From assembly GCF_000372885.1 (NCBI RefSeq), contig NZ_KB889967.1, forward strand, positions 2,104,655-2,168,654: 64,000 nucleotides of DNA. The letters run 5' to 3'. The notes below the pieces were generated by a model that was not told the origin of the DNA, did not search any database, and saw nothing but the letters and a program-made list of their open reading frames with translations. Origin of the DNA: Methyloversatilis thermotolerans. GTDB taxonomy: Bacteria; Pseudomonadota; Gammaproteobacteria; Burkholderiales; Rhodocyclaceae. Each line of letters opens with the position of its first letter. Within the stretch, counting starts at the first letter, position 1. A program made the translations under genes and the position numbers. Below, piece by piece: positions 1-64,000 of the stretch.

Positions 1-239
1 CCATCCTGATGACATCGCTGGCTTTCATGCTGGGCGTGCTGCCGCTGGCGCTGGCCAGCGGCGCCGGTGCCGGCAGCCGGCGCGCCATCGGCACCGGCGT
101 GCTCGGCGGCATGGCCAGCGCCACCGTGCTGGGCATCGTGTTCGTGCCGCTGTTCTTCGTACTGGTGCGTCGCCTGGCGACGCGCATGAATGCCGCGACC
201 ACCGCCGACGGCGTCGCCACCCCGCAGGAGACCGTGTGA
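1..239 (+). CDS. RND efflux pump inner-membrane transporter, C-terminal end (partial)
   Basis: Only the last 79 or so codons are in the window. They encode two hydrophobic segments matching the final transmembrane helices of AcrB/MexB-type RND pumps: an MTSLAF start of one helix, the [18 protein letters not shown] loop and a final helix rich in Val, Phe and Leu. The glycine-rich loop followed by a helix with FVPLFFVLV is characteristic of hydrophobe/amphiphile efflux family members. The protein pumps substrates across the inner membrane into a periplasmic adaptor and outer-membrane channel. The stop codon overlaps the start of the next gene (TGATG), so transporter and outer-membrane factor are translationally coupled. 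Substrate cannot be told from this fragment. Confidence 0.9.
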
Positions 240-1672
240 TGAATCTGCAGATGAAGATCGGAGCGCTCATGCTCGCCGCCGCGCTGACCGGCTGCGCCAG
301 CCTGGCGCCGGAATACACCCGCCCGGTGGCACCGGTGCCGCAGGACTGGACGGCATCCGCGGTGCCCACCGGCAACGCGGCACAGGCGGCCGCTACGGTC
401 GAGGCGGCGCACTGGCAGGATGTGATGCGCGACACCCGCCTGCGCGACACGATCGCGATGGCGCTGGACAACAGTCGCGACCTCCGGGTCGCGCTGCTGA
501 ACATCGAAAAGGCGCGCGCCACCTATCGCATCCAGGCGGCGGCCAGCTATCCGACCGTGAAAGCCAGCGGCAGCGGCACCGCAAGCCGCACGCCCGGCGA
601 AGCGGCGACCAGTGGCGTGACCACGACCTCGCACAGCTACAGCGCGGCGGTCGGCGTATCGGCCTACGAACTCGATCTGTTCGGGCGCATACGCAATCTC
701 AAGGACGCCGCGCTGGAAAGCTATCTGAACACCGAAGAAGCGCGCCGCAGCACACAGCTCACGCTGATCGCCGAGGTGGCCGGCGCATGGCTGACGCTGG
801 CCGCCGATCAGGCGCAGCTCGCACTGGCGCGCGACACGCTGAACAGCCAGCAGTCCACCTACGATCTGACGCGACAGCGCCAGGCGCTCGGCGCCGACTC
901 GGCGCTGACCGTGGCGCAGACGCAGACCAGCGTGGAATCGGCGCGACGCGACGTGGCGGCCTACGAAAGCCAGGTGCAGCAGGACATGAATGCGCTCGAC
1001 CTGCTGGTGGGCGCCCGCGTGCCGCAGGCACTGCTGCCGGCGGGCACGCTGGATGACGCGGCCGCGGCGCTGGTGAACCTGCCCTCCGGGCTGCCGTCCG
1101 AGGTGCTGCAGCGGCGACCGGACGTGCTGGCCGCCGAACATCTGCTGAAGGCAGCCCACGCCGACATCGGCGCGGCGCGCGCCGCGCTGTTTCCGACCAT
1201 CAGCCTGACCGGATCGGCCGGCACCGCCAGCCGCAGCCTGGGCGATCTGTTCAAGGGTGGCGCGTGGAGCTTCATGCCCGCGATCAGCCTGCCCATCTTC
1301 GATGGCGGTGCGCTGCAGGCGAATGTGCGCTCGGCCGAGGTGGACCGCGACATCCAGCTCGCCACCTATGAAAAGACGGTGCAGACCGCCTTCAGCGAGG
1401 TGGCCGACGCACTGGCGGAACGCGCATCGCTGGCCGATCGGCTGGCCGCGCAGCAGGCGCTGGTCGCTGCCTGGCAGCGCAGTTTCGATCTCGCGCAGGC
1501 GCGCTACAAGCTCGGCTCGGACAGCTACCTCACCGTGCTCGACGCGCAGCGCTCGCTGTATGCCGCACGCCAGACGCTGATCACCTTGCAGCAGACCGAT
1601 CTGTCCAACCGCGTCACGCTGTTCAAGGTGCTGGGCGGCGGCTGGGCCGACGAAGGCGGCAGCGAGGGCTGA
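239..1672 (+). CDS. RND efflux outer-membrane lipoprotein, OprM/NodT family
   Basis: The product (477 aa) is an outer-membrane channel of a tripartite efflux pump. The N-terminus has a lipoprotein signal peptide with lipobox LTGC near residue 20, followed by the family start [10 protein letters not shown]. Two outer-membrane efflux repeats follow, with the typical [17 protein letters not shown] motif near residue 300 and a C-terminal repeat ending [19 protein letters not shown] chose the ATG at 239 because it overlaps the stop of the upstream transporter; a GTG one codon earlier is also possible. Length is normal for the family. It is the last gene of the efflux operon, with a convergent gene beginning 11 bp after its stop. 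Confidence 0.93.
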
Positions 1673-1683
1673 GGTCCGCGTAC

Positions 1684-2508
1684 TCAGCGCTGCGCATCGA
1701 TGCGCCAGCAGGCGGCGGTGAAGCACGCGCGCTGTCCGCGCACGAAGGGCGCGAACGCATTGCGCAGTGCCTCGATCAGCGCATCGCGGGCAGACGTGTC
1801 GAGCGAGGGCATGGCCAGCCCGACCGGCCCGAGCGATGTGAACCACTCTTCGATCCGCTGCGCCGGCATCGAGCACTCGATGTCCAGCGGCCGGATGTCG
1901 GCCGCACGCCAGCCGGCGGCGTCGAATATCGATCTCACATGGCCGGCATCGGCGAAGGCGAACTGACCCGGTGCGCCGGGCCGGCGCTCCGGCAGATCCG
2001 GCAACCAGGGACGTGCGGTGCGTTCGGCCAGCGTCATGAAGGGGTTTTCCGCGGGATCGCGCCAGGCCAGGCCGCACAGCCGGCCTCGGTCGGCAAGCGC
2101 CGAACGCAGGTGGGCAAAGGCCGCCACCGGGTCGGCGAAGAACATGATGCCGAAACGCGACACCATGAGATCGGCCGCGGCCGGCGGGAACGCATGCGTG
2201 GCCGCATCGGCGCACAGGAAGCGCGCGCGCGAAGCGGTCCCGTTCGCCAGCCGCCGCGCCTCATCCACCATGGCCGCCGACACATCCACGCCCAGGCAGG
2301 CGGCCGCGTCGCCGAGCGCCGCGGAAAGGGCGCGCGTCACCGCGCCGGTGCCGCAGCCGATGTCCATCACCTGGCGCGCGCCGCAGTCGCGCGCCGCATC
2401 GACCAGCACCTCGGTGAAGGGCTGGAATACTTCATCGATCAGCGGCCGCGCCCTCACCCACGCCTGTCCTGCCGCGCCGTTCCACAACTGCTTCTGAGTG
2501 TCATCCAT
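1684..2508 (-). CDS. Class I SAM-dependent methyltransferase
   Basis: The predicted 274-aa protein has a Rossmann-fold methyltransferase core: motif I VMDIGCGTGAVTRAL near residue 50, an acidic LGVDVSAAMVDEAR strand and a later VSRFGIMFFADP motif. This resembles UbiE/COQ5-like small-molecule methyltransferases; the substrate is unknown. The start at 2508 is chosen because GAGGGG lies six bases upstream; an in-frame ATG at 2514 has no spacing for a ribosome site. The gene is divergent from a MerR-type regulator, and a MerR-style promoter with a 19-bp spacer points into it, so induction by that regulator is likely. Confidence 0.85.
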   Translation of the reverse strand: MDDTQKQLWNGAAGQAWVRARPLIDEVFQPFTEVLVDAARDCGARQVMDIGCGTGAVTRALSAALGDAAACLGVDVSAAMVDEARRLANGTASRARFLCADAATHAFPPAAADLMVSRFGIMFFADPVAAFAHLRSALADRGRLCGLAWRDPAENPFMTLAERTARPWLPDLPERRPGAPGQFAFADAGHVRSIFDAAGWRAADIRPLDIECSMPAQRIEEWFTSLGPVGLAMPSLDTSARDALIEALRNAFAPFVRGQRACFTAACWRIDAQR

Positions 2509-2556
2509 GGTCATCCCCTCGTGCGCGTCCTGTTGCCGCTTGCCGGCCCTGCCTGC

Positions 2557-2587
2557 ACTATGCAGGCTCAAGTCGACTTGAGGTCAA
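2557..2587 (-). promoter_or_regulatory. MerR-type promoter and operator for the methyltransferase
   Basis: Read on the minus strand there is a -35 TTGACC (2587-2582), a 19-bp spacer and a -10 CATAGT (2562-2557). The spacer carries the perfect 16-bp palindrome CTCAAGTCGACTTGAG (2567-2582). A 19-bp rather than 17-bp spacer with a dyad inside it is the hallmark of promoters activated by MerR-family DNA distortion, and the palindrome closely resembles the SoxR/soxS box. The same DNA holds the GAGG ribosome site of the divergent merR-type gene, so the regulator probably also controls itself. Confidence 0.75.
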
Positions 2588-2591
2588 GCCC

Positions 2592-3023
2592 ATGCCGGAA
2601 CTGGATATCGGAGAAGTGGCCCGGCGCAGCGGCCTCGCCGTATCGGCCCTGCGCCACTACGAGCACAAGGGGCTCATCCGCGCCATCGGCCGGCGCGGCA
2701 TGCGCCGCATCTTCGACGCGCAGGTGACGGAGCGGCTCGCGCTCATCGCGCTGGGGCGGGCCGCGGGGTTTTCGCTGGACGAGATCGGCCGCATGTTTTC
2801 CGCCGACGGCAAGCCGGACATCGACCGCGCACAGCTCGCCGCCAAGGCCGATGAACTGGACCGCACGATACGCAGGCTGGGTGCGCTGCGCGACGGACTG
2901 AGGCATGCGGCCGCCTGCCCGGCGCCCAGCCACATGGAATGCCCGACCTTCCGCCGCATCCTGCGCGCAGCCGAGGCAAAGCCGCCCGCGCCGGCCGCGA
3001 CGCGGCCACCGGGCGCGCGCTGA
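2592..3023 (+). CDS. MerR-family transcriptional regulator
   Basis: The 143-aa protein begins with a MerR winged-helix domain: IGEVARRSGLAVSALRHYEH at residues 6-25, then the second helix-turn-helix around residues 45-70, followed by a coiled-coil dimer helix (about 75-105). Two cysteines (C109 and C117 in ACPAPSHMECP) lie after the coiled coil, a position where effector-sensing cysteines sit in relatives; it lacks the four-cysteine Fe-S cluster of SoxR. GAGG seven bases before the ATG supports the start. It is divergent from the methyltransferase and most likely activates it. The effector is unknown. The stop is 2 bp from the end of the convergent RES toxin gene. Confidence 0.9.
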   Translation: MPELDIGEVARRSGLAVSALRHYEHKGLIRAIGRRGMRRIFDAQVTERLALIALGRAAGFSLDEIGRMFSADGKPDIDRAQLAAKADELDRTIRRLGALRDGLRHAAACPAPSHMECPTFRRILRAAEAKPPAPAATRPPGAR

Positions 3024-3025
3024 CC

Positions 3026-3763
3026 TCACCCCGGCGGGCGCGCGCCGAAGTCCTCGGCATGCAGACCGAACCACACCACGCCCGGCGTCTTTTCGACCAC
3101 GATGCTGTCGCCCTCCAGACGGTAGCTCAGTTGCAGGTGATGACGCGGGCTGGACAGCAGTGCCGGATTGAACACGGCGAAATTCTCGCCCTGCGGCCGG
3201 CGCACCGACTGGATGAGCAGGCCGGGATGCCCTTCGCGGTGGATGCGCGCGCCGACCGACCGCGGAAAGCTGTAGTCATGAGGATGCAGCAGGTCCGGCC
3301 AGTCCGCGGTGAGCGGCCGGAAGTCGAGCAACGCGGCCGCGCAGGCCACGACATACACCTTGCGCTCGGCGACCACCGACAGCTTCTCGAAACCGGCATC
3401 GGCCAGCAGGCCGTTGCGCCAGTGCCAGGCCGATTCATGGACCGTGGTTTCAACCGATTCCGAGCCGTACCACACGCCGTGTCGCCCGTCGGAAAAGCGG
3501 CTGGCCTGCCAGTTCTGGAAGGGCCAGGCGATGGCGTTGAACCATTCGGCATCCTCGAACGGGCGGTGCAGCACCGGGGTGGCGGAGCGATAGGGCGGTG
3601 GCTTGGCATCGCCTTCCACCTTCTGCGCCAGCGCCCATTCGGCCGGGTCGTCGCTGAGGTCGTCGAACAGGTCCTGCGAGCTGCGCAGCGACACGATGTT
3701 GCGGAACACATCGCGATTCACCTCGGCCAGCGCGAGGCGGGCGAACAGATCGCCCAGACTCAC
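3026..3763 (-). CDS. RES-domain toxin (NAD-degrading toxin of RES/Xre type)
   Basis: The 245-aa product matches RES-domain toxins, which deplete cellular NAD+ by phosphorolysis or hydrolysis. Visible family landmarks are [19 protein letters not shown] around residues 95-115 (Arg/Tyr/Glu active-site region), the [10 protein letters not shown] segment and the GENFAVFNP motif that contains the conserved Ser/Asn-Phe region. The GTG start at 3763 overlaps the antitoxin stop by four bases (GTGA), which fits translational coupling with antitoxin first. Earlier in-frame starts would run into the antitoxin gene. This is a complete toxin, not truncated. Confidence 0.88.
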
Positions 3764-4155
3764 TGGCCGCGCGCCCGGTCCAGATAGGCGCGCACCATGA
3801 GCAGGCCGGCAAAGCCCCATTCCCGGATCACGTCCACCGGACTCAGATTGTCGAAGGCGCGGTTGCGGGTGCTCATCCAGCGGTAGGCGAGGTCGCGGTT
3901 CTGCGGAAACAGCAGGCGGAGGTTCTTGTGGATGCCCAGCAGATGGCCGACCCGCTCGTACTGGTCGCGGCTGCTGCCTATCGGTTCGCCGCGCCGATAG
4001 CGCGCCAGCGCGGCGCGATTGCTGGCGGCAATGCCGAGCAGCGCGGCCTGGTCCTCGGTGGACAGCTTCCAGTGATCGAGCAGGGTCATGACCATGCGGG
4101 CCAGTGCGCCCCTGTCCTCCGAGGCGCGGATGCCCTTGTCTTCCAGTGCGCTCAT
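3760..4155 (-). CDS. Xre/MbcA/ParS-type antitoxin (DUF2384)
   Basis: This 131-aa protein is the upstream partner of the RES toxin. The N-terminal half carries a helix-turn-helix-like region ([26 protein letters not shown] region, roughly 35-60) and the C-terminal half is the toxin-binding domain with [19 protein letters not shown] and the terminal [14 protein letters not shown] motif typical of MbcA/ParS proteins, whose C-terminus plugs the toxin active site. ATG at 4155 is preceded by GGGAGA at good spacing; a longer reading frame upstream has no such site. The antitoxin probably represses its own operon through repeats upstream. Confidence 0.88.
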
Positions 4156-4203
4156 GGGGTTCTCCCGTCTATGCCTTGCTGGCATGAGCTTAGCACCCAC
4201 TCG

Positions 4204-4238
4204 TTTTCATTGAAACAATAAATGCGCCAATTGAAACA
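4204..4238. promoter_or_regulatory. Candidate operator of the RES/Xre module
   Basis: Upstream of the antitoxin there are two direct copies of ATTGAAACA (4209-4217 and 4230-4238) with starts 21 bp apart, two helical turns, and the first also forms the dyad GTTTTCATTGAAAC. The stretch is AT-rich compared with its surroundings. The arrangement suits cooperative binding by the HTH antitoxin. No convincing -35/-10 pair could be assigned. Confidence 0.45.
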
Positions 4239-4364
4239 CAATACCCTGGCGATGGACGACTGATGGCCGCGCCGGATGCGTCGCCCTTACCCGCTCGGGA
4301 CGGGTCAGCCGCTCGCGCGACGGGCGTCCCGGCGGACCTGCCCAAGCGCACCCCGGCATGCCGG

Positions 4365-5228
4365 TCAGCGCGGCCGCGCATCCGCCATCGCTTCTCCCAT
4401 GCGCACCGGCCGGCCCGGAAGCCAGTCGCTGCGCGGGCGCAGCACCCCTTGCGGAAACAGCATGACCACGGTGGACCCGAGCAGGAAGCGGCCCATTTCC
4501 TGCCCGCGTGCCAGACGGATGTCCTGGTCGTCGTAGCGCCATTCGCGCAGCCGGCCGGTGCGCGGCGGATTGACCACGCCATGCCACACCGTCTGCATGC
4601 TGCCCACCACCATGGCCCCCACCAGCGTGAGCACGAAAGGTCCGAAGGACGATTCGAACAGGCACACCACCCGTTCGTTGCGCGCGAACAGGCCGGGCAC
4701 GCCGGCCACCGTGGCGGGATTGACCGAGTACAGGCTGCCCGGCACATGGATCATGCGCAGCAGGCGACCGTCGCACGGCATGTGGATGCGGTGGTAGTCC
4801 TTGGGACTGAGGTAGATGGACACCGCATCGCCGCCGAGGAAGGGCTGCACCAGCGCCTCGTCCCCGCCCGCCAGCGCGCGTGCGCTGTAGGCATGCCCCT
4901 TCACCTGCAGGATGGTGTCGCGCTCCAGGCGCGCGCAGTCGATCACCGCGCCATCGACCGGGCTCACGAAGGGCGCATCCGCCAGCGGCCGCGCGCCCTC
5001 GCGCAGCGCGCGCGTGAAGAAATCGTTGAAGCAGGCATAGCGCGCCGGATCCGGATCGGCCGCCTCGCTCATGTCGACGCCGTACTTGCGGATGAACCAC
5101 GGAATGATGCCGCGCGTCCACGGCGCACGCGAATTGGCGACGAAATCGGCGAATCGGGTCAGACCCTGTTTGGGCAGCACATGCTGCAGCAGCACGAACA
5201 GGCGATCGCGAAGATCAGGTGAAGACAT
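4365..5228 (-). CDS. psd: Phosphatidylserine decarboxylase proenzyme
   Basis: The enzyme converts phosphatidylserine to phosphatidylethanolamine at the inner membrane. The 287-aa protein has the self-cleavage motif LGST at residues 250-253, where cleavage before Ser252 creates the pyruvoyl group. It also has the catalytic neighbours PVDGAV (Asp92) and SPKDYHRIHMP (His149), spaced as in the E. coli enzyme. Length and motif order match the PSD-B class I family. The gene stands alone on the minus strand. Nothing unusual is seen. Confidence 0.96.
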   Translation of the reverse strand: MSSPDLRDRLFVLLQHVLPKQGLTRFADFVANSRAPWTRGIIPWFIRKYGVDMSEAADPDPARYACFNDFFTRALREGARPLADAPFVSPVDGAVIDCARLERDTILQVKGHAYSARALAGGDEALVQPFLGGDAVSIYLSPKDYHRIHMPCDGRLLRMIHVPGSLYSVNPATVAGVPGLFARNERVVCLFESSFGPFVLTLVGAMVVGSMQTVWHGVVNPPRTGRLREWRYDDQDIRLARGQEMGRFLLGSTVVMLFPQGVLRPRSDWLPGRPVRMGEAMADARPR

Positions 5229-5612
5229 TGTCGGGTCTCAGGGTGGGAACAGCGGGTCGAGCGGATGCGCGGACCGCGCGGCATGGCGGTCACAGGACGC
5301 GCGCCGCCATCCCGTTTTTTGGACCGGCATATTAATGGATGTGCACATCCCCGGCATTTCCGGGCGGACGGAAGGCGCGCGCTGGTCGACCGTCGAAGCC
5401 ATGAAGCAATCGCCGGCCCCGGATGCGGATGCGGATGCGCGGCGGAAATACGCCGGGAGAGGGAAAGTGTGTGCTCGCAGGGAGCAAGAAAGACGGGCGC
5501 CTTCTTCGCTGTCGCAACGCGGCTGTCCCGGATCGCGAGGGCAGGCGTGGTCCGGACCGGCCGCAGGCCGGCCGGTCCCGCCGGTTCCGGCCGCGAGGCC
5601 GGAACGCAGGCG
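5229..5612. other. Intergenic region with a palindrome and two GC-rich hairpins
   Basis: I see no credible gene here; reading frames through it lack family resemblance and ribosome sites. It contains a perfect 14-bp palindrome GGATGTGCACATCC at 5337-5350. It also holds two adjacent perfect 9-bp stems just after the cupin gene: GGACCGGCC/GGCCGGTCC (5554-5578) and GTTCCGGCC/GGCCGGAAC (5584-5605). The hairpins may end cupin transcription but have no T-tract. Confidence 0.5.
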
Positions 5613-5888
5613 TCAGCTGTGCTTGTAGTGCTTGCGCAGCGGCTTCACGACTTCCCACATGGACTTCATGCCCTTGGGGAACACGACGAAATCACCGGCC
5701 TTGATCACCACCTTCTCGCCACCCTGCGGCGTGACGTGGATTTCGCCTTCCAGCAGGTAGGCGCTTTCGGTCATGGTGAAATCCAGCGGGAACTTCGACA
5801 CTTCCTTTTCCCAGATGGACCAGCTCGACACGCCCAGCTCGCGGAGCTTTTCTTCGGACGGGTTGTGATCGATGACGATTTGCGACAT
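5613..5888 (-). CDS. Small cupin-domain protein (DUF861-like)
   Basis: The 91-aa protein is a single cupin barrel. The hallmark strands ESAYLLEGEIHVTPQGGE and AGDFVVFPKGMKSMWEV match the cupin_3 (DUF861) group that includes (S)-ureidoglycine aminohydrolase-like domains. Most single-domain members have no assigned reaction. The usual metal-binding His of motif 1 is replaced (ESAYLLEGE), so metal catalysis is doubtful. AGGAG sits well before the ATG at 5888. A much longer in-frame extension upstream lacks homology and is rejected as the start. Confidence 0.85.
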   Translation of the reverse strand: MSQIVIDHNPSEEKLRELGVSSWSIWEKEVSKFPLDFTMTESAYLLEGEIHVTPQGGEKVVIKAGDFVVFPKGMKSMWEVVKPLRKHYKHS

Positions 5889-6074
5889 GTGGACTCCTGA
5901 TGAGGATTGAATGACTGGCCGCGCATTGTAGTCGCAGCAGCCTGACCCGCCTGCGCCACAGCGCACGCCGCCGGTGCCGGCGGTCACTGTGTGCCGGCGC
6001 CGGCACTTCGCGTAAGCTGCGCGACGCATGTGGCACGGCACCGCGCCGTCACTCCGTCCAGCCTTCACCGCATC

Positions 6075-8597
6075 ATGAGCACGCCCCCGAAATCCTTTCC
6101 CGCCGGCAGGTCCGGCATGGTGCGCGTACGCGGCGCACGCGAACACAATCTGAAGGACATCGACGTCGATCTGCCGCGCGACGCGCTGGTCGCCTTCTCC
6201 GGCGTGTCCGGCTCCGGCAAGTCGTCGCTGGCCTTCGGCACTCTGTATGCCGAAGCGCAGCGGCGCTATCTGGAATCGGTGGCGCCCTATGCGCGAAGAC
6301 TGATAGACCAGGCCGGCGTGCCGGACGTCGACAGCATCGAAGGACTGCCGCCGGCGGTGGCGCTGCAACAGCAGCGCGGCACCCCGGGCGCACGTTCGTC
6401 GGTGGGCAGCGTGACCACCCTGTCCGGCCTGCTGCGTCTGCTGTACTCGCGTGCCGGCCGCTATCCCGCGCGCCAGCCCATGCTGCAGGCGGAGGACTTC
6501 TCGCCCAACACGCCACAGGGGGCTTGCCCGGACTGTCACGGTCTGGGCAGGCTGTACGAGGTGAGCGAGGACACCCTGGTGCTCGACCCCTCGCTCACGA
6601 TACGCGAAGGGGCGATTGCCGCCTGGCCACCGGCCTGGCACGGACAGAACCTGCGCGACATCCTGGTGAGCATGGGCATCGATATCGACACGCCATGGGC
6701 CAGGCTGCCGCGCAAGCTGCGCGACTGGATACTGTTCACCGACGAACAGCCTGTGGTACCGGTGTATGCCGGCTTCACGCCGGAAGAGACGCGCATCGCG
6801 CTGCGCCGCAGGATGGAGCCGAGCTACCAGGGCACCTTCACCAGCGCGCGCCGCTACGTGCTGCACACCTTCGCCACCACGCAGAGCGCGCTGATGCGCA
6901 AGCGCGTGGCGCGCTACATGCGTGCGACCGACTGCCCGGCATGCGATGGCAAGCGGCTCAAGCCGGAGGCGCTGGCGGTCACCTTCGCCGGACTGGATAT
7001 CGGCGAACTGTCGCGCCGGCCACTCAGTGAAGTGTCACGCCTGCTGGCGCCCGCGGCGGCGGGCAAGGCGGACGCGCGACTGCCGGAAGAAAGACGCCTG
7101 GCCGCGCAGCGGCTGGCTGGCGACGTGGTCGACCGCATCGAGGTGCTGCTGCGCCTGGGTCTGGGCTATCTCACGCTGGAACGCAGCACGCCGACGCTGT
7201 CGCCGGGCGAACTGCAGCGGCTGCGACTGGCCACGCAACTGCGTTCGCAACTGTTCGGCGTGGTCTATGTGCTGGACGAGCCGTCGGCGGGCCTGCACCC
7301 GGCCGATGGCGAAGCGCTGTTCGATGCGCTGCTGCAACTGAAGCGGGCCGGCAACAGCGTGTTCGTGGTCGAACATGACCTCGAAATGATCCGCCGCGCG
7401 GACTGGGTGGTGGATGTCGGCCCCGGCGCCGGCAGCGCCGGCGGTCGCATCGTCTACAGCGGCCCGCCCGCCGGCCTGGCCACGGTCGGATCGTCAGCCA
7501 CCGCGCGCTTCCTTTCGGCCGATGCACCGCCAGCGCGCACGCCACGCATCCCTTCCGGCTGGCTGGCCCTGCACGACGTGAGCCGCAACAACCTCGAACG
7601 GCTCGACGCACGCATTCCGCTGGGCGTGCTGTGCGCAGTGACCGGTCTGTCCGGTTCGGGCAAGTCCAGCCTGATCAGCCAGGCGCTGGTCGAACTGGTG
7701 GCCGCACATCTGGGTCACGTGGTCGAGGCGGAGCCGGACAGCGACGATGGCGAGCAGCCGCCGGCCGATGCCCTGCCGACCGAGGGCCGGCTGGGCGAAG
7801 GCGCGGACGCGATACGACGCCTGGTGCGCATAGACCAGAAGCCGATAGGCCGCACGCCGCGTTCCAATCTGGCCACCTACACCGGCCTGTTCGACGAGGT
7901 GCGCAAGCTGTTCGCGCAGACGCCGGCCGCACGCAAGCGCGGCTTCGACGCCGGCCGCTTCTCGTTCAATGTCGCGAAGGGTCGCTGCCCGACCTGCGAG
8001 GGTGAAGGTTTCGTCAGCGTCGAACTGCTGTTCATGCCCGGCGTGTATGCGCCCTGCTCCGTCTGCCACGGCACCCGCTACAACCCGGCGACGCTGGCGG
8101 TGACCTGGCAGGGGCGCAACATCGCCGAAGTGCTGGACCTCACCGTGGATCAGGCCTGCGAGGTGTTTGCCGACGAAGCGCGGGTACTCGCGCCGCTCAC
8201 GCTGCTGAGCCGGCTCGGACTGGGCTATCTGCGACTCGGTCAGCCGGCCACCGAACTGTCCGGAGGCGAGGCGCAGCGCATCAAGCTCGCCACCGAGCTG
8301 CAGCGCAGCGCGCGCGGCGGCACGCTGTACGTGCTCGACGAACCGACCACCGGCCTGCATCCGGCCGATGTCGAGCGCCTGCTCGCCCAGCTCGAGGTGC
8401 TGGTCGATGCCGGCCACAGCGTGGTGCTGGTGGAACACGATATGCGTGTGGTGGCGCGATCGGACTGGGTGATCGACATGGGTCCGGGCGCCGGGGCCGA
8501 AGGCGGCCGCATCGTCGCTCAGGGCACACCGTCCGAGGTCGCACGCGCGCCGGGCAGCCGCACCGCGCCCTATCTGCGCCGCGCGCTGTACGGCTGA
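6075..8597 (+). CDS. uvrA: UvrA-family ABC ATPase (UvrA2-like, 840 aa)
   Basis: The protein has two ABC ATPase halves: Walker A GVSGSGKS at residues 43-50 and GLSGSGKS in the second half, signature motifs LSPGELQRL and LSGGEAQRIKLA, and two LDEPSAGLHP / LDEPTTGLHP Walker B regions. Zinc-finger cysteines CPDCHGLG, CPACDGKR, CPTCEGEG and CSVCHGTRYN are present. At 840 aa it is about 100 shorter than housekeeping UvrA. That and the altered first signature (LSPGE) fit the UvrA2 class, which lacks the UvrB-binding insert and is linked to DNA damage or drug tolerance. The ATG at 6075 begins MSTPPKSFP; longer starts have no support. Confidence 0.9.
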   Translation: MSTPPKSFPAGRSGMVRVRGAREHNLKDIDVDLPRDALVAFSGVSGSGKSSLAFGTLYAEAQRRYLESVAPYARRLIDQAGVPDVDSIEGLPPAVALQQQRGTPGARSSVGSVTTLSGLLRLLYSRAGRYPARQPMLQAEDFSPNTPQGACPDCHGLGRLYEVSEDTLVLDPSLTIREGAIAAWPPAWHGQNLRDILVSMGIDIDTPWARLPRKLRDWILFTDEQPVVPVYAGFTPEETRIALRRRMEPSYQGTFTSARRYVLHTFATTQSALMRKRVARYMRATDCPACDGKRLKPEALAVTFAGLDIGELSRRPLSEVSRLLAPAAAGKADARLPEERRLAAQRLAGDVVDRIEVLLRLGLGYLTLERSTPTLSPGELQRLRLATQLRSQLFGVVYVLDEPSAGLHPADGEALFDALLQLKRAGNSVFVVEHDLEMIRRADWVVDVGPGAGSAGGRIVYSGPPAGLATVGSSATARFLSADAPPARTPRIPSGWLALHDVSRNNLERLDARIPLGVLCAVTGLSGSGKSSLISQALVELVAAHLGHVVEAEPDSDDGEQPPADALPTEGRLGEGADAIRRLVRIDQKPIGRTPRSNLATYTGLFDEVRKLFAQTPAARKRGFDAGRFSFNVAKGRCPTCEGEGFVSVELLFMPGVYAPCSVCHGTRYNPATLAVTWQGRNIAEVLDLTVDQACEVFADEARVLAPLTLLSRLGLGYLRLGQPATELSGGEAQRIKLATELQRSARGGTLYVLDEPTTGLHPADVERLLAQLEVLVDAGHSVVLVEHDMRVVARSDWVIDMGPGAGAEGGRIVAQGTPSEVARAPGSRTAPYLRRALYG

Positions 8598-8649
8598 CGG
8601 CGTCGCGAACCATCGGCACAGTTTCACAATGGAAACGTAGAATGCGGCC

Positions 8650-9039
8650 ATGACCCGGGTCCGGACATCACTTGTCGCCTGGCTGCTGGTGCTGGCCACC
8701 TTCGCCGCCGCCGTGCTGCCGCCACTGGTGCACGCCCTGCTGCACGAGCATGGTGGCGATGGCGCGTCGGTGCACGCCTGCGCGCGGCACGGCGTCAAGC
8801 TCATCGTGATGCCCCGGCTCGCCGAGGAGGCGCAGTCGCCGCAGGGCGACAGCGAACTCGAGCATTGCCCGTTCTGCATGCAGCATGTCTGCCACGGCCT
8901 GCCACCGGAAATCGCTGCCGGCGATCCACTGAAGGCGACCGGCAGCGCCCTCCTTCCCCCTCTCTATCTGCGCGCCCCGAGGCCGCTGTTCGCGTGGCTG
9001 ATGCCGGCCTCGCGCGCGCCCCCCGTCCATTCCGTCTGA
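8650..9039 (+). CDS. DUF2946-like small exported protein
   Basis: The 129-aa product starts with a single hydrophobic segment (WLLVLATFAAAVLPPLVHAL) that looks like a signal peptide or anchor. A Cys/His-rich middle follows, with HCPFCMQHVCHG near residue 77, then a Pro/Arg-rich tail. The CPFC motif and size match DUF2946, a family often encoded beside TonB-dependent receptors and copper-handling genes. The next gene is a TonB-dependent receptor on the same strand, 162 bp downstream. Metal binding by the Cys/His cluster is inference. Confidence 0.7.
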   Translation: MTRVRTSLVAWLLVLATFAAAVLPPLVHALLHEHGGDGASVHACARHGVKLIVMPRLAEEAQSPQGDSELEHCPFCMQHVCHGLPPEIAAGDPLKATGSALLPPLYLRAPRPLFAWLMPASRAPPVHSV

Positions 9040-9201
9040 CCCCGGGGCGTCGCGACGCCCCCGCACTCGAATGCGGCACTGCGCGTCCGGCTACTCCGGC
9101 GCGCGCGCCGGACAAGGACTCCGCTCGCCACCGGACCGCGCACGCCCGGGCGCGCGGAATGTCCGCGCCTGCAGACATGGCATCACGCACGGAACACGAA
9201 C

Positions 9202-11253
9202 ATGAAACGCAATACGCTCTCCACGGCCGTCGCATCGGCCCTGTCCCTCTTCAGCGCCGGCCCGCAGGCGGCCGACCCGGTCATCGTGCTCGGCGAAGTG
9301 CCGGTGATCGCCGACAACAAGGGGGCACTGATGAGCACCCAGGTGCTCACCTCGGTGGACATCCTCGGCGGCGACAAGGTCAGGGACAAGAACGTGATGA
9401 ACAGTTGGGAACTGCTCGGGCAGATGCCCGGCATCCAGCTCACCGAAACCCGCATGGGCGCCGAATCCGGCAAGGTGACCTTCCGCGCCTTCAATGGCGA
9501 GGGCTATATCAATGGCATCAAAGTGCTGATCGACGGCATTCCGAGCAATGTGAACAGCGGCAACCAGCGCTTCATCGACATGATCTTTCCGCTGGAGATC
9601 GACTACATCGAAGTGGTGCGCGGCACCAACGATCCGCGCTACGGCCTGCACAATATCGGCGGCAACATCAATGTCGCCACCCGTCAGGGCGGCAATTACC
9701 TGGACAGCCGGCTCAGCTACGGCAGCTTCAATACGCGCGAGGCACAGGTGGCCATGGGGCGGGAATCCGATGGCTTCGCGCAGAACTACTTCTTCGCGAA
9801 ACAGGACTCCGACGGTTATCGCGACCACTCGGAGTCGGAAAAGTACAGCTTCGGCGCCAAATGGTTCGTCACTTCGGCGGGCGGCGCGGTCAAGACCGGG
9901 CTGGTGGTGCGCACCTACCAGCACAAGGCGGACGAGCCCGGCTTCCTGACCGCCGCTGAACTGGCGGCGGACCGCGACCAGTCTCCGGCGAAGAATGCCA
10001 ACGACCGCGACGACCGCGACATGAGCCAGGTCAGCGCGCACCTGGACTGGCAGATCACGCCGGCGACCTTCCTGAGCAACAAGCTCTACTTCAACACCTA
10101 CAAGGACGACCGCCAGGTCACCTTCACCAGCAACCCGACCGGCACCGGTCCGCGCCAGCGACGCATCTGGGACGAGGACCAGTTCGGCTTCATGAGCACG
10201 CTCACCTGGCGCGCCAACGAGCTGGTGACGCTGGATGGCGGCATCAATGTGGAACGCCAGCGCAACGAATACCGTCGCTATCGCTACAGCTTTTCCGTGC
10301 CGACCGATTTCAGCACACCGGCCTTTGTACAGAACGACGACAGGTACTCCCTGAACAATCTCGGGGCCTATGTGCAGACCGTCATCACCCCCACCTCGTC
10401 CCTGAAGATCGTGCCGGCCTATCGCGTCGACCGGTTTTCCGGCGACGCACTGCTGCGGACCACAGGCGTCAGCGCACCGCTGCAGGACTATGGCTGGATA
10501 GAGCAGCCCAAGCTGAGCGTGGTCTATAGCCCGGCATCGTCGGTCAGCGTGTATGCGAACTGGGGTCGCACCTTCCAGGTACTGACCGGATCGCGCAACC
10601 CCGCCTACCTCACGCCCGGGCAAAGCGATTTCAAGCCGTCGATCAACACCGGCAAGGAGATCGGCGTCAAACTCACACCGGATGAGCGCACCGACATGCG
10701 CATCGCGCTCTGGCAGCAGGACGCGACCGACGAAGTGGCCAATATGCCCAGCACCGGCACCACGGTCGGGCTTGGGGAGACGCGCCGCCGGGGCGTGGAC
10801 CTGCAGCTCAACAGCCGCTTGAGCGACCGGCTGGAAGTGTGGCTGTCACATTCCATCCAGGAAGCCAAGGTGATCAGCGCCTTCACCTCGGGCGGCGTAT
10901 CGCTGGCCGGCAAGGAAGTGTTCTCGACGCCGCGCTACATCAGCAATGTCGGTGCCGACTACCGGCTGTCGGATGCATGGCGCTTCAGCCTGCAAGGGCG
11001 CGCCCAGGGCGATTACTACATCGACGACCTGAACAGCCAGGGCAAGTTCGGCGGCTTCGTGCTGTTCGACGCCAGCGTGCGCTACACGATTTCGCGCTCG
11101 GCCAGCGTGGACCTGCAGGTACGCAACCTGACCGACCGCGAGTACGAATACGTGTGGTACGACAATTTCTTCTGGCCGGCCGGCAGTTTCCAGCCCTCGT
11201 TCTCGCCCGGGCCTGGCCGCGCCGCCTATCTGTCGCTCAACCTGAAGATGTAA
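9202..11253 (+). CDS. TonB-dependent outer-membrane receptor
   Basis: The 683-aa protein has a signal peptide (to about residue 23), then a plug domain: LLGQMPGIQLTETR, VLIDGIP and YIEVVRGTNDPRYG with the usual GGNINVATR end. A 22-strand type barrel follows, ending in VRNLTDREYEYVWYD and the terminal strand AAYLSLNLKM. Plug and barrel order is canonical. The last residue is Met rather than the usual Phe/Trp. The ligand is unknown; the DUF2946 neighbour hints at a metal. No siderophore or vitamin riboswitch was recognised upstream. Confidence 0.93.
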   Translation: MKRNTLSTAVASALSLFSAGPQAADPVIVLGEVPVIADNKGALMSTQVLTSVDILGGDKVRDKNVMNSWELLGQMPGIQLTETRMGAESGKVTFRAFNGEGYINGIKVLIDGIPSNVNSGNQRFIDMIFPLEIDYIEVVRGTNDPRYGLHNIGGNINVATRQGGNYLDSRLSYGSFNTREAQVAMGRESDGFAQNYFFAKQDSDGYRDHSESEKYSFGAKWFVTSAGGAVKTGLVVRTYQHKADEPGFLTAAELAADRDQSPAKNANDRDDRDMSQVSAHLDWQITPATFLSNKLYFNTYKDDRQVTFTSNPTGTGPRQRRIWDEDQFGFMSTLTWRANELVTLDGGINVERQRNEYRRYRYSFSVPTDFSTPAFVQNDDRYSLNNLGAYVQTVITPTSSLKIVPAYRVDRFSGDALLRTTGVSAPLQDYGWIEQPKLSVVYSPASSVSVYANWGRTFQVLTGSRNPAYLTPGQSDFKPSINTGKEIGVKLTPDERTDMRIALWQQDATDEVANMPSTGTTVGLGETRRRGVDLQLNSRLSDRLEVWLSHSIQEAKVISAFTSGGVSLAGKEVFSTPRYISNVGADYRLSDAWRFSLQGRAQGDYYIDDLNSQGKFGGFVLFDASVRYTISRSASVDLQVRNLTDREYEYVWYDNFFWPAGSFQPSFSPGPGRAAYLSLNLKM

Positions 11254-11289
11254 GTCGGCACGCAGCGGGCGGGCGCACCGCGCCCACGC

Positions 11290-12579
11290 TCAGTCGTCCG
11301 CCGCCTCGTCCTGCACGATCATGCCCGCGCCGACGGTATTGAAGGTGCTTTCGTCGATCACGACGAAAGCACCGGTGGCGCGGTCGGACGCATACGGATC
11401 GGCGAACACCGGCTGAGCCAGCTTGAAGCGCACGCGTGCGATGTCATTCATCGACAGCCGGTCGCCGGGCATCTGCTCCAGGGTGTTTACATCGAGTCGA
11501 TGATCGATAGCCATCAGTTTCGCCCTGACCTCGCGCGTGGTGTGACGGATGAGATAGGTGCGCGCACGATCCAGCGGCGTATCGGACAGCCAGCACAGGT
11601 CCGCGCTGATCTGCCTGAGCCCCTGCGGCATCGTGTCCGGAGACACGATCATGTCTCCGCGCGACACATCGACATCGTCCCGCAGCAACAGGGTGACCGA
11701 CTGTCCGGCGCTTGCCGTCGCGCGCGGCTCGCCGCCAACATGGATGGCCTCGACCGTGGTACGCACCCCGGACGGCAGCACGCATACCGCATCGCCCGGC
11801 GCGATTCGTCCGGATTCGATCCGCCCCATGAAGCCGCGGTAGTCATGCAGATCCGGGTTGTCCGCCTCCTGCGGCCGGCACACCCACTGCACCGGAAAGC
11901 GCAGCGGCTGCGCATCGGTCGCTGCACTGACCGGCACGCTTTCCAGGATGTCCATCAAGGTGGGTCCGTCATACCAGCCCAGACCGGTCCCGCGCTCCAC
12001 GACCATGTCGCCACGCAGCGCCGACATCGGTACGAAGCGCACGCCGGTCATGCCTGCGCGCTCGGCGAAATCGAGGTAGTCGTCGCGGATGCGTTCGAAC
12101 ACCGCCCGGTCGTGGTCGACCAGATCCATCTTGTTGATCGCCACCACCTGGTGCTGTATGCCCAGCATGGACACCAGGCGCGCATGCCGGCGCGTCTGCG
12201 TCTGCAGGCCCTTGCGCGCATCGACCAGCAGGATGGCGAGCTGTGCGGTGGATGCCGCGGTCACCATATTCCGCGTGTACTGTTCGTGTCCGGGTGCGTC
12301 GGCGATGATGTACTTGCGGCGGCCGGTCGAGAAATAGCGATAGGCGACATCGATGGTGATGCCCTGTTCGCGCTCCGCCTGCAGGCCGTCCGTCAGCAGA
12401 GAGAGGTCGAGCGCCTCGAGGCCGCGCCGGGTGGACGTGCTTTCGATCGCCTGCAGCGTGTCGGCCAGGATGGCCTTGCTGTCGTGCAGCAGGCGCCCGA
12501 TGAGCGTGCTCTTGCCATCATCCACGCTGCCGCAGGTCAGGAAGCGCAGCAGCCCGCGGTTTTCCATTTCGGTATCCAT
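11290..12579 (-). CDS. cysN: Sulfate adenylyltransferase subunit 1 (GTPase subunit)
   Basis: CysN is the GTPase that drives ATP sulfurylase to form adenosine 5'-phosphosulfate from sulfate. The 429-aa protein has G1 GSVDDGKS at residues 17-24, DAPGHEQY and NKMD, followed by the two beta-barrel domains of translation-factor GTPases (QWVCRPQEADNPDLHDYRG region). It ends without a CysC kinase domain. It is last in a minus-strand run after cysD, dabA and dabB, with only 39 bp separating it from cysD and GAGGA before its ATG. No cysC or cysH is nearby. Confidence 0.95.
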   Translation of the reverse strand: MDTEMENRGLLRFLTCGSVDDGKSTLIGRLLHDSKAILADTLQAIESTSTRRGLEALDLSLLTDGLQAEREQGITIDVAYRYFSTGRRKYIIADAPGHEQYTRNMVTAASTAQLAILLVDARKGLQTQTRRHARLVSMLGIQHQVVAINKMDLVDHDRAVFERIRDDYLDFAERAGMTGVRFVPMSALRGDMVVERGTGLGWYDGPTLMDILESVPVSAATDAQPLRFPVQWVCRPQEADNPDLHDYRGFMGRIESGRIAPGDAVCVLPSGVRTTVEAIHVGGEPRATASAGQSVTLLLRDDVDVSRGDMIVSPDTMPQGLRQISADLCWLSDTPLDRARTYLIRHTTREVRAKLMAIDHRLDVNTLEQMPGDRLSMNDIARVRFKLAQPVFADPYASDRATGAFVVIDESTFNTVGAGMIVQDEAADD

Positions 12580-12618
12580 ATCCAGTCCTCGCTGCGCGAC
12601 GGCGACAGGCCGCCACGC

Positions 12619-13569
12619 TCAGAAATAGCCTTCCTTCTTGCGCTGTTCCATCGACGCGTCGCCGGTCTGGTCATCCAGACGTGTCGCGCCGCGCTCGGTC
12701 AGATCGGTGCTGGCGGTTTCGACGATGATGCGGGCTACGCTGTCGGCATCCGACTCCACCGGCGCGGTGCAGGAAATGTCGCCGACGGTGCGGAAGCGGA
12801 CGCGACGGATGACCACCTGCTCGCCCGGTCGCGGCGGATTGGTCAGCGCACCGGAAACCAGCGGCACATTCACCGGCACGAGCAGGCCGTTGCGCACGAC
12901 CACCTCGCGCTCGTGCGCGAAATAGATCGATGGCAGATCCAGTCCTTCGCGCTCGATGTACTGCCACACGTCGAGTTCGGTCCAGTTCGAGATCGGGAAG
13001 GCGCGCACATGCTCGCCGGCATGAGTGCGCGCGTTGTAGAGGTTCCACAGCTCGGGCCGCTGGTTCTTCGGATCCCACTGTCCGAACTCGTCGCGGAAAC
13101 TCATGATGCGTTCCTTCGCGCGCGCCTTCTCCTCGTCGCGGCGGGCACCGCCGATGCAGCAGTCGAAGCCGAATTCCTCGATTGCCTCCAGCAAGGTGAC
13201 CGACTGATGGCGGTTGCGCGATTCGTCCGCATGCTTGAGCACCACCGAACCCCGGCGTATCGATTCGTCCACCGTGCGCACGATCAGGCGCTCGCCCAGT
13301 TCGGCGGCGCGCCGGTCGCGGAAGGCGACGACCTCGCGGTAGTTGTGGCCGGTGTCCACATGCAGCAGCGGGAAGGGGAAGCGCCCGGGCCGGAACGCCT
13401 TCTCCGCGATGCGCAGCAGGCAGATGGAATCCTTGCCGCCGGAGAACAGCAGCACCGGCCGCGCGCACTGACCGGCGACCTCGCGCATGATGTGGATGGC
13501 TTCCGATTCCAGCCAGTCGAGATGCGACATGAGCGGCGGACGGACAGACGGATGCGGATGTGCATTCAT
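12619..13569 (-). CDS. cysD: Sulfate adenylyltransferase subunit 2
   Basis: CysD is the catalytic ATP-pyrophosphatase subunit of ATP sulfurylase. The 316-aa sequence starts with the family-typical HLDWLESEAIHIMRE and has the PP-loop SGGKDS at residues 43-48. FPLLHVDTGHNYREVVAFRD and RREEKARAKER-type stretches follow, and the C-terminus ends EGYF as in homologues. It begins 9 bp after the dabA stop and leads directly into cysN, so the four genes probably form one transcript. Complete and ordinary in itself; the unusual part is the dab context. Confidence 0.95.
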   Translation of the reverse strand: MNAHPHPSVRPPLMSHLDWLESEAIHIMREVAGQCARPVLLFSGGKDSICLLRIAEKAFRPGRFPFPLLHVDTGHNYREVVAFRDRRAAELGERLIVRTVDESIRRGSVVLKHADESRNRHQSVTLLEAIEEFGFDCCIGGARRDEEKARAKERIMSFRDEFGQWDPKNQRPELWNLYNARTHAGEHVRAFPISNWTELDVWQYIEREGLDLPSIYFAHEREVVVRNGLLVPVNVPLVSGALTNPPRPGEQVVIRRVRFRTVGDISCTAPVESDADSVARIIVETASTDLTERGATRLDDQTGDASMEQRKKEGYF

Positions 13570-13578
13570 GACAGCGTC

Positions 13579-16194
13579 TCAGTGCAAGGTCGGGTTGATC
13601 GCGCGCGCATCCGGAGCCGGCTCGAAGGACAGCGCCTGCCATTGGCCGGAGCGGTAGCGCTGCAAGCGCTCCTGGTCGAAGCGCCACAGATGCAGCCAGC
13701 CGTTATCGACCAGGCGCCGCACGACTTCGTGCTGCGCGATCACGCGCTCGATGGCCGCCGCCGGCGCATCGATCACCACGGTCAGCCGCACCGGCTCATG
13801 CACCCAGCGCGCGCCATCGTGCACCGACTGCCGCGCCAGACCGATGCGCAGATCGCCGCCATTGCCTTCGAACACGCCGATGCGCCCGCCCACCACGTTG
13901 TGCAGCAGCTTGTTGCCGCTGCCGTAGTGGTCCGGCTCGCAGGTCGATGCGTGGTACTGCCAGTTGATCCAGTGCGTCACCAGCATGGGTGCGGTCATCA
14001 GCAACTCGAGCAGCGAGCCGTCCGTGTCGCGCGTGCTGTCATAGTCGTGCAGGAAGGTGCGGCCTGCGAGCACGGTCGCCTCGCTGCGCCAGCGCGGCGC
14101 GATGATGAAGGCCGCATTGCCGGCCAGCCCCCACTCGGGCCGTGTCTGCGCGCCATCGTTGGCGCGCCGGCGCAGGCGTTCGAGCAGTGCCAGACTGCCT
14201 TCGCGCGGATCCAGCCCCAGTCCTTGCGCGCGCTCGCGGCGCACCTGGTCGCCCGCCTGGGCGAACACCGGCAGCAGCGCACGCCAGCGGGCAAGCGCCT
14301 GTTCCGGCAGCAGATCGAGATCGAAACCTTCGATCTCGTCGGTGGTCGTGTTGTGCAGACAGGCGACGAAAGCCGTGTGCGACGGCACCGCGATGCCCTG
14401 GGTGGCGAGTGCGGCGCGCACCTCGCCATCGTTGAGCAGGCGCGCCAGCGTGCGCGCATTGACTTCGCCGGTCTGGCCGCAGCACGCACCGCAGTCCAGC
14501 GCCGCCGCGTGAGCATTGTTCGCGCTCTGGCTGCCATGACCGATCAGCAGCACCAGTGCCGCAAGATCACGATCCAGTCCCATGGCGCGCAGCACGCGCG
14601 CCGCCAGGTCGACGCGCGCGGTCAGGTCGACGCCGGACAGCCCCGGCCGGCAGGCCTCGCGATAGCGCGCCGGCAGGCCGGACAGGTCGTCGCGCGGGCG
14701 CGCCGCGGGCGACGGCCTGATCCAGCGCGCGAGCTTGCCGACATAGCTGATGCCCGCGGCCTCGACGAAAGAGAAGGCGGCGCCCGGCCAGCGCGTCGCC
14801 GCCTGCCACGGACGGGTGCCGGCGAAGCTGCGGTGGCGTGCGCTCGCGACCTCCCGCAGGCGTTCGTCCGATGGCGGCGTCCGGCGGTCATCCGCATCGA
14901 TCTGTTCGCTCACCTCGAGCGCGGGCGCGAGCAACCCGGGAAGCTGCGGGCGGCGTGCGTTGCTGGCCAGCGGTGTATAGGCGATCGGCAGGCCGAAGAA
15001 ACCGGCGAAACCCAGAGTCCGTATGGCAGGCCACGCGGCTTCCAGCGCGCGGCGCATCGGTTCGCTGCGCACATCGATGCAGAACGCGGCCAGCACCTCG
15101 GGCGCGGTCGCTCCCGCTGCGAGCTGGCGGGCGCTGCTGGCGCTCGCCAGCCGTGCCGCCAGTTCGCGCTGATAGACGATATCGAGCGCGCTCTGCCACA
15201 CCTCATCGATCAGCAGCACGCGTTCGGCCTCGGCCAGTACCTCGCCGGCATGCGTCCAGGCATCCTGCAGTGCGGCAAAGGAGCGGCGCGCCGACAGGTC
15301 GTCCTTCGATTCCAGCAGCAGCACGCCCCAGGCCAGCCGTATCGCCAGCAATTCGCGCAGATGCGGGTCCTGACGACCGGACAGCGCGGCCTGCCAGCCC
15401 AGATAGGCACACCACGACGCCCAGCCATTGACGGTGAGCAGCACCGCCTCGAGATAGTCGGCCCACACCGTCTCCGGCAGTCCCAGACGCTGCAGCACCC
15501 AGCGTTCGGCCTGCGCGCGGTCGGCTGGCAGGGCATGCAGGCAGCGACTGAGATCGGGCAGCCCCATCAGCACGCCGATGCCGTGATCGTGGGTCAGCGT
15601 GTCGCGCCAGAAGGCATACAGGCCGCAGCCGCGATCCGGCTGCCAGTCCGCCTGGTGGGTATCGAAATAGGCGGCACAGGTCTGGCTCACCTGATGCGTG
15701 ATGGCCTGGCGCCAGGACAGTCTTTCGTGCCGGGCCGGATCGTCATCCAGCACGTCGATCAGTAGCGGAAGCCCGCGCACCTGCGGCTCGGCACGCAGCG
15801 CGGCGACGCACTGCGCCTCGCCGGGCAAGGGCTCGCCAGGTGCCGGCAGGCTGGCCAGCGCCTGCGCCAGATCGGCGGGTCCGATGCGCCCGCTGTCCCA
15901 CGCTTCGCGGAAGATGTGCCGCGACGGAAACACGCGGATGCCGGCGAGCACCGCCATGCGCGCCGCCACCGTCCGCACCGGCAGACCGGTGCGTGCCCAG
16001 TGCGGATTGACAGCGATGGCCTGATCCAGCGGCCAGGCCGGTGCGATCGCCGCGCAGGCCTGGTTGCAGGCGGCATCGATGCGCACCTGCAGCGCATCCG
16101 GCTGAGCGCCTGTAGTGTCGGTCGCGTCCGGCACCGATCCTTCGAACTCGCGGGCTGACACGTCCCGCATCGGGTGTTGGGCTTCCTGCTGCAT
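13579..16194 (-). CDS. dabA: DabA-type inorganic carbon uptake subunit (DUF2309)
   Basis: DabA is the cytoplasmic, carbonic-anhydrase-like subunit of the DAB complex that accumulates bicarbonate. The 871-aa protein keeps the zinc ligands described for DabA: Cys and Asp in FCIDVRSE (residues 372 and 374), and His and Cys in IGHGSQSANNAHAAALDC (553 and 568), with the 15-residue His-Cys spacing preserved. I prefer the ATG at 16194, which has GGGAGA six bases upstream; an ATG at 16218 in the same frame is the alternative. It follows dabB closely and precedes cysD by 9 bp. Confidence 0.92.
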   Translation of the reverse strand: MQQEAQHPMRDVSAREFEGSVPDATDTTGAQPDALQVRIDAACNQACAAIAPAWPLDQAIAVNPHWARTGLPVRTVAARMAVLAGIRVFPSRHIFREAWDSGRIGPADLAQALASLPAPGEPLPGEAQCVAALRAEPQVRGLPLLIDVLDDDPARHERLSWRQAITHQVSQTCAAYFDTHQADWQPDRGCGLYAFWRDTLTHDHGIGVLMGLPDLSRCLHALPADRAQAERWVLQRLGLPETVWADYLEAVLLTVNGWASWCAYLGWQAALSGRQDPHLRELLAIRLAWGVLLLESKDDLSARRSFAALQDAWTHAGEVLAEAERVLLIDEVWQSALDIVYQRELAARLASASSARQLAAGATAPEVLAAFCIDVRSEPMRRALEAAWPAIRTLGFAGFFGLPIAYTPLASNARRPQLPGLLAPALEVSEQIDADDRRTPPSDERLREVASARHRSFAGTRPWQAATRWPGAAFSFVEAAGISYVGKLARWIRPSPAARPRDDLSGLPARYREACRPGLSGVDLTARVDLAARVLRAMGLDRDLAALVLLIGHGSQSANNAHAAALDCGACCGQTGEVNARTLARLLNDGEVRAALATQGIAVPSHTAFVACLHNTTTDEIEGFDLDLLPEQALARWRALLPVFAQAGDQVRRERAQGLGLDPREGSLALLERLRRRANDGAQTRPEWGLAGNAAFIIAPRWRSEATVLAGRTFLHDYDSTRDTDGSLLELLMTAPMLVTHWINWQYHASTCEPDHYGSGNKLLHNVVGGRIGVFEGNGGDLRIGLARQSVHDGARWVHEPVRLTVVIDAPAAAIERVIAQHEVVRRLVDNGWLHLWRFDQERLQRYRSGQWQALSFEPAPDARAINPTLH

Positions 16195-16222
16195 GGCATT
16201 CTCCCGTTGCACAGTCATTCGA

Positions 16223-17806
16223 TCAGGACCTCGCTGCCGCGATCCGGCGCTCGGCAGTCAGTCCGCGCGAGGCGGCCGCCTCATCCTGCGGCGTCCAGCG
16301 TGTCGGCCACAGATGCAGCGCCAGCCGGGTATAGAACTCGTCGAGATAGAAGCCGGCGTAACTCCAGCGCCGCCAGGTCGCCAGTGCCTGCGGGCGCGTC
16401 TGCAGCACGACCAGGCACAGATAGAGCAGCGCCATGCCGCATGCGCTGACCAGGCCGGCCAGATGGTCCGGCCGGTCGTTCAGGCCGAGCGGAAGTGCAT
16501 GCGCGAGCCCGGCCGCGAGCGCCAGGGCGGCCAGCGCGAGCAGCCCGGCCGCGCCTTGCCACAGCGCGAGCGACAGCGTGACCTGCCGCATCGACGGCAG
16601 CCACAGCAGGGGCGCCCACGCGAAGGCGAGCACCAGTCCCCACCAGACCGGCCAGTGGATGCCGGTCGCCGCATTGATGGACAGCACTGCCGCGGCGGCG
16701 AGCAGCGGCGCGGCGAGCAGGCTGGCCAGCGACACCGGGGAATCCCCGCGCAGCATGCGCAGCCGCGTATCGCGCACCGCGCCGGAGGCGGACAGGAAGG
16801 AGTGCGCCTTGTACAGCGAGTGGCCGACCAGATGCAGCGCGGCGAACATGTACAGGCCCAGGCCGCACTCCAGCACCATGAAACCCATTTGCGCGACGGT
16901 GGACCAGGCCAGTCGTACCTTGATGCTGACGCGCGTGAGCATCACCATGCCGGCGAGCACGGCCGTGGCCAGCCCGACGATGACCAGCAGCCAGCGCGCG
17001 ACCGGCGCAACATCCAGCAGCGGCGCGAAGCGGATGAGCACGACGCCGCCCAGATTCACGACCCCGGCATGCAGCAGCGCGGACACCGGCGTCGGTGCCT
17101 CCATCACCTGGATGATCCAGCCATGGACCGGCAGCAGCGCGGTGCGCAGGATGACCGCAAGCGCCAGCAGCACGGCCGCTGCCTGCAGCGGCCACGACGC
17201 CCCGTAAGCGGCGACATGCTGCGCCAATGCGCTCAGCGAGCCGCTGCCCACGACGTGCCAGCACAGCGCTGCCGCGATCACCAACAGCAGATCGGCCAGC
17301 CGGTCGGCGAGCCGCTTCTTGTGCGCGGCAAGCAGAGCGAACGGGCGATCGGCGTAGAAGCACAGCAGCCGCTGCAGCACGATGCCCACCAGGGCCCAGG
17401 CCGGAATCAGGATCAGCCAGTGGTCGGCCAGCAGCAGCAGATGGACCGCGGCGAGCACAGCGGACAGCGCGACGATGTAGGATCGCTGTCCGCCTTCGCC
17501 GTCGAGGTAGCGCGACGAGAACACGCCGATCACCAGTCCCAGCGCCTGCACCAGCAGGACCGTCAGCGCAGTGAATGGCGTGATGGCCAGAACGCCGTCG
17601 ACCACCGCACGGCCTTGTCCGCCGGACAGAACCCCGAGCGCGCTGACCGCGCTGACCAGGGTGGCCAGACCCGACAGGCGGACGAAACTTCGCCATACGG
17701 ATCCATCGTCACCGGCCAGGCGCAGGGTGCCGGCCAAGGCCGCTGCGCCCATCAGCGCAGCCGGCAGCAGTGCCATCCATGCTGGATTCAGATCGCTCAC
17801 GTTCAT
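16223..17806 (-). CDS. dabB: DabB-type membrane subunit (NuoL/ND5-like)
   Basis: This 527-aa, very hydrophobic protein matches the proton-conducting antiporter-like family of NuoL/MrpA. It has about 14 predicted helices, the motif TPVSALLHAGVVNLGGVVLIR, and conserved lysines and histidines in TVAQMGFMVLECGLG and HLVGHSLYKAHSFL. Next to a DUF2309 gene such proteins are DabB, which couples cation flow to bicarbonate accumulation. ATG at 17806 has a GGGAGA ribosome site. It is the first gene of the proposed dabB-dabA-cysD-cysN operon and is divergent from a LysR regulator. Confidence 0.9.
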   Translation of the reverse strand: MNVSDLNPAWMALLPAALMGAAALAGTLRLAGDDGSVWRSFVRLSGLATLVSAVSALGVLSGGQGRAVVDGVLAITPFTALTVLLVQALGLVIGVFSSRYLDGEGGQRSYIVALSAVLAAVHLLLLADHWLILIPAWALVGIVLQRLLCFYADRPFALLAAHKKRLADRLADLLLVIAAALCWHVVGSGSLSALAQHVAAYGASWPLQAAAVLLALAVILRTALLPVHGWIIQVMEAPTPVSALLHAGVVNLGGVVLIRFAPLLDVAPVARWLLVIVGLATAVLAGMVMLTRVSIKVRLAWSTVAQMGFMVLECGLGLYMFAALHLVGHSLYKAHSFLSASGAVRDTRLRMLRGDSPVSLASLLAAPLLAAAAVLSINAATGIHWPVWWGLVLAFAWAPLLWLPSMRQVTLSLALWQGAAGLLALAALALAAGLAHALPLGLNDRPDHLAGLVSACGMALLYLCLVVLQTRPQALATWRRWSYAGFYLDEFYTRLALHLWPTRWTPQDEAAASRGLTAERRIAAARS

Positions 17807-17850
17807 TTCGCATCTCCCGGTCGTGCTCTTCAACCATGATGCGAAGCAAC

Positions 17851-17884
17851 AAACGTTCTGTAAAATACATAGTCAAGAACGTTT
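17851..17884. promoter_or_regulatory. LysR-type operator between dabB and its regulator
   Basis: The 97-bp divergent intergenic region holds a perfect inverted repeat: AAACGTTCT (17851-17859) and AGAACGTTT (17876-17884), 25 bp from start to start. A further smaller dyad GTTTTGTTTCTTAAAAC follows at 17881-17897. The AT-rich stretch between the arms could include the dabB promoter. A dyad shared by a LysR gene and its divergent target is the classical arrangement for this family. Confidence 0.55.
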
Positions 17885-17903
17885 TGTTTCTTAAAACAGA
17901 ACA

Positions 17904-18803
17904 ATGAAGCTCGAACAACTGAATTTCCATCACTTGCTGTACTTCTGGCGCGTCGCGAAAAGCGGCCATCTGACCCGTGCCGCCGCCGAGATGCACACCT
18001 CGCAATCGGCGCTGTCGGCCCAGATCCGGCAGCTCGAGGAGCGGCTGGGGGAAAAGCTGTTCGAACGCGAAGGCCGGCGCCTGGTGCTGACCGACACCGG
18101 ACACATGGTCATGTCCTACGCGGAGAACATATTCGGACTTGGGCAGGAAATGCTGGTGCGGCTGGAAGGCCGCAGCGAGGGCATGGTGCGTCTGCGCGTG
18201 GGCAGCGTCGCCACCCTGTCACGCAATTACCAGGAGAACTGGATACGGCCGCTGCTGACCGACCAGTCGGTGCTGCTGACGCTGGAATCGGGCCGGCTCG
18301 ACGATCTGATCGACCGCTTGATGTCCCATCAGCTCGACGTGGTGCTGTCCAACGAGGCGGTGGCGACAGACACCGCGCGTCCGCTTCACTGCCGGCTGCT
18401 CGGCAGCCAGGAAATCTGCCTGGTCGGCCCGTCCGGCCTGCGTTCGGAAAGTCCGATGCGCATCCCGGACGATCTCGATGGCATGGATATCGCGCTGCCC
18501 GGACCGCGTCATACGCTGCGCGCGCAGTTCGACGCGCTGTGCATGTCGGCCGGTGTGCGGCCACGCCTGCGCGCCGAGGTGGATGACATGGCCATGCTGC
18601 GTCTGGTGGCGCGCGACAGCGGCTGGCTGGCGGTACTGCCCGAGGTGGTGGTGCAGGACGAATTGCGCACCGGCAGCCTGGTCATGCTGGGTCGATCGGA
18701 GCAGTTGAGAGAGAACTTCTACGCCATCACCACCGCGCACCGGCACCGCGTGGAACGGCTGGAAAGCCTGCTCGCCGGACACCCGGCCAGCGCCATGAAC
18801 TGA
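17904..18803 (+). CDS. LysR-family activator (NhaR-like) of the dab operon
   Basis: The 299-aa protein starts with LNFHHLLYFWRVAKSGHLTRAA and the helix-turn-helix SQSALSAQIRQLEERLG around residues 33-48. A LysR substrate-binding domain follows. The opening FHHLLYFW and the overall pattern match the NhaR-like subgroup often found divergent from DAB (DUF2309 plus NuoL-like) operons. It probably senses a signal tied to carbon or cation status and activates dabB through the dyad in the shared intergenic region. No strong ribosome site is visible before the ATG at 17904. Confidence 0.88.
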   Translation: MKLEQLNFHHLLYFWRVAKSGHLTRAAAEMHTSQSALSAQIRQLEERLGEKLFEREGRRLVLTDTGHMVMSYAENIFGLGQEMLVRLEGRSEGMVRLRVGSVATLSRNYQENWIRPLLTDQSVLLTLESGRLDDLIDRLMSHQLDVVLSNEAVATDTARPLHCRLLGSQEICLVGPSGLRSESPMRIPDDLDGMDIALPGPRHTLRAQFDALCMSAGVRPRLRAEVDDMAMLRLVARDSGWLAVLPEVVVQDELRTGSLVMLGRSEQLRENFYAITTAHRHRVERLESLLAGHPASAMN

Positions 18804-18851
18804 GCGGACGCGTTACGGCAGCCGGCCGCTGCCCGGGCATACCGCACAGCG

Positions 18852-19043
18852 TCAGGCGTAGGTGTCGATCAGGTGCTTGCCCGCCGGCGCGGCCGGCGGC
18901 GGCGCGGGAATGGCCTGCAAAAGCTGTGCGGCGCTCTGAGCCTGGATGTCGAGCGCCTTCCTGAGCACCAGGGTGCCCGCTTCATCGGCCACCCGCGCCT
19001 GCGACAGGGCGGTGGCGGTGCGGGCTATGGCGGATACATCCAT
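18852..19043 (-). CDS. YjfB-like putative motility protein
   Basis: This 63-aa protein begins MDVSAIARTATALSQARVAD and continues with AGTLVLRKALDIQAQSAAQLLQAI. That matches the small YjfB family labelled putative motility protein. It is helical, has no signal peptide and ends in a Pro/Ala-rich tail. The role is not established. It stands alone between the LysR gene and an unknown gene on the same strand. Confidence 0.7.
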   Translation of the reverse strand: MDVSAIARTATALSQARVADEAGTLVLRKALDIQAQSAAQLLQAIPAPPPAAPAGKHLIDTYA

Positions 19044-19185
19044 CGTTTCGGTCCTTCGCCGTCGGCGTGTGTTTCCGGTAACGGCCGGACGCGGCGCGTC
19101 TTGAGCCGGCGACGCGCGGCGGGTCGTCCGCAGCCTGTGCGGGACAGCGGCGCACGGCCACCCGCGCGGTGTCCGCCGCGGCGGA

Positions 19186-20268
19186 TCAGATGTTCTTGAA
19201 GATGCCGCCCAGGATGCCGCCGATCAAGCCGCCCAGCTCGCTTGCATCCATCTTGCGGTAGCTCGCCTGCACCTTGGCGATGTGCCGCTTCAGCGTGCTG
19301 GTTTCCTTCGCGTAAATGTCCTCGAATCGCGCCGCATGCATGCGGAACACCGGCAGCAGGTCGTCGCGCAGACCGGAGGGAAACGCGGCGACCAGACGCC
19401 GCTCGCCGATCGCGCCGAGCGGAAAGATCGCATAGGCGCCGCCTTCCACCATCTGCTCCTCGGTCTTGAAAATGCCGAGCATGTCCGAGACATAGGCGGC
19501 CTTCCTGAGCGAGAACTCCTGATAGTCGGCCTTCTGGATCGCATGGCGCGACAGCGACTTCTCGAATGGCATGTTGAGCCCGAGCAGTTCGACCACATGG
19601 CCGAGCGGACTTTGCGCAGACACGTAACGCCGCGCCTTCAGCGTGTCCAGTATCTGCGTGATGGCCGCGCCATCCAGCGCGTAGTAGCCGTTCTCGCTGG
19701 AAAACACCGAAAACCACACCTTGGACGCAAGCGCGGTCTTGCCGGATGCCGACAGCGCGATCTTGAGATGCCGGTACAGCGCATCGGCGAAGCCTTGCTC
19801 CAGCTCGCGGATATTGCGGAAGAAGGCCTCTTCGAGCCAGGTATAGGACGCCGCATAGACCACGGCGACGCCGTCGATCAGCGCCGGAAGATGGCTGCCG
19901 AGCACCGCCGGTATCTCGATCTCGAATGCGTTGAAGAAGCCGATGCCGTGGATGACCTGCAGCCCGGACGACACCCGGTCGCGCTGCGGATCCAGCGTGT
20001 TCAGCAGGCATATCTGCAGCGTGGGCGTGCGCAGCGAGGTCGCGATCTGCACGCTGTACAGCGTGTCGTTGAACAGGAACTCGTCGGCGGCCACCGCGCG
20101 GAAGCTCTTCCTGCAGGCGAAATGCCGTGGAATGGAGTCGGCCGCGAGACGCCGGATTTCGTCCTCGATCGCGGTCGAATGGATGCGCAGTTCCACCAGG
20201 CTGGGTGACGGAAAGCGTGCCTCGAGCCGGGAAACCGGATCCAGATCCCGGAACACACGCTGCTTCAT
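19186..20268 (-). CDS. Protein of unknown function (360 aa) with glycine-zipper C-terminus
   Basis: I do not recognise this protein. It starts MKQRVFRDLDPVSRLEARFP after a strong AGGGAGGA ribosome site, so the ATG at 20268 is well supported although the frame is open further upstream. The body is mixed alpha/beta with soluble composition: a region LFNDTLYSVQIATSLRTPTL, then LEEAFFRNIRELEQGFADAL. The last residues, GGLIGGILGGIFKNI, form a short glycine-zipper-like hydrophobic tail that could insert into or associate with a membrane. It lies divergent from draT by 200 bp; a functional link is not shown. Confidence 0.75.
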   Translation of the reverse strand: MKQRVFRDLDPVSRLEARFPSPSLVELRIHSTAIEDEIRRLAADSIPRHFACRKSFRAVAADEFLFNDTLYSVQIATSLRTPTLQICLLNTLDPQRDRVSSGLQVIHGIGFFNAFEIEIPAVLGSHLPALIDGVAVVYAASYTWLEEAFFRNIRELEQGFADALYRHLKIALSASGKTALASKVWFSVFSSENGYYALDGAAITQILDTLKARRYVSAQSPLGHVVELLGLNMPFEKSLSRHAIQKADYQEFSLRKAAYVSDMLGIFKTEEQMVEGGAYAIFPLGAIGERRLVAAFPSGLRDDLLPVFRMHAARFEDIYAKETSTLKRHIAKVQASYRKMDASELGGLIGGILGGIFKNI

Positions 20269-20469
20269 GACGTCCTCCCTTCGCCAGTACGCGCCGGATA
20301 CCGCCACCGGCATCCGCCCGTGGTCACCCTACACGAACGCATGCCGACTGCCGCGGGAATAGTTGCCGCGCAGTTGCCACGCAAGGGAGGCCGCAGCGGG
20401 CGTGCCAGCCTGCAGCCGGGTTGACCGGCGTGCTTGACGCGCGCGAAACACGGTCCGGATACTGCATGC

Positions 20470-21366
20470 ATGTCGATCGAGCTCACACCTTCACTGCTCG
20501 GGCATCCGCCCGGCGCCGATACCGACGCCCGCAGCACCGACACCGCCGAGGCGCAGCCGCATCGCTGGTACAGCACCAATCTGGTCGGAGTTCCGGCCAC
20601 CGTGCTGGCCAGCCGGCTGTTCAACGAACATCCGGTTCCGCTGCACATCGCCGGCAGCCGGGAGGCGCACGGCGGCCTGTTCGCACTGCTCGATGACTGC
20701 GACAGCCTGCAGACCGCGCACGATGTTTTCGAGCACTACATGACGATCGCCTTCGGCCTGCAGCAGGATCCCGGCACCCTCGCGGACAGTGCCGAAGGTC
20801 GCCGCTGGCGCAGCAGCTGGCGCCGCCTGCTGCAGGGCTGGGGCGGCGACGCCAACGGGCCGGCCGGCGCGGTACTGAAGGGCTGGGTGGAAAGTCGCTT
20901 CGGCCTGGTGCCGCTGTTCCACAAGGCGCGCCTGGATCGCTTCCCGTCGCCCGCCTGGGTGTCCTACCTGGAAGAGAAGGCATGCAGCCGTTACCACAGC
21001 AACTGCATACACCAGCAGCTCGACCTGCTGTACGAATTCAGCCAGTGGGCGCTCGCCCGCTTCGGCGTGCCGCAGCAGCCGCCGGGCCGTCACGCCCGCC
21101 TGTGGCGCGGCAGCAACCGCGTCGAGGAGCAACGGGTGGGCGGCCGACCGCAGGACCGCCAGTGCGTCGTACGCCTGAACAGCATCGCGTCTTTCTCGCT
21201 GTCGCGCGACGAAGCGGACTGCTTCGGCGACTGGGTGTTCGAGCTGCAGGTGCCGCGCTGCAAACTGCTGGTGTGGCCGGGGCTGCTGCCCGGCACGGTG
21301 CTGCAGGGCGAGCAGGAAGTGCTGGCCCTGGGCGGTGATTACGCGGTGCAGGCACATTGCGTATGA
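20470..21366 (+). CDS. draT: Dinitrogenase reductase ADP-ribosyltransferase (DraT)
   Basis: DraT switches nitrogenase off by ADP-ribosylating an arginine of NifH using NAD+ when ammonium or darkness/low energy is sensed. The 298-aa protein carries the family blocks HRWYSTNLVGVPATVLASRL and FNEHPVPLHIAGSRE near the N-terminus, then RLWRGSNRVEEQ and VVRLNSIASFSLSRDEAD, where the R-S-E type NAD-binding elements lie. The C-terminal GTVLQGEQEVLALGGDY holds the catalytic Glu. The start at 20470 (MSIELTPSLL) is chosen by homology; the ribosome site is weak. draG follows 26 bp later. No nif structural genes are in the window. Confidence 0.92.
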   Translation: MSIELTPSLLGHPPGADTDARSTDTAEAQPHRWYSTNLVGVPATVLASRLFNEHPVPLHIAGSREAHGGLFALLDDCDSLQTAHDVFEHYMTIAFGLQQDPGTLADSAEGRRWRSSWRRLLQGWGGDANGPAGAVLKGWVESRFGLVPLFHKARLDRFPSPAWVSYLEEKACSRYHSNCIHQQLDLLYEFSQWALARFGVPQQPPGRHARLWRGSNRVEEQRVGGRPQDRQCVVRLNSIASFSLSRDEADCFGDWVFELQVPRCKLLVWPGLLPGTVLQGEQEVLALGGDYAVQAHCV

Positions 21367-21392
21367 GCCGCGCGCCCTCCTGATCGACCGCC

Positions 21393-22331
21393 ATGGACGA
21401 CACCGACTTCGACACCCTGCATGACCGCGCACTCGGCGCCTATCTGGGCCTGGCCATCGGCGATGCGCTGGGCGCCACGGTGGAATTCATGCGGCCGCGC
21501 GAAATCCAGGCGCAGTATGGCCTGCATCGCGACATCGTGGGCGGTGGATGGCTCAAGCTCGCGCGCGGCCAGGTGACCGACGATACGACGATGAGCCTCG
21601 CGCTGGGCGAGGCGCTGCTCGCCATCGGCGGCGCGCGACTGGCCGGCGTGGCGCATGCCGGCGACGACGACATGGCCGGCATGACCCGCGTCGTCGCCGA
21701 CGCCTATGTGCGCTGGCTGCGCGGCAAGCCGGTGGACTGCGGCAACACCTGCCGGCGCGGCCTGCAGCGCTATCTCGCCGACGGCAGCCTGAGTGGCGAG
21801 GCCCATGAACGCGATGGCGGCAATGGCGCGCTCATGCGCAACCTGCCCACGGTGCTGGCACTGATGCATGACGACGCGGCGCTCGAACGCATGAGCCTGG
21901 CCCAGGCGCGCATCACCCATCACCACCCGCACTCGGACGCCGCCACCGTAGGTCTGGCCCGCCTGCTGGTCCGCGTGCTGACCGGCGCATCGCCCAGCGA
22001 ATGCGCCGCATGGGTGGCGGACTGGGTGCGCGACCATCCGGTATTCGCCTTTCAGCCCTATCCGGGTCATGCCACCGCCTATGTCGTCGACACCGTGCAG
22101 ACCGTGCTGCACCACTTCGTGACCCACCCGGATTTCGAGACGGCACTGATCGCCACCGTGAACATGGGCGAGGACGCCGACACCACCGGCGCCCTGGTCG
22201 GCATGCTGGCCGGTGCGCGATGCGGCGCGCGCGCGCTGCCCGCGCGCTGGCTCGACCGCCTGCAGCGCGACGTGGTGCAGGCGGTCACCGGCCAGACCCG
22301 CGCACTCATGGCCATCGCTCGCGGCCGGTGA
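21393..22331 (+). CDS. draG: ADP-ribosyl-(dinitrogen reductase) hydrolase (DraG)
   Basis: DraG removes ADP-ribose from NifH, restoring nitrogenase. The 312-aa protein shows both halves of the dinuclear-metal site of the ADP-ribosylglycohydrolase family: GQVTDDTTMSLALGE (residues 59-73, Asp63/Asp64) and GEDADTTGALVGMLAG near residue 250. A central RDGGNGALMRNLP motif and HHHPHSDAA, both family landmarks, are present. Length equals known DraG proteins. It is cotranscribed with draT, an arrangement seen in Rhodospirillum and Azospirillum. Confidence 0.93.
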   Translation: MDDTDFDTLHDRALGAYLGLAIGDALGATVEFMRPREIQAQYGLHRDIVGGGWLKLARGQVTDDTTMSLALGEALLAIGGARLAGVAHAGDDDMAGMTRVVADAYVRWLRGKPVDCGNTCRRGLQRYLADGSLSGEAHERDGGNGALMRNLPTVLALMHDDAALERMSLAQARITHHHPHSDAATVGLARLLVRVLTGASPSECAAWVADWVRDHPVFAFQPYPGHATAYVVDTVQTVLHHFVTHPDFETALIATVNMGEDADTTGALVGMLAGARCGARALPARWLDRLQRDVVQAVTGQTRALMAIARGR

Positions 22332-22481
22332 CCGACTGGCGGCGCAGTACGGAGAGCGCGAACCCGTCCGGCCGACCGGCGTCCAATGCCGGGGGCAAAT
22401 GCCCGGTTCATGCCCTGTTTCCACTCCGGAAGGCTGTCTGTACCCTATTGTCTCCACACTGGTCACCGGGAGTGTTCGGGC

Positions 22482-23669
22482 ATGGAAGAAATTGTCAGAC
22501 TGCTGCCGCACGGCTACTGCTTTTCGTGGCAGCGTGACCTGCTGCTGCTGCATGTGGTGTCCGACGCGCTGATCGCGCTGGCCTATTTCAGCATTCCATT
22601 CAGCCTGTGGACCTTCGTGCGCCGACGCACCGATCTGCAGTTCCCCGCCATCTTCGCGATGTTCGGCGTATTCATCATGGCGTGCGGTGTCACGCATGTG
22701 ATGGATATCTGGACGCTGTGGTTTCCCGATTTCTGGCTCGATGGCTGGGCCCGCGCCTTCACCGCGCTGGTGTCGCTGGCGACCGCCCTGCTGCTCTGGC
22801 GGCTGATTCCGCTGGCGCTGGCCCTGCCTTCCCCCGCCGCGCTGCGCGCCGCCAACGAAGAGCTGCATGGCGAGATCGAAAGACGACGTGACTACGAGGC
22901 GCAACTGCAGGCGCTGAACCAGCGCATGCGCCAGCAGATCGAGGAACTGGAGGCGATGACCTACGCCATCGCGCACGATGTGAAAGGGCCGCTGCGACAC
23001 ATCGACGGTTTCGCCCGCATCCTGGGGGAAGGCGCGGCGGATGCGCACTCGGCGAGCTATGTCGGCCGCATCCGCGCCTCGGTAAGGCATCTGACCGACA
23101 TCGTGGAAGGACTGCTTGCGCTGTCGCGCGCCAGCCGCAGCGAACTGCATCCGGTGGACGTCGATACCGGCGCAGTGGTGCAGGATGTTCTCGATGAACT
23201 GGCGCCGGAGATGGAAGGACGCGAGTTCGAACTGCAGATCGGCGTGCTGCCGCAGGTACAGGCCGATCGCAAGCTGCTTTTCCAGGTGTTCTACAACCTG
23301 CTGTCCAACGCGGTGAAATACACGCGCGGACGCTCGCCCGCGAAGATCCGCGTCGACGCCAGCTACCGTCCCGGCGTCGGCCACACCTTCTCGATCAGCG
23401 ACAACGGCGCCGGCTTCGACATGAAGTACGCCCACAAGCTGTTCGGCGTGTTCCAGCGGCTGCACCATGGCGACGAGTTCGAAGGCACCGGCATCGGCCT
23501 GGCCAATGTGAAACGCATCATCGAACGTCACGGCGGTCGCGTCTGGGCCGAGGGCAGCCTGGAACAGGGCGCCTGCTTCCGCTTCACGCTGCTGGACCGG
23601 ACCGACCTGCCCGACACGCCTTCCGCCAACCCCGCCACAGGAGCCCCGAATGTCCCTGCGCTTGCGTGA
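22482..23669 (+). CDS. Histidine kinase with ethylene-receptor-like membrane domain
   Basis: The 395-aa protein has three N-terminal membrane helices (about 22-110) that line up with the ethylene-binding domain of plant ETR1: Asp28, Tyr35 in ALAYFSIP, Ile65, Cys68 and His72 in ACGVTHVMD. All five sit exactly three residues later than ETR1 D25, Y32, I62, C65 and H69; the Cys/His pair binds Cu(I) in ETR1. A short coiled coil leads to a HisKA domain (His165 in IAHDVKGPLRH) and an HATPase domain with NLLSNAVKYTRG, DNGAGFDM and GTGIGLANV. No GAF domain lies between. It overlaps the downstream response regulator by 20 bp. Ethylene or another copper-bound ligand is inference. Confidence 0.88.
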   Translation: MEEIVRLLPHGYCFSWQRDLLLLHVVSDALIALAYFSIPFSLWTFVRRRTDLQFPAIFAMFGVFIMACGVTHVMDIWTLWFPDFWLDGWARAFTALVSLATALLLWRLIPLALALPSPAALRAANEELHGEIERRRDYEAQLQALNQRMRQQIEELEAMTYAIAHDVKGPLRHIDGFARILGEGAADAHSASYVGRIRASVRHLTDIVEGLLALSRASRSELHPVDVDTGAVVQDVLDELAPEMEGREFELQIGVLPQVQADRKLLFQVFYNLLSNAVKYTRGRSPAKIRVDASYRPGVGHTFSISDNGAGFDMKYAHKLFGVFQRLHHGDEFEGTGIGLANVKRIIERHGGRVWAEGSLEQGACFRFTLLDRTDLPDTPSANPATGAPNVPALA

Positions 23670-24093
23670 CATCCTGATCATCGACGACAACGAGAACGAC
23701 GTGGAGCTGATGATGCACGGCCTGCGTACGCTGAGGCTGGCGAACGACATCGTCGTCGCGCGCGACGGGGTCGACGCGCTCGACTATCTATACCGGCGCG
23801 GTCGCCACGCGCTGCGTGACGGTGACCCACCACTGTTCATGCTGCTCGATCTGCGCATGCCCCGCATGGATGGCATCGACCTGCTGCAGGAACTGCGCCA
23901 GGACGAAGCCATGCGGATGATTCCGGTCATCGTCATGAGTTCTTCCAGGGAAGACCCGGATCTGGGCCGCTGCTATCAGCTCGGCATCAACGCCTACGTG
24001 GTGAAGCCGGTCGACGTGGATCAGTTCACCGACACGGTCACCCAACTCGGACTTTTCTGGGCGCTCATCAACGAAGCGCCGCCCTGCGACTGA
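23650..24093 (+). CDS. Single-domain response regulator (Rcp1/CheY-like)
   Basis: The 147-aa protein is a receiver domain only: acidic pocket IIDDNENDVE (Asp12, Asp13), phosphorylation site Asp67 in LLDLRMPRMDG, the MSSS switch segment and Lys in YVVKPVDVDQF. The NENDVEL and KPVD features match the Rcp1-like group that pairs with phytochrome-type and hybrid-less kinases. Its start lies inside the kinase gene, so it is surely the cognate partner. With no output domain, the signal must pass to another protein or by protein contact. Confidence 0.92.
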   Translation: MSLRLRDILIIDDNENDVELMMHGLRTLRLANDIVVARDGVDALDYLYRRGRHALRDGDPPLFMLLDLRMPRMDGIDLLQELRQDEAMRMIPVIVMSSSREDPDLGRCYQLGINAYVVKPVDVDQFTDTVTQLGLFWALINEAPPCD

Positions 24094-24134
24094 CCGGCAC
24101 GCCGTGCGCCGGCTTGCCCGGCGCGCGGCGTCCA

Positions 24135-24932
24135 TCAGTTCCGCGTCGCGTTGGCCAGGCCATCGCGGCGGCGGGTCGGGGGCAAGGACTTCACCACCGC
24201 ATCTTCCTTCGCCGGGTTCACGCAGTGAGGTTGTTTCCAGTCACCCTCGAAGCTGATCTGGTCCACACCGTCGGGACCGACACCGGCCGGCACGTAATCC
24301 AGCGACAGTGCGCTGCGCGTGCGCCAGGCGATGGCGTGGTCGGCGCAGGAACTGTCGCCAGACACGCCGAGCGCGCCGACCAGCTCGCCCTGCGCGTTGT
24401 ACAGCGCCAGTCCGCCACCGAACACATTCACCCCGCCCATGCGCTGGCCGACCAGCGGATCGTTGGCCTGACCCCAGGCGGTGGCCGGCCCGGCGTAGGC
24501 CAGTGCGGCATTGACCGGATTGCTCTCCTGCAGGCCGAACAGACTGCCACCCGGCTGGGTTGCGCTGTACAGATTGGCGGTGGCCAGCGCCAGCGTCGGC
24601 AGGCTGAAGGCATTGGCGGTATTCGCCTTCTGGGCGGAGATGGCCCGGCTGCCGGGCCACTGGCTGGCCGAACTTTCGCCGGTGAAGGCCACCGCGCACA
24701 CCGTGCCGCTGCGGCTCACGACGGTGCCCCACATGTCGAGATCGAAACCGCCGTTGTCGGCCCGGCGCGCGCGGGTGAGTGCCTCGCGCAGTTCATCGTG
24801 TCCGGGCAGTGCCGCGCATTCGCGCACCGCCGCCGGGGTGCCCGCATCCTGCGGTGAAGCCAGGGCCGGCATGGCAACCAGACCGGAGAGCACTGCGAAG
24901 GACGTGACGATGGAGGTGTGAAGGGCTTTCAT
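24135..24932 (-). CDS. Exported GlcG/HbpS-like (DUF336) protein
   Basis: The 265-aa protein has a signal peptide (SIVTSFAVLSGLVAMPALAS) and a GlcG/HbpS fold: SRAISAQKANTANAFS, NVFGGGLALYNAQGELVGALGVSGDSSCADHAIAWR. HbpS-type members bind heme or small ligands; none is proven here. Three further cysteines (near residues 39, 79 and 246) could form disulfides in the periplasm. AGAGGA precedes the ATG at 24932. It is divergent from a LysR-type regulator 104 bp away that probably controls it. Confidence 0.8.
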   Translation of the reverse strand: MKALHTSIVTSFAVLSGLVAMPALASPQDAGTPAAVRECAALPGHDELREALTRARRADNGGFDLDMWGTVVSRSGTVCAVAFTGESSASQWPGSRAISAQKANTANAFSLPTLALATANLYSATQPGGSLFGLQESNPVNAALAYAGPATAWGQANDPLVGQRMGGVNVFGGGLALYNAQGELVGALGVSGDSSCADHAIAWRTRSALSLDYVPAGVGPDGVDQISFEGDWKQPHCVNPAKEDAVVKSLPPTRRRDGLANATRN

Positions 24933-25036
24933 GACTGCATCCTCTGTTGATTGGCTGATGTAGCCAGTATCGGGATGCACGGAATGAAAATAAATGGAAT
25001 GATCCGGATTTCAGTATTTCACTTTCCGACACACCA

Positions 25037-25945
25037 ATGAATTCACTGCAGGACGCGCTGCGCATCTTCGTCACCGCCGCCGAGGCAAGGAACTTCCGGG
25101 ACGCCGCCACCCGGCTGAGCCTGTCGCCCCAGGCCGTCACGCGCGCCATCAGGCGCCTGGAGGATCACTTCGGGGAAGCGCTGTTCCTGCGCACGACGCG
25201 GCAAACCCGCATCACCGAATTCGGTCGTGCCAAGGCGGCCGAGGCCGTGGCCTCGCTGGCACAGCTCGACGAGGTGCTGCGCCCGGCGGAAAGGAGGGCG
25301 GCGGCGGAACTGGCCGGCCGCGTGCGCGTCACCGCTCCGCGCGTGCTGGGCCGCCTGCTGGTGCTGCCCCTCCTGACCCGGCTGGCGGTGACGCACCCGG
25401 CCATCGTCATCGACATCCGGCTGTCCGACGAACTGAGCGATGCGGTGGACGAACGGATAGACATCGGCGTGCGCATGGGCGTCCTGAGCCAGGCACGCGC
25501 GGTGATGCGGCGGGTGGGCAAGGTCGCGTTCGGGGTGTATGCCAGCCCGGCGCTGATCGCCCGCGTCGGTGCGCCACCGTCGGTCGATGCACTGAACGAC
25601 CTGCCCACCAGCGCCCTCATCAACCGCAACACCAACCGCCCCTGGCACTGGTTCTTCGCCCGCGAACGGACACTGCTGCCGCAGCAGGCCGCCTTCATCA
25701 CCGATGACCCGGCGGCGGAATGCGAAGCGGCACTGGCCGGCATCGCGTTCGCGCAATTGCCCGACTATCTCGCGCGCGCGCATGCGCGGGCCGGCCGTCT
25801 GGTGGAAGTGCTGGACAAGGACGTGCCGCCGCCATGGGACCTGATGGTGTACCGCCCGCAACCCGGCCCGGTGCCGGCGCGCGTGCGGGTGGTGTTCGAC
25901 GCCCTCGTCAACGGCCTGAAGGAGAACGGTGCGGCGGGCGAATGA
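25037..25945 (+). CDS. LysR-family transcriptional regulator
   Basis: The 302-aa protein has the N-terminal winged helix (LRIFVTAAEARNFRDAATRL, then SPQAVTRAIRRLEDHFGEAL) and a substrate-binding domain starting near residue 92. The pattern TITEFGRAKAAEA and later FGVYASPALIAR are typical of the large CrgA-like subgroup. Its divergent position next to the GlcG/HbpS-like exported protein suggests control of that gene. The effector is not evident. Start ATG at 25037 fits the family N-terminus. Confidence 0.9.
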   Translation: MNSLQDALRIFVTAAEARNFRDAATRLSLSPQAVTRAIRRLEDHFGEALFLRTTRQTRITEFGRAKAAEAVASLAQLDEVLRPAERRAAAELAGRVRVTAPRVLGRLLVLPLLTRLAVTHPAIVIDIRLSDELSDAVDERIDIGVRMGVLSQARAVMRRVGKVAFGVYASPALIARVGAPPSVDALNDLPTSALINRNTNRPWHWFFARERTLLPQQAAFITDDPAAECEAALAGIAFAQLPDYLARAHARAGRLVEVLDKDVPPPWDLMVYRPQPGPVPARVRVVFDALVNGLKENGAAGE

Positions 25946-26259
25946 GCGGATGCGGGTCACCGGCTTCGCGTCGGTTCATCCCGCGCGCCCCGATTCCGGT
26001 CGCGATGCGCGCCGTGCCGCATACGCCGCGCCGACGAACCGACTTTGCGCGATCAACCGGCGCGGCGCATCCGCCGTAGCGTCGCGCGGCAGACGCCGCA
26101 GTCCCTTGCCCCCTCACCTTCCGTCGCCATCCGCTTCACCACCCGGACGCCATGATGGAAGAATGACGGCATTGCGCAGGAGAAGCCCCGGCGCACCTAC
26201 CGGCCCCGCAACGGGGTCAGCCCGCGACCACAGCGGTCGCCCCGACTGCAGGAGCGCCC
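25946..26259. other. Gene-poor stretch
   Basis: I find no supportable gene, RNA or repeat in this 314-bp interval between the LysR gene and the next coding sequence. Open frames crossing it have composition and codon pattern of shadow frames. A promoter for the downstream gene presumably lies here, but no clear -35/-10 pair is visible. Confidence 0.4.
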
Positions 26260-27057
26260 ATGTCACTCAATCTCGATACCGCGAACAAGCTGCTGACCGT
26301 CTGTTCTCTGGGTGTGGCCGTGCTTGCCGCCTGGAAGGCTCTTCCGCTCGACGCCGAGCTGAAGACGCTGCAGGCGGAAACACAAAGACTCGACAACGAA
26401 CAGAAGCTCGCGGGCGCGCGGCTGCGGGAAGCCGAGGCCCGGCTCAAGGAGGCCGAATCGGGGCGCAAGCTGTCCTTCGACCTGTACCAGGAGGTCAAGA
26501 CGGTGCTCGAGAAGAAGGAAAGAACACCGCGTGACGAGGAGGCGCTGCGCGTGCTGATCGAATCGCTCGCCGAAGACCCCTTCCGCTACAAATTGCTGTC
26601 CGTGCTGGCGGTCGGCTCGGCCACCGAGAGCGGCAAGATGGCCGCGGCGGAAAGCTCGACCTTCTTCCGCGAAGAGGCGGCCCTCGCGACGCGCACGGTC
26701 GCGCCCGTCGCCTCGACGGCAACACCGTCGGCCGCGGCCGCTTCCCTGACCAATTACGATATCGACATCTTCTACTGCGCCGACAAGCGCTCGAGTTCGG
26801 AACCGGTCGCACGCCAGATCGCCGCGCTGAAACAGGCGGACGAAAGCGGTCGCTGGCGCGTGCGTGCCTTGCCGGAAACGGTGAACCAGCAGCCCGGCTA
26901 TGGCGTACGGTCGAACGAAATCCGCTACAACGTCCCCGACGAAACCGCCCAGGCGAAAATCATCCTGGAACGGCTCCAGGCATCCGGCATACAGGCCGCG
27001 CTGCGCGCCACCGCGCAGCAGACGTCCTGGTATCTGAGCGTGTTCGTGTGCCAGTGA
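26260..27057 (+). CDS. Membrane-anchored coiled-coil protein of unknown function
   Basis: The 265-aa protein has one N-terminal hydrophobic helix (LLTVCSLGVAVLAAWKAL, residues 11-28), a charged coiled coil (about 30-90, rich in Glu, Lys, Arg, Leu), a Ala/Thr/Pro linker, and a compact C-terminal domain. The C-terminal domain starts NYDIDIFYCADKRSSSEPVA and ends ATAQQTSWYLSVFVCQ. Its layout, with a predicted alternating strand/helix pattern and paired halves, resembles LytR_C or SPOR-type folds, but I cannot assign a family. Two cysteines at the beginning and end of that domain could pair. No functional claim is made. Confidence 0.6.
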   Translation: MSLNLDTANKLLTVCSLGVAVLAAWKALPLDAELKTLQAETQRLDNEQKLAGARLREAEARLKEAESGRKLSFDLYQEVKTVLEKKERTPRDEEALRVLIESLAEDPFRYKLLSVLAVGSATESGKMAAAESSTFFREEAALATRTVAPVASTATPSAAAASLTNYDIDIFYCADKRSSSEPVARQIAALKQADESGRWRVRALPETVNQQPGYGVRSNEIRYNVPDETAQAKIILERLQASGIQAALRATAQQTSWYLSVFVCQ

Positions 27058-27190
27058 GGCCGCACACGGTGAGCATGGTCGGGTCCGCGGCCCGGATCGA
27101 CGACGGATCCCGCTTGCGGGGAGACTTTATTCCTCAGGTGCCCGACGATGGAGAGCGTGTTGACGAGCCCCGGAAGTACGCATTCAGCAC

Positions 27191-27231
27191 GAATGGTAAT
27201 ATATTCAAAAATCTATTCATTTATTCATTCA
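27191..27231 (+). promoter_or_regulatory. TATTCA direct repeats before the HipA-like gene
   Basis: The leader of the HipA-like gene is AT-rich and contains TATTCA at 27202, 27214 and 27222 plus an overlapping ATTCA at 27227, with a GAAT half-site at 27191. Since the downstream protein has its own N-terminal helix-turn-helix, the repeats look like an autoregulatory operator placed over the promoter and start region. The exact promoter boxes are not resolved. Confidence 0.45.
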
Positions 27232-27233
27232 AC

Positions 27234-28577
27234 ATGTCGCCCCACGCCGAATCGATCCGCCTTCGCCTCAGCGGCGGGCCACAGACCGCGCGGCAACTGG
27301 CTGAAAACATGGGCATCAGCCAGCCGACGGTGTCCCGCGCCCTGGCTGAGCTTGGCGACGACCTCGTGCGCATCGGCGCCGCGCGATCCATTCGTTATGC
27401 GATGCGCGACACGGTGCGCGGGCTGCCGGACATCCCCATCCACCGCGTCGACACCGAAGGCCGGATCACGCTGCTCGGTACACTGGTGCCGGTGCGGCCA
27501 GACGGCTTCGTGATGCACCAGACCGATGGCGCGACGCTGCACAGCGAGGGCCTGCCCTGGTGGCTGATGGACATGCGCCCGCAGGGCTTTCTCGGCCGCG
27601 CCCACGCGGCGCGTCACGGTGCCGCGCTCGGGCTGCCGGCGCGGCTCGCCGACTGGAACGATACGCACGCGCTGCGCGCGCTGCTGGCGCACGGTCACGA
27701 CATGGTGGGCAATCTGCTGGTCGGCGAAGCCGCCCGCGACCGTTTTCTGTCGCAGCCCCTGCCCGCCCCCATCGCCGACAACGACCGCGCTGAAACCTAT
27801 GTCCGTATGGCTGCCGAGGCAGCACAAGGCGACGCACCCGGTTCGTCAGCGGGGGGCGAGCAACCGAAATTCACGGCCTGCGCGATAACGCCGGCCGGCC
27901 CCCGGCACGTGATCGTGAAGTTCAGCGAAGCCGAGGACAGCCCGGTGAGCGAGCGCTGGCGCGATCTGCTGCGCGCCGAACACCTCGCGCTCTCCGTGCT
28001 GCGCGAGGCCGGCATCCCGGCCGCCCTCACCACCCTGATCGACCACGGCAGACAACGCTTCCTGCAGGTCGAGCGCTTCGACCGCGTCGGCCCGCTCGGC
28101 CGGCGCGCACTGCTGTCGCTCACCGCGCTCGACGCCGAGTTCGTGGGCGCCGCTGCGGAAGGCTGGCCCGTCATCGCGCACCGGCTGGCACGCGGCCGCC
28201 ACATCGCCCCCGAAGCGGCCGCTGGCGCCAGCCTGCTCTGGGCCTTCGGCACGCTGATCGGCAACACCGACATGCACGGCGGCAACCTGTCCTTCGTCGC
28301 CGAACAGGGCCGCCCCTATGCGCTCGCCCCCGCCTACGACATGACGCCCATGGCCTTCGCCCCGCGCAGCGGCGGCGGCCTGCCGGACACCGTGCCGGAG
28401 GCGGTCATCCACGCCAGCGTCGCCCACGACACATGGCGCCAGGCCGAAGCCCTGGCGAGCATCTACCTTGCGCGCGTCTCAAGCGAAGGCGGATTCAGCG
28501 CACGATTCGCGCCCTGCGTTGGGGCGCTGGTGAATCACCTTCACACGGCGAGCGCGCGGATTGCGCGGCTGGGGTGA
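27234..28577 (+). CDS. HipA-like kinase with N-terminal helix-turn-helix (YjjJ-type)
   Basis: The 447-aa protein fuses a winged helix (TARQLAENMGISQPTVSRAL, residues 20-39) to a HipA-type Ser/Thr kinase: GGEQPKFTA (ATP loop), HVIVKFSE, then ILIDHGRQRFLQVERFDR, and catalytic and metal motifs IGNTDMHGGNLSF and APAYDMTP. The fused HTH replaces a separate HipB antitoxin and matches the E. coli YjjJ group of HipA homologues. HipA kinases phosphorylate glutamyl-tRNA synthetase; the target here is unknown. The ATG at 27234 follows the repeated-operator region; an open frame upstream is not homologous. Confidence 0.87.
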   Translation: MSPHAESIRLRLSGGPQTARQLAENMGISQPTVSRALAELGDDLVRIGAARSIRYAMRDTVRGLPDIPIHRVDTEGRITLLGTLVPVRPDGFVMHQTDGATLHSEGLPWWLMDMRPQGFLGRAHAARHGAALGLPARLADWNDTHALRALLAHGHDMVGNLLVGEAARDRFLSQPLPAPIADNDRAETYVRMAAEAAQGDAPGSSAGGEQPKFTACAITPAGPRHVIVKFSEAEDSPVSERWRDLLRAEHLALSVLREAGIPAALTTLIDHGRQRFLQVERFDRVGPLGRRALLSLTALDAEFVGAAAEGWPVIAHRLARGRHIAPEAAAGASLLWAFGTLIGNTDMHGGNLSFVAEQGRPYALAPAYDMTPMAFAPRSGGGLPDTVPEAVIHASVAHDTWRQAEALASIYLARVSSEGGFSARFAPCVGALVNHLHTASARIARLG

Positions 28578-28816
28578 GCCGCGCGCAAACACTGACCGAC
28601 CTCGCCAGCCTGCAGCCCGCCCGTCAGGCCAGTGCGGCAGAAGTGCTGGCTTTCATCGAACGCGAACACCTGTTCGGCCTCGGCTGCGGCATCGTGGACA
28701 TGCACCTGCTCGCCTCCGCCCTGATCACGCAAGGCGCGAGATTATGGACACTGGACAAGCGGCTGGACCTGTTGGCCGAGCGGTTCGGCGTGGCGCATCG
28801 GATTGGCGCGCACTGA
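28574..28816 (+). pseudogene. C-terminal fragment of a VapC-like PIN-domain toxin
   Basis: The frame begins with GTG overlapping the HipA-like stop and encodes about 80 residues. Its end matches the C-terminal half of PIN toxins: EVLAFIEREHLFGLGCGIVDMHLLASALI and LWTLDKRLDLLAERF, with the two conserved C-terminal aspartates (VDxHLL and LDKR). The N-terminal half, holding the first catalytic Asp and the Glu, is missing and no VapB antitoxin precedes it. I therefore read it as a decayed toxin left by recombination, although translation from the GTG is possible. Confidence 0.65.
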
Positions 28817-28955
28817 GCGATCGGGCTGGAGGAGCAATCCCCATGGAATACTCGGGGTTTGACCCCAATCTCTCACTGGTCGAGCGCACTCAGGGTCGCG
28901 TGAAGAACAGAGGTCCGGCTCTTGTTCTCCGGACGTCAGGCGCATAATCCTGCCC

Positions 28956-29216
28956 ATGCCCACGATCAGCCAGTTCTTCGGTATCGTCATCCAGATGTTC
29001 TGGCGTGAACACGCACCGCCGCATTTTCATGCGCTTTACGCCGAACACGAGGCCGTGATCGACATCCGGACGCTTGAAGTAATAGGCGGCAGCCTGCCGC
29101 GCCGGGCGCTTGCGCTGACTGTTGAATGGGCGATGGAACATCGCACTGAACTGATGGAGGACTGGACGCTGTGTCAATCCAGACAACACCCGAAGCGGAT
29201 CAAACCACTGGAGTGA
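28956..29216 (+). CDS. DUF4160 protein
   Basis: The 86-aa protein has the DUF4160 pattern: PTISQFFGIVIQMFWREH, then PPHFHALYAEHEAVIDI and a helical end with LTVEWAMEHRTELMEDW. DUF4160 genes are very often followed by DUF2442 genes, as here (46-bp overlap). The pair is suspected to be a toxin-antitoxin-like or mobile module, but no activity is established. The His-rich PPHFHA motif could bind metal. Confidence 0.85.
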   Translation: MPTISQFFGIVIQMFWREHAPPHFHALYAEHEAVIDIRTLEVIGGSLPRRALALTVEWAMEHRTELMEDWTLCQSRQHPKRIKPLE

Positions 29217-29491
29217 TCCCGGCCGCCCCCTGGCGGATCAAGGCACTTTCGGTGCGGCCCGATTACCGTCTCGCCGTCACCTTCATGGATGACACGCAGG
29301 GCATCGCGGATTTCTCGGCGCTTCTGACGGCCGCGGAATGCGGCATCTTCGAAGCGCTCAAGGACAAGACCTGTTTCGATCAGGCCCGCCTGAATCTCGG
29401 CGCCGTGACCTGGCCCAACGGAGCAGACATGGACCCGGCCTGGATGTATGAACAGATCCGGGCGAATAAATTGTGGTCTGTCCCCTTTTAA
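29171..29491 (+). CDS. DUF2442 protein
   Basis: This 106-aa protein starts at a GTG inside the DUF4160 gene. Its core (IKALSVRPDYRLAVTFMDDT, then FEALKDKTCFDQARLNLG and VTWPNGADMDPAWMYEQI) is DUF2442. It is the second member of the DUF4160/DUF2442 pair. The last residues (KLWSVPF) come from DNA containing TGGTCTGTCCCC, a dispersed-repeat-like sequence, so the natural C-terminus may have been altered by an insertion. Confidence 0.83.
   Translation: MSIQTTPEADQTTGVIPAAPWRIKALSVRPDYRLAVTFMDDTQGIADFSALLTAAECGIFEALKDKTCFDQARLNLGAVTWPNGADMDPAWMYEQIRANKLWSVPF
29468..29489. repeat. TGGTCTGTCCCC-type dispersed repeat end
   Basis: The sequence AAATTGTGGTCTGTCCCC at 29468-29485 resembles a short repeat that I recall as scattered in proteobacterial genomes near transposases of the REP-associated type. 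It lies at the join where high-GC coding DNA changes to a visibly AT-richer segment. Only one copy was noticed in the window. Confidence 0.35.
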
Positions 29492-29525
29492 CCTCCAAGA
29501 AGTCACGCCAGACTCGGGCGGTCAA

Positions 29526-29936
29526 ATGTCAAAGGGTTTTATTTATTTGCTGAGCAACCCGTCGACACCAGGGCTCGTGAAAATAGGTTTCTCTCGTAAA
29601 GTACCTACCGAACGAGCTCTAGAATTGGACACAACAGGAGTACCGACCCCGTTTGTTGTCGAGTACTACTGCCTTGTCAATGACGCTGCACCACTTGAAG
29701 CCAAAATTCATCAAGAATTGGACAATAGACGTCTTCGAAAGGGCCGAGAGTTCTTCCGAATGAATGTATCCGAAGCACTCTCTTCTCTAAAAGAAATTAT
29801 CAAAGAGCCCGAGCACTCTTGGTCTCGGGAGGTCGTACCCGCTGCACGTCCTGCCATGGTCGAATGCACAAAATGCGGAGCCAAGTACGTTATTGCGACG
29901 CATTGCCCCAAGTGCAGAATTAAACTTGAATGGTAG
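29526..29936 (+). CDS. GIY-YIG/T5orf172-like protein with zinc ribbon
   Basis: The 136-aa protein opens with FIYLLSNPSTPGLVKIGFSRK, the T5orf172/Mug113 version of the GIY-YIG nuclease core, and has AKIHQELDNRRLRKGREFF with the Arg and Glu positions of that fold. A C-terminal zinc ribbon is seen: CTKCGAKY followed by HCPKC (CxxC-x9-11-CxxC). Such proteins are common in phages and islands; nuclease activity is likely but not shown. Base composition is lower in GC than flanking genes, suggesting recent transfer. Confidence 0.78.
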   Translation: MSKGFIYLLSNPSTPGLVKIGFSRKVPTERALELDTTGVPTPFVVEYYCLVNDAAPLEAKIHQELDNRRLRKGREFFRMNVSEALSSLKEIIKEPEHSWSREVVPAARPAMVECTKCGAKYVIATHCPKCRIKLEW

Positions 29937-29973
29937 CCCTCACTCTCCTCGAAAAATATCCCAACCCCTTGGA

Positions 29974-30771
29974 TCAGACCAACTCAAGCTCCTCCAATCG
30001 AATCGCCATTGCTTCGACCGAAACACGGAACCGCTTGTTAAGCGGAACAATCTGTTCACCGTTAAATCGATCCGTTGATGCAAGTACGCGAGCGACTGCG
30101 CGCCTACTGGAGCACTTCTTTTCAAACGTCGGCAAATCACAACGGGCAAGCGCGAATACCGTGGCATCGTTGAGCACGAAGTTTCGAGCAAAAAAAGCTT
30201 GCTCAAACTCTGAGCAAATCAACTTCCGTGGCATCAGAAAAGCCGTTGCAAATTTATCTGCTATTGCTTCAATCGGATCACGCGATACCGAGTCACCGCT
30301 CAGCGGGCGATCCCGATGAAGGCCAGTCTGATGACCAAAGACAGCATGACCCAACTCATGCGCCAGAGTAAACAAACGAACCTCATGGGGAACTCTGCGA
30401 GACACGCTGACTACAAGGCTTTCAGCGTCGAAGATTCCTGCCACCTCTATCTCACGATTGGCGCCATCCCGAAATCTACCAAGGGTCTCCTCCAGCCGAA
30501 CATCAAAACCGATGAGGCGCAAAGCTATGTCAGGCTGCAGAATGTCCCTCGGTTTCGCTTCTGATGAGAATCCCAGCTCCGCACGCCTGCTCCACAAATC
30601 GAGCTGCACCGCTCGCGCGGCACTTTCAACGTCGTTGCTACCGCTAGTAGCTCTTATCGAGGGCTTCCGGTCAGAAGCAGCACTGATTCCGCCTTCTCCA
30701 TCCAAGTATGCGTAGGGGTTGCCGAGAAGGCGACGGTGTTCGGATATCCGATCAAACAAGCTCTTGCTCAC
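29974..30771 (-). CDS. ImmA/IrrE-type metallopeptidase
   Basis: The 265-aa product has the zincin motif HELGH at residues 138-142 within FTLAHELGHAVFGH, and a following IEAIADKFATAFLMP helix that supplies the third ligand, as in ImmA/IrrE peptidases. These usually cleave an XRE-type repressor encoded next door to derepress mobile-element or stress genes; no repressor gene is adjacent. The GTG at 30771 is chosen because AGGGG precedes it; a TTG five codons earlier is the alternative. Composition is AT-rich. Upstream DNA carries three operator-like repeats. Confidence 0.83.
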   Translation of the reverse strand: MSKSLFDRISEHRRLLGNPYAYLDGEGGISAASDRKPSIRATSGSNDVESAARAVQLDLWSRRAELGFSSEAKPRDILQPDIALRLIGFDVRLEETLGRFRDGANREIEVAGIFDAESLVVSVSRRVPHEVRLFTLAHELGHAVFGHQTGLHRDRPLSGDSVSRDPIEAIADKFATAFLMPRKLICSEFEQAFFARNFVLNDATVFALARCDLPTFEKKCSSRRAVARVLASTDRFNGEQIVPLNKRFRVSVEAMAIRLEELELV

Positions 30772-30829
30772 GACAGCCCCTTTCAAGAAACGCTAGCCAA
30801 AAGTCCGACTCAAGACCTTCATCGTAGAT

Positions 30830-30952
30830 TCTCACTAGAGACAAGAACGCCTTTCGTGCAATCTCAGTGAGCTACCCCCTCTCGTCTCACCTCAGAAAGT
30901 CACAACGTCTCATTAGAGGCAAGAGCAGCACCCTTTCGTCTCAGTAGAGACG
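30830..30952. promoter_or_regulatory. Three operator-like repeats upstream of the ImmA-type gene
   Basis: Within the otherwise gene-free 30772-31081 interval there are TCTCACTAGAGA (30830-30841), TCTCATTAGAGG (30908-30919) and TCTCAGTAGAGA (30939-30950). The third is extended to the 16-bp dyad CGTCTCAGTAGAGACG. On the opposite strand these read TCTCTANTGAGA, the same element repeated three times beyond the IS element at 32716-32772. They look like operators of a repressor that the adjacent peptidase might inactivate. Confidence 0.5.
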
Positions 30953-31081
30953 AGATTGACAGGTGAGAGGCAAAATAGAGCGTTTCAAGGACACACTATA
31001 TAGAGTTTGATCCGACACGCTTTCCATACAGCGCATTAGCTTTCCCTCTGTCGGATTAGGCAGATGGTGCCATTTCGCCTG

Positions 31082-31320
31082 CTACAGCCGGATTTCGACC
31101 GGGAAGCGTCCAGGCTGAAACAGCATGAAAGCTGGAATGGCGAGAGCAAGGCTTTGATTTGGGTCACCCCAGAAGTGCATTCCATATAGCGTGCCATCTG
31201 CCGTCATAACGGGGGAGCCACTGTGCCCCCCTACGGTGGCCGCATGAAATTGATAGGCACCAGCAATAACGATTGTTCCGCATCCCGCGTATTTAAGTGG
31301 TACGTTCGCCCACTCCTTAA
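31082..31320 (-). pseudogene. Trypsin-like serine protease, C-terminal remnant cut by IS
   Basis: The minus strand from the IS edge to a TAG at 31082-31084 encodes about 78 residues without a start codon. It contains the serine active-site motif GGHSGSPVMTADGTLYGMHF, typical of the catalytic Ser region of trypsin-like peptidases (GxSGSP). It ends FQPGRFPVEIRL. The part with the catalytic His and Asp should lie beyond the IS but is not found on the other side, so the gene was disrupted and its 5' part deleted. Confidence 0.72.
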
Positions 31321-31359
31321 TGAACCGCCCCGGGTTTCGCGGAGGCCCGTTGGGTTAAG

Positions 31360-32271
31360 TCAGGCTGGCACGAGGTCGGCCCGACGGGTGAGTTGCCGAT
31401 AGTAGTTCGCCTCTGCCTCGGCAGGCGGAATGTAGCCGATGGAACTGAGCAGGCGATGGTGGTTGAACCAGGACACCCATTCGAGGGTGGCCAGTTCCAC
31501 CGCCTCCCGTGTCTTCCACGGCGCACGGCGATGGATCAGCTCAGTCTTGTACAACCCGTTGATGGTCTCGGCCAGCGCGTTGTCGTAGCTGTCGCCCTTG
31601 CTGCCCACCGAAGGCTCGATGCCTGCTTCTGCCAGTCGTTCGCTGTAGCGGATCGACACGTATTGCGAGCCGCGGTCCGAGTGATGAATCAGGCTGCTGT
31701 CGCGCTCGGGCTGACGCGCGTACAGCGCCTGTTCCAGCGCATCGAGCACGAAGTCGGTACTCATCGAAGTGCTTACGCGCCAGCCCACGATGCGTCGGGC
31801 AAACACATCCACCACGAAAGCCACATACAACCAGCCCTGCCAGGTTGAGACGTAGGTGAAATCCGAGACCCACAGCTGGTTCGGCCGCTCGGCACTGAAC
31901 TGCCGATTGACCTTGTCCAGCGGGCACGCCACTTTGGGGTCTGCGACCGTGGTACGCACCTTCCTGCCACGTACGACACCTCGCAGGCCGAGCCTGCGCA
32001 TCAGACGTTCGACCGTGCAGCGCGCAACCTCTACGTCCTCGCGGTTCATCTGCTTCCAGACCTTGTCCGCGCCATAGACCTGCAGATTCGCATCCCACAC
32101 CTGTTTGATCGCAGGCTGCAACGCAGCATCCCGTTTCGCTCTGGCACTGAGCAGAGAAGCATCTCTGCAGCGCGCCGCATGGCGCCGATAGGCCGACGGG
32201 GCGATCTGCAGAACCTTGCACATCGGCTCGACCCCGTGGCGGTCGCGGTGCTCATCGACCAGCCCGTACAT
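31360..32271 (-). CDS. IS3-family transposase OrfB (DDE integrase)
   Basis: This is the catalytic frame of the IS (303 aa from its own ATG at 32271). It has an HTH_21-like start, then the rve integrase core with the DDE residues: Asp in WVSDFTYVST, Asp in IHHSDRGSQYVSIRY and Glu in NALAETINGLYKTELI. It overlaps orfA (TGATG) and is likely made as a -1 frameshift fusion at GTTTTTC within orfA (near 32305-32312). The frame is intact, so the element may still be active. Confidence 0.92.
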   Translation of the reverse strand: MYGLVDEHRDRHGVEPMCKVLQIAPSAYRRHAARCRDASLLSARAKRDAALQPAIKQVWDANLQVYGADKVWKQMNREDVEVARCTVERLMRRLGLRGVVRGRKVRTTVADPKVACPLDKVNRQFSAERPNQLWVSDFTYVSTWQGWLYVAFVVDVFARRIVGWRVSTSMSTDFVLDALEQALYARQPERDSSLIHHSDRGSQYVSIRYSERLAEAGIEPSVGSKGDSYDNALAETINGLYKTELIHRRAPWKTREAVELATLEWVSWFNHHRLLSSIGYIPPAEAEANYYRQLTRRADLVPA

Positions 32272-32591
32272 CACTTCAAACGGCGGTCGAGCTCCGCCTG
32301 GGCGAAAAACGCGCTGGCAAGTTTCAGGATCTCGTTGGCGCGGCGAAGCTCCTTGACCTCGCGTTCCAGATCCTTGATGCGCTGCGCATCCGCCGTCGTC
32401 ACGCCCGGACGCGCGCCCGCGTCGACTTCCGCCTGCTTGACCCAATCCAGCAGCGTCTGCGGCACGCAACCAATCTTCGGTGCGATCGATTCGACCGCCG
32501 CCCACAACGACGGGTACTCCCCGCGGTGCTCATGCACCAGCCGGACAGCACGCTCGCGAACCTCAGGTGAGAACTTCGATGATTTCTTCAT
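32271..32591 (-). CDS. IS3-family transposase OrfA
   Basis: The 106-aa protein has the transposase_8 helix-turn-helix ([20 protein letters not shown], then [13 protein letters not shown]) and a leucine-zipper C-terminus ([20 protein letters not shown]) ending [11 protein letters not shown]. It binds the IS ends and, through frameshifting into orfB, forms the full transposase. ATG at 32591 lies about 50 bp inside the right inverted repeat. Confidence 0.92.
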
Positions 32592-32677
32592 GGCTCCATC
32601 TTCTCAAGACTTGGAGCCTCCGCAAAATCCGGGGCGGTTCAGTTCATGAGAGCGCTCTCCAATCCAGCGGGAACAAG

Positions 32678-32701
32678 AAAAAGGGCGCCCGAAGGCGCCC
32701 T
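32678..32701 (-). terminator. Rho-independent terminator after nrdB
   Basis: On the minus strand AGGGCGCC-TTCG-GGCGCCCT is followed by TTTTT and more pyrimidines. A UUCG tetraloop closing an 8-bp GC stem with a T-tract is a strong intrinsic terminator. It lies 86 bp after the nrdB stop and presumably ends the nrdAB transcript. Confidence 0.85.
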
Positions 32702-32715
32702 GAGGTGTGCGTTAC

Positions 32716-32772
32716 CGTCTCTAATGAGACGTTATCGTCTCTAGTGAGATTGCTCTCGTCTCTAATGAGAAT
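32716..32772. promoter_or_regulatory. Three operator-like repeats at helical spacing
   Basis: CGTCTCTAATGAGACG (32716-32731), CGTCTCTAGTGAGAT (32736-32750) and CGTCTCTAATGAGAAT (32757-32772) start 20 and 21 bp apart, that is two DNA turns each. The first is a near-perfect dyad CGTCTC/GAGACG. They match, in inverted orientation, the three elements at 30830-30952 on the other side of the IS. They sit between the nrdB stop and its terminator. Confidence 0.6.
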
Positions 32773-32786
32773 CTACGTTCATCCCA

Positions 32787-33938
32787 TCAATCCCAACTCA
32801 ACGCCCCACCCGTCTGATACTCGATCACACGAGTCTCAAAGAAGTTGCGTTCCTTCTTCAGATCGATCATTTCGCTCATCCACGGGAAGGGGTTCTCCGC
32901 GCCCGGGTAGAGCACGTCCAGACCGATCTGCTGGGCGCGGCGGTTGGCGATGAAGCGCAGGTATTCCTTGAACATATTGGAGTTCAGGCCGAGCACGCCG
33001 CGCGGCATGGTGTCTTCGGCGTAGCGGTATTCCAGCTCGACCGCCTTGCGGAACAGGGCCTTCAGCTCTTCGCGGAATTCCGGGGTCCAGAGGTGCGGGT
33101 TTTCGAGCTTGATCTGGTTGATCAGGTCGATGCCGAAATTGCAGTGCATGGACTCGTCGCGCAGGATGTACTGGTACTGCTCGGCGGCGCCGGTCATCTT
33201 GTTCTGACGGCCCAGCGCGAGGATCTGCACGAAGCCGACGTAGAAGAACAGGCCTTCCATCAGGCAGGCGAACACGATGAGGCTCTTCAGCAGTTGCTGG
33301 TCGGCTTCGGGCGTGCCGGTCTTGAAGGCCGGGTCGGTCAGCACGTCGATGAAGGGGATGAGGAACTCGTCCTTGTCACGGATGGACTGCACTTCGTGAT
33401 AGGCGTTGAACACCTCGCCTTCGTCCAGGCCCAGCGACTCGACGATGTACTGGTAGGCGTGGGTGTGGATGGCCTCTTCGAATGCCTGACGCAGCAGGTA
33501 CTGGCGGCACTCGGGCGCGGTGATGTGGCGGTAGGTGCCGAGCACGATGTTGTTGGCGGCCAGCGAATCGGCCGTGACGAAGAAGCCGAGGTTGCGCTTG
33601 ACCAGACGGCGCTCGTCTTCGGTCAGGCCGTTCGGCGACTTCCACAGCTCGATGTCGCGCTGCATGTTCACTTCCTGCGGCATCCAGTGGTTGGCGCAGC
33701 CGGCGAGGTACTTTTCCCAGGCCCACTTGTACTTGAAGGGCACGAGCTGGTTCACGTCGGTGCCGCCATTGATGACGCGCTTGTCTTCGGCGCGGATGCG
33801 GCGCATGCGCGCGTCGCCCTGAGCGGCCGGCGTGGCCGGCGGCGCCATCGGCAGTTCGCGCGAATCAGGCATCGGAGTGCGCAGCGCCAGACCGGGTTGC
33901 GGTGCGGTCATCGGCAGGTCGTCTTCGAAACTCAGCAT
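32787..33938 (-). CDS. nrdB: Class Ia ribonucleotide reductase beta subunit
   Basis: NrdB houses the diiron-tyrosyl radical needed by NrdA to make deoxyribonucleotides under oxygen. The 383-aa protein shows metal-ligand motifs [30 protein letters not shown] and [17 protein letters not shown], and the C-terminal [19 protein letters not shown] used for contact with NrdA. An N-terminal extension of about 35 residues rich in Pro precedes the core. It lies 178 bp downstream of nrdA on the same strand. Confidence 0.96.
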
Positions 33939-34046
33939 TGTTTTTTCTCCTTCGGTCGGCGCGCGCCGCGCGCCGGGTGGTTCTTAATGTCGGGCGGAAG
34001 GCACGCAATCCTTCTTTTCCCTGGCCCCTTTACAGCCTGCCCTCAC

Positions 34047-34085
34047 CCCCACTCCCCTCCGCTGATGCGGGAGAGGGGAGTGGGG
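34047..34085. repeat. Inverted repeat between nrdA and nrdB
   Basis: CCCCACTCCCCTC (34047-34059) and GAGGGGAGTGGGG (34073-34085) form a perfect 13-bp stem with a 13-nt loop. It sits in the nrdA-nrdB spacer and would fold in the mRNA on either strand. It may attenuate transcription or protect the upstream message, making NrdA and NrdB amounts differ. Similar C-rich/G-rich hairpins are common intergenic repeats in betaproteobacteria. Confidence 0.65.
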
Positions 34086-34116
34086 GGCGGCGCGGCCGGT
34101 TCCGGGCGAGCCTTGC

Positions 34117-36978
34117 TTACTGGCAGGCTTCGCAGGTCGGGTCGTCGATGGCGCAGAACTTGGGCGCCGGCTCTTCCGACTGGCTGGGCACCGCATTCAG
34201 TTCGCCGCCGCGGCCGGTGGATTTCTCGGCGTGGGTGGCGCCCATGGCGCGCAGGTAGTAGGTGGTCTTCAGGCCGCGCAGCCAGGCCAGCTTGTAGGTT
34301 TCGTCCAGCTTCTTGCCCGAGGCGCCAGCCATGTAGATGTTCAGGCTCTGCGCCTGGTCTATCCACTTCTGGCGACGCGACGCGGCTTCGACCAGCCACT
34401 TCGGCTCGACTTCGAAGGCGGTGGCATACAGCGCGCGGATGTCGGCCGGGATGCGGTCGATGCGCGACAGCGAGCCGTCGAAATACTTCAGGTCGGCGAC
34501 CATCACTTCGTCCCACAGACCCAGCTTCTTCAGGTCGCGCACCAGATGCTCGTTCACCACGGTGAATTCGCCCGACAGGTTCGATTTGACGAACAGGTTC
34601 TGGTAGGTCGGCTCGATGCTGGCATCGACGCCGATGATGTTCGAAATGGTGGCGGTCGGCGCGATGGCCAGGCAGTTGGAATTGCGCATGCCGTAGTGGG
34701 CGATGCGGTTGCGCAGTGCGTCCCAGTCCATCGTGACCGAGCGGTCGACTTCGAGGTAGCCGCCGCGCTGCTCGGCCAGGATGTCCAGCGAGTCGTGCGG
34801 CAGGATGCCGCGGTCCCACAGGCTGCCCTTGTAGCTGGAGTAGCGGCCGCGCTCTTCGGCCAGTTCGGTCGAGGCCCAGTAGGCGTAGTAGGCCACCGCT
34901 TCCATCGAGCGGTCGGCGAATTCGACCGCCGCGTCGCTGGCATACGGCGTGCGCAGTTCGTGCAGCGCTTCCTGGAAACCCATCAGGCCCATGCCGACCG
35001 GGCGGTGCTTCAGGTTGGCGTTGCGCGCCTTGCCGACCGAGTAGTAATTGATGTCGATCACGTTGTCGAGCATGCGCATCGCGGTGCGGATGGTCTTGCG
35101 CAGCTTGTCGTGGTCGAGCGCCTTGCCGCCCTGGCCGTCATCCTTCAGATGGGCGACCAGATTCACCGAGCCGAGATTGCACACGGCGATTTCGGTGTCC
35201 GAGGTGTTCAGCGTGATTTCGGTGCACAGGTTCGAGCTATGCACCACGCCGACATGCTGCTGCGGCGAACGCAGATTGCACGGGTCCTTGAAGGTGATCC
35301 ACGGGTGGCCGGTTTCAAACAGCATGGACAGCATCTTGCGCCACAGCGCGACCGCCTGCGTCTTCTTGAACAGACGGATTTCGCCGCGCGCGGCCTTCTC
35401 TTCGTAGCGGGTGTAGGCCTGCTCGAAGGCGCTGCCGTACAGGTCGTGCAGGTCCGGGCAGTCGGCCGGCGAGAACAGCGTCCATTCGCCGTTTTCCATC
35501 ACGCGGCGCATGAACAGGTCGGGAATCCAGTTCGCCGTGTTCATGTCGTGCGTGCGGCGGCGATCGTCGCCGGTGTTCTTGCGCAGGTCGAGGAATTCCT
35601 CGATGTCCAGGTGCCAGCTTTCCAGGTAGGCGCAGACGGCGCCCTTGCGCTTGCCGCCCTGGTTCACCGCAACCGCGGTGTCATTGACCACCTTCAGGAA
35701 GGGGACCACGCCCTGGCTCTTGCCGTTGGTGCCCTTGATGTGCGAGCCCAGCGCGCGCACCGGCGTCCAGTCGTTGCCCAGACCGCCGGCGAACTTGGCC
35801 AGCAGCGCGTTTTCCTTGATCGCCTCGAAAATGCCGTCGAGATCGTCGGCCACCGTGGTGAGGTAGCAGGACGACAGTTGCGGACGCAGCGTGCCGCTGT
35901 TGAACAGCGTCGGCGTCGAGCTCATGAAGTCGAAGCTGGACAGCAGCTTGTAGAACTCGATCGCGCGCTCTTCGCGGTGGATTTCGTTCAGCGCCAGACC
36001 CATGGCCACGCGCATGAAGAACACCTGCGGCAGTTCGATGCGGCGGTCGCGGATGTGCAGGAAGTAGCGGTCGTACAGCGTCTGCAGGCCGAGGTAGTTG
36101 AAGCGCAGGTCGGCACGGTGGTCGAGCGCGGCGCCCAGCCTGGCGAGGTCGAACTGGGCCAGCTTCGGGTCCAGCAGTTCGGCTTCGATGCCGAGCTTGA
36201 TGTAGCGCGGAAAGTATTCGGCGTAGGCGGTGGCCATCTGCGCCTGCGACGTTTCTTCGCCCAGCACTTCGTGGCGGATGGTGTGCAGCAGCAGGCGGGC
36301 GGTGACATAGCCGTAGGCCGGGTCCTGTTCCAGCAGCGAGCGGGCGGCCATGATGGCCGATTTGCGCACTTCCTCGACCGGCACGCCGTCGTACAGGTTG
36401 GACAGCGTGGCATTCAGGATGGCATCGACCGACACCACATCGCCCAGCGCCTCGCAGGAGGCCTCGATCAGGCCGCGCAGCGCGGCACGGTCCAGCGGCA
36501 TGCGGCGCTGGCCATCGACCACGTGCAATACCGGCTGGTCAGCCGCGGCTTCGACCGCGTGCTGTTTCTGCGCCCGCTCGGCAGCGCGCTTCTCGCGGTA
36601 CAGCACATAGGCGCGAGCCACGTCGTGCTCGGCCGAGCGCATCAGCGCCAGTTCGACCTGGTCCTGGATGTCCTCGATGTGGAAGGTGCCGCCGTGCGGC
36701 TGGCGGCGCACCAGCGCCTGCACCACCTGGGTGGTGATGCCGCCCACCTGTTCGCGCACACGCGCCGAAGCGGCACCCTGCCCGCCATTCACCGCCAGAA
36801 AGGCCTTGGTCACCGCGATCGAAATCTTGGCGGGCTCGAAATTCACCACCGCACCATTGCGGCGGATCACCTTGTAATCCGCGTGCAGCGCCGCGGCGCT
36901 GGGCAGTTCGTCGATGATGATCTGGTCGGGGCTGGGGGACTGCGTACGGGTGCTAACGTGTTCGGCGGTCAATTGCAT
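34117..36978 (-). CDS. nrdA: Class Ia ribonucleotide reductase alpha subunit
   Basis: NrdA reduces ribonucleoside diphosphates. The 953-aa protein begins with an ATP-cone domain (YKVIRRNGAVVNFEPAKISI) for overall activity control by ATP/dATP. Next comes the barrel with STPTLFNSGTLRPQLSSCYL, NLCTEITLNT and PTATISNIIGVDASIEPTY. It ends CEACQ, the redox cysteine pair for thioredoxin/glutaredoxin. ATG at 36978 is preceded by GGAGA; an in-frame extension upstream would cross the NrdR boxes. Regulation by NrdR is indicated by the upstream sites. Confidence 0.96.
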   Translation of the reverse strand: MQLTAEHVSTRTQSPSPDQIIIDELPSAAALHADYKVIRRNGAVVNFEPAKISIAVTKAFLAVNGGQGAASARVREQVGGITTQVVQALVRRQPHGGTFHIEDIQDQVELALMRSAEHDVARAYVLYREKRAAERAQKQHAVEAAADQPVLHVVDGQRRMPLDRAALRGLIEASCEALGDVVSVDAILNATLSNLYDGVPVEEVRKSAIMAARSLLEQDPAYGYVTARLLLHTIRHEVLGEETSQAQMATAYAEYFPRYIKLGIEAELLDPKLAQFDLARLGAALDHRADLRFNYLGLQTLYDRYFLHIRDRRIELPQVFFMRVAMGLALNEIHREERAIEFYKLLSSFDFMSSTPTLFNSGTLRPQLSSCYLTTVADDLDGIFEAIKENALLAKFAGGLGNDWTPVRALGSHIKGTNGKSQGVVPFLKVVNDTAVAVNQGGKRKGAVCAYLESWHLDIEEFLDLRKNTGDDRRRTHDMNTANWIPDLFMRRVMENGEWTLFSPADCPDLHDLYGSAFEQAYTRYEEKAARGEIRLFKKTQAVALWRKMLSMLFETGHPWITFKDPCNLRSPQQHVGVVHSSNLCTEITLNTSDTEIAVCNLGSVNLVAHLKDDGQGGKALDHDKLRKTIRTAMRMLDNVIDINYYSVGKARNANLKHRPVGMGLMGFQEALHELRTPYASDAAVEFADRSMEAVAYYAYWASTELAEERGRYSSYKGSLWDRGILPHDSLDILAEQRGGYLEVDRSVTMDWDALRNRIAHYGMRNSNCLAIAPTATISNIIGVDASIEPTYQNLFVKSNLSGEFTVVNEHLVRDLKKLGLWDEVMVADLKYFDGSLSRIDRIPADIRALYATAFEVEPKWLVEAASRRQKWIDQAQSLNIYMAGASGKKLDETYKLAWLRGLKTTYYLRAMGATHAEKSTGRGGELNAVPSQSEEPAPKFCAIDDPTCEACQ

Positions 36979-37052
36979 GCGGGCGTCTCCCAGTGGGGCC
37001 GTCGGGGGTACTGACGGGCCGGGTTGAAAAGCGGGGGTTTTCTGCTTTCTGA

Positions 37053-37098
37053 GCACTATAGGTAGTGGTCAGCGCGTATTGAGCTACTAATTCTAGTG
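37053..37098 (-). promoter_or_regulatory. Pair of NrdR boxes upstream of nrdA
   Basis: Two sites of the form ACTA-N4-TAGT lie upstream of nrdA: CACTATAGGTAGTG (37054-37067) and ACTAATTCTAGT (37086-37097). Their starts are 31 bp apart, three helical turns, the spacing described for tandem NrdR boxes. NrdR is the ATP/dATP-sensing repressor of ribonucleotide reductase operons. The sites are 76-119 bp before the nrdA ATG, over the likely promoter. The rest of 36979-37240 shows no gene. Confidence 0.72.
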
Positions 37099-37240
37099 AG
37101 CCCACCCACCCCCCGCAAGCGCGATTTTTCTGCTAGGAGCGCCGTTTCGCGGCGCAAAAAGACCCCATGCCGAAGTCGGGATTAAGCCTTTCCGGGCACT
37201 CGCGGAGGAAAGTCCGCGGCCTGCCCCGCCAGACCTTGAA

Positions 37241-37822
37241 TCAGCCTTCGCGGAGCGCGCCGGGCAACAGTTTCCAGTCGAAGCACGGACCGGGGTCCGT
37301 TTTTCTTCCGGGCGCGATATCCGAATGGCCTACCACATCGGACACCGGATGCCGCCGCCTGAGCGCCGCCAGCAGGGCATCGGCCACGCGGTATTGCACC
37401 TCTTCGTAGGGCAGCACATTGCAGCCCTCCAGCTCTATGCCCACCGAAAAGTCGTTGCAGCGGCCACGTCCGCGCCAGTTTGACGCGCCGGCGTGCCAGG
37501 CGCGGCGGGTGGTCGGCACGAACTGGATCAGTTCGCCGTCACGCCGGATCACGAAATGGGCGGACACGCGCAGCGGTGCCACATCGTGGAAGTAGGGATG
37601 GGCCGCCGGGTCGAGCCGGTTGAGGAACAGGTGTTCTATATAGGGACCGCCGAACTCGCCGGGGGGCAGGCTGATGCAGTGCATCACCACCAGCGACACC
37701 GGATCGGCGTGCGCACCCTCGTCCTCCGGCCGGGCATCGTGATTCGGCGACTCGACGCGACGCGCGCCGGCACACCAGCCGTCGGCGTCGATGTGCAGTT
37801 CAGGCATCCGGTCAGGATTCAT
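37241..37822 (-). CDS. ampD: 1,6-anhydro-N-acetylmuramyl-L-alanine amidase AmpD
   Basis: AmpD is the cytoplasmic zinc amidase that recycles peptidoglycan fragments and keeps AmpR-type signalling low. The 193-aa protein has zinc ligand His in LVVMHCISLPPGEFGG, YFHDVAPLRVSAHFVIRRDG, and VVGHSDIAPGRKTDPGPCFDW, all standard. The first ATG (37822) gives five extra residues over a second at 37807 (MPELHIDADGW), which fits homologues; neither has a strong ribosome site. A REP-like tandem array starts 41 bp upstream, where its promoter would be expected. Confidence 0.94.
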   Translation of the reverse strand: MNPDRMPELHIDADGWCAGARRVESPNHDARPEDEGAHADPVSLVVMHCISLPPGEFGGPYIEHLFLNRLDPAAHPYFHDVAPLRVSAHFVIRRDGELIQFVPTTRRAWHAGASNWRGRGRCNDFSVGIELEGCNVLPYEEVQYRVADALLAALRRRHPVSDVVGHSDIAPGRKTDPGPCFDWKLLPGALREG

Positions 37823-37863
37823 CGCACGTCACCGGACCCGACGGCGCGAGCAAAGCCCGCGAC

Positions 37864-38913
37864 AAGAACTCGCCCGGACCACGAACGGCGCCCGGTCTGT
37901 ATGGGAGAACTCGCCCGAACCACGAACGGCGCCCCGCTTCTGTGGGAGCGGGCTTGCCCGCGATGCAGCGTGGAACGAAGCCCGCGGCATGCATGAGCCG
38001 CATCGCGGCCAGAGGCCGCTCCCACAAGAACTCGCCCGGACCGCGAACGGCGCCCGGTCCGTGTGGGAGAACTCGCCCGAGCCACGAACGGCGCCCCGCT
38101 TCTGTGGCAGCGGGCTTGCCCGCGATGCCGCGTGGAACGAAGCCCGCGGCATGCATGGGCCGCATCGCGGCCAGAGGCCGCTCCCACAAGAAGTCGCCCG
38201 AACCACGAACGGCGCCCGCTTCTGTGGCAGCGGGCTTGCCCGCGATGCAGCATGGAACGAAGCCCGCGGCATGCATGAGCCGCATCGCGGCCAGAGGCCG
38301 CTCCCACAAGAAGTCGCCCAAACCGCGAACGGCGCCCGGTCCGTGTGGGAGAACTCGCCCGAACCACGCACGGCGGCGCCCGCTTTTGTGGGAGCGGGCT
38401 TGCCCGCGATGCAGCGTGGAACAAAGCCCGCGGCATGCATGGGCCGCATCGCGCCAGAGGCCGCCCCCACAAGAAGTCGCCCAACCGCGAACGGCGCCCG
38501 GTCCGTGTGGGAGAACTCGCCCGAACCACGCACGGCGCCCCGCTTTTGTGGGAGCGGGCTTGCCCGCGATGCAGCGTGGAACAAAGCCCGCGGCATGCAT
38601 GAGCCGCATCGCGGCCAGAGGCCGCTCCCACAAGAACTCGCCCGGACCGCGAACGGCGCCCGGTCCGTGTGGGAGAACTCGCCCGAGCCACGAACGGCGC
38701 CCCGCTTCTGTGGCAGCGGGCTTGCCCGCGATGCCGCGTGGAACGAAGCCCGCGGCATGCATGGGCCGCATCGCGGCCAGAGGCCGCTCCCACAAGAACT
38801 CGGGCGGACCACGAACGGCGCCCGGTCTGTATGGGAGAACTCGCCCGAACCACGAACGGCGCCCCGCTTCTGTGGGAGCGGGCTTGCCCGCGATGCAGCG
38901 TGGAACGAAGCCC
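37864..38913. repeat. Tandem array of REP-like units, 162-bp period
   Basis: Seven copies of a unit begin with TGTGGGAGCGGGCTTGCCCG or the TGTGGCAGCGGGCTTG variant at 37941, 38103, 38223, 38387, 38547, 38709 and 38871. Spacings are 162, 120, 164, 160, 162 and 162 bp. Each unit joins a REP-type hairpin (GCGGGC-TT-GCCCGC) to an inverted partner GGCCGCTCCCACA about 80 bp on, then a linker carrying GAACGGCGCCCGGT and GTGTGGGAGAACTCGCCCGA. The last unit is truncated. Because 162 is a multiple of three and stops are rare, the array is open in several frames on both strands; none of these is a gene. Confidence 0.9.
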
Positions 38914-38936
38914 ACTCAACCGGCGCACGCGACCGC

Positions 38937-40288
38937 TCAGTCATGGATGCCCAGCCGCTGCAGCCGGTAGCGCAGCGAGCGGAAGGTGACGCCGAGCAGC
39001 CGGGCGGCGGCGGTGCGGTTGTAGCGGGTCTTGCGCAGCGCGTCCTCGATCGCGGCACGCTCGACCCGGTCCAGGTATTCCTGCAGCGGCACTTCGCCCG
39101 CCGGCATTTCCGGCAGATCGTCGTCCACCGGCTGCAGGCCCAGATCGGCGGCGTCGATCTGCTCCGCGCCGCTCAGCGCGTAGGCGCGTTCCAGCACGTT
39201 TTCCAGTTCGCGCACATTGCCGGGAAAGGGATAGGCGCACAGCGCGTCGATGGCGGCCGGGGTGAGACGCGGCCGCGCCCCGTCCGCCGCGGCAATGCGG
39301 TCGAGCAGGGTCTGGGCGAGTTGCGGGATGGATTCGCGGCATTCGCGCAGGCTGGGCATGCGCGCAGTTCGAGCACATTGAGGCGGTAGAACAGATCCTG
39401 CCGAAAGCGCCCCTCCTCCACCATCTGCTTCAGGCTGCGGTGGGTGGCGCTGATCAGCCGCACGTCGGTGCCTTCCTCGCTGCGCGCGCCGACGCGGCGC
39501 ACCGACTTTTCCTGTATCGCGCGCAGCAGCTTCACCTGCATGCCCAGCGGCAGGTCGCCGACTTCGTCGAGAAACAGCGTGCCACCGCGCGCCGCCTGGA
39601 AGAAGCCTTCGCGATCGGCCTCGGCACCGGTGAAGGCGCCTTTGGTGTAGCCGAAGAATTCGGATTCGACCAGATTCTCCGGGATGGCGCCGCAGTTCAC
39701 CGCGACGAAGGAGCCGTCGCGGCGCGCGCTGTTGTCGTGGATGAGGCGCGCCGCGCGCTCCTTGCCGCTGCCCGATTCGCCGTGGATGTGCACCGGCGCG
39801 CCGCTGCGTGCCAGCTTGGCAATCATGTCGCGCACCTGCGCCAGGGCCGGCGCGTCGCCGACCAGCGCGTCGCCGCCGACCATGGGCTGCGGCGTGGCGC
39901 GCGCCGGCACGTCCAGCGCCGAACGCACCAGCGCGCGCAACTGTTCGATCGAAACCGGCTTGGCCAGGTAATCGAAGGCACCGGCCTTCAGCGCGGCCAC
40001 CGCATTGTCCATGCTGCCGAAGGCGGTGATGACCGCGACCGGCACATCGCGATGATGTTCGGCGATATGGCGCACCAGATCCATGCCTTCGCCATCGGGC
40101 AGGCGCATGTCGGTGAGGCACAGGGCGAAACGTTCCTGCGCCAGCAGCTCGCGCGCCTCGCCGACCGAGGCGGCCAGCGACGCGTGCAGACCCATGCGGG
40201 CGAGCGACATGTCGAGCAGTTCGCGCAGGTCGTCCTCGTCGTCGACCACCAGCACTTTCAGTTCGCGTTCAGCCCGTCGCCGTTCCAT
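38937..40288 (-). CDS. pilR: NtrC-family response regulator PilR, with apparent frameshift
   Basis: PilR activates sigma-54 promoters, classically pilA for type IV pili. The protein has a receiver (Asp60 in LTDMRLPDGEG), an AAA+ domain with Walker A GESGSGKE and the sigma-54 loop GAFTGAEADR, and a Fis-type helix-turn-helix (NRTAAARLLGVTFRSLRYRL) ending RLGIHD. Coding runs in one frame from 40288 to about 39362 (LNVLELR) and continues in another (MPSLRECRESIPQLAQ). One base appears missing near 39361, between the AAA+ core and its C-terminal part. Either a sequencing error or a disabling mutation would explain it. The start overlaps the pilS end by 31 bp. Confidence 0.85.
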
Positions 40289-41862
40289 CGTTCGTCCGTG
40301 CTCCTGTTCATGCCGCGCAGCCTGAAGCGGGCGCCCGGGGCATTATCCACGAAGTCCAGCGTCGCTCCGTTGGCGTCGCACAGTTCGCGCGCGATGTACA
40401 GGCCCAGGCCGGTGCCGCGGCTGTGCGTGGTGAAGAAAGGCTCGAACAGATGGGCGCGCACACCCTCGGGCACGCCGGGACCGTCGTCGACGATGTCGAT
40501 CTCGGTGGAATGCTCCAGCGCATAGACCGTGATGCACACCGCGGCATCGTTGCGCGTGGCATAGCGCAGCGCATTGCCGAGCATGTTCCACATGACCTGG
40601 TGCAGATGGCCGCGGTCGAAATGCAACAGCGCTTCGCCGTCGGCACGCAACAGCACGCGACGACGCAGGTCGGGGTCGCGCAGGGCGTATTCCTCGACGA
40701 AGGCACGCAGCCAGCCGCACAGCTCCAGCAACTCGGGTTCGGCGCGATCGCGCCGGCCCAGCTCGAGCACATCGCTCACCATGCGGTCCAGCCGCAGGCT
40801 GTTGTCGCCGATGATGCGTATCAGCCGCGCCTGGGTTTCTGCCCGCCTTTCCTCGGCCAGCAGTTCGGCCGCCTGCGTGATGGCGGCAAGCGGGTTGCGG
40901 ATTTCGTGCGCCATGCTGGCGGTGAGCCGGCCCAGCGCGGCCAGCTTGATCTGCCGCGCCTGTTCGCGCAGACGCTCCAGATCCTCGATGAATACCAGGT
41001 GACCGCCGGCGCCCCCTGCAGGCATGCAGCGCACCCGCACTGCCGCCGGCCGGCTCGGCAGGTCGAGGATGAAGCTGCGCTCGGGCGTGCCCGCGCTCAG
41101 CGCATCCAGCGCCGAAGCCAGCGCCGGCGAATAGTCGGCCACCATGACCGGGCGCGGCATGTCCGGGTCGAGCAGTCGGCGCGCCTGCGGATTGGCCTGG
41201 CGCACCCGCCCGCCGGGATCGACCACCAGCACGCCGTCGTCCATGTCGCGGATGACGCGCTCATTGACGCGTATCTGTTCGGCCAGGTCGCGGCCGCGCT
41301 CACGCGCCAGCATTTCATTGGCGATGACGCGGCGCGCCAGCAGCCGCACCGCGATCGCAGTGGCGAAGAAGCCGATGCTGATGGTGCCGACCTGCACGAA
41401 GCGGCCGCCATCGCCTTCCTGTGCCACCCATTGCAGCGCCTGCTGGAACAGCAGCGCCAGACTGGCGACCGCGGCATAGAAGAGCGCCAGCCGCCCCTGG
41501 CCGACCAGTGCCGCAAAGGCGAGCACCACCACATGCATGAAGGGCAGTCCGCTGCCTATGCCACCGGCGGCGTAGGTGAGCGCGGTCAGGAACAGGATGT
41601 CGGACAGCACGCCGAAAGGCAGGCGGGCGTCGGCCTTGAACAGCCGGTCCGCACCGAGCGTGATGCCTATCGCCAGCAGCCAGTAGGTGATCGCGAGCCG
41701 GGCGAACAGCGGGCCATGGTAGCCATCGAAACTGACTTCGCCGGGCACGCCGAACACCAGGGCGAGCAGCACCGACGAAATGAGCAGGCGATACAGATTG
41801 AAGTAGCGCAGCGGTGTGAGCCAGCGCTCCTCCAGCACGTCGCCGTGCGGATAATCAGCCAT
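40258..41862 (-). CDS. pilS: Two-component sensor kinase PilS
   Basis: PilS is the membrane kinase for PilR. The 534-aa protein has six hydrophobic helices in residues 15-190 (for example LLISSVLLALVFGVPG and FARLAITYWLLAIGITLG) and a PAS-like region (RDMDDGVLVVDPGGRVRQANPQA). HisKA follows with MAHEIRNPLAAI, then HATPase with NMLGNALRYA, DDGPGVPEG and GTGLGLYIARELC. ATG at 41862 overlaps the end of the PP0621-family gene by 8 bp. Other in-frame starts upstream would cover that gene. Gene order PP0621-pilS-pilR-ampD is typical of betaproteobacteria. Confidence 0.93.
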   Translation of the reverse strand: MADYPHGDVLEERWLTPLRYFNLYRLLISSVLLALVFGVPGEVSFDGYHGPLFARLAITYWLLAIGITLGADRLFKADARLPFGVLSDILFLTALTYAAGGIGSGLPFMHVVVLAFAALVGQGRLALFYAAVASLALLFQQALQWVAQEGDGGRFVQVGTISIGFFATAIAVRLLARRVIANEMLARERGRDLAEQIRVNERVIRDMDDGVLVVDPGGRVRQANPQARRLLDPDMPRPVMVADYSPALASALDALSAGTPERSFILDLPSRPAAVRVRCMPAGGAGGHLVFIEDLERLREQARQIKLAALGRLTASMAHEIRNPLAAITQAAELLAEERRAETQARLIRIIGDNSLRLDRMVSDVLELGRRDRAEPELLELCGWLRAFVEEYALRDPDLRRRVLLRADGEALLHFDRGHLHQVMWNMLGNALRYATRNDAAVCITVYALEHSTEIDIVDDGPGVPEGVRAHLFEPFFTTHSRGTGLGLYIARELCDANGATLDFVDNAPGARFRLRGMNRSTDERWNGDGLNAN

Positions 41863-42088
41863 GCGCGGCGTGTTCATCCCGGTGTTCGGGGCAGCAGAAG
41901 AACAGCCCGTCTTCAGCGGCGATCGCTTCGCCTTCCGGCAGGCGCAGGCGGCAGTGCGCACAAGTCACCATGCGCTCGGGCTCCGGCTCGCGCGGGGGCG
42001 CCGGCTTGTCGCGCCGCATCGACGGCCGCTTGAAGAACCAGATCCAGACCAGCAGGACGAGCAACAGGAAGAACAGTATGCGGGACAT
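41855..42088 (-). CDS. PP0621-family small membrane protein
   Basis: The 77-aa protein has one N-terminal helix (ILFFLLLVLLVWIWFF) followed by a basic Pro-rich linker and a zinc-ribbon-like tail: CAHCRLRLPEGEAI and FFCCPEHRDEH. This matches the PP0621 family encoded directly upstream of pilS in many beta- and gammaproteobacteria. The function is unknown; its fixed place suggests a role with PilS or pilus biogenesis. Confidence 0.85.
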   Translation of the reverse strand: MSRILFFLLLVLLVWIWFFKRPSMRRDKPAPPREPEPERMVTCAHCRLRLPEGEAIAAEDGLFFCCPEHRDEHAAHG

Positions 42089-42157
42089 GCGCCGGTCGCA
42101 CGGAAGGAAGAGGCCGCAAGCTTAAGCGTGCGCAGGTGTTTTGTGGGCGCAGACCGG

Positions 42158-42269
42158 CGGAAAACAGGAAAGCCACCCCTGAGGGTGGCTTTCTTGCGGG
42201 ATTCCTGGTCGGGGAAAGAGGATTCGAACCTCCGCGGATTCAAACCTCCGGCCCCTGCGTCCCGAACGC
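42158..42269 (-). repeat. tRNA-Pro 3'-half plus terminator, duplicated (left island boundary)
   Basis: This segment repeats 57757-57852 in the same orientation with two substitutions and one 16-bp tandem duplication (GGATTC-AACCTCCG repeated). It contains the terminator hairpin AAAGCCACCC/GGGTGGCTTT (42166-42195) and the 3' part of tRNA-Pro from CCA through the T arm to the anticodon stem (42206-42269). Homology then stops, so there is no 5' half and no functional tRNA. It looks like the attachment-site half left opposite the intact tRNA gene. Confidence 0.8.
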
Positions 42270-42372
42270 GTGCATCTGCGGACACGGCGGGCGATTCTCT
42301 GCGGCCTCGGACGTATAGTTCTGTTACATTCCGGCCGTATACGTACAAGTATCCACATCCGAGGAATCCCAA

Positions 42373-43761
42373 TTGAGGCGTCTGACTGACCATCGAGTTT
42401 TCCGGCCCTTGCCGCTCGCGATCATTTCCGCAGGCGCCCTTCTGTGTGCATCGGCAAATGCCCAGACCCCGGGAAACTGGCCGCTCGACCGACAGGTCGA
42501 TGAGGCTTTCCAGCAGGTCCTGCGCGCGCCAGCCAACATGGAAGCCGGCTTGAACTACGCCCGCCTGCTCGTGCAGGACGGCAATTACGAAGGTGGCATC
42601 GCCGCGATGGAGCGCCTGCTGCTCGATCCGGCCGCGCACCCGGCCGTGCGCCTGGAACTGGCGGTGCTGTACTACCGTCTGGGCTCCTACGCCATGGCGG
42701 AAAGCCTGCTCGTTCACGCGCTGGAGAACCCGGAACTGACCGGTGCATACCGCACCCAGGCCGAAGCCCTGCTGCGTGACACCCGCGAACGCAACCAGAT
42801 TTCCCAACTGGATGGCTCGGTGATGATCGGTCTGCGCGTGCAGAGCAATCCCGCGGCGCGCACCGATCGGGACACCGTGCTGGCCGGTGGTCTGCCGGTG
42901 GCCGTGCCCGGTCCGCTCAAGCCGCATTCCGACACCGACGTGCAGGCGACGCTGCGTCTGGATCACCGTTACGACCTGGGCACCCAGAACGAGGCGGCCA
43001 TCGTCAGTTCGCTGGTGGCGCAGGCCGTGAAGTACAGCTCCTCGTCCGGATCGCAGCTGAGCGTCGGCCAGACCGACCCGTACAACTACGTGCTGGCGGA
43101 GGCCACCAGCGGCATCCGCTTCAAGCCTTCGGCTGTCGGCGCGCCCGGTCTCACGCTGCGGCCGCACCTGATTCTGGGTGGCATCCAGTCCCAGGGCCAC
43201 AAGCTGCTGGACATTTTCGGCGCAGGCCTGGATGTCGCATACGTCATCGACGAGCGCACGCGCATCGATGCCGGCTACGAATACCGCCAGTTCGACTACG
43301 CCACCCGTATCGACGTGCCGAACGCCAACCAGCTCGGTGGCCCCGACAATCTGTTCCGCGTGCGGCTGAGCCGCGAGCTCAGCCCGGGATCGGTGCTCAG
43401 CGGCGAACTGCGCAGCCGCTTCCGTCGCACGGACCGTGATTTCTACGACTACGACGCCCATGAAGGCCGGGTCACCTATGCCCTGAGCTACGCCAACCCC
43501 TTTGTCGAGGGTGCCGGGTTCTGGACCACGTCGGTGTGGGGCGGTGTGCTGCAGCGGCACTACGACGCCGCCGATCCGTCGGTGGACCCGTCGAAGCGGC
43601 GGCGCGACACCGAATGGCGACTGGGCGTGGGCAATACCTTTGCGCTCACGACGGCCTGGTCGGTGCTGGTTCAGCTCGAGCGCATCGAAACCGACGCCAA
43701 TCTGCCCAATTACCGCAACAAGAATTCGTCGCTGTTCGGCGCCGTCAATTACCGCTTCTGA
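42373..43761 (+). CDS. TPR plus beta-barrel outer-membrane protein
   Basis: The 462-aa protein starts at TTG (42373) with GAGGAA well placed upstream. It has a signal peptide ending near SANAQ, a TPR-like periplasmic part (AGLNYARLLVQDGNYEGG, then LAVLYYRLGSYAMAESLL; residues 45-130), and a C-terminal barrel of about 300 residues with alternating strands ending SSLFGAVNYRF. The terminal Phe is the outer-membrane insertion signal. This architecture resembles surface-assembly modifiers/DUF560-like porins. It is followed by a FecR-domain gene and is probably coexpressed with it. Substrate unknown. Confidence 0.78.
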   Translation: MRRLTDHRVFRPLPLAIISAGALLCASANAQTPGNWPLDRQVDEAFQQVLRAPANMEAGLNYARLLVQDGNYEGGIAAMERLLLDPAAHPAVRLELAVLYYRLGSYAMAESLLVHALENPELTGAYRTQAEALLRDTRERNQISQLDGSVMIGLRVQSNPAARTDRDTVLAGGLPVAVPGPLKPHSDTDVQATLRLDHRYDLGTQNEAAIVSSLVAQAVKYSSSSGSQLSVGQTDPYNYVLAEATSGIRFKPSAVGAPGLTLRPHLILGGIQSQGHKLLDIFGAGLDVAYVIDERTRIDAGYEYRQFDYATRIDVPNANQLGGPDNLFRVRLSRELSPGSVLSGELRSRFRRTDRDFYDYDAHEGRVTYALSYANPFVEGAGFWTTSVWGGVLQRHYDAADPSVDPSKRRRDTEWRLGVGNTFALTTAWSVLVQLERIETDANLPNYRNKNSSLFGAVNYRF

Positions 43762-43836
43762 CCCCCTTCCGGGACCGGTGAGCGGAATGACCATGACCCT
43801 GACAATGAACCGAACCGATATTACGAGGAACGCGCA

Positions 43837-44817
43837 ATGACCCCGCCGATTTCCAAGGACTGGTGGATCGCCGCCGCCCTGACCGGTGCCACCCTGCCCG
43901 CCGCCCACGCGCAGACCGCGCCGGCCCCCCGAGCCGGCATCGTGTCCGCGATCACCGCGAGCGCCCCGGCGACCGCCAACAAGAAGACCGTGGTGGTCGG
44001 AGACAGCGTCCAGCCCGGCGAAACGCTGCGCTCCGGGCCGAACGGCCAGTTGCACGTGCTGTTCCTGGACCAGTCGTCGGTGACCATGGGGCCCGATACG
44101 GAACTGGTGATCGACACCTTCAACTATGACCCGGCCACCCGGCAGGGCGCAATCAAGCTGCGGCTGAATCAGGGACTGGTGCGCGTCGTCGGCGGTCACA
44201 TCAGCAAGAACACCGCGACCGCCATCATCACGGACGTCGGCAGGGTGGAAATCCGCGGTGGCATCTCCCTGATCCAGTATGTGCCCACCTTCCCGAAGCC
44301 GGAGGCTAAAGCGCTTAATGTGGGCCCCGCCATAGGCTCCCAAGCCCCCGGTCTGTCGACGGTATTCATGTTTGGTCAGCAGCAGCGGGTCGTCGGGGTC
44401 GCCGTCTCCGATGGCGGAAACTCGTCGAACGAGCAGCGGGTCGTCCGGGTCGACGATGACGGAAACTCGTCGAACGTCGCGGTCATCACGCGACCGGGTT
44501 TCGGTTCGACCATCAGCGGCAGTGGCGCTGCTCCCAGCGAGCCGACCCGTGTTCCGATCAATCAGCTCAACGGCATGCTGAACAGCCTGGAAACCTCGCC
44601 GACCGGTGGCAACCAGGGCAGCAACCCCAACCCGCCGCCTGCCCCCCCCGAAAACCTGATCAGTACGGGCAACTCGGGCGGCACGGGCGGCGGCAGCCCG
44701 GGCGTTGGGTTGACCCCGGACCGTGTGCAGACTTCCGTCGACCGGAACGTCAATGCCAATCCGACGCAGACTCTGCAGAACCTGCTCGGGACCGGGCTGA
44801 CGGTCATCGCTTCCTGA
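43837..44817 (+). CDS. Exported FecR-domain protein
   Basis: The 326-aa protein has a signal peptide (residues 1-25) and a FecR domain: VGDSVQPGETLRSGPNGQLHV, FLDQSSVTMGPDTELVIDTF and a beta-rich TRQGAIKLRLNQGLVRVVGG. Outside FecI-FecR systems such domains are found in periplasmic or surface proteins with structural roles. A short internal tandem duplication (QQRVVGVAV...GGNSSN then EQRVVRVDDDGNSSN) and a Gly/Ser/Pro-rich tail follow. It lies 75 bp after the barrel gene. No sigma factor is nearby, so a Fec-type signalling role is unlikely. Confidence 0.82.
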   Translation: MTPPISKDWWIAAALTGATLPAAHAQTAPAPRAGIVSAITASAPATANKKTVVVGDSVQPGETLRSGPNGQLHVLFLDQSSVTMGPDTELVIDTFNYDPATRQGAIKLRLNQGLVRVVGGHISKNTATAIITDVGRVEIRGGISLIQYVPTFPKPEAKALNVGPAIGSQAPGLSTVFMFGQQQRVVGVAVSDGGNSSNEQRVVRVDDDGNSSNVAVITRPGFGSTISGSGAAPSEPTRVPINQLNGMLNSLETSPTGGNQGSNPNPPPAPPENLISTGNSGGTGGGSPGVGLTPDRVQTSVDRNVNANPTQTLQNLLGTGLTVIAS

Positions 44818-44901
44818 GCACTCTTTACGGGGCGGGCCTGACCGGCAGGCGGGTTCGCCGCCCCGGGCGATACGCCCCCTCACTGACATTTCGAGCGGGC
44901 C

Positions 44902-46794
44902 ATGCGCGTCCTGTTTGTTTCCAATTACGCCCACCTGCCGGACATCGTCGGCGGATTGCAGACCACCACCCACGACCTGTGTCTGGCCATCAAGGCCATT
45001 GGCGCCGAGGCGGCGGTGCTGTGCGGACGGCTTCCGGCCGAACAGCCTGACGTCGAGCAGCCGGCGAGCGGTGACGAAAGCCTCGGCTACCTCGTCCTGC
45101 GCGCCGATGCGCCGGAACAGGCGCTGCCCATGGCCGCCGCGGCCTGGGGGGCCGACGTCATCGTCGTGCAGAACGGCCACGCGCTGGCGCCCATGGTGCT
45201 GGCCAGCCTCAAGACCGGTCGCCCCACGGCGGTCTATCTGCACAACGTCGAGACGCACCAGCTCGGCGGCCATCTCGCGCCCCACCCTTCTTTGCTGTTC
45301 CTTGCGAATTCGGCCTTTACGGCAAGGCGCTGGCGCACGCTGTACGGCATCGACTGCGCAGTCATTCCGCCGGTGGTGGCGGCCGAGTCCTATGTGAGCG
45401 GACAGACCGGCGACAAGGTGCTGTTCGTCAATCCGACGCCGATCAAGGGGGTCGAAACCCTGTTCTCGCTGGCGGCGGCCTGCCCGGAACTGCCTTTCCT
45501 CGTGATGGAGAGCTGGCACATCGACCCGCACTGGCGCGCCTATTGCCTCGACCGGGCGGCCCGGCTGGGCAATATCGAATGGTGTGGCCCGATGCGCGAC
45601 ATGCGCGAGGTATTCGCCCGCACGCGGGTGCTGCTGATGCCCTCGGTATGGGAAGAATCCTTCGGCCGCACGGTGATCGAGGCCCAGCTCAACGGTCTGC
45701 CGGTGCTGGCCAGCAACCGCGGCGCGCTGCCCGATCTGGTCGGCAACGGCGGTTTCGTGCTCGCGCCAGAGGCACCGGTGTCCGACTGGGCGCTGGCCCT
45801 GCGCCATCTGTACGACCCGGTGCTCAGCGCCGCGCAGCGCGAAGCCGCCCGGCGGCAGGCGACCAGCCATGCCCTGTCCACGCCGCTCATCGTCGGCGAA
45901 CTGCTGACCTTGCTGGCCGCACACATCAGCCGGTCCGCGAGCGTCGAGCCCGCCGCCCCGCGCCCGGCTGCCAGCGTGCCCGACCGGACCCTGTCCGCCG
46001 CGGACTCCGCGCGGCTGCCGCTGCCGCAGCCGATGCGGGAAGTGATGCCGCGTTTTCCGCGGCGCGAGGACTGCCGGTTCTACCACTCCTGCGATCTGGA
46101 TGACGGCAGCGCGGTGACCGGAGAGTGGGATCTGAGACGGGATCCCTTCGGCTATCTCGGGGACGTCTGCGTGACCGGCCAGTCCGTGCTGGAAATCGGT
46201 CCGGCGAGCGGCTTTCTGTCCTTCTGCATGGAGATGGCCGGAGCGACCGTCACCTGCGTCGAACCGCCGATGTCGCACCTGTGGGATATGGTGCCGCTCG
46301 AAGGATTCGACACGCCCGGCTGGCGGGAAACCTTCAGCGAACAGATCGAACGGGTGCGCAATTCGTTCTGGTATCTGCACCGGCAGCACGGCTCGCGCGT
46401 CCGGGTGTTCGAAGCGGATCCGTACGAACTGGCGCCCGGTTTCGGTCCGTTCGACATGGGCGTGCTGGCCTCCGTACTGCTGCATTGCCGCCGTCCATTT
46501 GATCTGCTGCAGAGTGTGGCGGAGCGGGTCCGCCGTACGGTGGTGGTGACCGAGCTGTACGACCCGGCACTGGGCGAGGCACCGCTGTGCCGCTTGCTGC
46601 CGCACGCTGGCGGTGATCAGGTGCACACCTGGTGGCAATTCACGCCGCAGTTCTTCGTTTCGGCGCTGGGTACGATGGGTTTCACCGATTGCCGCGTGAG
46701 CTTCCACTCCCAGAAACAACCTGCCGAAAACAGGGAAGTGTCGATGTTTTCCGTCGTAGCGAGCCGGCCGGCATCGGGCGGCTCACCGACCTGA
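44902..46794 (+). CDS. Fusion of GT4-type glycosyltransferase and methyltransferase
   Basis: Residues 1-350 of this 630-aa protein are a GT-B fold glycosyltransferase of family 4: NYAHLPDIVGGLQTTTHDL at the N-terminus, VLFVNPTPIKGVETLF, and VLLMPSVWEESFGRTVIEAQ with the nucleotide-sugar-binding Glu region, then NRGALPDLVGNGG. After a Pro/Ala linker, residues 380-630 are a SAM methyltransferase with VLEIGPASGFLSFCMEMAG and ATVTCVEPPMS. The fused enzyme probably adds a sugar and methylates it or a nearby sugar. It is the first of four plus-strand or convergent glycan genes; the next begins 13 bp later. Confidence 0.86.
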   Translation: MRVLFVSNYAHLPDIVGGLQTTTHDLCLAIKAIGAEAAVLCGRLPAEQPDVEQPASGDESLGYLVLRADAPEQALPMAAAAWGADVIVVQNGHALAPMVLASLKTGRPTAVYLHNVETHQLGGHLAPHPSLLFLANSAFTARRWRTLYGIDCAVIPPVVAAESYVSGQTGDKVLFVNPTPIKGVETLFSLAAACPELPFLVMESWHIDPHWRAYCLDRAARLGNIEWCGPMRDMREVFARTRVLLMPSVWEESFGRTVIEAQLNGLPVLASNRGALPDLVGNGGFVLAPEAPVSDWALALRHLYDPVLSAAQREAARRQATSHALSTPLIVGELLTLLAAHISRSASVEPAAPRPAASVPDRTLSAADSARLPLPQPMREVMPRFPRREDCRFYHSCDLDDGSAVTGEWDLRRDPFGYLGDVCVTGQSVLEIGPASGFLSFCMEMAGATVTCVEPPMSHLWDMVPLEGFDTPGWRETFSEQIERVRNSFWYLHRQHGSRVRVFEADPYELAPGFGPFDMGVLASVLLHCRRPFDLLQSVAERVRRTVVVTELYDPALGEAPLCRLLPHAGGDQVHTWWQFTPQFFVSALGTMGFTDCRVSFHSQKQPAENREVSMFSVVASRPASGGSPT

Positions 46795-46807
46795 GCCGGC
46801 GCACACC

Positions 46808-49800
46808 GTGAATGCGACGGATCGGGTCCGGCAAGCCTGGCGGCATTTCGCCGACGGCGACCGGCCAGCCGCCCTGCGCTGTGCGCAGCAGGCGGTCGCC
46901 GACGACGCCGGGCCATCGGCTGCGGCCGCGCTCGGCTATTTTCTGCTCGATGCCAACCAGCTCGACGCTGCGGCTGAGGTGCTGGGTCCGGCGCTGCGCT
47001 ACGCACCCCATCACGCGCCGCTGCACTGGTATGCCGGCCTGCTGCACCAGCGGCGCGGTGAAACCGCGCAGGCGATCGATGCGCTGCGCCGCGCCTGCCA
47101 GCTGGACGAGCGCCTTGATGAAGCGGCGACAACGCTGGCCTGGCTGCTGCAGGACGCCGGTGAGCTGACCGAGGCCCTGCACTGGGCGGCAAAGGCGCTG
47201 CAGGCGTCGCGCCAGCCACCGCGTCTGCTGCAGTTCGGCTGGCTGCTGCAGCGGCTCGGCCATCTCGCGGAAGCCGTCGACCTGTACCAAGAAGCCGTTG
47301 CCGGCTTTCCCTTCGACGCGCCGGAACAGCGCACGCTGCATCTGCACCTGGCGCAGTGCCACGCGGCACTGCACCGTCCGGACCAGGCCGGTCAGGCGCT
47401 TGAACGCGGGCTCGAACGTCTCCCCTTCGATGCCGAACTGATCACCGAACGGGTCCTCCACGAGTGGGCACAGGGCCGCCACGCTCAGGCCATCGGACTG
47501 GCCCGTGCCCAGATGGACGCGCATCCCGAGCGACCGGATGCCTGGTATCTGCTGGGCGTGCTGCAGCAACGCGCGGGCGATCTCGACGCCGCGGACCGCT
47601 GTTTCGCCGAAGTCCAGCAGCGCGATCCGGCGAACGCCGACGCGCTGCTGCGTCGCGCGCAGATCCAGTCCGGCTGGGGACGCGCCGAAGCGACGCTCTG
47701 GCTGGCTGATCTCGCATTGCAGCAGCGGCCGGACTCGTTGCCGGCGCGGGCGCTGAAGGCGCAGGCGCTGCTCGATCTGAAGCGCACGGACGATGCACGC
47801 CGGCTGCTGCTGTCACTATTGCGCACGAAGCCGGAGGAGAGCGAGCTCTGGCGGCTGCTTGCGGCGGTGCATGGCCAGCGACGCCGGGGCGGCCTCGCGC
47901 GTCGTGCGCTGGCGCGCGCCCTGCGCGTCGATGCGAACAATGTGACCGCGCTGCGCGCGCTGGGCTGGCTGGCGCTCGAACAGGGCGATCTGCCGGTGGC
48001 GAAGCGGGCGATCGAGCGGGCGCTCGAATGCCAGCCGGGTGATGCCGCCGTGCAGACACAGGCTGCCTTCGTGCTGGCCGCCGCAAACGAACTGGCCCGC
48101 GCGGCGGATCTGGCGCTGGTCGCGGTCGCGCACGACCCGAAGCAGGCCGATGCCTGGCGCGCGCTGGCGGAAGTGCGGCTGCGGCAGCGCCGGCTGAGCG
48201 AAGCCGAAACCGCCATCGAAACGGCCCTGCTGCTGCTGCCGGATCGTAGCGACAGCCTGCGGCAACTGGGCTGGATACTGCTGGCGGACCGACGGCCCGG
48301 TCAGGCGCTGCTCGCCTTCCTGCGCATCCGTACCATGAAGCCGGACGATGTGCTGCCCTTGCTGGAAATGGCCGAAGCCTGTCTGCGCATGGGGGATACC
48401 GATCGCGGTCTGGCGGCGGTGGATGAGGTACTCGGGCGACAGCCGGGCCATGCAGCGGCCCGGTTGATGAAGGCGCGTCTGCTCGCCGAAGGCGGGACCG
48501 CGCAGGCGGATGAACTGCATCGGGCACGCGAACTGTGTCGCGGACTGTTGAACGAACATCGGGACGTAGCGGGCGCAGCGGGTGTGCTGGCCCGTCTTGC
48601 GGCGCGTGCGGTGCCCGGTGCGGAGGCCGCGCTGAAGTGGATGCCGGTCGCGGCGCGGCAGGCCGTGCTGCGCGACGCATTGAGCGTGGCCGTCGCGCGC
48701 CACGGCCACGACGGTCTGAATCGTCTGTGTGCGATCGCCGGGGACCTCTGCCCACTCGATCCCTGGATGGCTGCTGCCGCGCTCTACGCGGCCACCCTGT
48801 CCGATACATCGACGCCGGCTGAACTGGCGCGCGATGCGCGCGATCTGTACCGCATGCTCAAGCTGCGCGGTGGCCTGAACAGCACGCCGCGACCGCCCGC
48901 ATTGCATGGCTACGCCAGACCTCCGCGCATCGCCTACGTCGCCGGGCAACAGCATCAAAGCCTGCTGCGCCGCGTGCTGGCGGCGCACGACGGCGAGCGG
49001 GCGGAAGTGTTCCTGTTCAGCAATCTGCCCCAGCCCGGCCTGCCTGCGCACATCCATTGCGAGCCGCTGCGCGCCGACACGCTGGCGGCGGTGTGCGCGG
49101 CCAACCGCATCGACGTGTTGATCGATGCGGGCGGTCTGCATCCGTTCGAAGGCCAGTTCGAACTGCTGGAAGCCTATGCCCGCCGCGTGGCGCCGCTGCA
49201 GGTGGGCTGGCTCGGATGTCCGGTGACCGGCGGCGGGCTGTTCGATGCGCTGCTGACCGACGAGCGGGCGGTGCCGGTCGGGCACGAAGCCTTCCACGAA
49301 GAGGCGCTGTGGCGGATCGAAGGCGGCCAGTGGTGCTGGGATCCGCCGGTCCATGCACCGCAGCCTCTATCGCCACCCGTGCTGCGCACTGGCGCCGTCA
49401 CCTTCGGTGTGACTGCGCGCGGACTGCGCATGACAGAGGCCTGTATCGACATGTGGGCGCAGGTGCTTGTTGCCACGCCGCACTCGTCCATCCGTTTCAT
49501 CGGCGAAGTCGCCGACGACGGACCTCAGCGCGCGCACATCCTGGCCGCGCTGGGCACCCGCGGTGTTGCCCCGTTGCGCGTGGCCTTCGACCCGCCGCGC
49601 AGCTACAACGGACTGCTCGACTGGCTGCAGCAGATCGATCTGCTGCTCGACAGCTTTCCTGGCAATGGCGGCCTGAGTCTGCTCGATCCGCTGTGGATGG
49701 GCGTGCCGGTGATCAGCCGGGCGGGCGACTGGGCCGGTGCCCGTCAGGGCCTGTCGGTGCTGGCATCACTCGGACTCGATGCCTGGGTGGCCGACAGTGC

Positions 49801-51997
49801 TGAAGCTTTTGTCGGCATCGCCACTGCGCTGGCCGGGGATGTCGAGGCGCTCAGGCAGCATCGCGGTACGCTGCGCGCCCGCATGGCCGCCTCACCGCTG
49901 CTCGACGGGCGTCGCGTCGCGCGCCAGATCGAACAGGCATGCGAACGCTTCGTCGACAGTGTGCAGGCCAGTGCGCAGACGCACGACCCGAAGGCGCAGA
50001 TACGTGCCCGCGCCCGCCGTGCGCTGCATGCCTGGCTGGACAAGGCTGCGGCCATTGATCTGCCGGAAGTTCCGGCCCGCACGACACCGGATCTGTCGGT
50101 CATCGTGGTGCTCTACAAGCAGGCCGGCCTGACGCGCACGACGCTGCAGGCGCTGGCCGACCAGCGTGGCGTGGCCTTCGAAACGGTCATCGTGGACAAC
50201 GCCTCGGACGACGAAACCGGCGCGCTGCTGCAGCGCGTGCGCGGCGCGCACATCGTGCGCAATGCGGAAAACACGGGTTTTCTGCGTGCCGCCAATCAGG
50301 CCGCAGCACTGGCGCGCGGCCGTCATCTGGTGTTCCTGAACAGCGATGCCATTTTGCAGCAGGGCGCGCTGGCGGCGGCGCTGGCACACCTCGATGCCGA
50401 ACCGGATACCGGCGTGCTCGGTGGCCGCATCGTGCTGACCGCGGGCGGCCTGCAGGAAGCGGGCAACACGATTTTCCGCGACGGCTCGACGCTGGGCATC
50501 GGCCGTGGCGAAGACCCGTTCTGTCCCGCAGCGATGGCCCGTCGCGCCACCGACTATGTGTCCGGCGTTTTCATGGCGGTGCGTACGCCGCTGTGGCACA
50601 TGCTGGGTGGATTCGACGAACGCTACGCACCGGCCTATTACGAAGACACGGATTTCTGCCTGCGCGTCTGGCGTGCAGGTTTCCGCGTCGTGTATGAGCC
50701 GGCCGTGCTGGTCGAACATCTGGAATGGGGCAGTGCCACGGGCGACGAGGTGCCGCAGCAGATGTGCGAGAACCGGCGTCGTTTCGTCGAAGCGCATGAC
50801 GAGTGGCTGCGCGGGCAAGGCCGGCCGGCGCCACAGCCACTGGACGGTGACCGCTGGCACTCCCCGGAGGACCACCCGCGCCGCCCGCGCGTGCTCATCC
50901 TCGACAACGAAGTGCCGCACATGGTGAAGGGCGGCGGGCTGCCGCGTGCGCGCCTCATGCTGCACGCGCTGCGCGACTGGCCGGTGACTTTCTATCCGCT
51001 GTGGCAGGAAGCCGATGACTGGCGGGACGTGTATGCCTCGCTGCCGCCGTGCACTGAAGTCGCGCTGGGCTGGGGCATGGGCCGGCTCGAATCCTTTCTC
51101 GAACTGCGTCGCGACGTGTATGACGTGATGGTGGTAAGCCGGCCACCCAACCTGAAGGCGCTGTCGTCGCTGCGCCAGCGCCGGCCGGATCTTTTCGCCG
51201 GGATTCGTCTGATCTATGACGCCGAAGCACTGTTCGCCCTGCGTGAAATTCCGGAGGCGGCAGTGAAGGGGCGGCCGATGACGCGGGCGGCGGCGCAGGC
51301 GCGACTGGCCGGCGAGATCGCGCTGGCGAACGGCGTCGATCAGGTGTGGGTGGTGTCTGCACGGGACGGCGCGCTGTTCCAGGCGGCAGGTCATCGCGTG
51401 CGGGTACTGAGTCACGCGATTCCGGTGCGCCGGTCGGTGCCGGGGCCGCTGCAGCGCAGCGGTCTGCTGTTCGTCGGCGCGATGCACCCCGGTACGCCGA
51501 ACGAGGACGGGCTGGTCTGGTTCGTCACGGAAGTCATGCCCCGCCTGCGCGCGCTGCTGCCGCAGGCGCCGGTACTGTCGGTGGTGGGCATGAATCATTC
51601 GGGCCGGGTGAGTGCCCTCGCCTGCGGCGATGTGCACATACTCGGTCCGCAGGCCGCGCTAGAGCCCTTCTATGACCGTGCGCGCGTATTCATCGCGCCG
51701 GTGCGGTTTTCCGGCGGCGTGCCGCTCAAGGTGATCGAGGCGGCCGCACAGGGCGTGCCGGTTGTCGCTTCGGCCGTGCTGCTGCGACAGCTCGGCTGGA
51801 CCGAGGGCATCGACATCCAGTCCGGGCGCGACGCCGATGCATTCGCGCGCGGCATCGTGCGACTGCTGAAGGATGACGCGCTGTGGGTGAGGCAGCAGCA
51901 GGCCGCATGGGCACAGTGCCAGGCGCACCATGATCCCGAACGCTTTGGCCGGGATCTGCGCAGCGCGCTGGACGGGGCAGGCGCGGAGGCGCCATGA
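46808..51997 (+). CDS. Giant TPR / OGT-like / GT2 / GT4 multidomain glycosyltransferase (1729 aa)
   Basis: Residues 1-680 are an almost continuous series of TPR helices (for example AAALGYFLLDANQLDAAAEV, LLGVLQQRAGDLDAADRCF). Residues 700-1050 resemble the C-terminal lobe of SPINDLY/O-GlcNAc transferase: IAYVAGQQHQSLLRRVL, LDSFPGNGGLSLLDPLWMGV and a final RVARQIEQACERFV helix; the usual HPGTT-like motif is changed to VTGGG. Residues 1095-1340 are a GT2 domain (LSVIVVLYKQAGL, VDNASDDETG, EDTDFCLRVWRAGF). Residues 1356-1729 are GT4-like (LFVGAMHPGTPNEDGLVWF, PVRFSGGVPLKVIEAAAQGV). It starts at GTG 46808 and overlaps the next gene by 4 bp. Protein O-glycosylation is inferred from the TPR/OGT part. 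Confidence 0.85.
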   Translation: MNATDRVRQAWRHFADGDRPAALRCAQQAVADDAGPSAAAALGYFLLDANQLDAAAEVLGPALRYAPHHAPLHWYAGLLHQRRGETAQAIDALRRACQLDERLDEAATTLAWLLQDAGELTEALHWAAKALQASRQPPRLLQFGWLLQRLGHLAEAVDLYQEAVAGFPFDAPEQRTLHLHLAQCHAALHRPDQAGQALERGLERLPFDAELITERVLHEWAQGRHAQAIGLARAQMDAHPERPDAWYLLGVLQQRAGDLDAADRCFAEVQQRDPANADALLRRAQIQSGWGRAEATLWLADLALQQRPDSLPARALKAQALLDLKRTDDARRLLLSLLRTKPEESELWRLLAAVHGQRRRGGLARRALARALRVDANNVTALRALGWLALEQGDLPVAKRAIERALECQPGDAAVQTQAAFVLAAANELARAADLALVAVAHDPKQADAWRALAEVRLRQRRLSEAETAIETALLLLPDRSDSLRQLGWILLADRRPGQALLAFLRIRTMKPDDVLPLLEMAEACLRMGDTDRGLAAVDEVLGRQPGHAAARLMKARLLAEGGTAQADELHRARELCRGLLNEHRDVAGAAGVLARLAARAVPGAEAALKWMPVAARQAVLRDALSVAVARHGHDGLNRLCAIAGDLCPLDPWMAAAALYAATLSDTSTPAELARDARDLYRMLKLRGGLNSTPRPPALHGYARPPRIAYVAGQQHQSLLRRVLAAHDGERAEVFLFSNLPQPGLPAHIHCEPLRADTLAAVCAANRIDVLIDAGGLHPFEGQFELLEAYARRVAPLQVGWLGCPVTGGGLFDALLTDERAVPVGHEAFHEEALWRIEGGQWCWDPPVHAPQPLSPPVLRTGAVTFGVTARGLRMTEACIDMWAQVLVATPHSSIRFIGEVADDGPQRAHILAALGTRGVAPLRVAFDPPRSYNGLLDWLQQIDLLLDSFPGNGGLSLLDPLWMGVPVISRAGDWAGARQGLSVLASLGLDAWVADSAEAFVGIATALAGDVEALRQHRGTLRARMAASPLLDGRRVARQIEQACERFVDSVQASAQTHDPKAQIRARARRALHAWLDKAAAIDLPEVPARTTPDLSVIVVLYKQAGLTRTTLQALADQRGVAFETVIVDNASDDETGALLQRVRGAHIVRNAENTGFLRAANQAAALARGRHLVFLNSDAILQQGALAAALAHLDAEPDTGVLGGRIVLTAGGLQEAGNTIFRDGSTLGIGRGEDPFCPAAMARRATDYVSGVFMAVRTPLWHMLGGFDERYAPAYYEDTDFCLRVWRAGFRVVYEPAVLVEHLEWGSATGDEVPQQMCENRRRFVEAHDEWLRGQGRPAPQPLDGDRWHSPEDHPRRPRVLILDNEVPHMVKGGGLPRARLMLHALRDWPVTFYPLWQEADDWRDVYASLPPCTEVALGWGMGRLESFLELRRDVYDVMVVSRPPNLKALSSLRQRRPDLFAGIRLIYDAEALFALREIPEAAVKGRPMTRAAAQARLAGEIALANGVDQVWVVSARDGALFQAAGHRVRVLSHAIPVRRSVPGPLQRSGLLFVGAMHPGTPNEDGLVWFVTEVMPRLRALLPQAPVLSVVGMNHSGRVSALACGDVHILGPQAALEPFYDRARVFIAPVRFSGGVPLKVIEAAAQGVPVVASAVLLRQLGWTEGIDIQSGRDADAFARGIVRLLKDDALWVRQQQAAWAQCQAHHDPERFGRDLRSALDGAGAEAP

Positions 51998-52839
51998 CCG
52001 CGCCGCACCCGCTCGAAGAAGAGGCGCTTCGCCGTTTCCGCCGCCTCATGGCCCGCGGCCAGCGGGATGCGGCAGAAGCGTGTCTGCAGGATGTACTGGT
52101 GCGCGAACCCAATCTGCCGGGCGTGCATGTCGCGCTGACACGGCTGCGTTGGCCCGGCCCCGATTACGTGTTCTGGCTGGCCTGGTTTCACGCGCAGCTC
52201 GCGCCGCGCCTGTATCTGGAAATCGGTGTCGAAAAGGGTACTTCGCTGGCTCTGGCAGGACCGTCCACCCGGGTGGTGGGCGTCGATCCTGCGCCCATCG
52301 GTGACCCCCTGCAGCAGTGTCGTGCGGACGCCCGGCTTTATCGCCAGACCAGTGCCGAGTTCTTCGCGGCGGTGCCCGCGGAGAGCGGTCTGGAACCGGG
52401 TGGATTCGATCTTGCCTTCATCGATGGCGATCACCGTTTCGAAACCGTGCTGGACGATTTCATCGCTGCCGAACGTCATGCAGCGCCCGGCGCGGTACTG
52501 CTGCTGCACGACACGCTGCCACTGAATGCCCTGACCGCGGGCCGCGAACGGCGCACCGGTTTCTATACCGGCGATGGATGGAAGATCGTGCCCTGCCTGC
52601 GTGGGCTGCGACCGGATCTGTGCATCATGACCGTGCCGGCGGCGCCGACCGGTCTGACCGTGGTGACCGGGCTCGATCCATCCAGCCACGTGCTGCTCGA
52701 ACGCCTGCCATGGATTCGCGAAACCTATGCGGCCTTGCCGCCGGACTGCGCCGTGCGGGCGCCACAGCCGCTGCTCGCGCTCGGGGTCAACGATACGGAG
52801 TGGATGGCGCAGTGGCTGCGGGCGGCACGCGGGCGATGA
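51994..52839 (+). CDS. Class I SAM-dependent methyltransferase (Methyltransf_24-like)
   Basis: The 281-aa protein has a short helical N-terminal part (TPR-like) and a methyltransferase core: LYLEIGVEKGTSLALAGPST, VVGVDPAPIG, and GFDLAFIDGDHRFETVLDDF with PGAVLLLHDTLPLN. The ALIDGDH-type motif is typical of Methyltransf_24/CmcI-like O-methyltransferases acting on sugars or small molecules. Its ATG overlaps the stop of the giant transferase gene, so it is translated with it. Its last 53 bp overlap the end of the convergent next gene. Confidence 0.82.
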   Translation: MTAPHPLEEEALRRFRRLMARGQRDAAEACLQDVLVREPNLPGVHVALTRLRWPGPDYVFWLAWFHAQLAPRLYLEIGVEKGTSLALAGPSTRVVGVDPAPIGDPLQQCRADARLYRQTSAEFFAAVPAESGLEPGGFDLAFIDGDHRFETVLDDFIAAERHAAPGAVLLLHDTLPLNALTAGRERRTGFYTGDGWKIVPCLRGLRPDLCIMTVPAAPTGLTVVTGLDPSSHVLLERLPWIRETYAALPPDCAVRAPQPLLALGVNDTEWMAQWLRAARGR

Positions 52840-53758
52840 CGCAGGCCAGGTCCCGCTGAAGCCGTCCGGACTGGAACAGGTCTTCTTCCGCCCTCAGCAG
52901 GCCGTGCAGCCAGGGCGCTGCATCCGCATGCATGAAGTTCTGCGCGATGCCGGCAAGAACCACCCGCAGCAGTGCCCCACAGTACGGACGGTGCGCCCGT
53001 ATCGTGAAGTGGCGTTCGAGCAGCGGCAACAGTTCCGACGAACGTACGGCTTCGGACGGGTCTACCGCAATGACTTCGTCGATCGCAGGCCGCCAGGGGC
53101 GCCCCTTGATCTGCCCGTCCGCCATCCTGCGCAGGTGATCGGGCAGCAGGTCGATCAGTTGTCCCATGTAATGCACCTGCGCATTCGAGCACTGGAAGCG
53201 GTCCGGGCCGACGTATTCGTCGAGGAAGAACCAGCCCCCTGGCGTCAGCAGTGCAGCGACGGAGGCATACAGGTTTTCGAGACTGGCGCAGTGGTGCACG
53301 CTCGCGATGCCCAGCACGGCGTCGAAACTGCCCGGCTCGAAACCGGGCTGGCCGAGCGGCAGACTGTTCATGTCCGCCTGGATGTAGCGCACCGCCACGC
53401 CGGCCGCCCGTGCGTCCGCGCGCGCTCGCTCGAGCGCGGCTGCCGACAGGTCGATGGCGACGATCTCATCGGCCTGTCGGGACCTGGCCAGTTCCAGGGC
53501 GTCGCTTCCCTGACCGCAGCCCAGAAGCAGCACGCGACGCAGCGGCAGGGGGCGATGCGCACCGACGATGCCGAAGAACCACTGCAGCGGCGTGACGGAC
53601 GGATGACCGCTCACCTGTTCGTTCACGCGCGCCTTCACGGCCGGAATGTGGGTCCAGTGCAGGCCCTGTTCCACCCATACCGCCGGGTCGCCCCAGACGG
53701 CGTCCAGGCGGTCGGCCAGAGCGGTGTCGATGTGTGCTTCTTGTGAGGTCGAGGTCAT
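52787..53758 (-). CDS. Class I SAM-dependent methyltransferase
   Basis: This 323-aa protein carries VLLLGCGQGSDALELARS (motif I, near residue 75), IVAIDLSAAALERARADA, and GSFDAVLGIASVHHCASLEN. The N-terminal PAVWVEQGLHWTHIP and the long C-terminal part with helix-rich composition are seen in methyltransferases of glycan and secondary-metabolite clusters. It starts the minus-strand half of the island's gene set (with four more genes upstream on that strand) and overlaps the previous gene tail-to-tail. Confidence 0.82.
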   Translation of the reverse strand: MTSTSQEAHIDTALADRLDAVWGDPAVWVEQGLHWTHIPAVKARVNEQVSGHPSVTPLQWFFGIVGAHRPLPLRRVLLLGCGQGSDALELARSRQADEIVAIDLSAAALERARADARAAGVAVRYIQADMNSLPLGQPGFEPGSFDAVLGIASVHHCASLENLYASVAALLTPGGWFFLDEYVGPDRFQCSNAQVHYMGQLIDLLPDHLRRMADGQIKGRPWRPAIDEVIAVDPSEAVRSSELLPLLERHFTIRAHRPYCGALLRVVLAGIAQNFMHADAAPWLHGLLRAEEDLFQSGRLQRDLACVIARVPPAATAPSTPYR

Positions 53759-53778
53759 CGGGATTTTGAGCAGTCCGC

Positions 53779-54465
53779 CTACTGCTGCGGCTTGGCGTGG
53801 CCGGTGAGCGCCTCAAGGCGTGCACCGTCTTCCGACGCAGTGTGCGGTCGAAGGATGTCAGGATGGCCATGGCGCCGGCCATTCATGTAGCGTTCGAGCC
53901 GGTCGAGCATGCGCGCGGGATGCCGATCGACATTGGCCTCGTCCTTGACGAACACGGCGACGAAATCGTTCCAGATGTCGAGCCGCTGGAAGGTGGTGAA
54001 GGACTCCAGCAGGGCCGGCCGGTAACCCGATCGCATGCTCCAGCGCACGAGCGCTTCGCCTGCGTCGGGGTAGAAGCGCCAGCAGTCCACCGGGTAGCGG
54101 TGATAGTCGCCATTCGACGGCGCGTTCAGGTAGAACAGACCGCCGGGCTTCAGCACGCGCAGCACTTCATTGAACATGAGCCAGAACATTTCGATGTGCT
54201 CGAAACACGAACTGCTCACGACCGCGTCAGCGATGCCGTCGTCGAACGGCAGTCGGTAGGCGTCTTCCAGCACCACATCCACGCCACGACCGGCAGCGAA
54301 ATCCAGACCCAGATAGCGGGCACCCGCTGGCGCAACCTGACGCAGCGAACCGTTGATGTCCTGGGCGCCGATATCGAGGATCAGCGGCTGAGCGCCTTCG
54401 CCGCCAGCGCCGGAAAAATAGGTGGAAAAGAAGCGCATGCCGTTGTCCATCGCGCTCGGATGCAT
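53779..54465 (-). CDS. Class I SAM-dependent methyltransferase
   Basis: The 228-aa protein has LILDIGAQDINGSLRQV as motif I (Gly-rich but with QDIN instead of GTG), YLGLDFAAGRGVDVVLEDAY and ADAVVSSSCFEHIEMFWLM, then LKPGGLFYLNAPSNGDYHRYP. This is the Methyltransf_11/FkbM-neighbour type frequent in lipopolysaccharide and capsule loci. ATG at 54465 has AAGGAC upstream; the frame is open further but without homology. It lies 11 bp after the next upstream gene's stop. Confidence 0.83.
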   Translation of the reverse strand: MHPSAMDNGMRFFSTYFSGAGGEGAQPLILDIGAQDINGSLRQVAPAGARYLGLDFAAGRGVDVVLEDAYRLPFDDGIADAVVSSSCFEHIEMFWLMFNEVLRVLKPGGLFYLNAPSNGDYHRYPVDCWRFYPDAGEALVRWSMRSGYRPALLESFTTFQRLDIWNDFVAVFVKDEANVDRHPARMLDRLERYMNGRRHGHPDILRPHTASEDGARLEALTGHAKPQQ

Positions 54466-54475
54466 GGTTGTCCTT

Positions 54476-55552
54476 TCAGTCTGCGCGTCGCCGCAGCAGA
54501 ACGACATCCTGGGTGCCTGCCGTGCCCGGAATGATGTCGAGCACGTCGAACCATCGTGCCCACCGGGTCATGATGTAGTCGGGCGAATGCATCACGTTAC
54601 GGTAGTACTCGGCGTCGTCGATCACGGCCTGCAACTGGGCGTTGGCGCCCACGTCCAGAATGCCTGTCTCGTGCGTTTCGAGGTAGAGCGCAGGTGGCGT
54701 TCTGTAGAGAGCCATCTGCGGCAGCCCCTGCACCGACAGCAGCAGCAGGGCTTCGGGCTGCGTGATGCGCCACAGCTCTTCCAGCCAGGCGTCCTGCACC
54801 GCTTCGTCGAGATGGGTGAGCACGGACAGCCCGATCACCAGATCGAAGCTGCAGTCCGCAAACGGCGTGGGCGGCATCAGGTCAACGGCAAGGAAGCGGG
54901 CGCCTGGCAGTGAGTCCCTGCAGCAGGCGATGTTGTCGGCATCGATGTCGATACCTGTCACCGCCGGCGAAAGCAGCGACAGGTAGCGGCTGAGCCGGCC
55001 GGCGCCACAGCCCCAGTCCAGAATGGACCGGAAGGATGCGATCGGACGGTCGAAACGTTCATGCAGCAGATGTTCGTAATGCTTCACGATGGTCGCGCCG
55101 CCCAGCCTGAACGAGGGCAGGTTCGCGCTGCCGATGACACGCTCTATCTGATCCGGCGACGGCATGGCAGGTTCGCGTGCCGGGTCAGCCAGATACCAGG
55201 CCGTGCGGTAGGACAGGCGGTGTTCGCCGAACGGACCGGTCACGTTCAGGCGCACGAAGCCGTCCGGAAACAGCTCATCCCGGCCGGTCCGGCGATGCCG
55301 GCAGAAAAAGCGCGATGTCGCCGCATTCGGGATGTGGCCGAAAAAGTCGAGCAGGTCGGGCGATGGCAGGCTGCGATCGACCTGGTCGAAATCGGCACCG
55401 TTGATCAGGAAGCGCTGCCGCGCCGGATCGTCCCAGATCGACAGGGCCCAGCCGGACACGGTGATTTCTTCGTCGGTGACGACCACAGCATCCGGCATCC
55501 AGCGCAGATGCCGTGCTGTCGCAAGCTGGATGTCTGCGAAGTGAATGTTCAT
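54476..55552 (-). CDS. SAM-dependent methyltransferase with N-terminal extension
   Basis: The first 120 residues of this 358-aa protein (VTDEEITVSGWALSIWDDPA) form a beta-rich domain resembling extensions in glycan-modifying enzymes. The remainder is a methyltransferase: SILDWGCGAGRLSRYLS, VTGIDIDADNIACCRD, CSFDLVIGLSVLTHLDEAVQDAW. It ends with DVLDIIPGTAGTQDVVLLRR. The ATG at 55552 overlaps the stop of the WcbI-like gene by 4 bp (ATGA), so the minus-strand genes are translationally coupled. Confidence 0.83.
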   Translation of the reverse strand: MNIHFADIQLATARHLRWMPDAVVVTDEEITVSGWALSIWDDPARQRFLINGADFDQVDRSLPSPDLLDFFGHIPNAATSRFFCRHRRTGRDELFPDGFVRLNVTGPFGEHRLSYRTAWYLADPAREPAMPSPDQIERVIGSANLPSFRLGGATIVKHYEHLLHERFDRPIASFRSILDWGCGAGRLSRYLSLLSPAVTGIDIDADNIACCRDSLPGARFLAVDLMPPTPFADCSFDLVIGLSVLTHLDEAVQDAWLEELWRITQPEALLLLSVQGLPQMALYRTPPALYLETHETGILDVGANAQLQAVIDDAEYYRNVMHSPDYIMTRWARWFDVLDIIPGTAGTQDVVLLRRRAD

Positions 55553-56445
55553 GGCCGGACATGCTCGCGCAGGAAGCGTGCCGCGCGTTCGATGGCGGGC
55601 GCATGCCAGTCCGTGGTTTCCAGCCGGTGCGCGGCGTAGCACACATAGCTGCTGTCGATGAACTCATCCCAGCGGATGACGCGCTCGCCATGAACAATCT
55701 GCAGCGAAGCGGCAGGGTCTGCCGGGTCGAACTCTCCGGGCGCAGAACCGGGCAGGCCAGGATAGCTCGGCAGCAGGAACGAATACTTGCCCAGCCAGTC
55801 CTCTGGCATGCGCGCGCCGGGCAGCGGCTTGATGTTCACGCGTTCCAGCATCTGTTTTGCCAGTTCGAAAAGGATGCTCACCGCCGGGTGGTTCGGGCAG
55901 TGCATGAATGTCCGTTTCGCCGCAAAAATGTAGCGGCCATCGAACCCGAGCTGCGCGAAGCTCTCCAGCAGGGATCGCCCGTGGTGAACGAAGTCATCCG
56001 CATAACCCAGACCGGCGTAGATGAAGCGGTTGAACAGCGCGGGCACCCGCGATGCGGGCAGCCCGCACAGGTAGGCACCGGCGACGATGGCCGAGTGATA
56101 GTAGGACGCCACCGTTTCCAGATAACGGCCGTTGCACCGCAGGACGTTGATGTCCGGATGGAATCCGCCGAATATCACGGAAGGAATGGCGATGACCGAA
56201 CGCACCTGCGCAAGCAGATTGCGCAGCACTTCCTGCTCACCTGAGCCGGACAGGGCGTATTTGGGCAGGTGCACGAACATCGCGTCGACTTCGCTCGCCA
56301 GCGCCATCACGGCCTGCAGTGCCGGATCTTCGCTGTCCTGCACGTGTTCCAGCTGTATCGCCTCGAACAGGTGACCGGGTGCGAGCGCCTCGAGGCAGTC
56401 GATCAGCCCGCGTGACTGGCAGTTGCCAACGACTGCGATTCTCAT
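55549..56445 (-). CDS. WcbI-like polysaccharide biosynthesis protein
   Basis: The 298-aa protein starts [21 protein letters not shown], the signature GNCQ opening of the WcbI family, followed by FGGFHPDINVLR and PLPEDWLGKY-type segments. WcbI of Burkholderia binds CoA and is needed for capsule formation, and acetyl transfer is suspected. The gene overlaps its neighbours at both ends by 4 bp (ATGA). Its presence argues that the island makes or modifies a polysaccharide. Confidence 0.8.
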   Translation of the reverse strand: MRIAVVGNCQSRGLIDCLEALAPGHLFEAIQLEHVQDSEDPALQAVMALASEVDAMFVHLPKYALSGSGEQEVLRNLLAQVRSVIAIPSVIFGGFHPDINVLRCNGRYLETVASYYHSAIVAGAYLCGLPASRVPALFNRFIYAGLGYADDFVHHGRSLLESFAQLGFDGRYIFAAKRTFMHCPNHPAVSILFELAKQMLERVNIKPLPGARMPEDWLGKYSFLLPSYPGLPGSAPGEFDPADPAASLQIVHGERVIRWDEFIDSSYVCYAAHRLETTDWHAPAIERAARFLREHVRP

Positions 56446-57485
56446 GGCGCGTTCAGCATGTCTTCGTCGCACCACACCTCGTACCACTGGTCCCGTTCCG
56501 CCATCGAGGTGCGCGGTGCGGGCGCCGCCGGGGCAGGAGCGCCTTGGACGGGCGCCTCGGAAAGGTAGAGCCGGGTGAAGTACTCCACCACGTCATGCAC
56601 GCCCTCGGCGGTGATGTGACGCATGTCCGGCTGGAAGTAGCGCCCCATCGTGTGATGGCCGGCAACGCACTCATAGGACGGAAAGTAGGAGGCCAGATCG
56701 TCATCTCGCGTCACCATGTCGGCCACCACACGCAATGCCGCCTTGGTGTAGCTGTTGGACACCAGCACGTGGCGCGGCTCATAGGTCGCCGCGATCGATA
56801 CCGGCGATACGCTCAGCACCAGCTTCACCGATGGATTCAGCAGGCGCAGATTGCCAATCAGGCGGCGCAGGTCATCCACCATCTCCGGTACCGAAAAATT
56901 GTGGAAATGACAGGTCGCGCCGTCCTCCGGCTCGCCATGCACGCCGGGCGCCAGCGGGAATACGGCGCCATCCGCATCGGACACCCAGGCTTCGGTCATG
57001 CCCAGCGTGAACACGAATACATCGCACTGTTCGAACATCCGGCGCACCGCGGCCAGGTGCGATACACGGTCCGCCTGCAGATCATCGAGCGTGCTAAAGC
57101 CATTCGGCTCGACGTTGGGCCGGAACGGGTCGACGAAAGCATCATGCCAGCGCCAGACATGCTCGCGAGGCACGAACAGTCCGTAAGCGCGCTCGAAAAG
57201 CTGAAGCAGTTGCCGAACGGTATAGATGTTGCCGAAACGTGCCGGGTAGACGCCGAACTGGCGTTCTGGCGGTCCGCCTTCGGTGATCAGATAGTTGAAG
57301 CCCCGCGTAGGCAGAAGACGAGCCAGATGCTGGGCAAAGCAACTGCCCGCTGACACGATCCTGTCCGTCGCGTGGATCACGAGACCGTCGTGCCCGGCGG
57401 GAACCTGCGTCATATCGAACCCGGCAACACCAGCGGTACGCGACCAGAAGGCGGTGTCCGGCAGGTCGGTGTAGGGATGCGGCAT
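56442..57485 (-). CDS. GSCFA-domain protein
   Basis: This 347-aa protein has the name-giving GSCFA motif in [15 protein letters not shown] near residue 45, then [11 protein letters not shown] and [21 protein letters not shown], ending in an SGNH-hydrolase-like [20 protein letters not shown]. The fold is that of SGNH/GDSL esterases, so acyl removal or transfer on a glycan is plausible. [10 protein letters not shown] at 57485 is the likely start by homology, but the ribosome site is weak. It heads the minus-strand gene set of the island; 57486-57756 upstream has no other gene. Confidence 0.8.
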
Positions 57486-57764
57486 TGCGATGAGCAGGAC
57501 AGTTTGGTCGAGGGCCGCCAAGGCTACATCGAATGGGGCGGTTTTTCGAGAAAGGCTGAGGGTGGCGGGACCTTGGCCCCGAAGAGCTTTCGACAGGGCA
57601 ACAGCTATCGACGTGACGGAGGGCCCGACCGCGGAAATTCGCAGGACGCCCGACCGAGCGCCCCTTCCTGCTCGAGCAGGATCCCGGGTGTGCAAGTTTC
57701 GCTGTATGGCACCACGCCCGGCGCAAGTCAGAGAAGACCTGACCCAGATTCGGGTCCGGAAAAC

Positions 57765-57794
57765 AAGAAAGCCACCCCTGAGGGTGGCTTTCTT
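57765..57794 (-). terminator. Terminator of tRNA-Pro
   Basis: A perfect 13-bp stem, AAGAAAGCCACCC / GGGTGGCTTTCTT with CTGA loop, lies just after the tRNA 3' end on the minus strand, followed by GTTTTCC. It is an intrinsic terminator for the tRNA and by symmetry may stop transcription from the other direction. A near copy lies at 42166-42195. Confidence 0.85.
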
Positions 57795-57804
57795 GCGGGA
57801 TTCT

Positions 57805-57881
57805 TGGTCGGGGAAAGAGGATTCGAACCTCCGGCCCCTGCGTCCCGAACGCAGTGCTCTACCAGGCTGAGCTATTCCCCG
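57805..57881 (-). tRNA. tRNA-Pro (anticodon CGG)
   Basis: The 77-nt minus-strand sequence starts CGGGGAATAGC and ends CCCCGACCA with encoded CCA. It folds as a cloverleaf: acceptor CGGGGAA, D arm with AGCCTGGTAGAGC, anticodon stem CTGCG/CGCAG with loop TTCGGGA (anticodon CGG), T arm CGGAGGTTCGAATCCTC. It matches bacterial tRNA-Pro(CGG). Its 3' half and terminator recur at 42158-42269, marking it as the probable integration target of the island on its 3' side. Confidence 0.97.
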
Positions 57882-57949
57882 AACATCACTGCGGCCACTG
57901 TCGCGGCTTTCCGTGACCGTCGCCCGTGAGCAACGAGGCGCGCAATATA

Positions 57950-58921
57950 CTAGAACTTTCTTTCGACCGCAAACGTTGCGAGATCGAGCAGGCTCTGCAG
58001 GTAGTCGTTCGACGGCAGTCCGTCCAGTTCGGCGCGGGCACGTGCCGCTTCCTCCCGGGCACGTTCGCGCGCGACGTCCAGCGCACCGCTGTCCTGCACC
58101 GCGGCGAGCACGGCGCCCCAGTCGTCGCGTCCGCCCTCCTCGATCGCATGACGCACGACTTGCACCTGATCTGGCGTGCCGTTCTTCATCACGTGGATGA
58201 GCGGCAGCGTGGGCTTGCCTTCGGCCAGGTCATCGCCGAGGTTCTTGCCGATCGAACCTTGGTCGCCGGAATAATCGAGAATGTCATCGACAAGCTGGAA
58301 GGCGGTACCCAGATGCATGCCGAAGCGGGCGAAGCGCTGTTCCACCTCGTCGTCCACGCCGGCCAGCATGGCGCCCAACCGGCTCGCTGCTTCGAACAGT
58401 TTGGCCGTCTTGTAGCGGATCACCTGCAGGTAGCGCTCTTCGTCCACATCGGCGTCGTGGCAGTTCAGCAACTGCAGCACCTCGCCTTCGGCGATGATGT
58501 TGGTGGCTTCGGCCAGCACCGCCTGCACGCGCATGCTGCCCACCGACACCATCATCTGGAAGGCGCGCGAATACAGGAAGTCGCCGACCAGCACCGAGGC
58601 GGCATTGCCGAACAGGGCGTTGGCGGTCTTGGCGCCACGCCGCAGCTCGGATTCATCGACGACATCGTCGTGCAGCAGCGTGGCGGTGTGGATGAACTCG
58701 ACGACGGCGGCCAGTTCAGTGCGATGCGCCCCGGTGTGACCGCAGGCGCCGGACGTGAGCAGCACGAGTGCCGGGCGCAGGCGCTTGCCGCCGGCACCGA
58801 TGATGTATTCGGCCACCTGGCGCACCAGCACGACGTCCGAGTGCAGGCGCTCGCGGATGACGGCGTCGAGCGCGCGCATGTCGTCCGCTATCAGGCTGTA
58901 GAGACGATTCAGTGAAGACAA
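57950..58921 (-). CDS. ispB: Octaprenyl diphosphate synthase
   Basis: IspB makes the isoprenoid side chain for ubiquinone. The 323-aa protein shows the two Asp-rich motifs LLHDDVVDESELRRG (first) and FQLVDDILDYSGD (second), GGKRLRPAL near the N-terminus and GEVLQLLN. A TTG at 58921 gives LSSLNRLYSLIADDMRALD, which matches the start and exact length of E. coli IspB; no ATG is in a suitable place and no strong ribosome site is visible. Divergent from rplU, as in many betaproteobacteria. Confidence 0.93.
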   Translation of the reverse strand: MSSLNRLYSLIADDMRALDAVIRERLHSDVVLVRQVAEYIIGAGGKRLRPALVLLTSGACGHTGAHRTELAAVVEFIHTATLLHDDVVDESELRRGAKTANALFGNAASVLVGDFLYSRAFQMMVSVGSMRVQAVLAEATNIIAEGEVLQLLNCHDADVDEERYLQVIRYKTAKLFEAASRLGAMLAGVDDEVEQRFARFGMHLGTAFQLVDDILDYSGDQGSIGKNLGDDLAEGKPTLPLIHVMKNGTPDQVQVVRHAIEEGGRDDWGAVLAAVQDSGALDVARERAREEAARARAELDGLPSNDYLQSLLDLATFAVERKF

Positions 58922-59000
58922 GGAATAACGGCCGGACGCGGAAAAACGCGGATGGTAGCAGCGCCCCAAAACGCGTCAAGCCATTGATGTTTCGCAGGCT

Positions 59001-59030
59001 TTGACATTTGACGACGGCCTCCGGTATAGT
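59001..59030 (+). promoter_or_regulatory. Promoter of rplU-rpmA
   Basis: TTGACA at 59001-59006 and TATAGT at 59025-59030 are separated by 18 bp, a near-consensus sigma-70 promoter 34 bp before the rplU start. Strong boxes suit ribosomal protein genes. Confidence 0.85.
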
Positions 59031-59063
59031 TGTGGATTCCCTTAAACCTTACTGGGGTTACAC

Positions 59064-59375
59064 ATGTACGCGGTCATAAAAACCGGCGGCAAGCAGTATC
59101 GCGTCGCGGCCGGCGAAAAAATCAAGGTAGAACAGATACCTGCGGATGTGGGCTCGGAAATCGTGATCGACCAGATCCTGATGGTCGGAGAGGGCGAATC
59201 GGTCAAGATCGGTTCTCCCGTGGTTGCCGGTGCCAGCGTTCGTGCAACGGTGCTCTCGCAAGGGCGCCACAAGAAGGTGACCATCTTCAAGATGCGCCGT
59301 CGCAAGCACTACCAGAAGCATCAGGGCCATCGTCAGAACTACACCGAACTGCGCATCGACGCCATCAACGGCTGA
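59064..59375 (+). CDS. rplU: 50S ribosomal protein L21
   Basis: The 103-aa protein begins [20 protein letters not shown] and includes the L21 signature [20 protein letters not shown] with [10 protein letters not shown]. Length is identical to typical L21. It binds 23S rRNA in the large subunit. rpmA follows 28 bp downstream with AGGAG before its ATG, forming the usual rplU-rpmA pair. Confidence 0.98.
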
Positions 59376-59403
59376 TCGCTGAACTTTTCCAGGAGCACAT
59401 CTC

Positions 59404-59667
59404 ATGGCACACAAAAAGGGCGGCGGCAGTACCCGTAACGGCCGCGACTCGGAATCGAAACGCCTTGGCGTCAAGAGCTACGGCGGCGAACTGATTTCCG
59501 CAGGCAGCATCATCGTCCGCCAGCGCGGCACCGAATTCCACCCGGGCGACAATGTCGGCATGGGCAAGGATCACACGCTGTTCGCGAAGGTCGATGGCAC
59601 CGTGCAATTCCTGATCAAGGGCGCCAACCGTCGCCGCGTGGTCACCATCGTTCCGGCCGCAGCCTGA
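59404..59667 (+). CDS. rpmA: 50S ribosomal protein L27
   Basis: The 87-aa protein starts [20 protein letters not shown], the L27 signature, with [20 protein letters not shown] in the middle. Its N-terminal tail reaches the peptidyl-transferase centre. The start has no extra cleaved N-terminal peptide as in Firmicutes. A strong terminator follows. Confidence 0.98.
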
Positions 59668-61973
<2,306 letters not shown>

Positions 61974-62010
61974 GCCGGCGCGCGATTTCAGGCGGTGCGC
62001 AGCCGGCCGG

Positions 62011-63501
62011 TCAAGCCGCCGGCAGCGAAAATTCCAGCAAGGTACCGCGCGGTCGGCCCGGACCGATGGAAAACCTTCCGCGCAGCGCGTCCGCACGGTA
62101 CTTCATGCCCAGCAGCCCGTGCGAACCGGTCTTGCTGCGGGCCTCTTCCGGCATGCCGATGCCGTCGTCCAGTATCGACATGTGGACCTGCCCGTCGTTC
62201 ACCGAGATCGCGATCTTCACCAGGCTGGCCTGCGCGTGTTTGCGGATATTGGTAAGCGCCTCCTGCGCCACACGATAGATGGCGATGGCGCGATCGCGTT
62301 CGAGCTCCAGTGATTCGGGCAGATCCAGTGCGACCTCGAACGGTGCAGCCGATGCACGCGTCTCTTCCGCCAGCGCCTCGAGCGCGGGCAGCAGCCCGAG
62401 GTGGGTAAGCACCGTCGGCACCAGGCCCTCGATGACGCGCCGCTTGATCTGCACGCCCTGCTCCAGGATGTCGCAGACCCGCGTCAACGACTCGACATCG
62501 GCGCTTTCCTGCTTGCGTGCTCGGCGCAGCAACATCGAAGCCTCCATGCGGCTGGCGGTCAGAATGGACCCCAGTTCGTCGTGCAGTTCGCGCGCCAGCG
62601 CCGCCTTCTGTCGCTCCGCCTCGGTCTGCAGATGCGAGGCAAGTTCGGACAGCTCCTCGGTGCGTATGCGCACTAGCGCGTCGAGTTCGTCGCGCGCCGC
62701 ACGCAGGCGATCCGCCACGAGCGCTTCGGCCTGGCTGCGCATGGCATAGGCACGCAGCAGAAGTATGAGCATCACCACCCCGGCGGCAATCACGACAATG
62801 GCCGCCGCGCGCTGTCCCTCGATCTCCTCGCCAAGCAGCGTCATCTGCTCCTCGAGATAGGCGCGTTCGGTACGCACCAGCGGTTCGAGCGCGTCGCGCA
62901 ACGCGGCCTGGTCGGTTACGGGAGGCAGAAAGGCGTCCATCACCTCCACCGGACTCGCGTTGTCGGGCAGCGCCCTGAGCCGCTGCAACTGTTCGGATTC
63001 GACAGCGAACAGCTGGCGCAACAACCTGACCCGGTCCTCGTCGATGCCGCGACGCGCCGCCCAGCCGAGCACTTGCGTCGACGCGTCGTTGAGACGCTGC
63101 AGCGCGTTCAGGTGCGCTTCCAGATGCGCGGGCGAGGGGTCCTCGACATAGCGCGCCTCGCTTGCAACCGCCTGTGCATTGTCATAGACGATATTGTTCA
63201 GCGCAGCGAGAGACAGCCGGGATGCATCGATCTCCCCGCGTTCGTCCTGCATGGACTGGTAGGTGATTTCCGAGAGCACCGCCAGCGCCACACCGATCAG
63301 CACCACCAGCAGGGCGCCCCAGCGAAAGCGTGCGATGCGCATGAGCACATTGTCGGTCAGTCGCTCGGCGCCATCGGTAGCCGACCCCGCTCTGCGTGCA
63401 GCCCTGGACAGCCCTTCGACCAGTGAGCGATGACGCACGCCGCGGCCAGCGTCAGACACGTCCGACGCTCCGCTCACGGGGCGGACGACATCCGCCCTCA
63501 C
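62011..63501 (-). CDS. NarX/DegS-type sensor histidine kinase
   Basis: The 496-aa protein has two membrane helices ([17 protein letters not shown] near residue 62 and [17 protein letters not shown] near 235) flanking a periplasmic helical sensor. A HisKA_3 domain follows ([19 protein letters not shown]) and then an HATPase with [18 protein letters not shown] and DDGIGMPEE...GLLGMKYRA. HisKA_3 kinases pair with NarL-type regulators, and one starts on the opposite strand at 63783. The GTG at 63501 gives a charged 50-residue N-terminal extension; an ATG at 63342 (MRIARFRW) is an alternative start. Confidence 0.88.
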
Positions 63502-63581
63502 TTGCCCGATCTAGGATGCAGCCATGGGAATCGCAAGCCACACACCGCGCAGCCCGCTCGTCAAATCGAAAGGAGCCTGTC

Positions 63582-63743
63582 ATGCTTCACTATGCCCTGA
63601 TATTTTTCATCGTCGCCCTGGTGGCGGCATTGTTCGGTTTTGGCGGCCTGGCCGCAAGTGCGGCAGGTATTGCAAAAGTCCTTTTTTTCGTGTTCCTTGC
63701 ATTGACCATCGCCTCGTTCGTGCTCGGTCTGTTCAAGCGCTGA
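63582..63743 (+). CDS. DUF1328 small membrane protein
   Basis: The 53-aa peptide is two hydrophobic helices with a Gly/Ala-rich turn: [20 protein letters not shown] and [18 protein letters not shown], ending KR. This is the DUF1328/YtjA pattern. AAAGGAG precedes the ATG at 63582. Such peptides are often stress-induced; function unknown. It sits between the divergent kinase and the response regulator. Confidence 0.9.
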
Positions 63744-63782
63744 CCTCACCGGCAATCCATCGTTTCCACGGCCCATAGAATC

Positions 63783-64000
63783 ATGCAAAAAAAACGCGTC
63801 CTGCTCGCCGACGACCACCAGATCGTGCGCAATGGTCTGCGCCAGTTGATCGACGCGGAGCCCGATCTGGAAGTCGTGGCCGAAGCATCCACCAGTGCGG
63901 AAACGCTCACCCTGCTGCGCCAGCACGAAGTGGATGTGCTGCTGCTGGACATTTCGATGCCGGACCGCGACGGCATGGATACCCTGCGCCTTCTGCGTTC
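63783..64000 (+). CDS. NarL/LuxR-family response regulator, N-terminal part
   Basis: The window ends inside this gene. The 72 visible codons form a receiver domain: MQKKRVLLADDHQIVRNGLR (acidic pocket DD) and VLLLDISMPDRDGMDT with the phosphorylation Asp. The opening ADDHQIVRNGLR is typical of NarL/FixJ regulators, which end in a LuxR-type helix-turn-helix not in view. It is the probable partner of the HisKA_3 kinase at 62011-63501. Confidence 0.9.
   Translation, partial: MQKKRVLLADDHQIVRNGLRQLIDAEPDLEVVAEASTSAETLTLLRQHEVDVLLLDISMPDRDGMDTLRLLR

Follow-up and report, generated by a model that had tools for sequence, protein, structure and literature searches.

A single open reading frame of Methyloversatilis thermotolerans encodes a protein of 1729 residues that joins a TPR array, a GT41 (OGT/SPINDLY) region, a GT2 domain and a GT4 domain, and lies in a six-gene core conserved at loci from Beta- and Alphaproteobacteria. 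The frame is located in a stretch of 64,000 nucleotides, here termed the window, and its product is referred to as the giant protein. The GT41 region matches GT41 structures at the level of the fold and has a changed donor site, whereas the checked motifs of the GT2 and GT4 domains are retained. Our preferred explanation, held with somewhat less than even confidence, is that the giant protein is a cytosolic, single-polypeptide glycan-assembly enzyme serving a single exported protein, for which the FecR-domain protein of the same cluster is the likeliest candidate. Positions are given in Table 1.

Table 1. Location of the giant protein, its modules and altered loops, and the neighbouring genes (positions in the window; residues are those of the giant protein)
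Feature	Position	Strand	Evidence or remark
Giant glycosyltransferase, 1729 aa, TPR-GT41-GT2-GT4	46808..51997	+	ORF, Pfam, PDB phmmer, homologue alignment
TPR array (matches ~13-607) then further helices, residues 1-690	46808..48877	+	TPR searches, AF2 helices 567-687
GT41 (OGT/SPINDLY) GT-B region, residues 691-1060	48878..49987	+	phmmer, Foldseek, VIA-align
GVTARGLR loop, residues 867-874	49406..49429	+	R874 at the GT41 catalytic Lys position; A870 at the SPY N661 position
GNGGLS loop, residues 952-957	49661..49678	+	19 GT41 controls mostly [YF]-x-G-x-[T/other]-T there
GT2 domain, residues 1093-1340, motifs kept (D1130, N[SN]D1180, E1279-D1280, H1304)	50084..50827	+	
GT4 GT-B domain, residues 1358-1710 (KVIEA, E1644)	50879..51937	+	
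Outer-membrane protein (OMP), N-terminal TPRs and predicted 14-strand beta-barrel	42373..43761	+	Partner in 11/11 loci
FecR-domain protein, conserved M[ST]PPISKDWW-type N terminus, Ser/Thr/Gly/Pro-rich tail; proposed acceptor	43837..44817	+	
GT4-methyltransferase fusion	44902..46794	+	Two separate matches in 3/10 full-length loci
Methyltransf_24 methyltransferase (MT24)	51994..52839	+	Start overlaps giant stop by 4 bp
SAM methyltransferase, Methyltransf_25 (MT25)	52787..53758	-	Partner in 11/11 loci
SAM methyltransferase, Methyltransf_11	53779..54507	-	10/11 loci
SAM methyltransferase	54476..55642	-	8/11 fetched stretches
WcbI-family polysaccharide biosynthesis enzyme	55549..56487	-	Pfam, locus comparison
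GSCFA-family protein	56442..57695	-	Pfam, locus comparison

The presence of four modules in one frame, proposed in a first-pass annotation, was borne out by Pfam, phmmer and ten full-length members. The frame is uninterrupted and starts with GTG. Pfam identified TPR families, GT41 at residues 875–1039 (E 8e-16), GT2 at 1094–1306 (E 1e-18) and GT4 at 1552–1689 (E 3e-21); nothing in NCBIfam scored above cut-off. In phmmer searches of PDB sequences, residues 759–1045 matched SPINDLY (E 2e-36) and residues 693–1054 a Thermobaculum OGT (E 8e-34). The whole fusion was without a match in this set, the GT4 part alone had none at E 0.01, and the GT2 part alone gave weak matches only, the best being GalNAc-transferase 2 (E 4.5e-5). 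Pooled TPR matches from several searches span about residues 13–607 and residues 567–687 are helical in the AF2 model, so the earlier figure of roughly 680 residues suits the helical part as a whole. Beyond the TPR region the model adopts the two-lobed GT-B fold of GT41, which at a mean pLDDT of 58 (modest confidence) is a fold-level match. All 50 listed Foldseek rows were GT41 enzymes, as were the first 45 of 50 listed VIA-align structures (Z 18.0–21.7), which mostly cover model positions 135–476, equivalent to residues 694–1035; the GT-B fold suspected earlier for this region was therefore not refuted. The GT2 assignment combines the Pfam match with acidic motifs in the alignment of members, and the GT4 assignment combines it with a KVIEA/Glu motif. 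All domains showed dN/dS values of 0.12–0.34 within the genus, indicating purifying selection.

A search for the same architecture elsewhere, as the first-pass annotation had advised, gave at least ten full-length members, including that of the window, and one copy on an Azospirillum plasmid. The full-length members belong to Methyloversatilis and related Betaproteobacteria and are 54–77 % identical to the giant protein of the window (Methyloversatilis discipulorum MAG_31, L036, was treated as the same as G003 and counted once). Full-length conservation across ten contigs, the window's among them, indicates that the protein is neither a chance frame nor an assembly chimera, and an artefact of this kind was ruled out. 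The Azospirillum copy, from a plasmid collection in which 11 records matched, has a frame change in its GT4 part and was annotated in two pieces; statements on its residues refer to the annotated 1510-aa piece only. Counting the window's genome wherever it was drawn, the four-module protein was present in 5 of 13 genomes from the genus, 6 of 199 from the family and 2 of 399 from the order (both at an E limit of 1e-50), while the window's own genome was the one match among 369 from the class (1e-55) and among 398 from the phylum (1e-90); these draws overlap, and diverged fusions could fall short of the E limits. A contig search added HGW-Betaproteobacteria-16 and a Hydrogenophaga MAG among the matches listed. 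In the listed titles and abstract openings of open-licence papers, nothing was found on a TPR-GT41-GT2-GT4 protein or its cluster, which is weak evidence of absence.

The genes for the OMP, FecR-domain protein, GT4 enzyme, giant protein, MT24 and MT25 occurred together in all 11 loci. The first five are on one strand in the window, and the core is constant while its outer flanks vary between species. The FecR gene is located two genes upstream of the giant gene and its product has a signal-peptide-like start. In a search of 399 genomes of the order, the sole strong match to this protein starting at residue 1, besides the window's, was in G770 (E 9e-41), which was also the sole other genome with the giant protein in a like draw of 399, although the two draws may differ. 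As the giant gene adjoins exported-protein and outer-membrane-barrel genes in eleven copies, the neighbourhood suggests that the giant protein builds a sugar chain on the exported protein. The FecR tail has 19–36 Ser/Thr among 103–121 residues in the ten full-length loci, and O-linkage is likelier than N-linkage because each tail has just 0–3 N-x-S/T sequons.

From this arrangement the following pathway may be proposed. The TPR superhelix and GT41 lobe would bind the unfolded acceptor ahead of export, and the lobe, its Lys exchanged for Arg, would put the first sugar on Ser/Thr or at least position the acceptor for it. The GT2 domain and then the GT4 domain would lengthen the glycan, which the neighbouring GT4 enzyme and methyltransferases would extend and methylate. 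The acceptor would pass the inner membrane by means of its signal peptide and reach the surface aided by the TPR-barrel protein. More speculatively, the locus may represent an undescribed surface-glycoprotein cassette of Beta- and Alphaproteobacteria. A single chain would then dock an exported FecR protein that has an outer-membrane barrel of its own, initiate the glycan with a GT41 variant using Arg where Lys is canonical, and lengthen it through the GT2 and GT4 domains.

The overall logic appears comparable to that of FlmG or HMW1A/B/C. In the HMW1 system an exoprotein (HMW1A), an outer-membrane pore (HMW1B) and a cytosolic GT41 enzyme (HMW1C) act jointly, and HMW1C was reported alone to link sugar to protein and to join hexoses (PMC3983070). 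An exported protein, a predicted outer-membrane barrel and a GT41-type enzyme are likewise clustered around the giant gene, but with a FecR domain instead of a TPS domain, TPRs on the OMP and added GT2 and GT4 domains on the enzyme; neither the OMP nor the FecR-domain protein had a TpsA or TpsB match in Pfam. FlmG, the Caulobacter flagellin glycosyltransferase, binds its acceptor flagellins through a TPR domain (PMC7591256) and similarly joins TPRs and a glycosyltransferase in one cytosolic protein, but has one such module where the giant protein has three, and the genomic partners of the latter are FecR and a barrel rather than flagellins.

The GT41 proteins (OGT, SPINDLY and bacterial TPR-GT41 enzymes) were the best PDB sequence and fold matches of the giant protein and likewise have a catalytic GT-B region of two lobes behind a TPR array; the giant protein differs in an Arg for the catalytic Lys, in loss of the donor-site Tyr/Phe and Asn/Gln residues and in the fused GT2 and GT4 domains. 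An altered substrate-site motif, VTGGG, had been noted earlier. The GT41 site is indeed changed, but VTGGG itself is confined to this copy; the nine remaining members have VTAGG (3), GTSGG (2), GTAGG, STAGG, GPAGG and GSAGG. More telling are the replacements of Lys by Arg (R874), Tyr by Gly (G952) and Asn by Ala (A870) and a shortened loop after H716. Alignment to the catalytic Lys of known GT41 proteins (hOGT K842, SPY K665), suggested in the first-pass annotation, went against a conserved site: all 11 members have Arg there, and each of the 19 other GT41 homologues has Lys. These controls were 19 ORFs from 16 loci already gathered (L121 contributing three and L013 two), leaving out near-duplicates and matches with fewer than 150 aligned query residues. 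The equivalent of SPY Y744 is Gly or Ala in members and aromatic in 17 of 19 controls; that of N661 is Ala or Val in members and Asn or Gln in all 19. Members have Leu at the T748 equivalent and Leu or Trp at that of H728 (His in Azospirillum only), and the S496 equivalent is probably replaced too (the alignment is uncertain). Since the controls themselves vary at the T747 (Gly in 13/19) and T748 (Thr in 13/19) positions, G955 and L956 are weak evidence; judged from the alignment, the firm differences are those at the Lys, the Asn/Gln, the aromatic residue and the last Thr. The N-lobe active-site loop right after H716 is about four residues shorter. H716 is invariant and is paired by HMMER, but not by MAFFT, with the HP-motif His of Thermobaculum OGT, which we take to be SPY H495 and hOGT H558 (pLDDT below 50 at 714–716). 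On this comparison the donor site is changed. The nucleotide-sugar residues, proposed earlier as a check on each domain, largely fail in the GT41 lobe, while the checked motifs of GT2 and GT4 are kept. R874 and the changed Y744 and T748 equivalents were counted against our preferred explanation.

These replacements bear on a possible, if doubtful, alternative in which the giant protein is still an assembly enzyme but its GT41 lobe is dead and, together with the TPRs, only forms a scaffold that docks the acceptor. The first sugar would then come from the neighbouring GT4 enzyme, present in the cluster at 11 of 11 loci, or from the GT2 domain. In SPY, K665 is essential, the K665A mutant being inactive, and activity is weak in Y744A, T748A and S496A (PMC9715652), which together with the fixed replacements and the shorter loop favours a dead site. 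N661A, however, is nearly harmless. The passages of the literature consulted report no Lys-to-Arg mutant. In an NGT related to HMW1C the diphosphate is handled by Lys440 and Asn520 (PMC10507012). In the giant protein Arg could still stabilise a diphosphate. The altered loops are invariant across the ten full-length members and half retained in Azospirillum, beyond what a dead site would need, and the GT41 lobe has a dN/dS of 0.20–0.28 (four pairs of Methyloversatilis genomes), about equal to that of the TPRs. A decaying pseudo-domain was ruled out by these dN/dS values and the invariant loops. For the earlier proposal that one polypeptide both starts and extends a protein glycan, the anatomy and the FecR and barrel genes in 11 of 11 loci are favourable, but the start is not secured because the K665, Y744 and T748 equivalents are replaced.

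The AF2 model of the OMP (mean pLDDT 58) comprises three helix pairs and 14 strands. Its best Foldseek matches, although weak (TM 0.29–0.33), were PelB and BcsC, which are TPR-barrel polysaccharide exporters. This match, the only moderate Ser/Thr richness of the FecR tail and the modest confidence of both AF2 models were likewise counted against our preferred explanation. The locus might instead make and export a methylated exopolysaccharide or surface glycan, the acceptor of the giant protein being bound to lipid or glycan rather than protein, and WcbI- and GSCFA-family proteins are encoded nearby. Several plasmid proteins, with annotations of rhamnan synthesis F or plain glycosyltransferase, also contain GT2-GT4 cassettes. 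We consider this unlikely: Pfam recognised no synthase, flippase, polymerase or initiating polyprenyl-phosphate transferase in ten scanned proteins (the giant protein and nine neighbours), TPR plus GT41 is a protein-modifying arrangement in the characterised cases compared, and a FecR protein with a conserved N terminus is present at all 11 loci. In type XI secretion (Slam/DUF560) proteins such as NilB, about 140 residues with TPRs precede a beta-barrel (PMC8406197), a layout that the OMP may share, but Pfam at E 0.01 assigned neither DUF560 to the OMP nor a TbpB-type family to the FecR protein.

Elsewhere, TPR-GT41 enzymes may glycosylate flagellins or type IV pilins. Such a role of the giant protein is very improbable despite 10 flagellin-N matches in the window's genome, a sensor-regulator pair (presumably pilS/pilR) adjoining the cluster and a separate TPR-GT41 protein (L025) beside flagellin-like genes in G002, because no flagellin or pilin gene was seen in the core cluster of the examined loci, the core stays where the outer flanks differ, and the Azospirillum copy is plasmid-borne near nickel-transport and torA genes.

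The giant protein was also compared with other multidomain glycosyltransferases. The SRRP/Fap1 pathway, to which dGT1 belongs, uses a Gram-positive export route. Like the giant protein, dGT1 holds several activities in one polypeptide, two transferases that lengthen the glycan of an exported protein, but it is without a TPR or GT41 part (PMC5063993). In enterobacterial flagellin islands, GT41 is joined to another enzyme domain in a glycan-modification cluster, but that domain is a methyltransferase (PMC4875605) instead of GT2 and GT4. Known precedents are HMW1C, in which one protein begins and lengthens a short glycan, and dGT1, which has two extending transferases on one chain. If the proposal is correct, a docking array with GT41-type, GT2 and GT4 modules in one chain would go further, as a compact assembly line for protein glycans that might find use in glycoengineering. 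With Arg fixed at the lysine position, the family would also serve as a natural experiment on whether that lysine is indispensable in GT41 or the lobe has become a scaffold, and the conserved cassette supplies a concrete candidate acceptor.

A minus-strand ORF of 1584 aa (41965–46719) lies over three of the cluster genes. It was regarded as a high-GC artefact because its GC3 is lower (0.68 against 0.80–0.85 for the OMP, FecR, GT4-methyltransferase and giant genes, all on the plus strand) and these four genes have homologues. The C-terminal GT2-GT4 cassette of the giant protein was also found in 14 loci of 12 further genomes of the class. None of these 14 ORFs matched its TPR or GT41 segment at E 1e-6, and the N-termini of the six that were scanned include PIG-L, sulfotransferase and further glycosyltransferase domains.

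The giant, a protein of 1729 residues, is encoded by an ORF with a GTG start and 1729 open codons. The first-pass annotation had described it as joining TPR, OGT-like, GT2 and GT4 modules, and the Pfam, TPR and phmmer matches together indicate that all four are present as first described. TPR coverage, pooled from several searches, spanned residues ~13–607. The GT41 N-lobe was added by phmmer against PDB sequences, with matches to Arabidopsis SPINDLY (SPY; residues 759–1045, E 2e-36) and Thermobaculum OGT (residues 693–1054, E 8e-34). An AlphaFold2 model of residues 560–1090, built from the window's sequence aligned to those of L035, L036 and L037 (three fetched loci), was of modest confidence (pLDDT 58, pTM 0.40). 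All 50 Foldseek matches listed for this model were GT41 enzymes (best E 2e-17, query TM 0.32–0.40), led by Thermobaculum OGT 5djs (a K341M mutant according to the entry title), SPINDLY, Xanthomonas OGT (XcOGT) and human OGT. With VIA-align, the first 45 of 50 matches listed were GT41 structures (Z 18.0–21.7), mostly over model positions 135–476, equivalent to residues 694–1035; rmsd was mostly 7–10 Å (maximum 13.8), which probably reflects lobes badly placed relative to each other in the model. These matches indicate that the region of residues 694–1035 is a GT41-type GT-B fold, as had been proposed for the OGT-like lobe.

Features of the giant and its gene neighbourhood in the window
Feature	Position	Strand	Remark
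OMP (outer-membrane protein, predicted barrel with TPRs)	42373-43761	+
FecR (FecR-domain protein)	43837-44817	+
GT4-methyltransferase	44902-46794	+
Giant	46808-51997	+
TPR, several families	residues of giant		Pfam
Glyco_transf_41	residues 875-1039		Pfam E 8e-16
Glyco_tranf_2_3	residues 1094-1306		Pfam E 1e-18
Glycos_transf_2	residues 1097-1211		Pfam E 3e-19
Glyco_trans_1_4	residues 1552-1689		Pfam E 3e-21
Methyltransferase	51994-52839	+	4-bp overlap with giant
Three methyltransferases, WcbI, GSCFA	downstream of 51994-52839 gene	-

The OGT region was aligned to known GT41 catalytic positions; SPY residue numbers in this alignment agree with those of PMC9715652, and HMMER placed no gaps in the catalytic loop. 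SPY N661, A664 and K665 corresponded to A870, L873 and R874 of the giant, SPY Y744, T747, T748 and T749 to G952, G955, L956 and S957, and SPY H728 to L936. The XcOGT Lys also fell on R874, and the human OGT HTT stretch, numbered H920-T921-T922 in the Thermobaculum OGT paper (PMC4683255), fell on G955-L956-S957. A870, L873, R874 and G952–S957 were invariant in all ten full-length giants, while position 936 was Leu in all but two, which have Trp. The Azospirillum giant keeps R874, N953, G954, G955 and L956 and changes A870 to Val, L873 to Phe, G952 to Ala, S957 to Cys and L936 to His. The controls were 19 other GT41 homologues, taken from 16 loci that had been fetched within the same order: the equivalent of 874 was Lys and that of 957 Thr in every case, that of 870 was Asn (17) or Gln (2), and that of 952 was aromatic in 17. 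These controls weaken the argument from 955 and 956, with Gly at 955 in 13/19 and Thr at 956 in just 13/19. The Lys is named the key catalytic residue in the Thermobaculum OGT study (PMC4683255); for SPY, PMC9715652 reports K665A as dead, Y744A, T748A and S496A as much reduced, and N661A and H728A as nearly dispensable. H716, a candidate for the N-lobe His, was invariant; HMMER paired it with the His of the Thermobaculum OGT HP motif, whereas MAFFT placed it elsewhere, and the loop here is ~four residues shorter. The altered substrate-site motif proposed earlier, VTGGG, is a variable spot, with six different spellings across the other nine full-length giants.

Mean pairwise identity among the ten full-length giants was highest for GT2 (75 %), followed by GT4 (71–73 %), GT41 (66 %) and the TPRs (57 %). 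By a counting method applied to four pairs of Methyloversatilis genomes, dN/dS was 0.20–0.28 for GT41, 0.19–0.26 for TPR, 0.12–0.19 for GT2, 0.17–0.23 for GT4 and 0.24–0.34 for the linker (561–700). The identity and dN/dS of the GT41 lobe reject its being a relic; on these sequence comparisons it is maintained, perhaps as a catalyst that uses Arg, perhaps as a docking body. We tentatively favour a protein-glycan system whose GT41 lobe is active or at least positions the acceptor; a version of it in which that lobe is dead is rather unlikely, though a serious alternative. In GT2, D1130, D1180 (in N[SN]D), E1279, D1280, D1282 and H1304 were invariant in the ten full-length members, as were E1473, K1641 and E1644 in GT4; the roles of these motif residues are presumed from family knowledge. 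The Azospirillum 1510-aa piece, which stops short of E1644, keeps D1130, D1180, E1279, D1280 and H1304.

A search for the same architecture in other genomes, as had been suggested, recovered full-length homologues in several genera. These comprised five of 13 genomes of the betaproteobacterial genus Methyloversatilis (including the window's), two more genera of its family, at 57 % and 54 % identity, a different family within the order (58 %) and, among the matches listed, the MAGs HGW-Betaproteobacteria-16 (63 %) and Hydrogenophaga sp. bin-2 (62 %). The eleventh giant, 49 % identical over GT41–GT4, lies with its cluster on a plasmid of the alphaproteobacterium Azospirillum thermophilum; its gene is annotated in two pieces, a 1510-aa TPR protein and a short glycosyltransferase ORF, with a frame change between them. 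The GT2–GT4 half was found alone in wider genome draws. A class draw (369 genomes) gave 14 such loci in 12 genomes other than the window's; all 14 fetched ORFs matched GT2 and GT4, and at E 1e-6 none had a match to the TPR or the GT41 segment. The N-terminal parts of six that were Pfam-scanned include PIG-L with GT2, sulfotransferase and further GT domains. A phylum draw added seven genomes (two shared with the class draw) with matches limited to GT2–GT4. We infer from these sequences that the fusion arose when a widespread GT2–GT4 cassette became attached to a TPR-GT41 protein, and that it was kept thereafter.

OMP, FecR, GT4, the giant and the methyltransferases MT24 and MT25 were present in all 11 loci, although the G010 stretch holds just part of the OMP gene. 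The methyltransferase MT11 was present in ten and MTc in eight, with the Hydrogenophaga contig ending near the MTc site. WcbI was of the window's type in four loci and of a second type in four others. GT4 and methyltransferase were fused in seven of the ten full-length loci and separate in three, and in Azospirillum OMP, FecR and GT4 lie on the strand opposite the giant. The core seems to travel as one block, since the outer flanks differ among loci. A Methyltransf_24 gene of ~284 aa lies between MT25 and MT11 in 6/11 loci (L022:12451-13305; the other five copies are 74–97 % identical to it) and is absent from the window's cluster (53759-53778). An antisense ORF overlying OMP, FecR and GT4-methyltransferase (41965-46719, minus strand, 1584 aa) was read as a high-GC artefact (GC3 0.68).

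The FecR N terminus in the ten full-length loci reads M[ST]PP, I/F, S/Y, K/R, D, W/L, W/F, ending AAAL (MAPADSKDW in Azospirillum). It is signal-peptide-like and, for a signal peptide, conserved to an unusual degree between distant species; this suggests that a dedicated partner recognises it. After it come the FecR domain, which is conserved, and a variable tail rich in Ser, Thr, Gly and Pro. Across 399 genomes of the order, FecR was matched from residue 1 just in the window's genome and G770, which has a giant; matches in four others were weaker and began at residue 23 or later. The OMP model (pLDDT 58) shows 14 strands together with three pairs of TPR helices, and PelB and BcsC are its first Foldseek matches. 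In its predicted TPR and barrel layout OMP resembles the Slam/type XI secretion proteins described in PMC8406197; no Pfam match to DUF560 was seen in it. A polysaccharide system, in place of protein glycosylation, is an improbable reading of the cluster.

In the favoured protein-glycan system, TPR docking, the GT41 lobe, two extending GTs and methylation would precede export of FecR. The cluster combines features of several described systems. In FlmG a TPR domain can bind the acceptor in a cytosolic protein glycosyltransferase (PMC7591256). In HMW1A/B/C an exported protein, its outer-membrane pore and a GT41 enzyme act together before export, and one enzyme both starts and extends the glycan (PMC3983070). 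Two GT domains on one chain extend a protein-bound glycan in dGT1 (PMC5063993), and GT41 is fused to methyltransferase domains in enterobacterial flagellin islands (PMC4875605). Flagellin or pilin glycosylation by the giant is very improbable. By titles and abstract starts, none of the papers listed in the literature searches dealt with the four-module chain, the fixed Lys-to-Arg GT41 variant or the FecR and outer-membrane-barrel partners; each module, and multi-GT proteins, are already known.

The giant is the sole GT41 match in the window's genome, which has ten flagellin-N matches, four of them in tandem on a separate contig (C4:404-3819). A congener without the giant (G002) carries a separate 730-aa TPR-GT41 with the canonical Lys adjoining flagellin-like genes (L025:6041-8233). 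At two further loci (L121 and L122), TPR-GT41 genes that keep the canonical Lys lie close to genes for type IV pilin-like proteins, whose N termini contain FTLIEL; this placement hints at GT41-type pilin glycosylation in this order.
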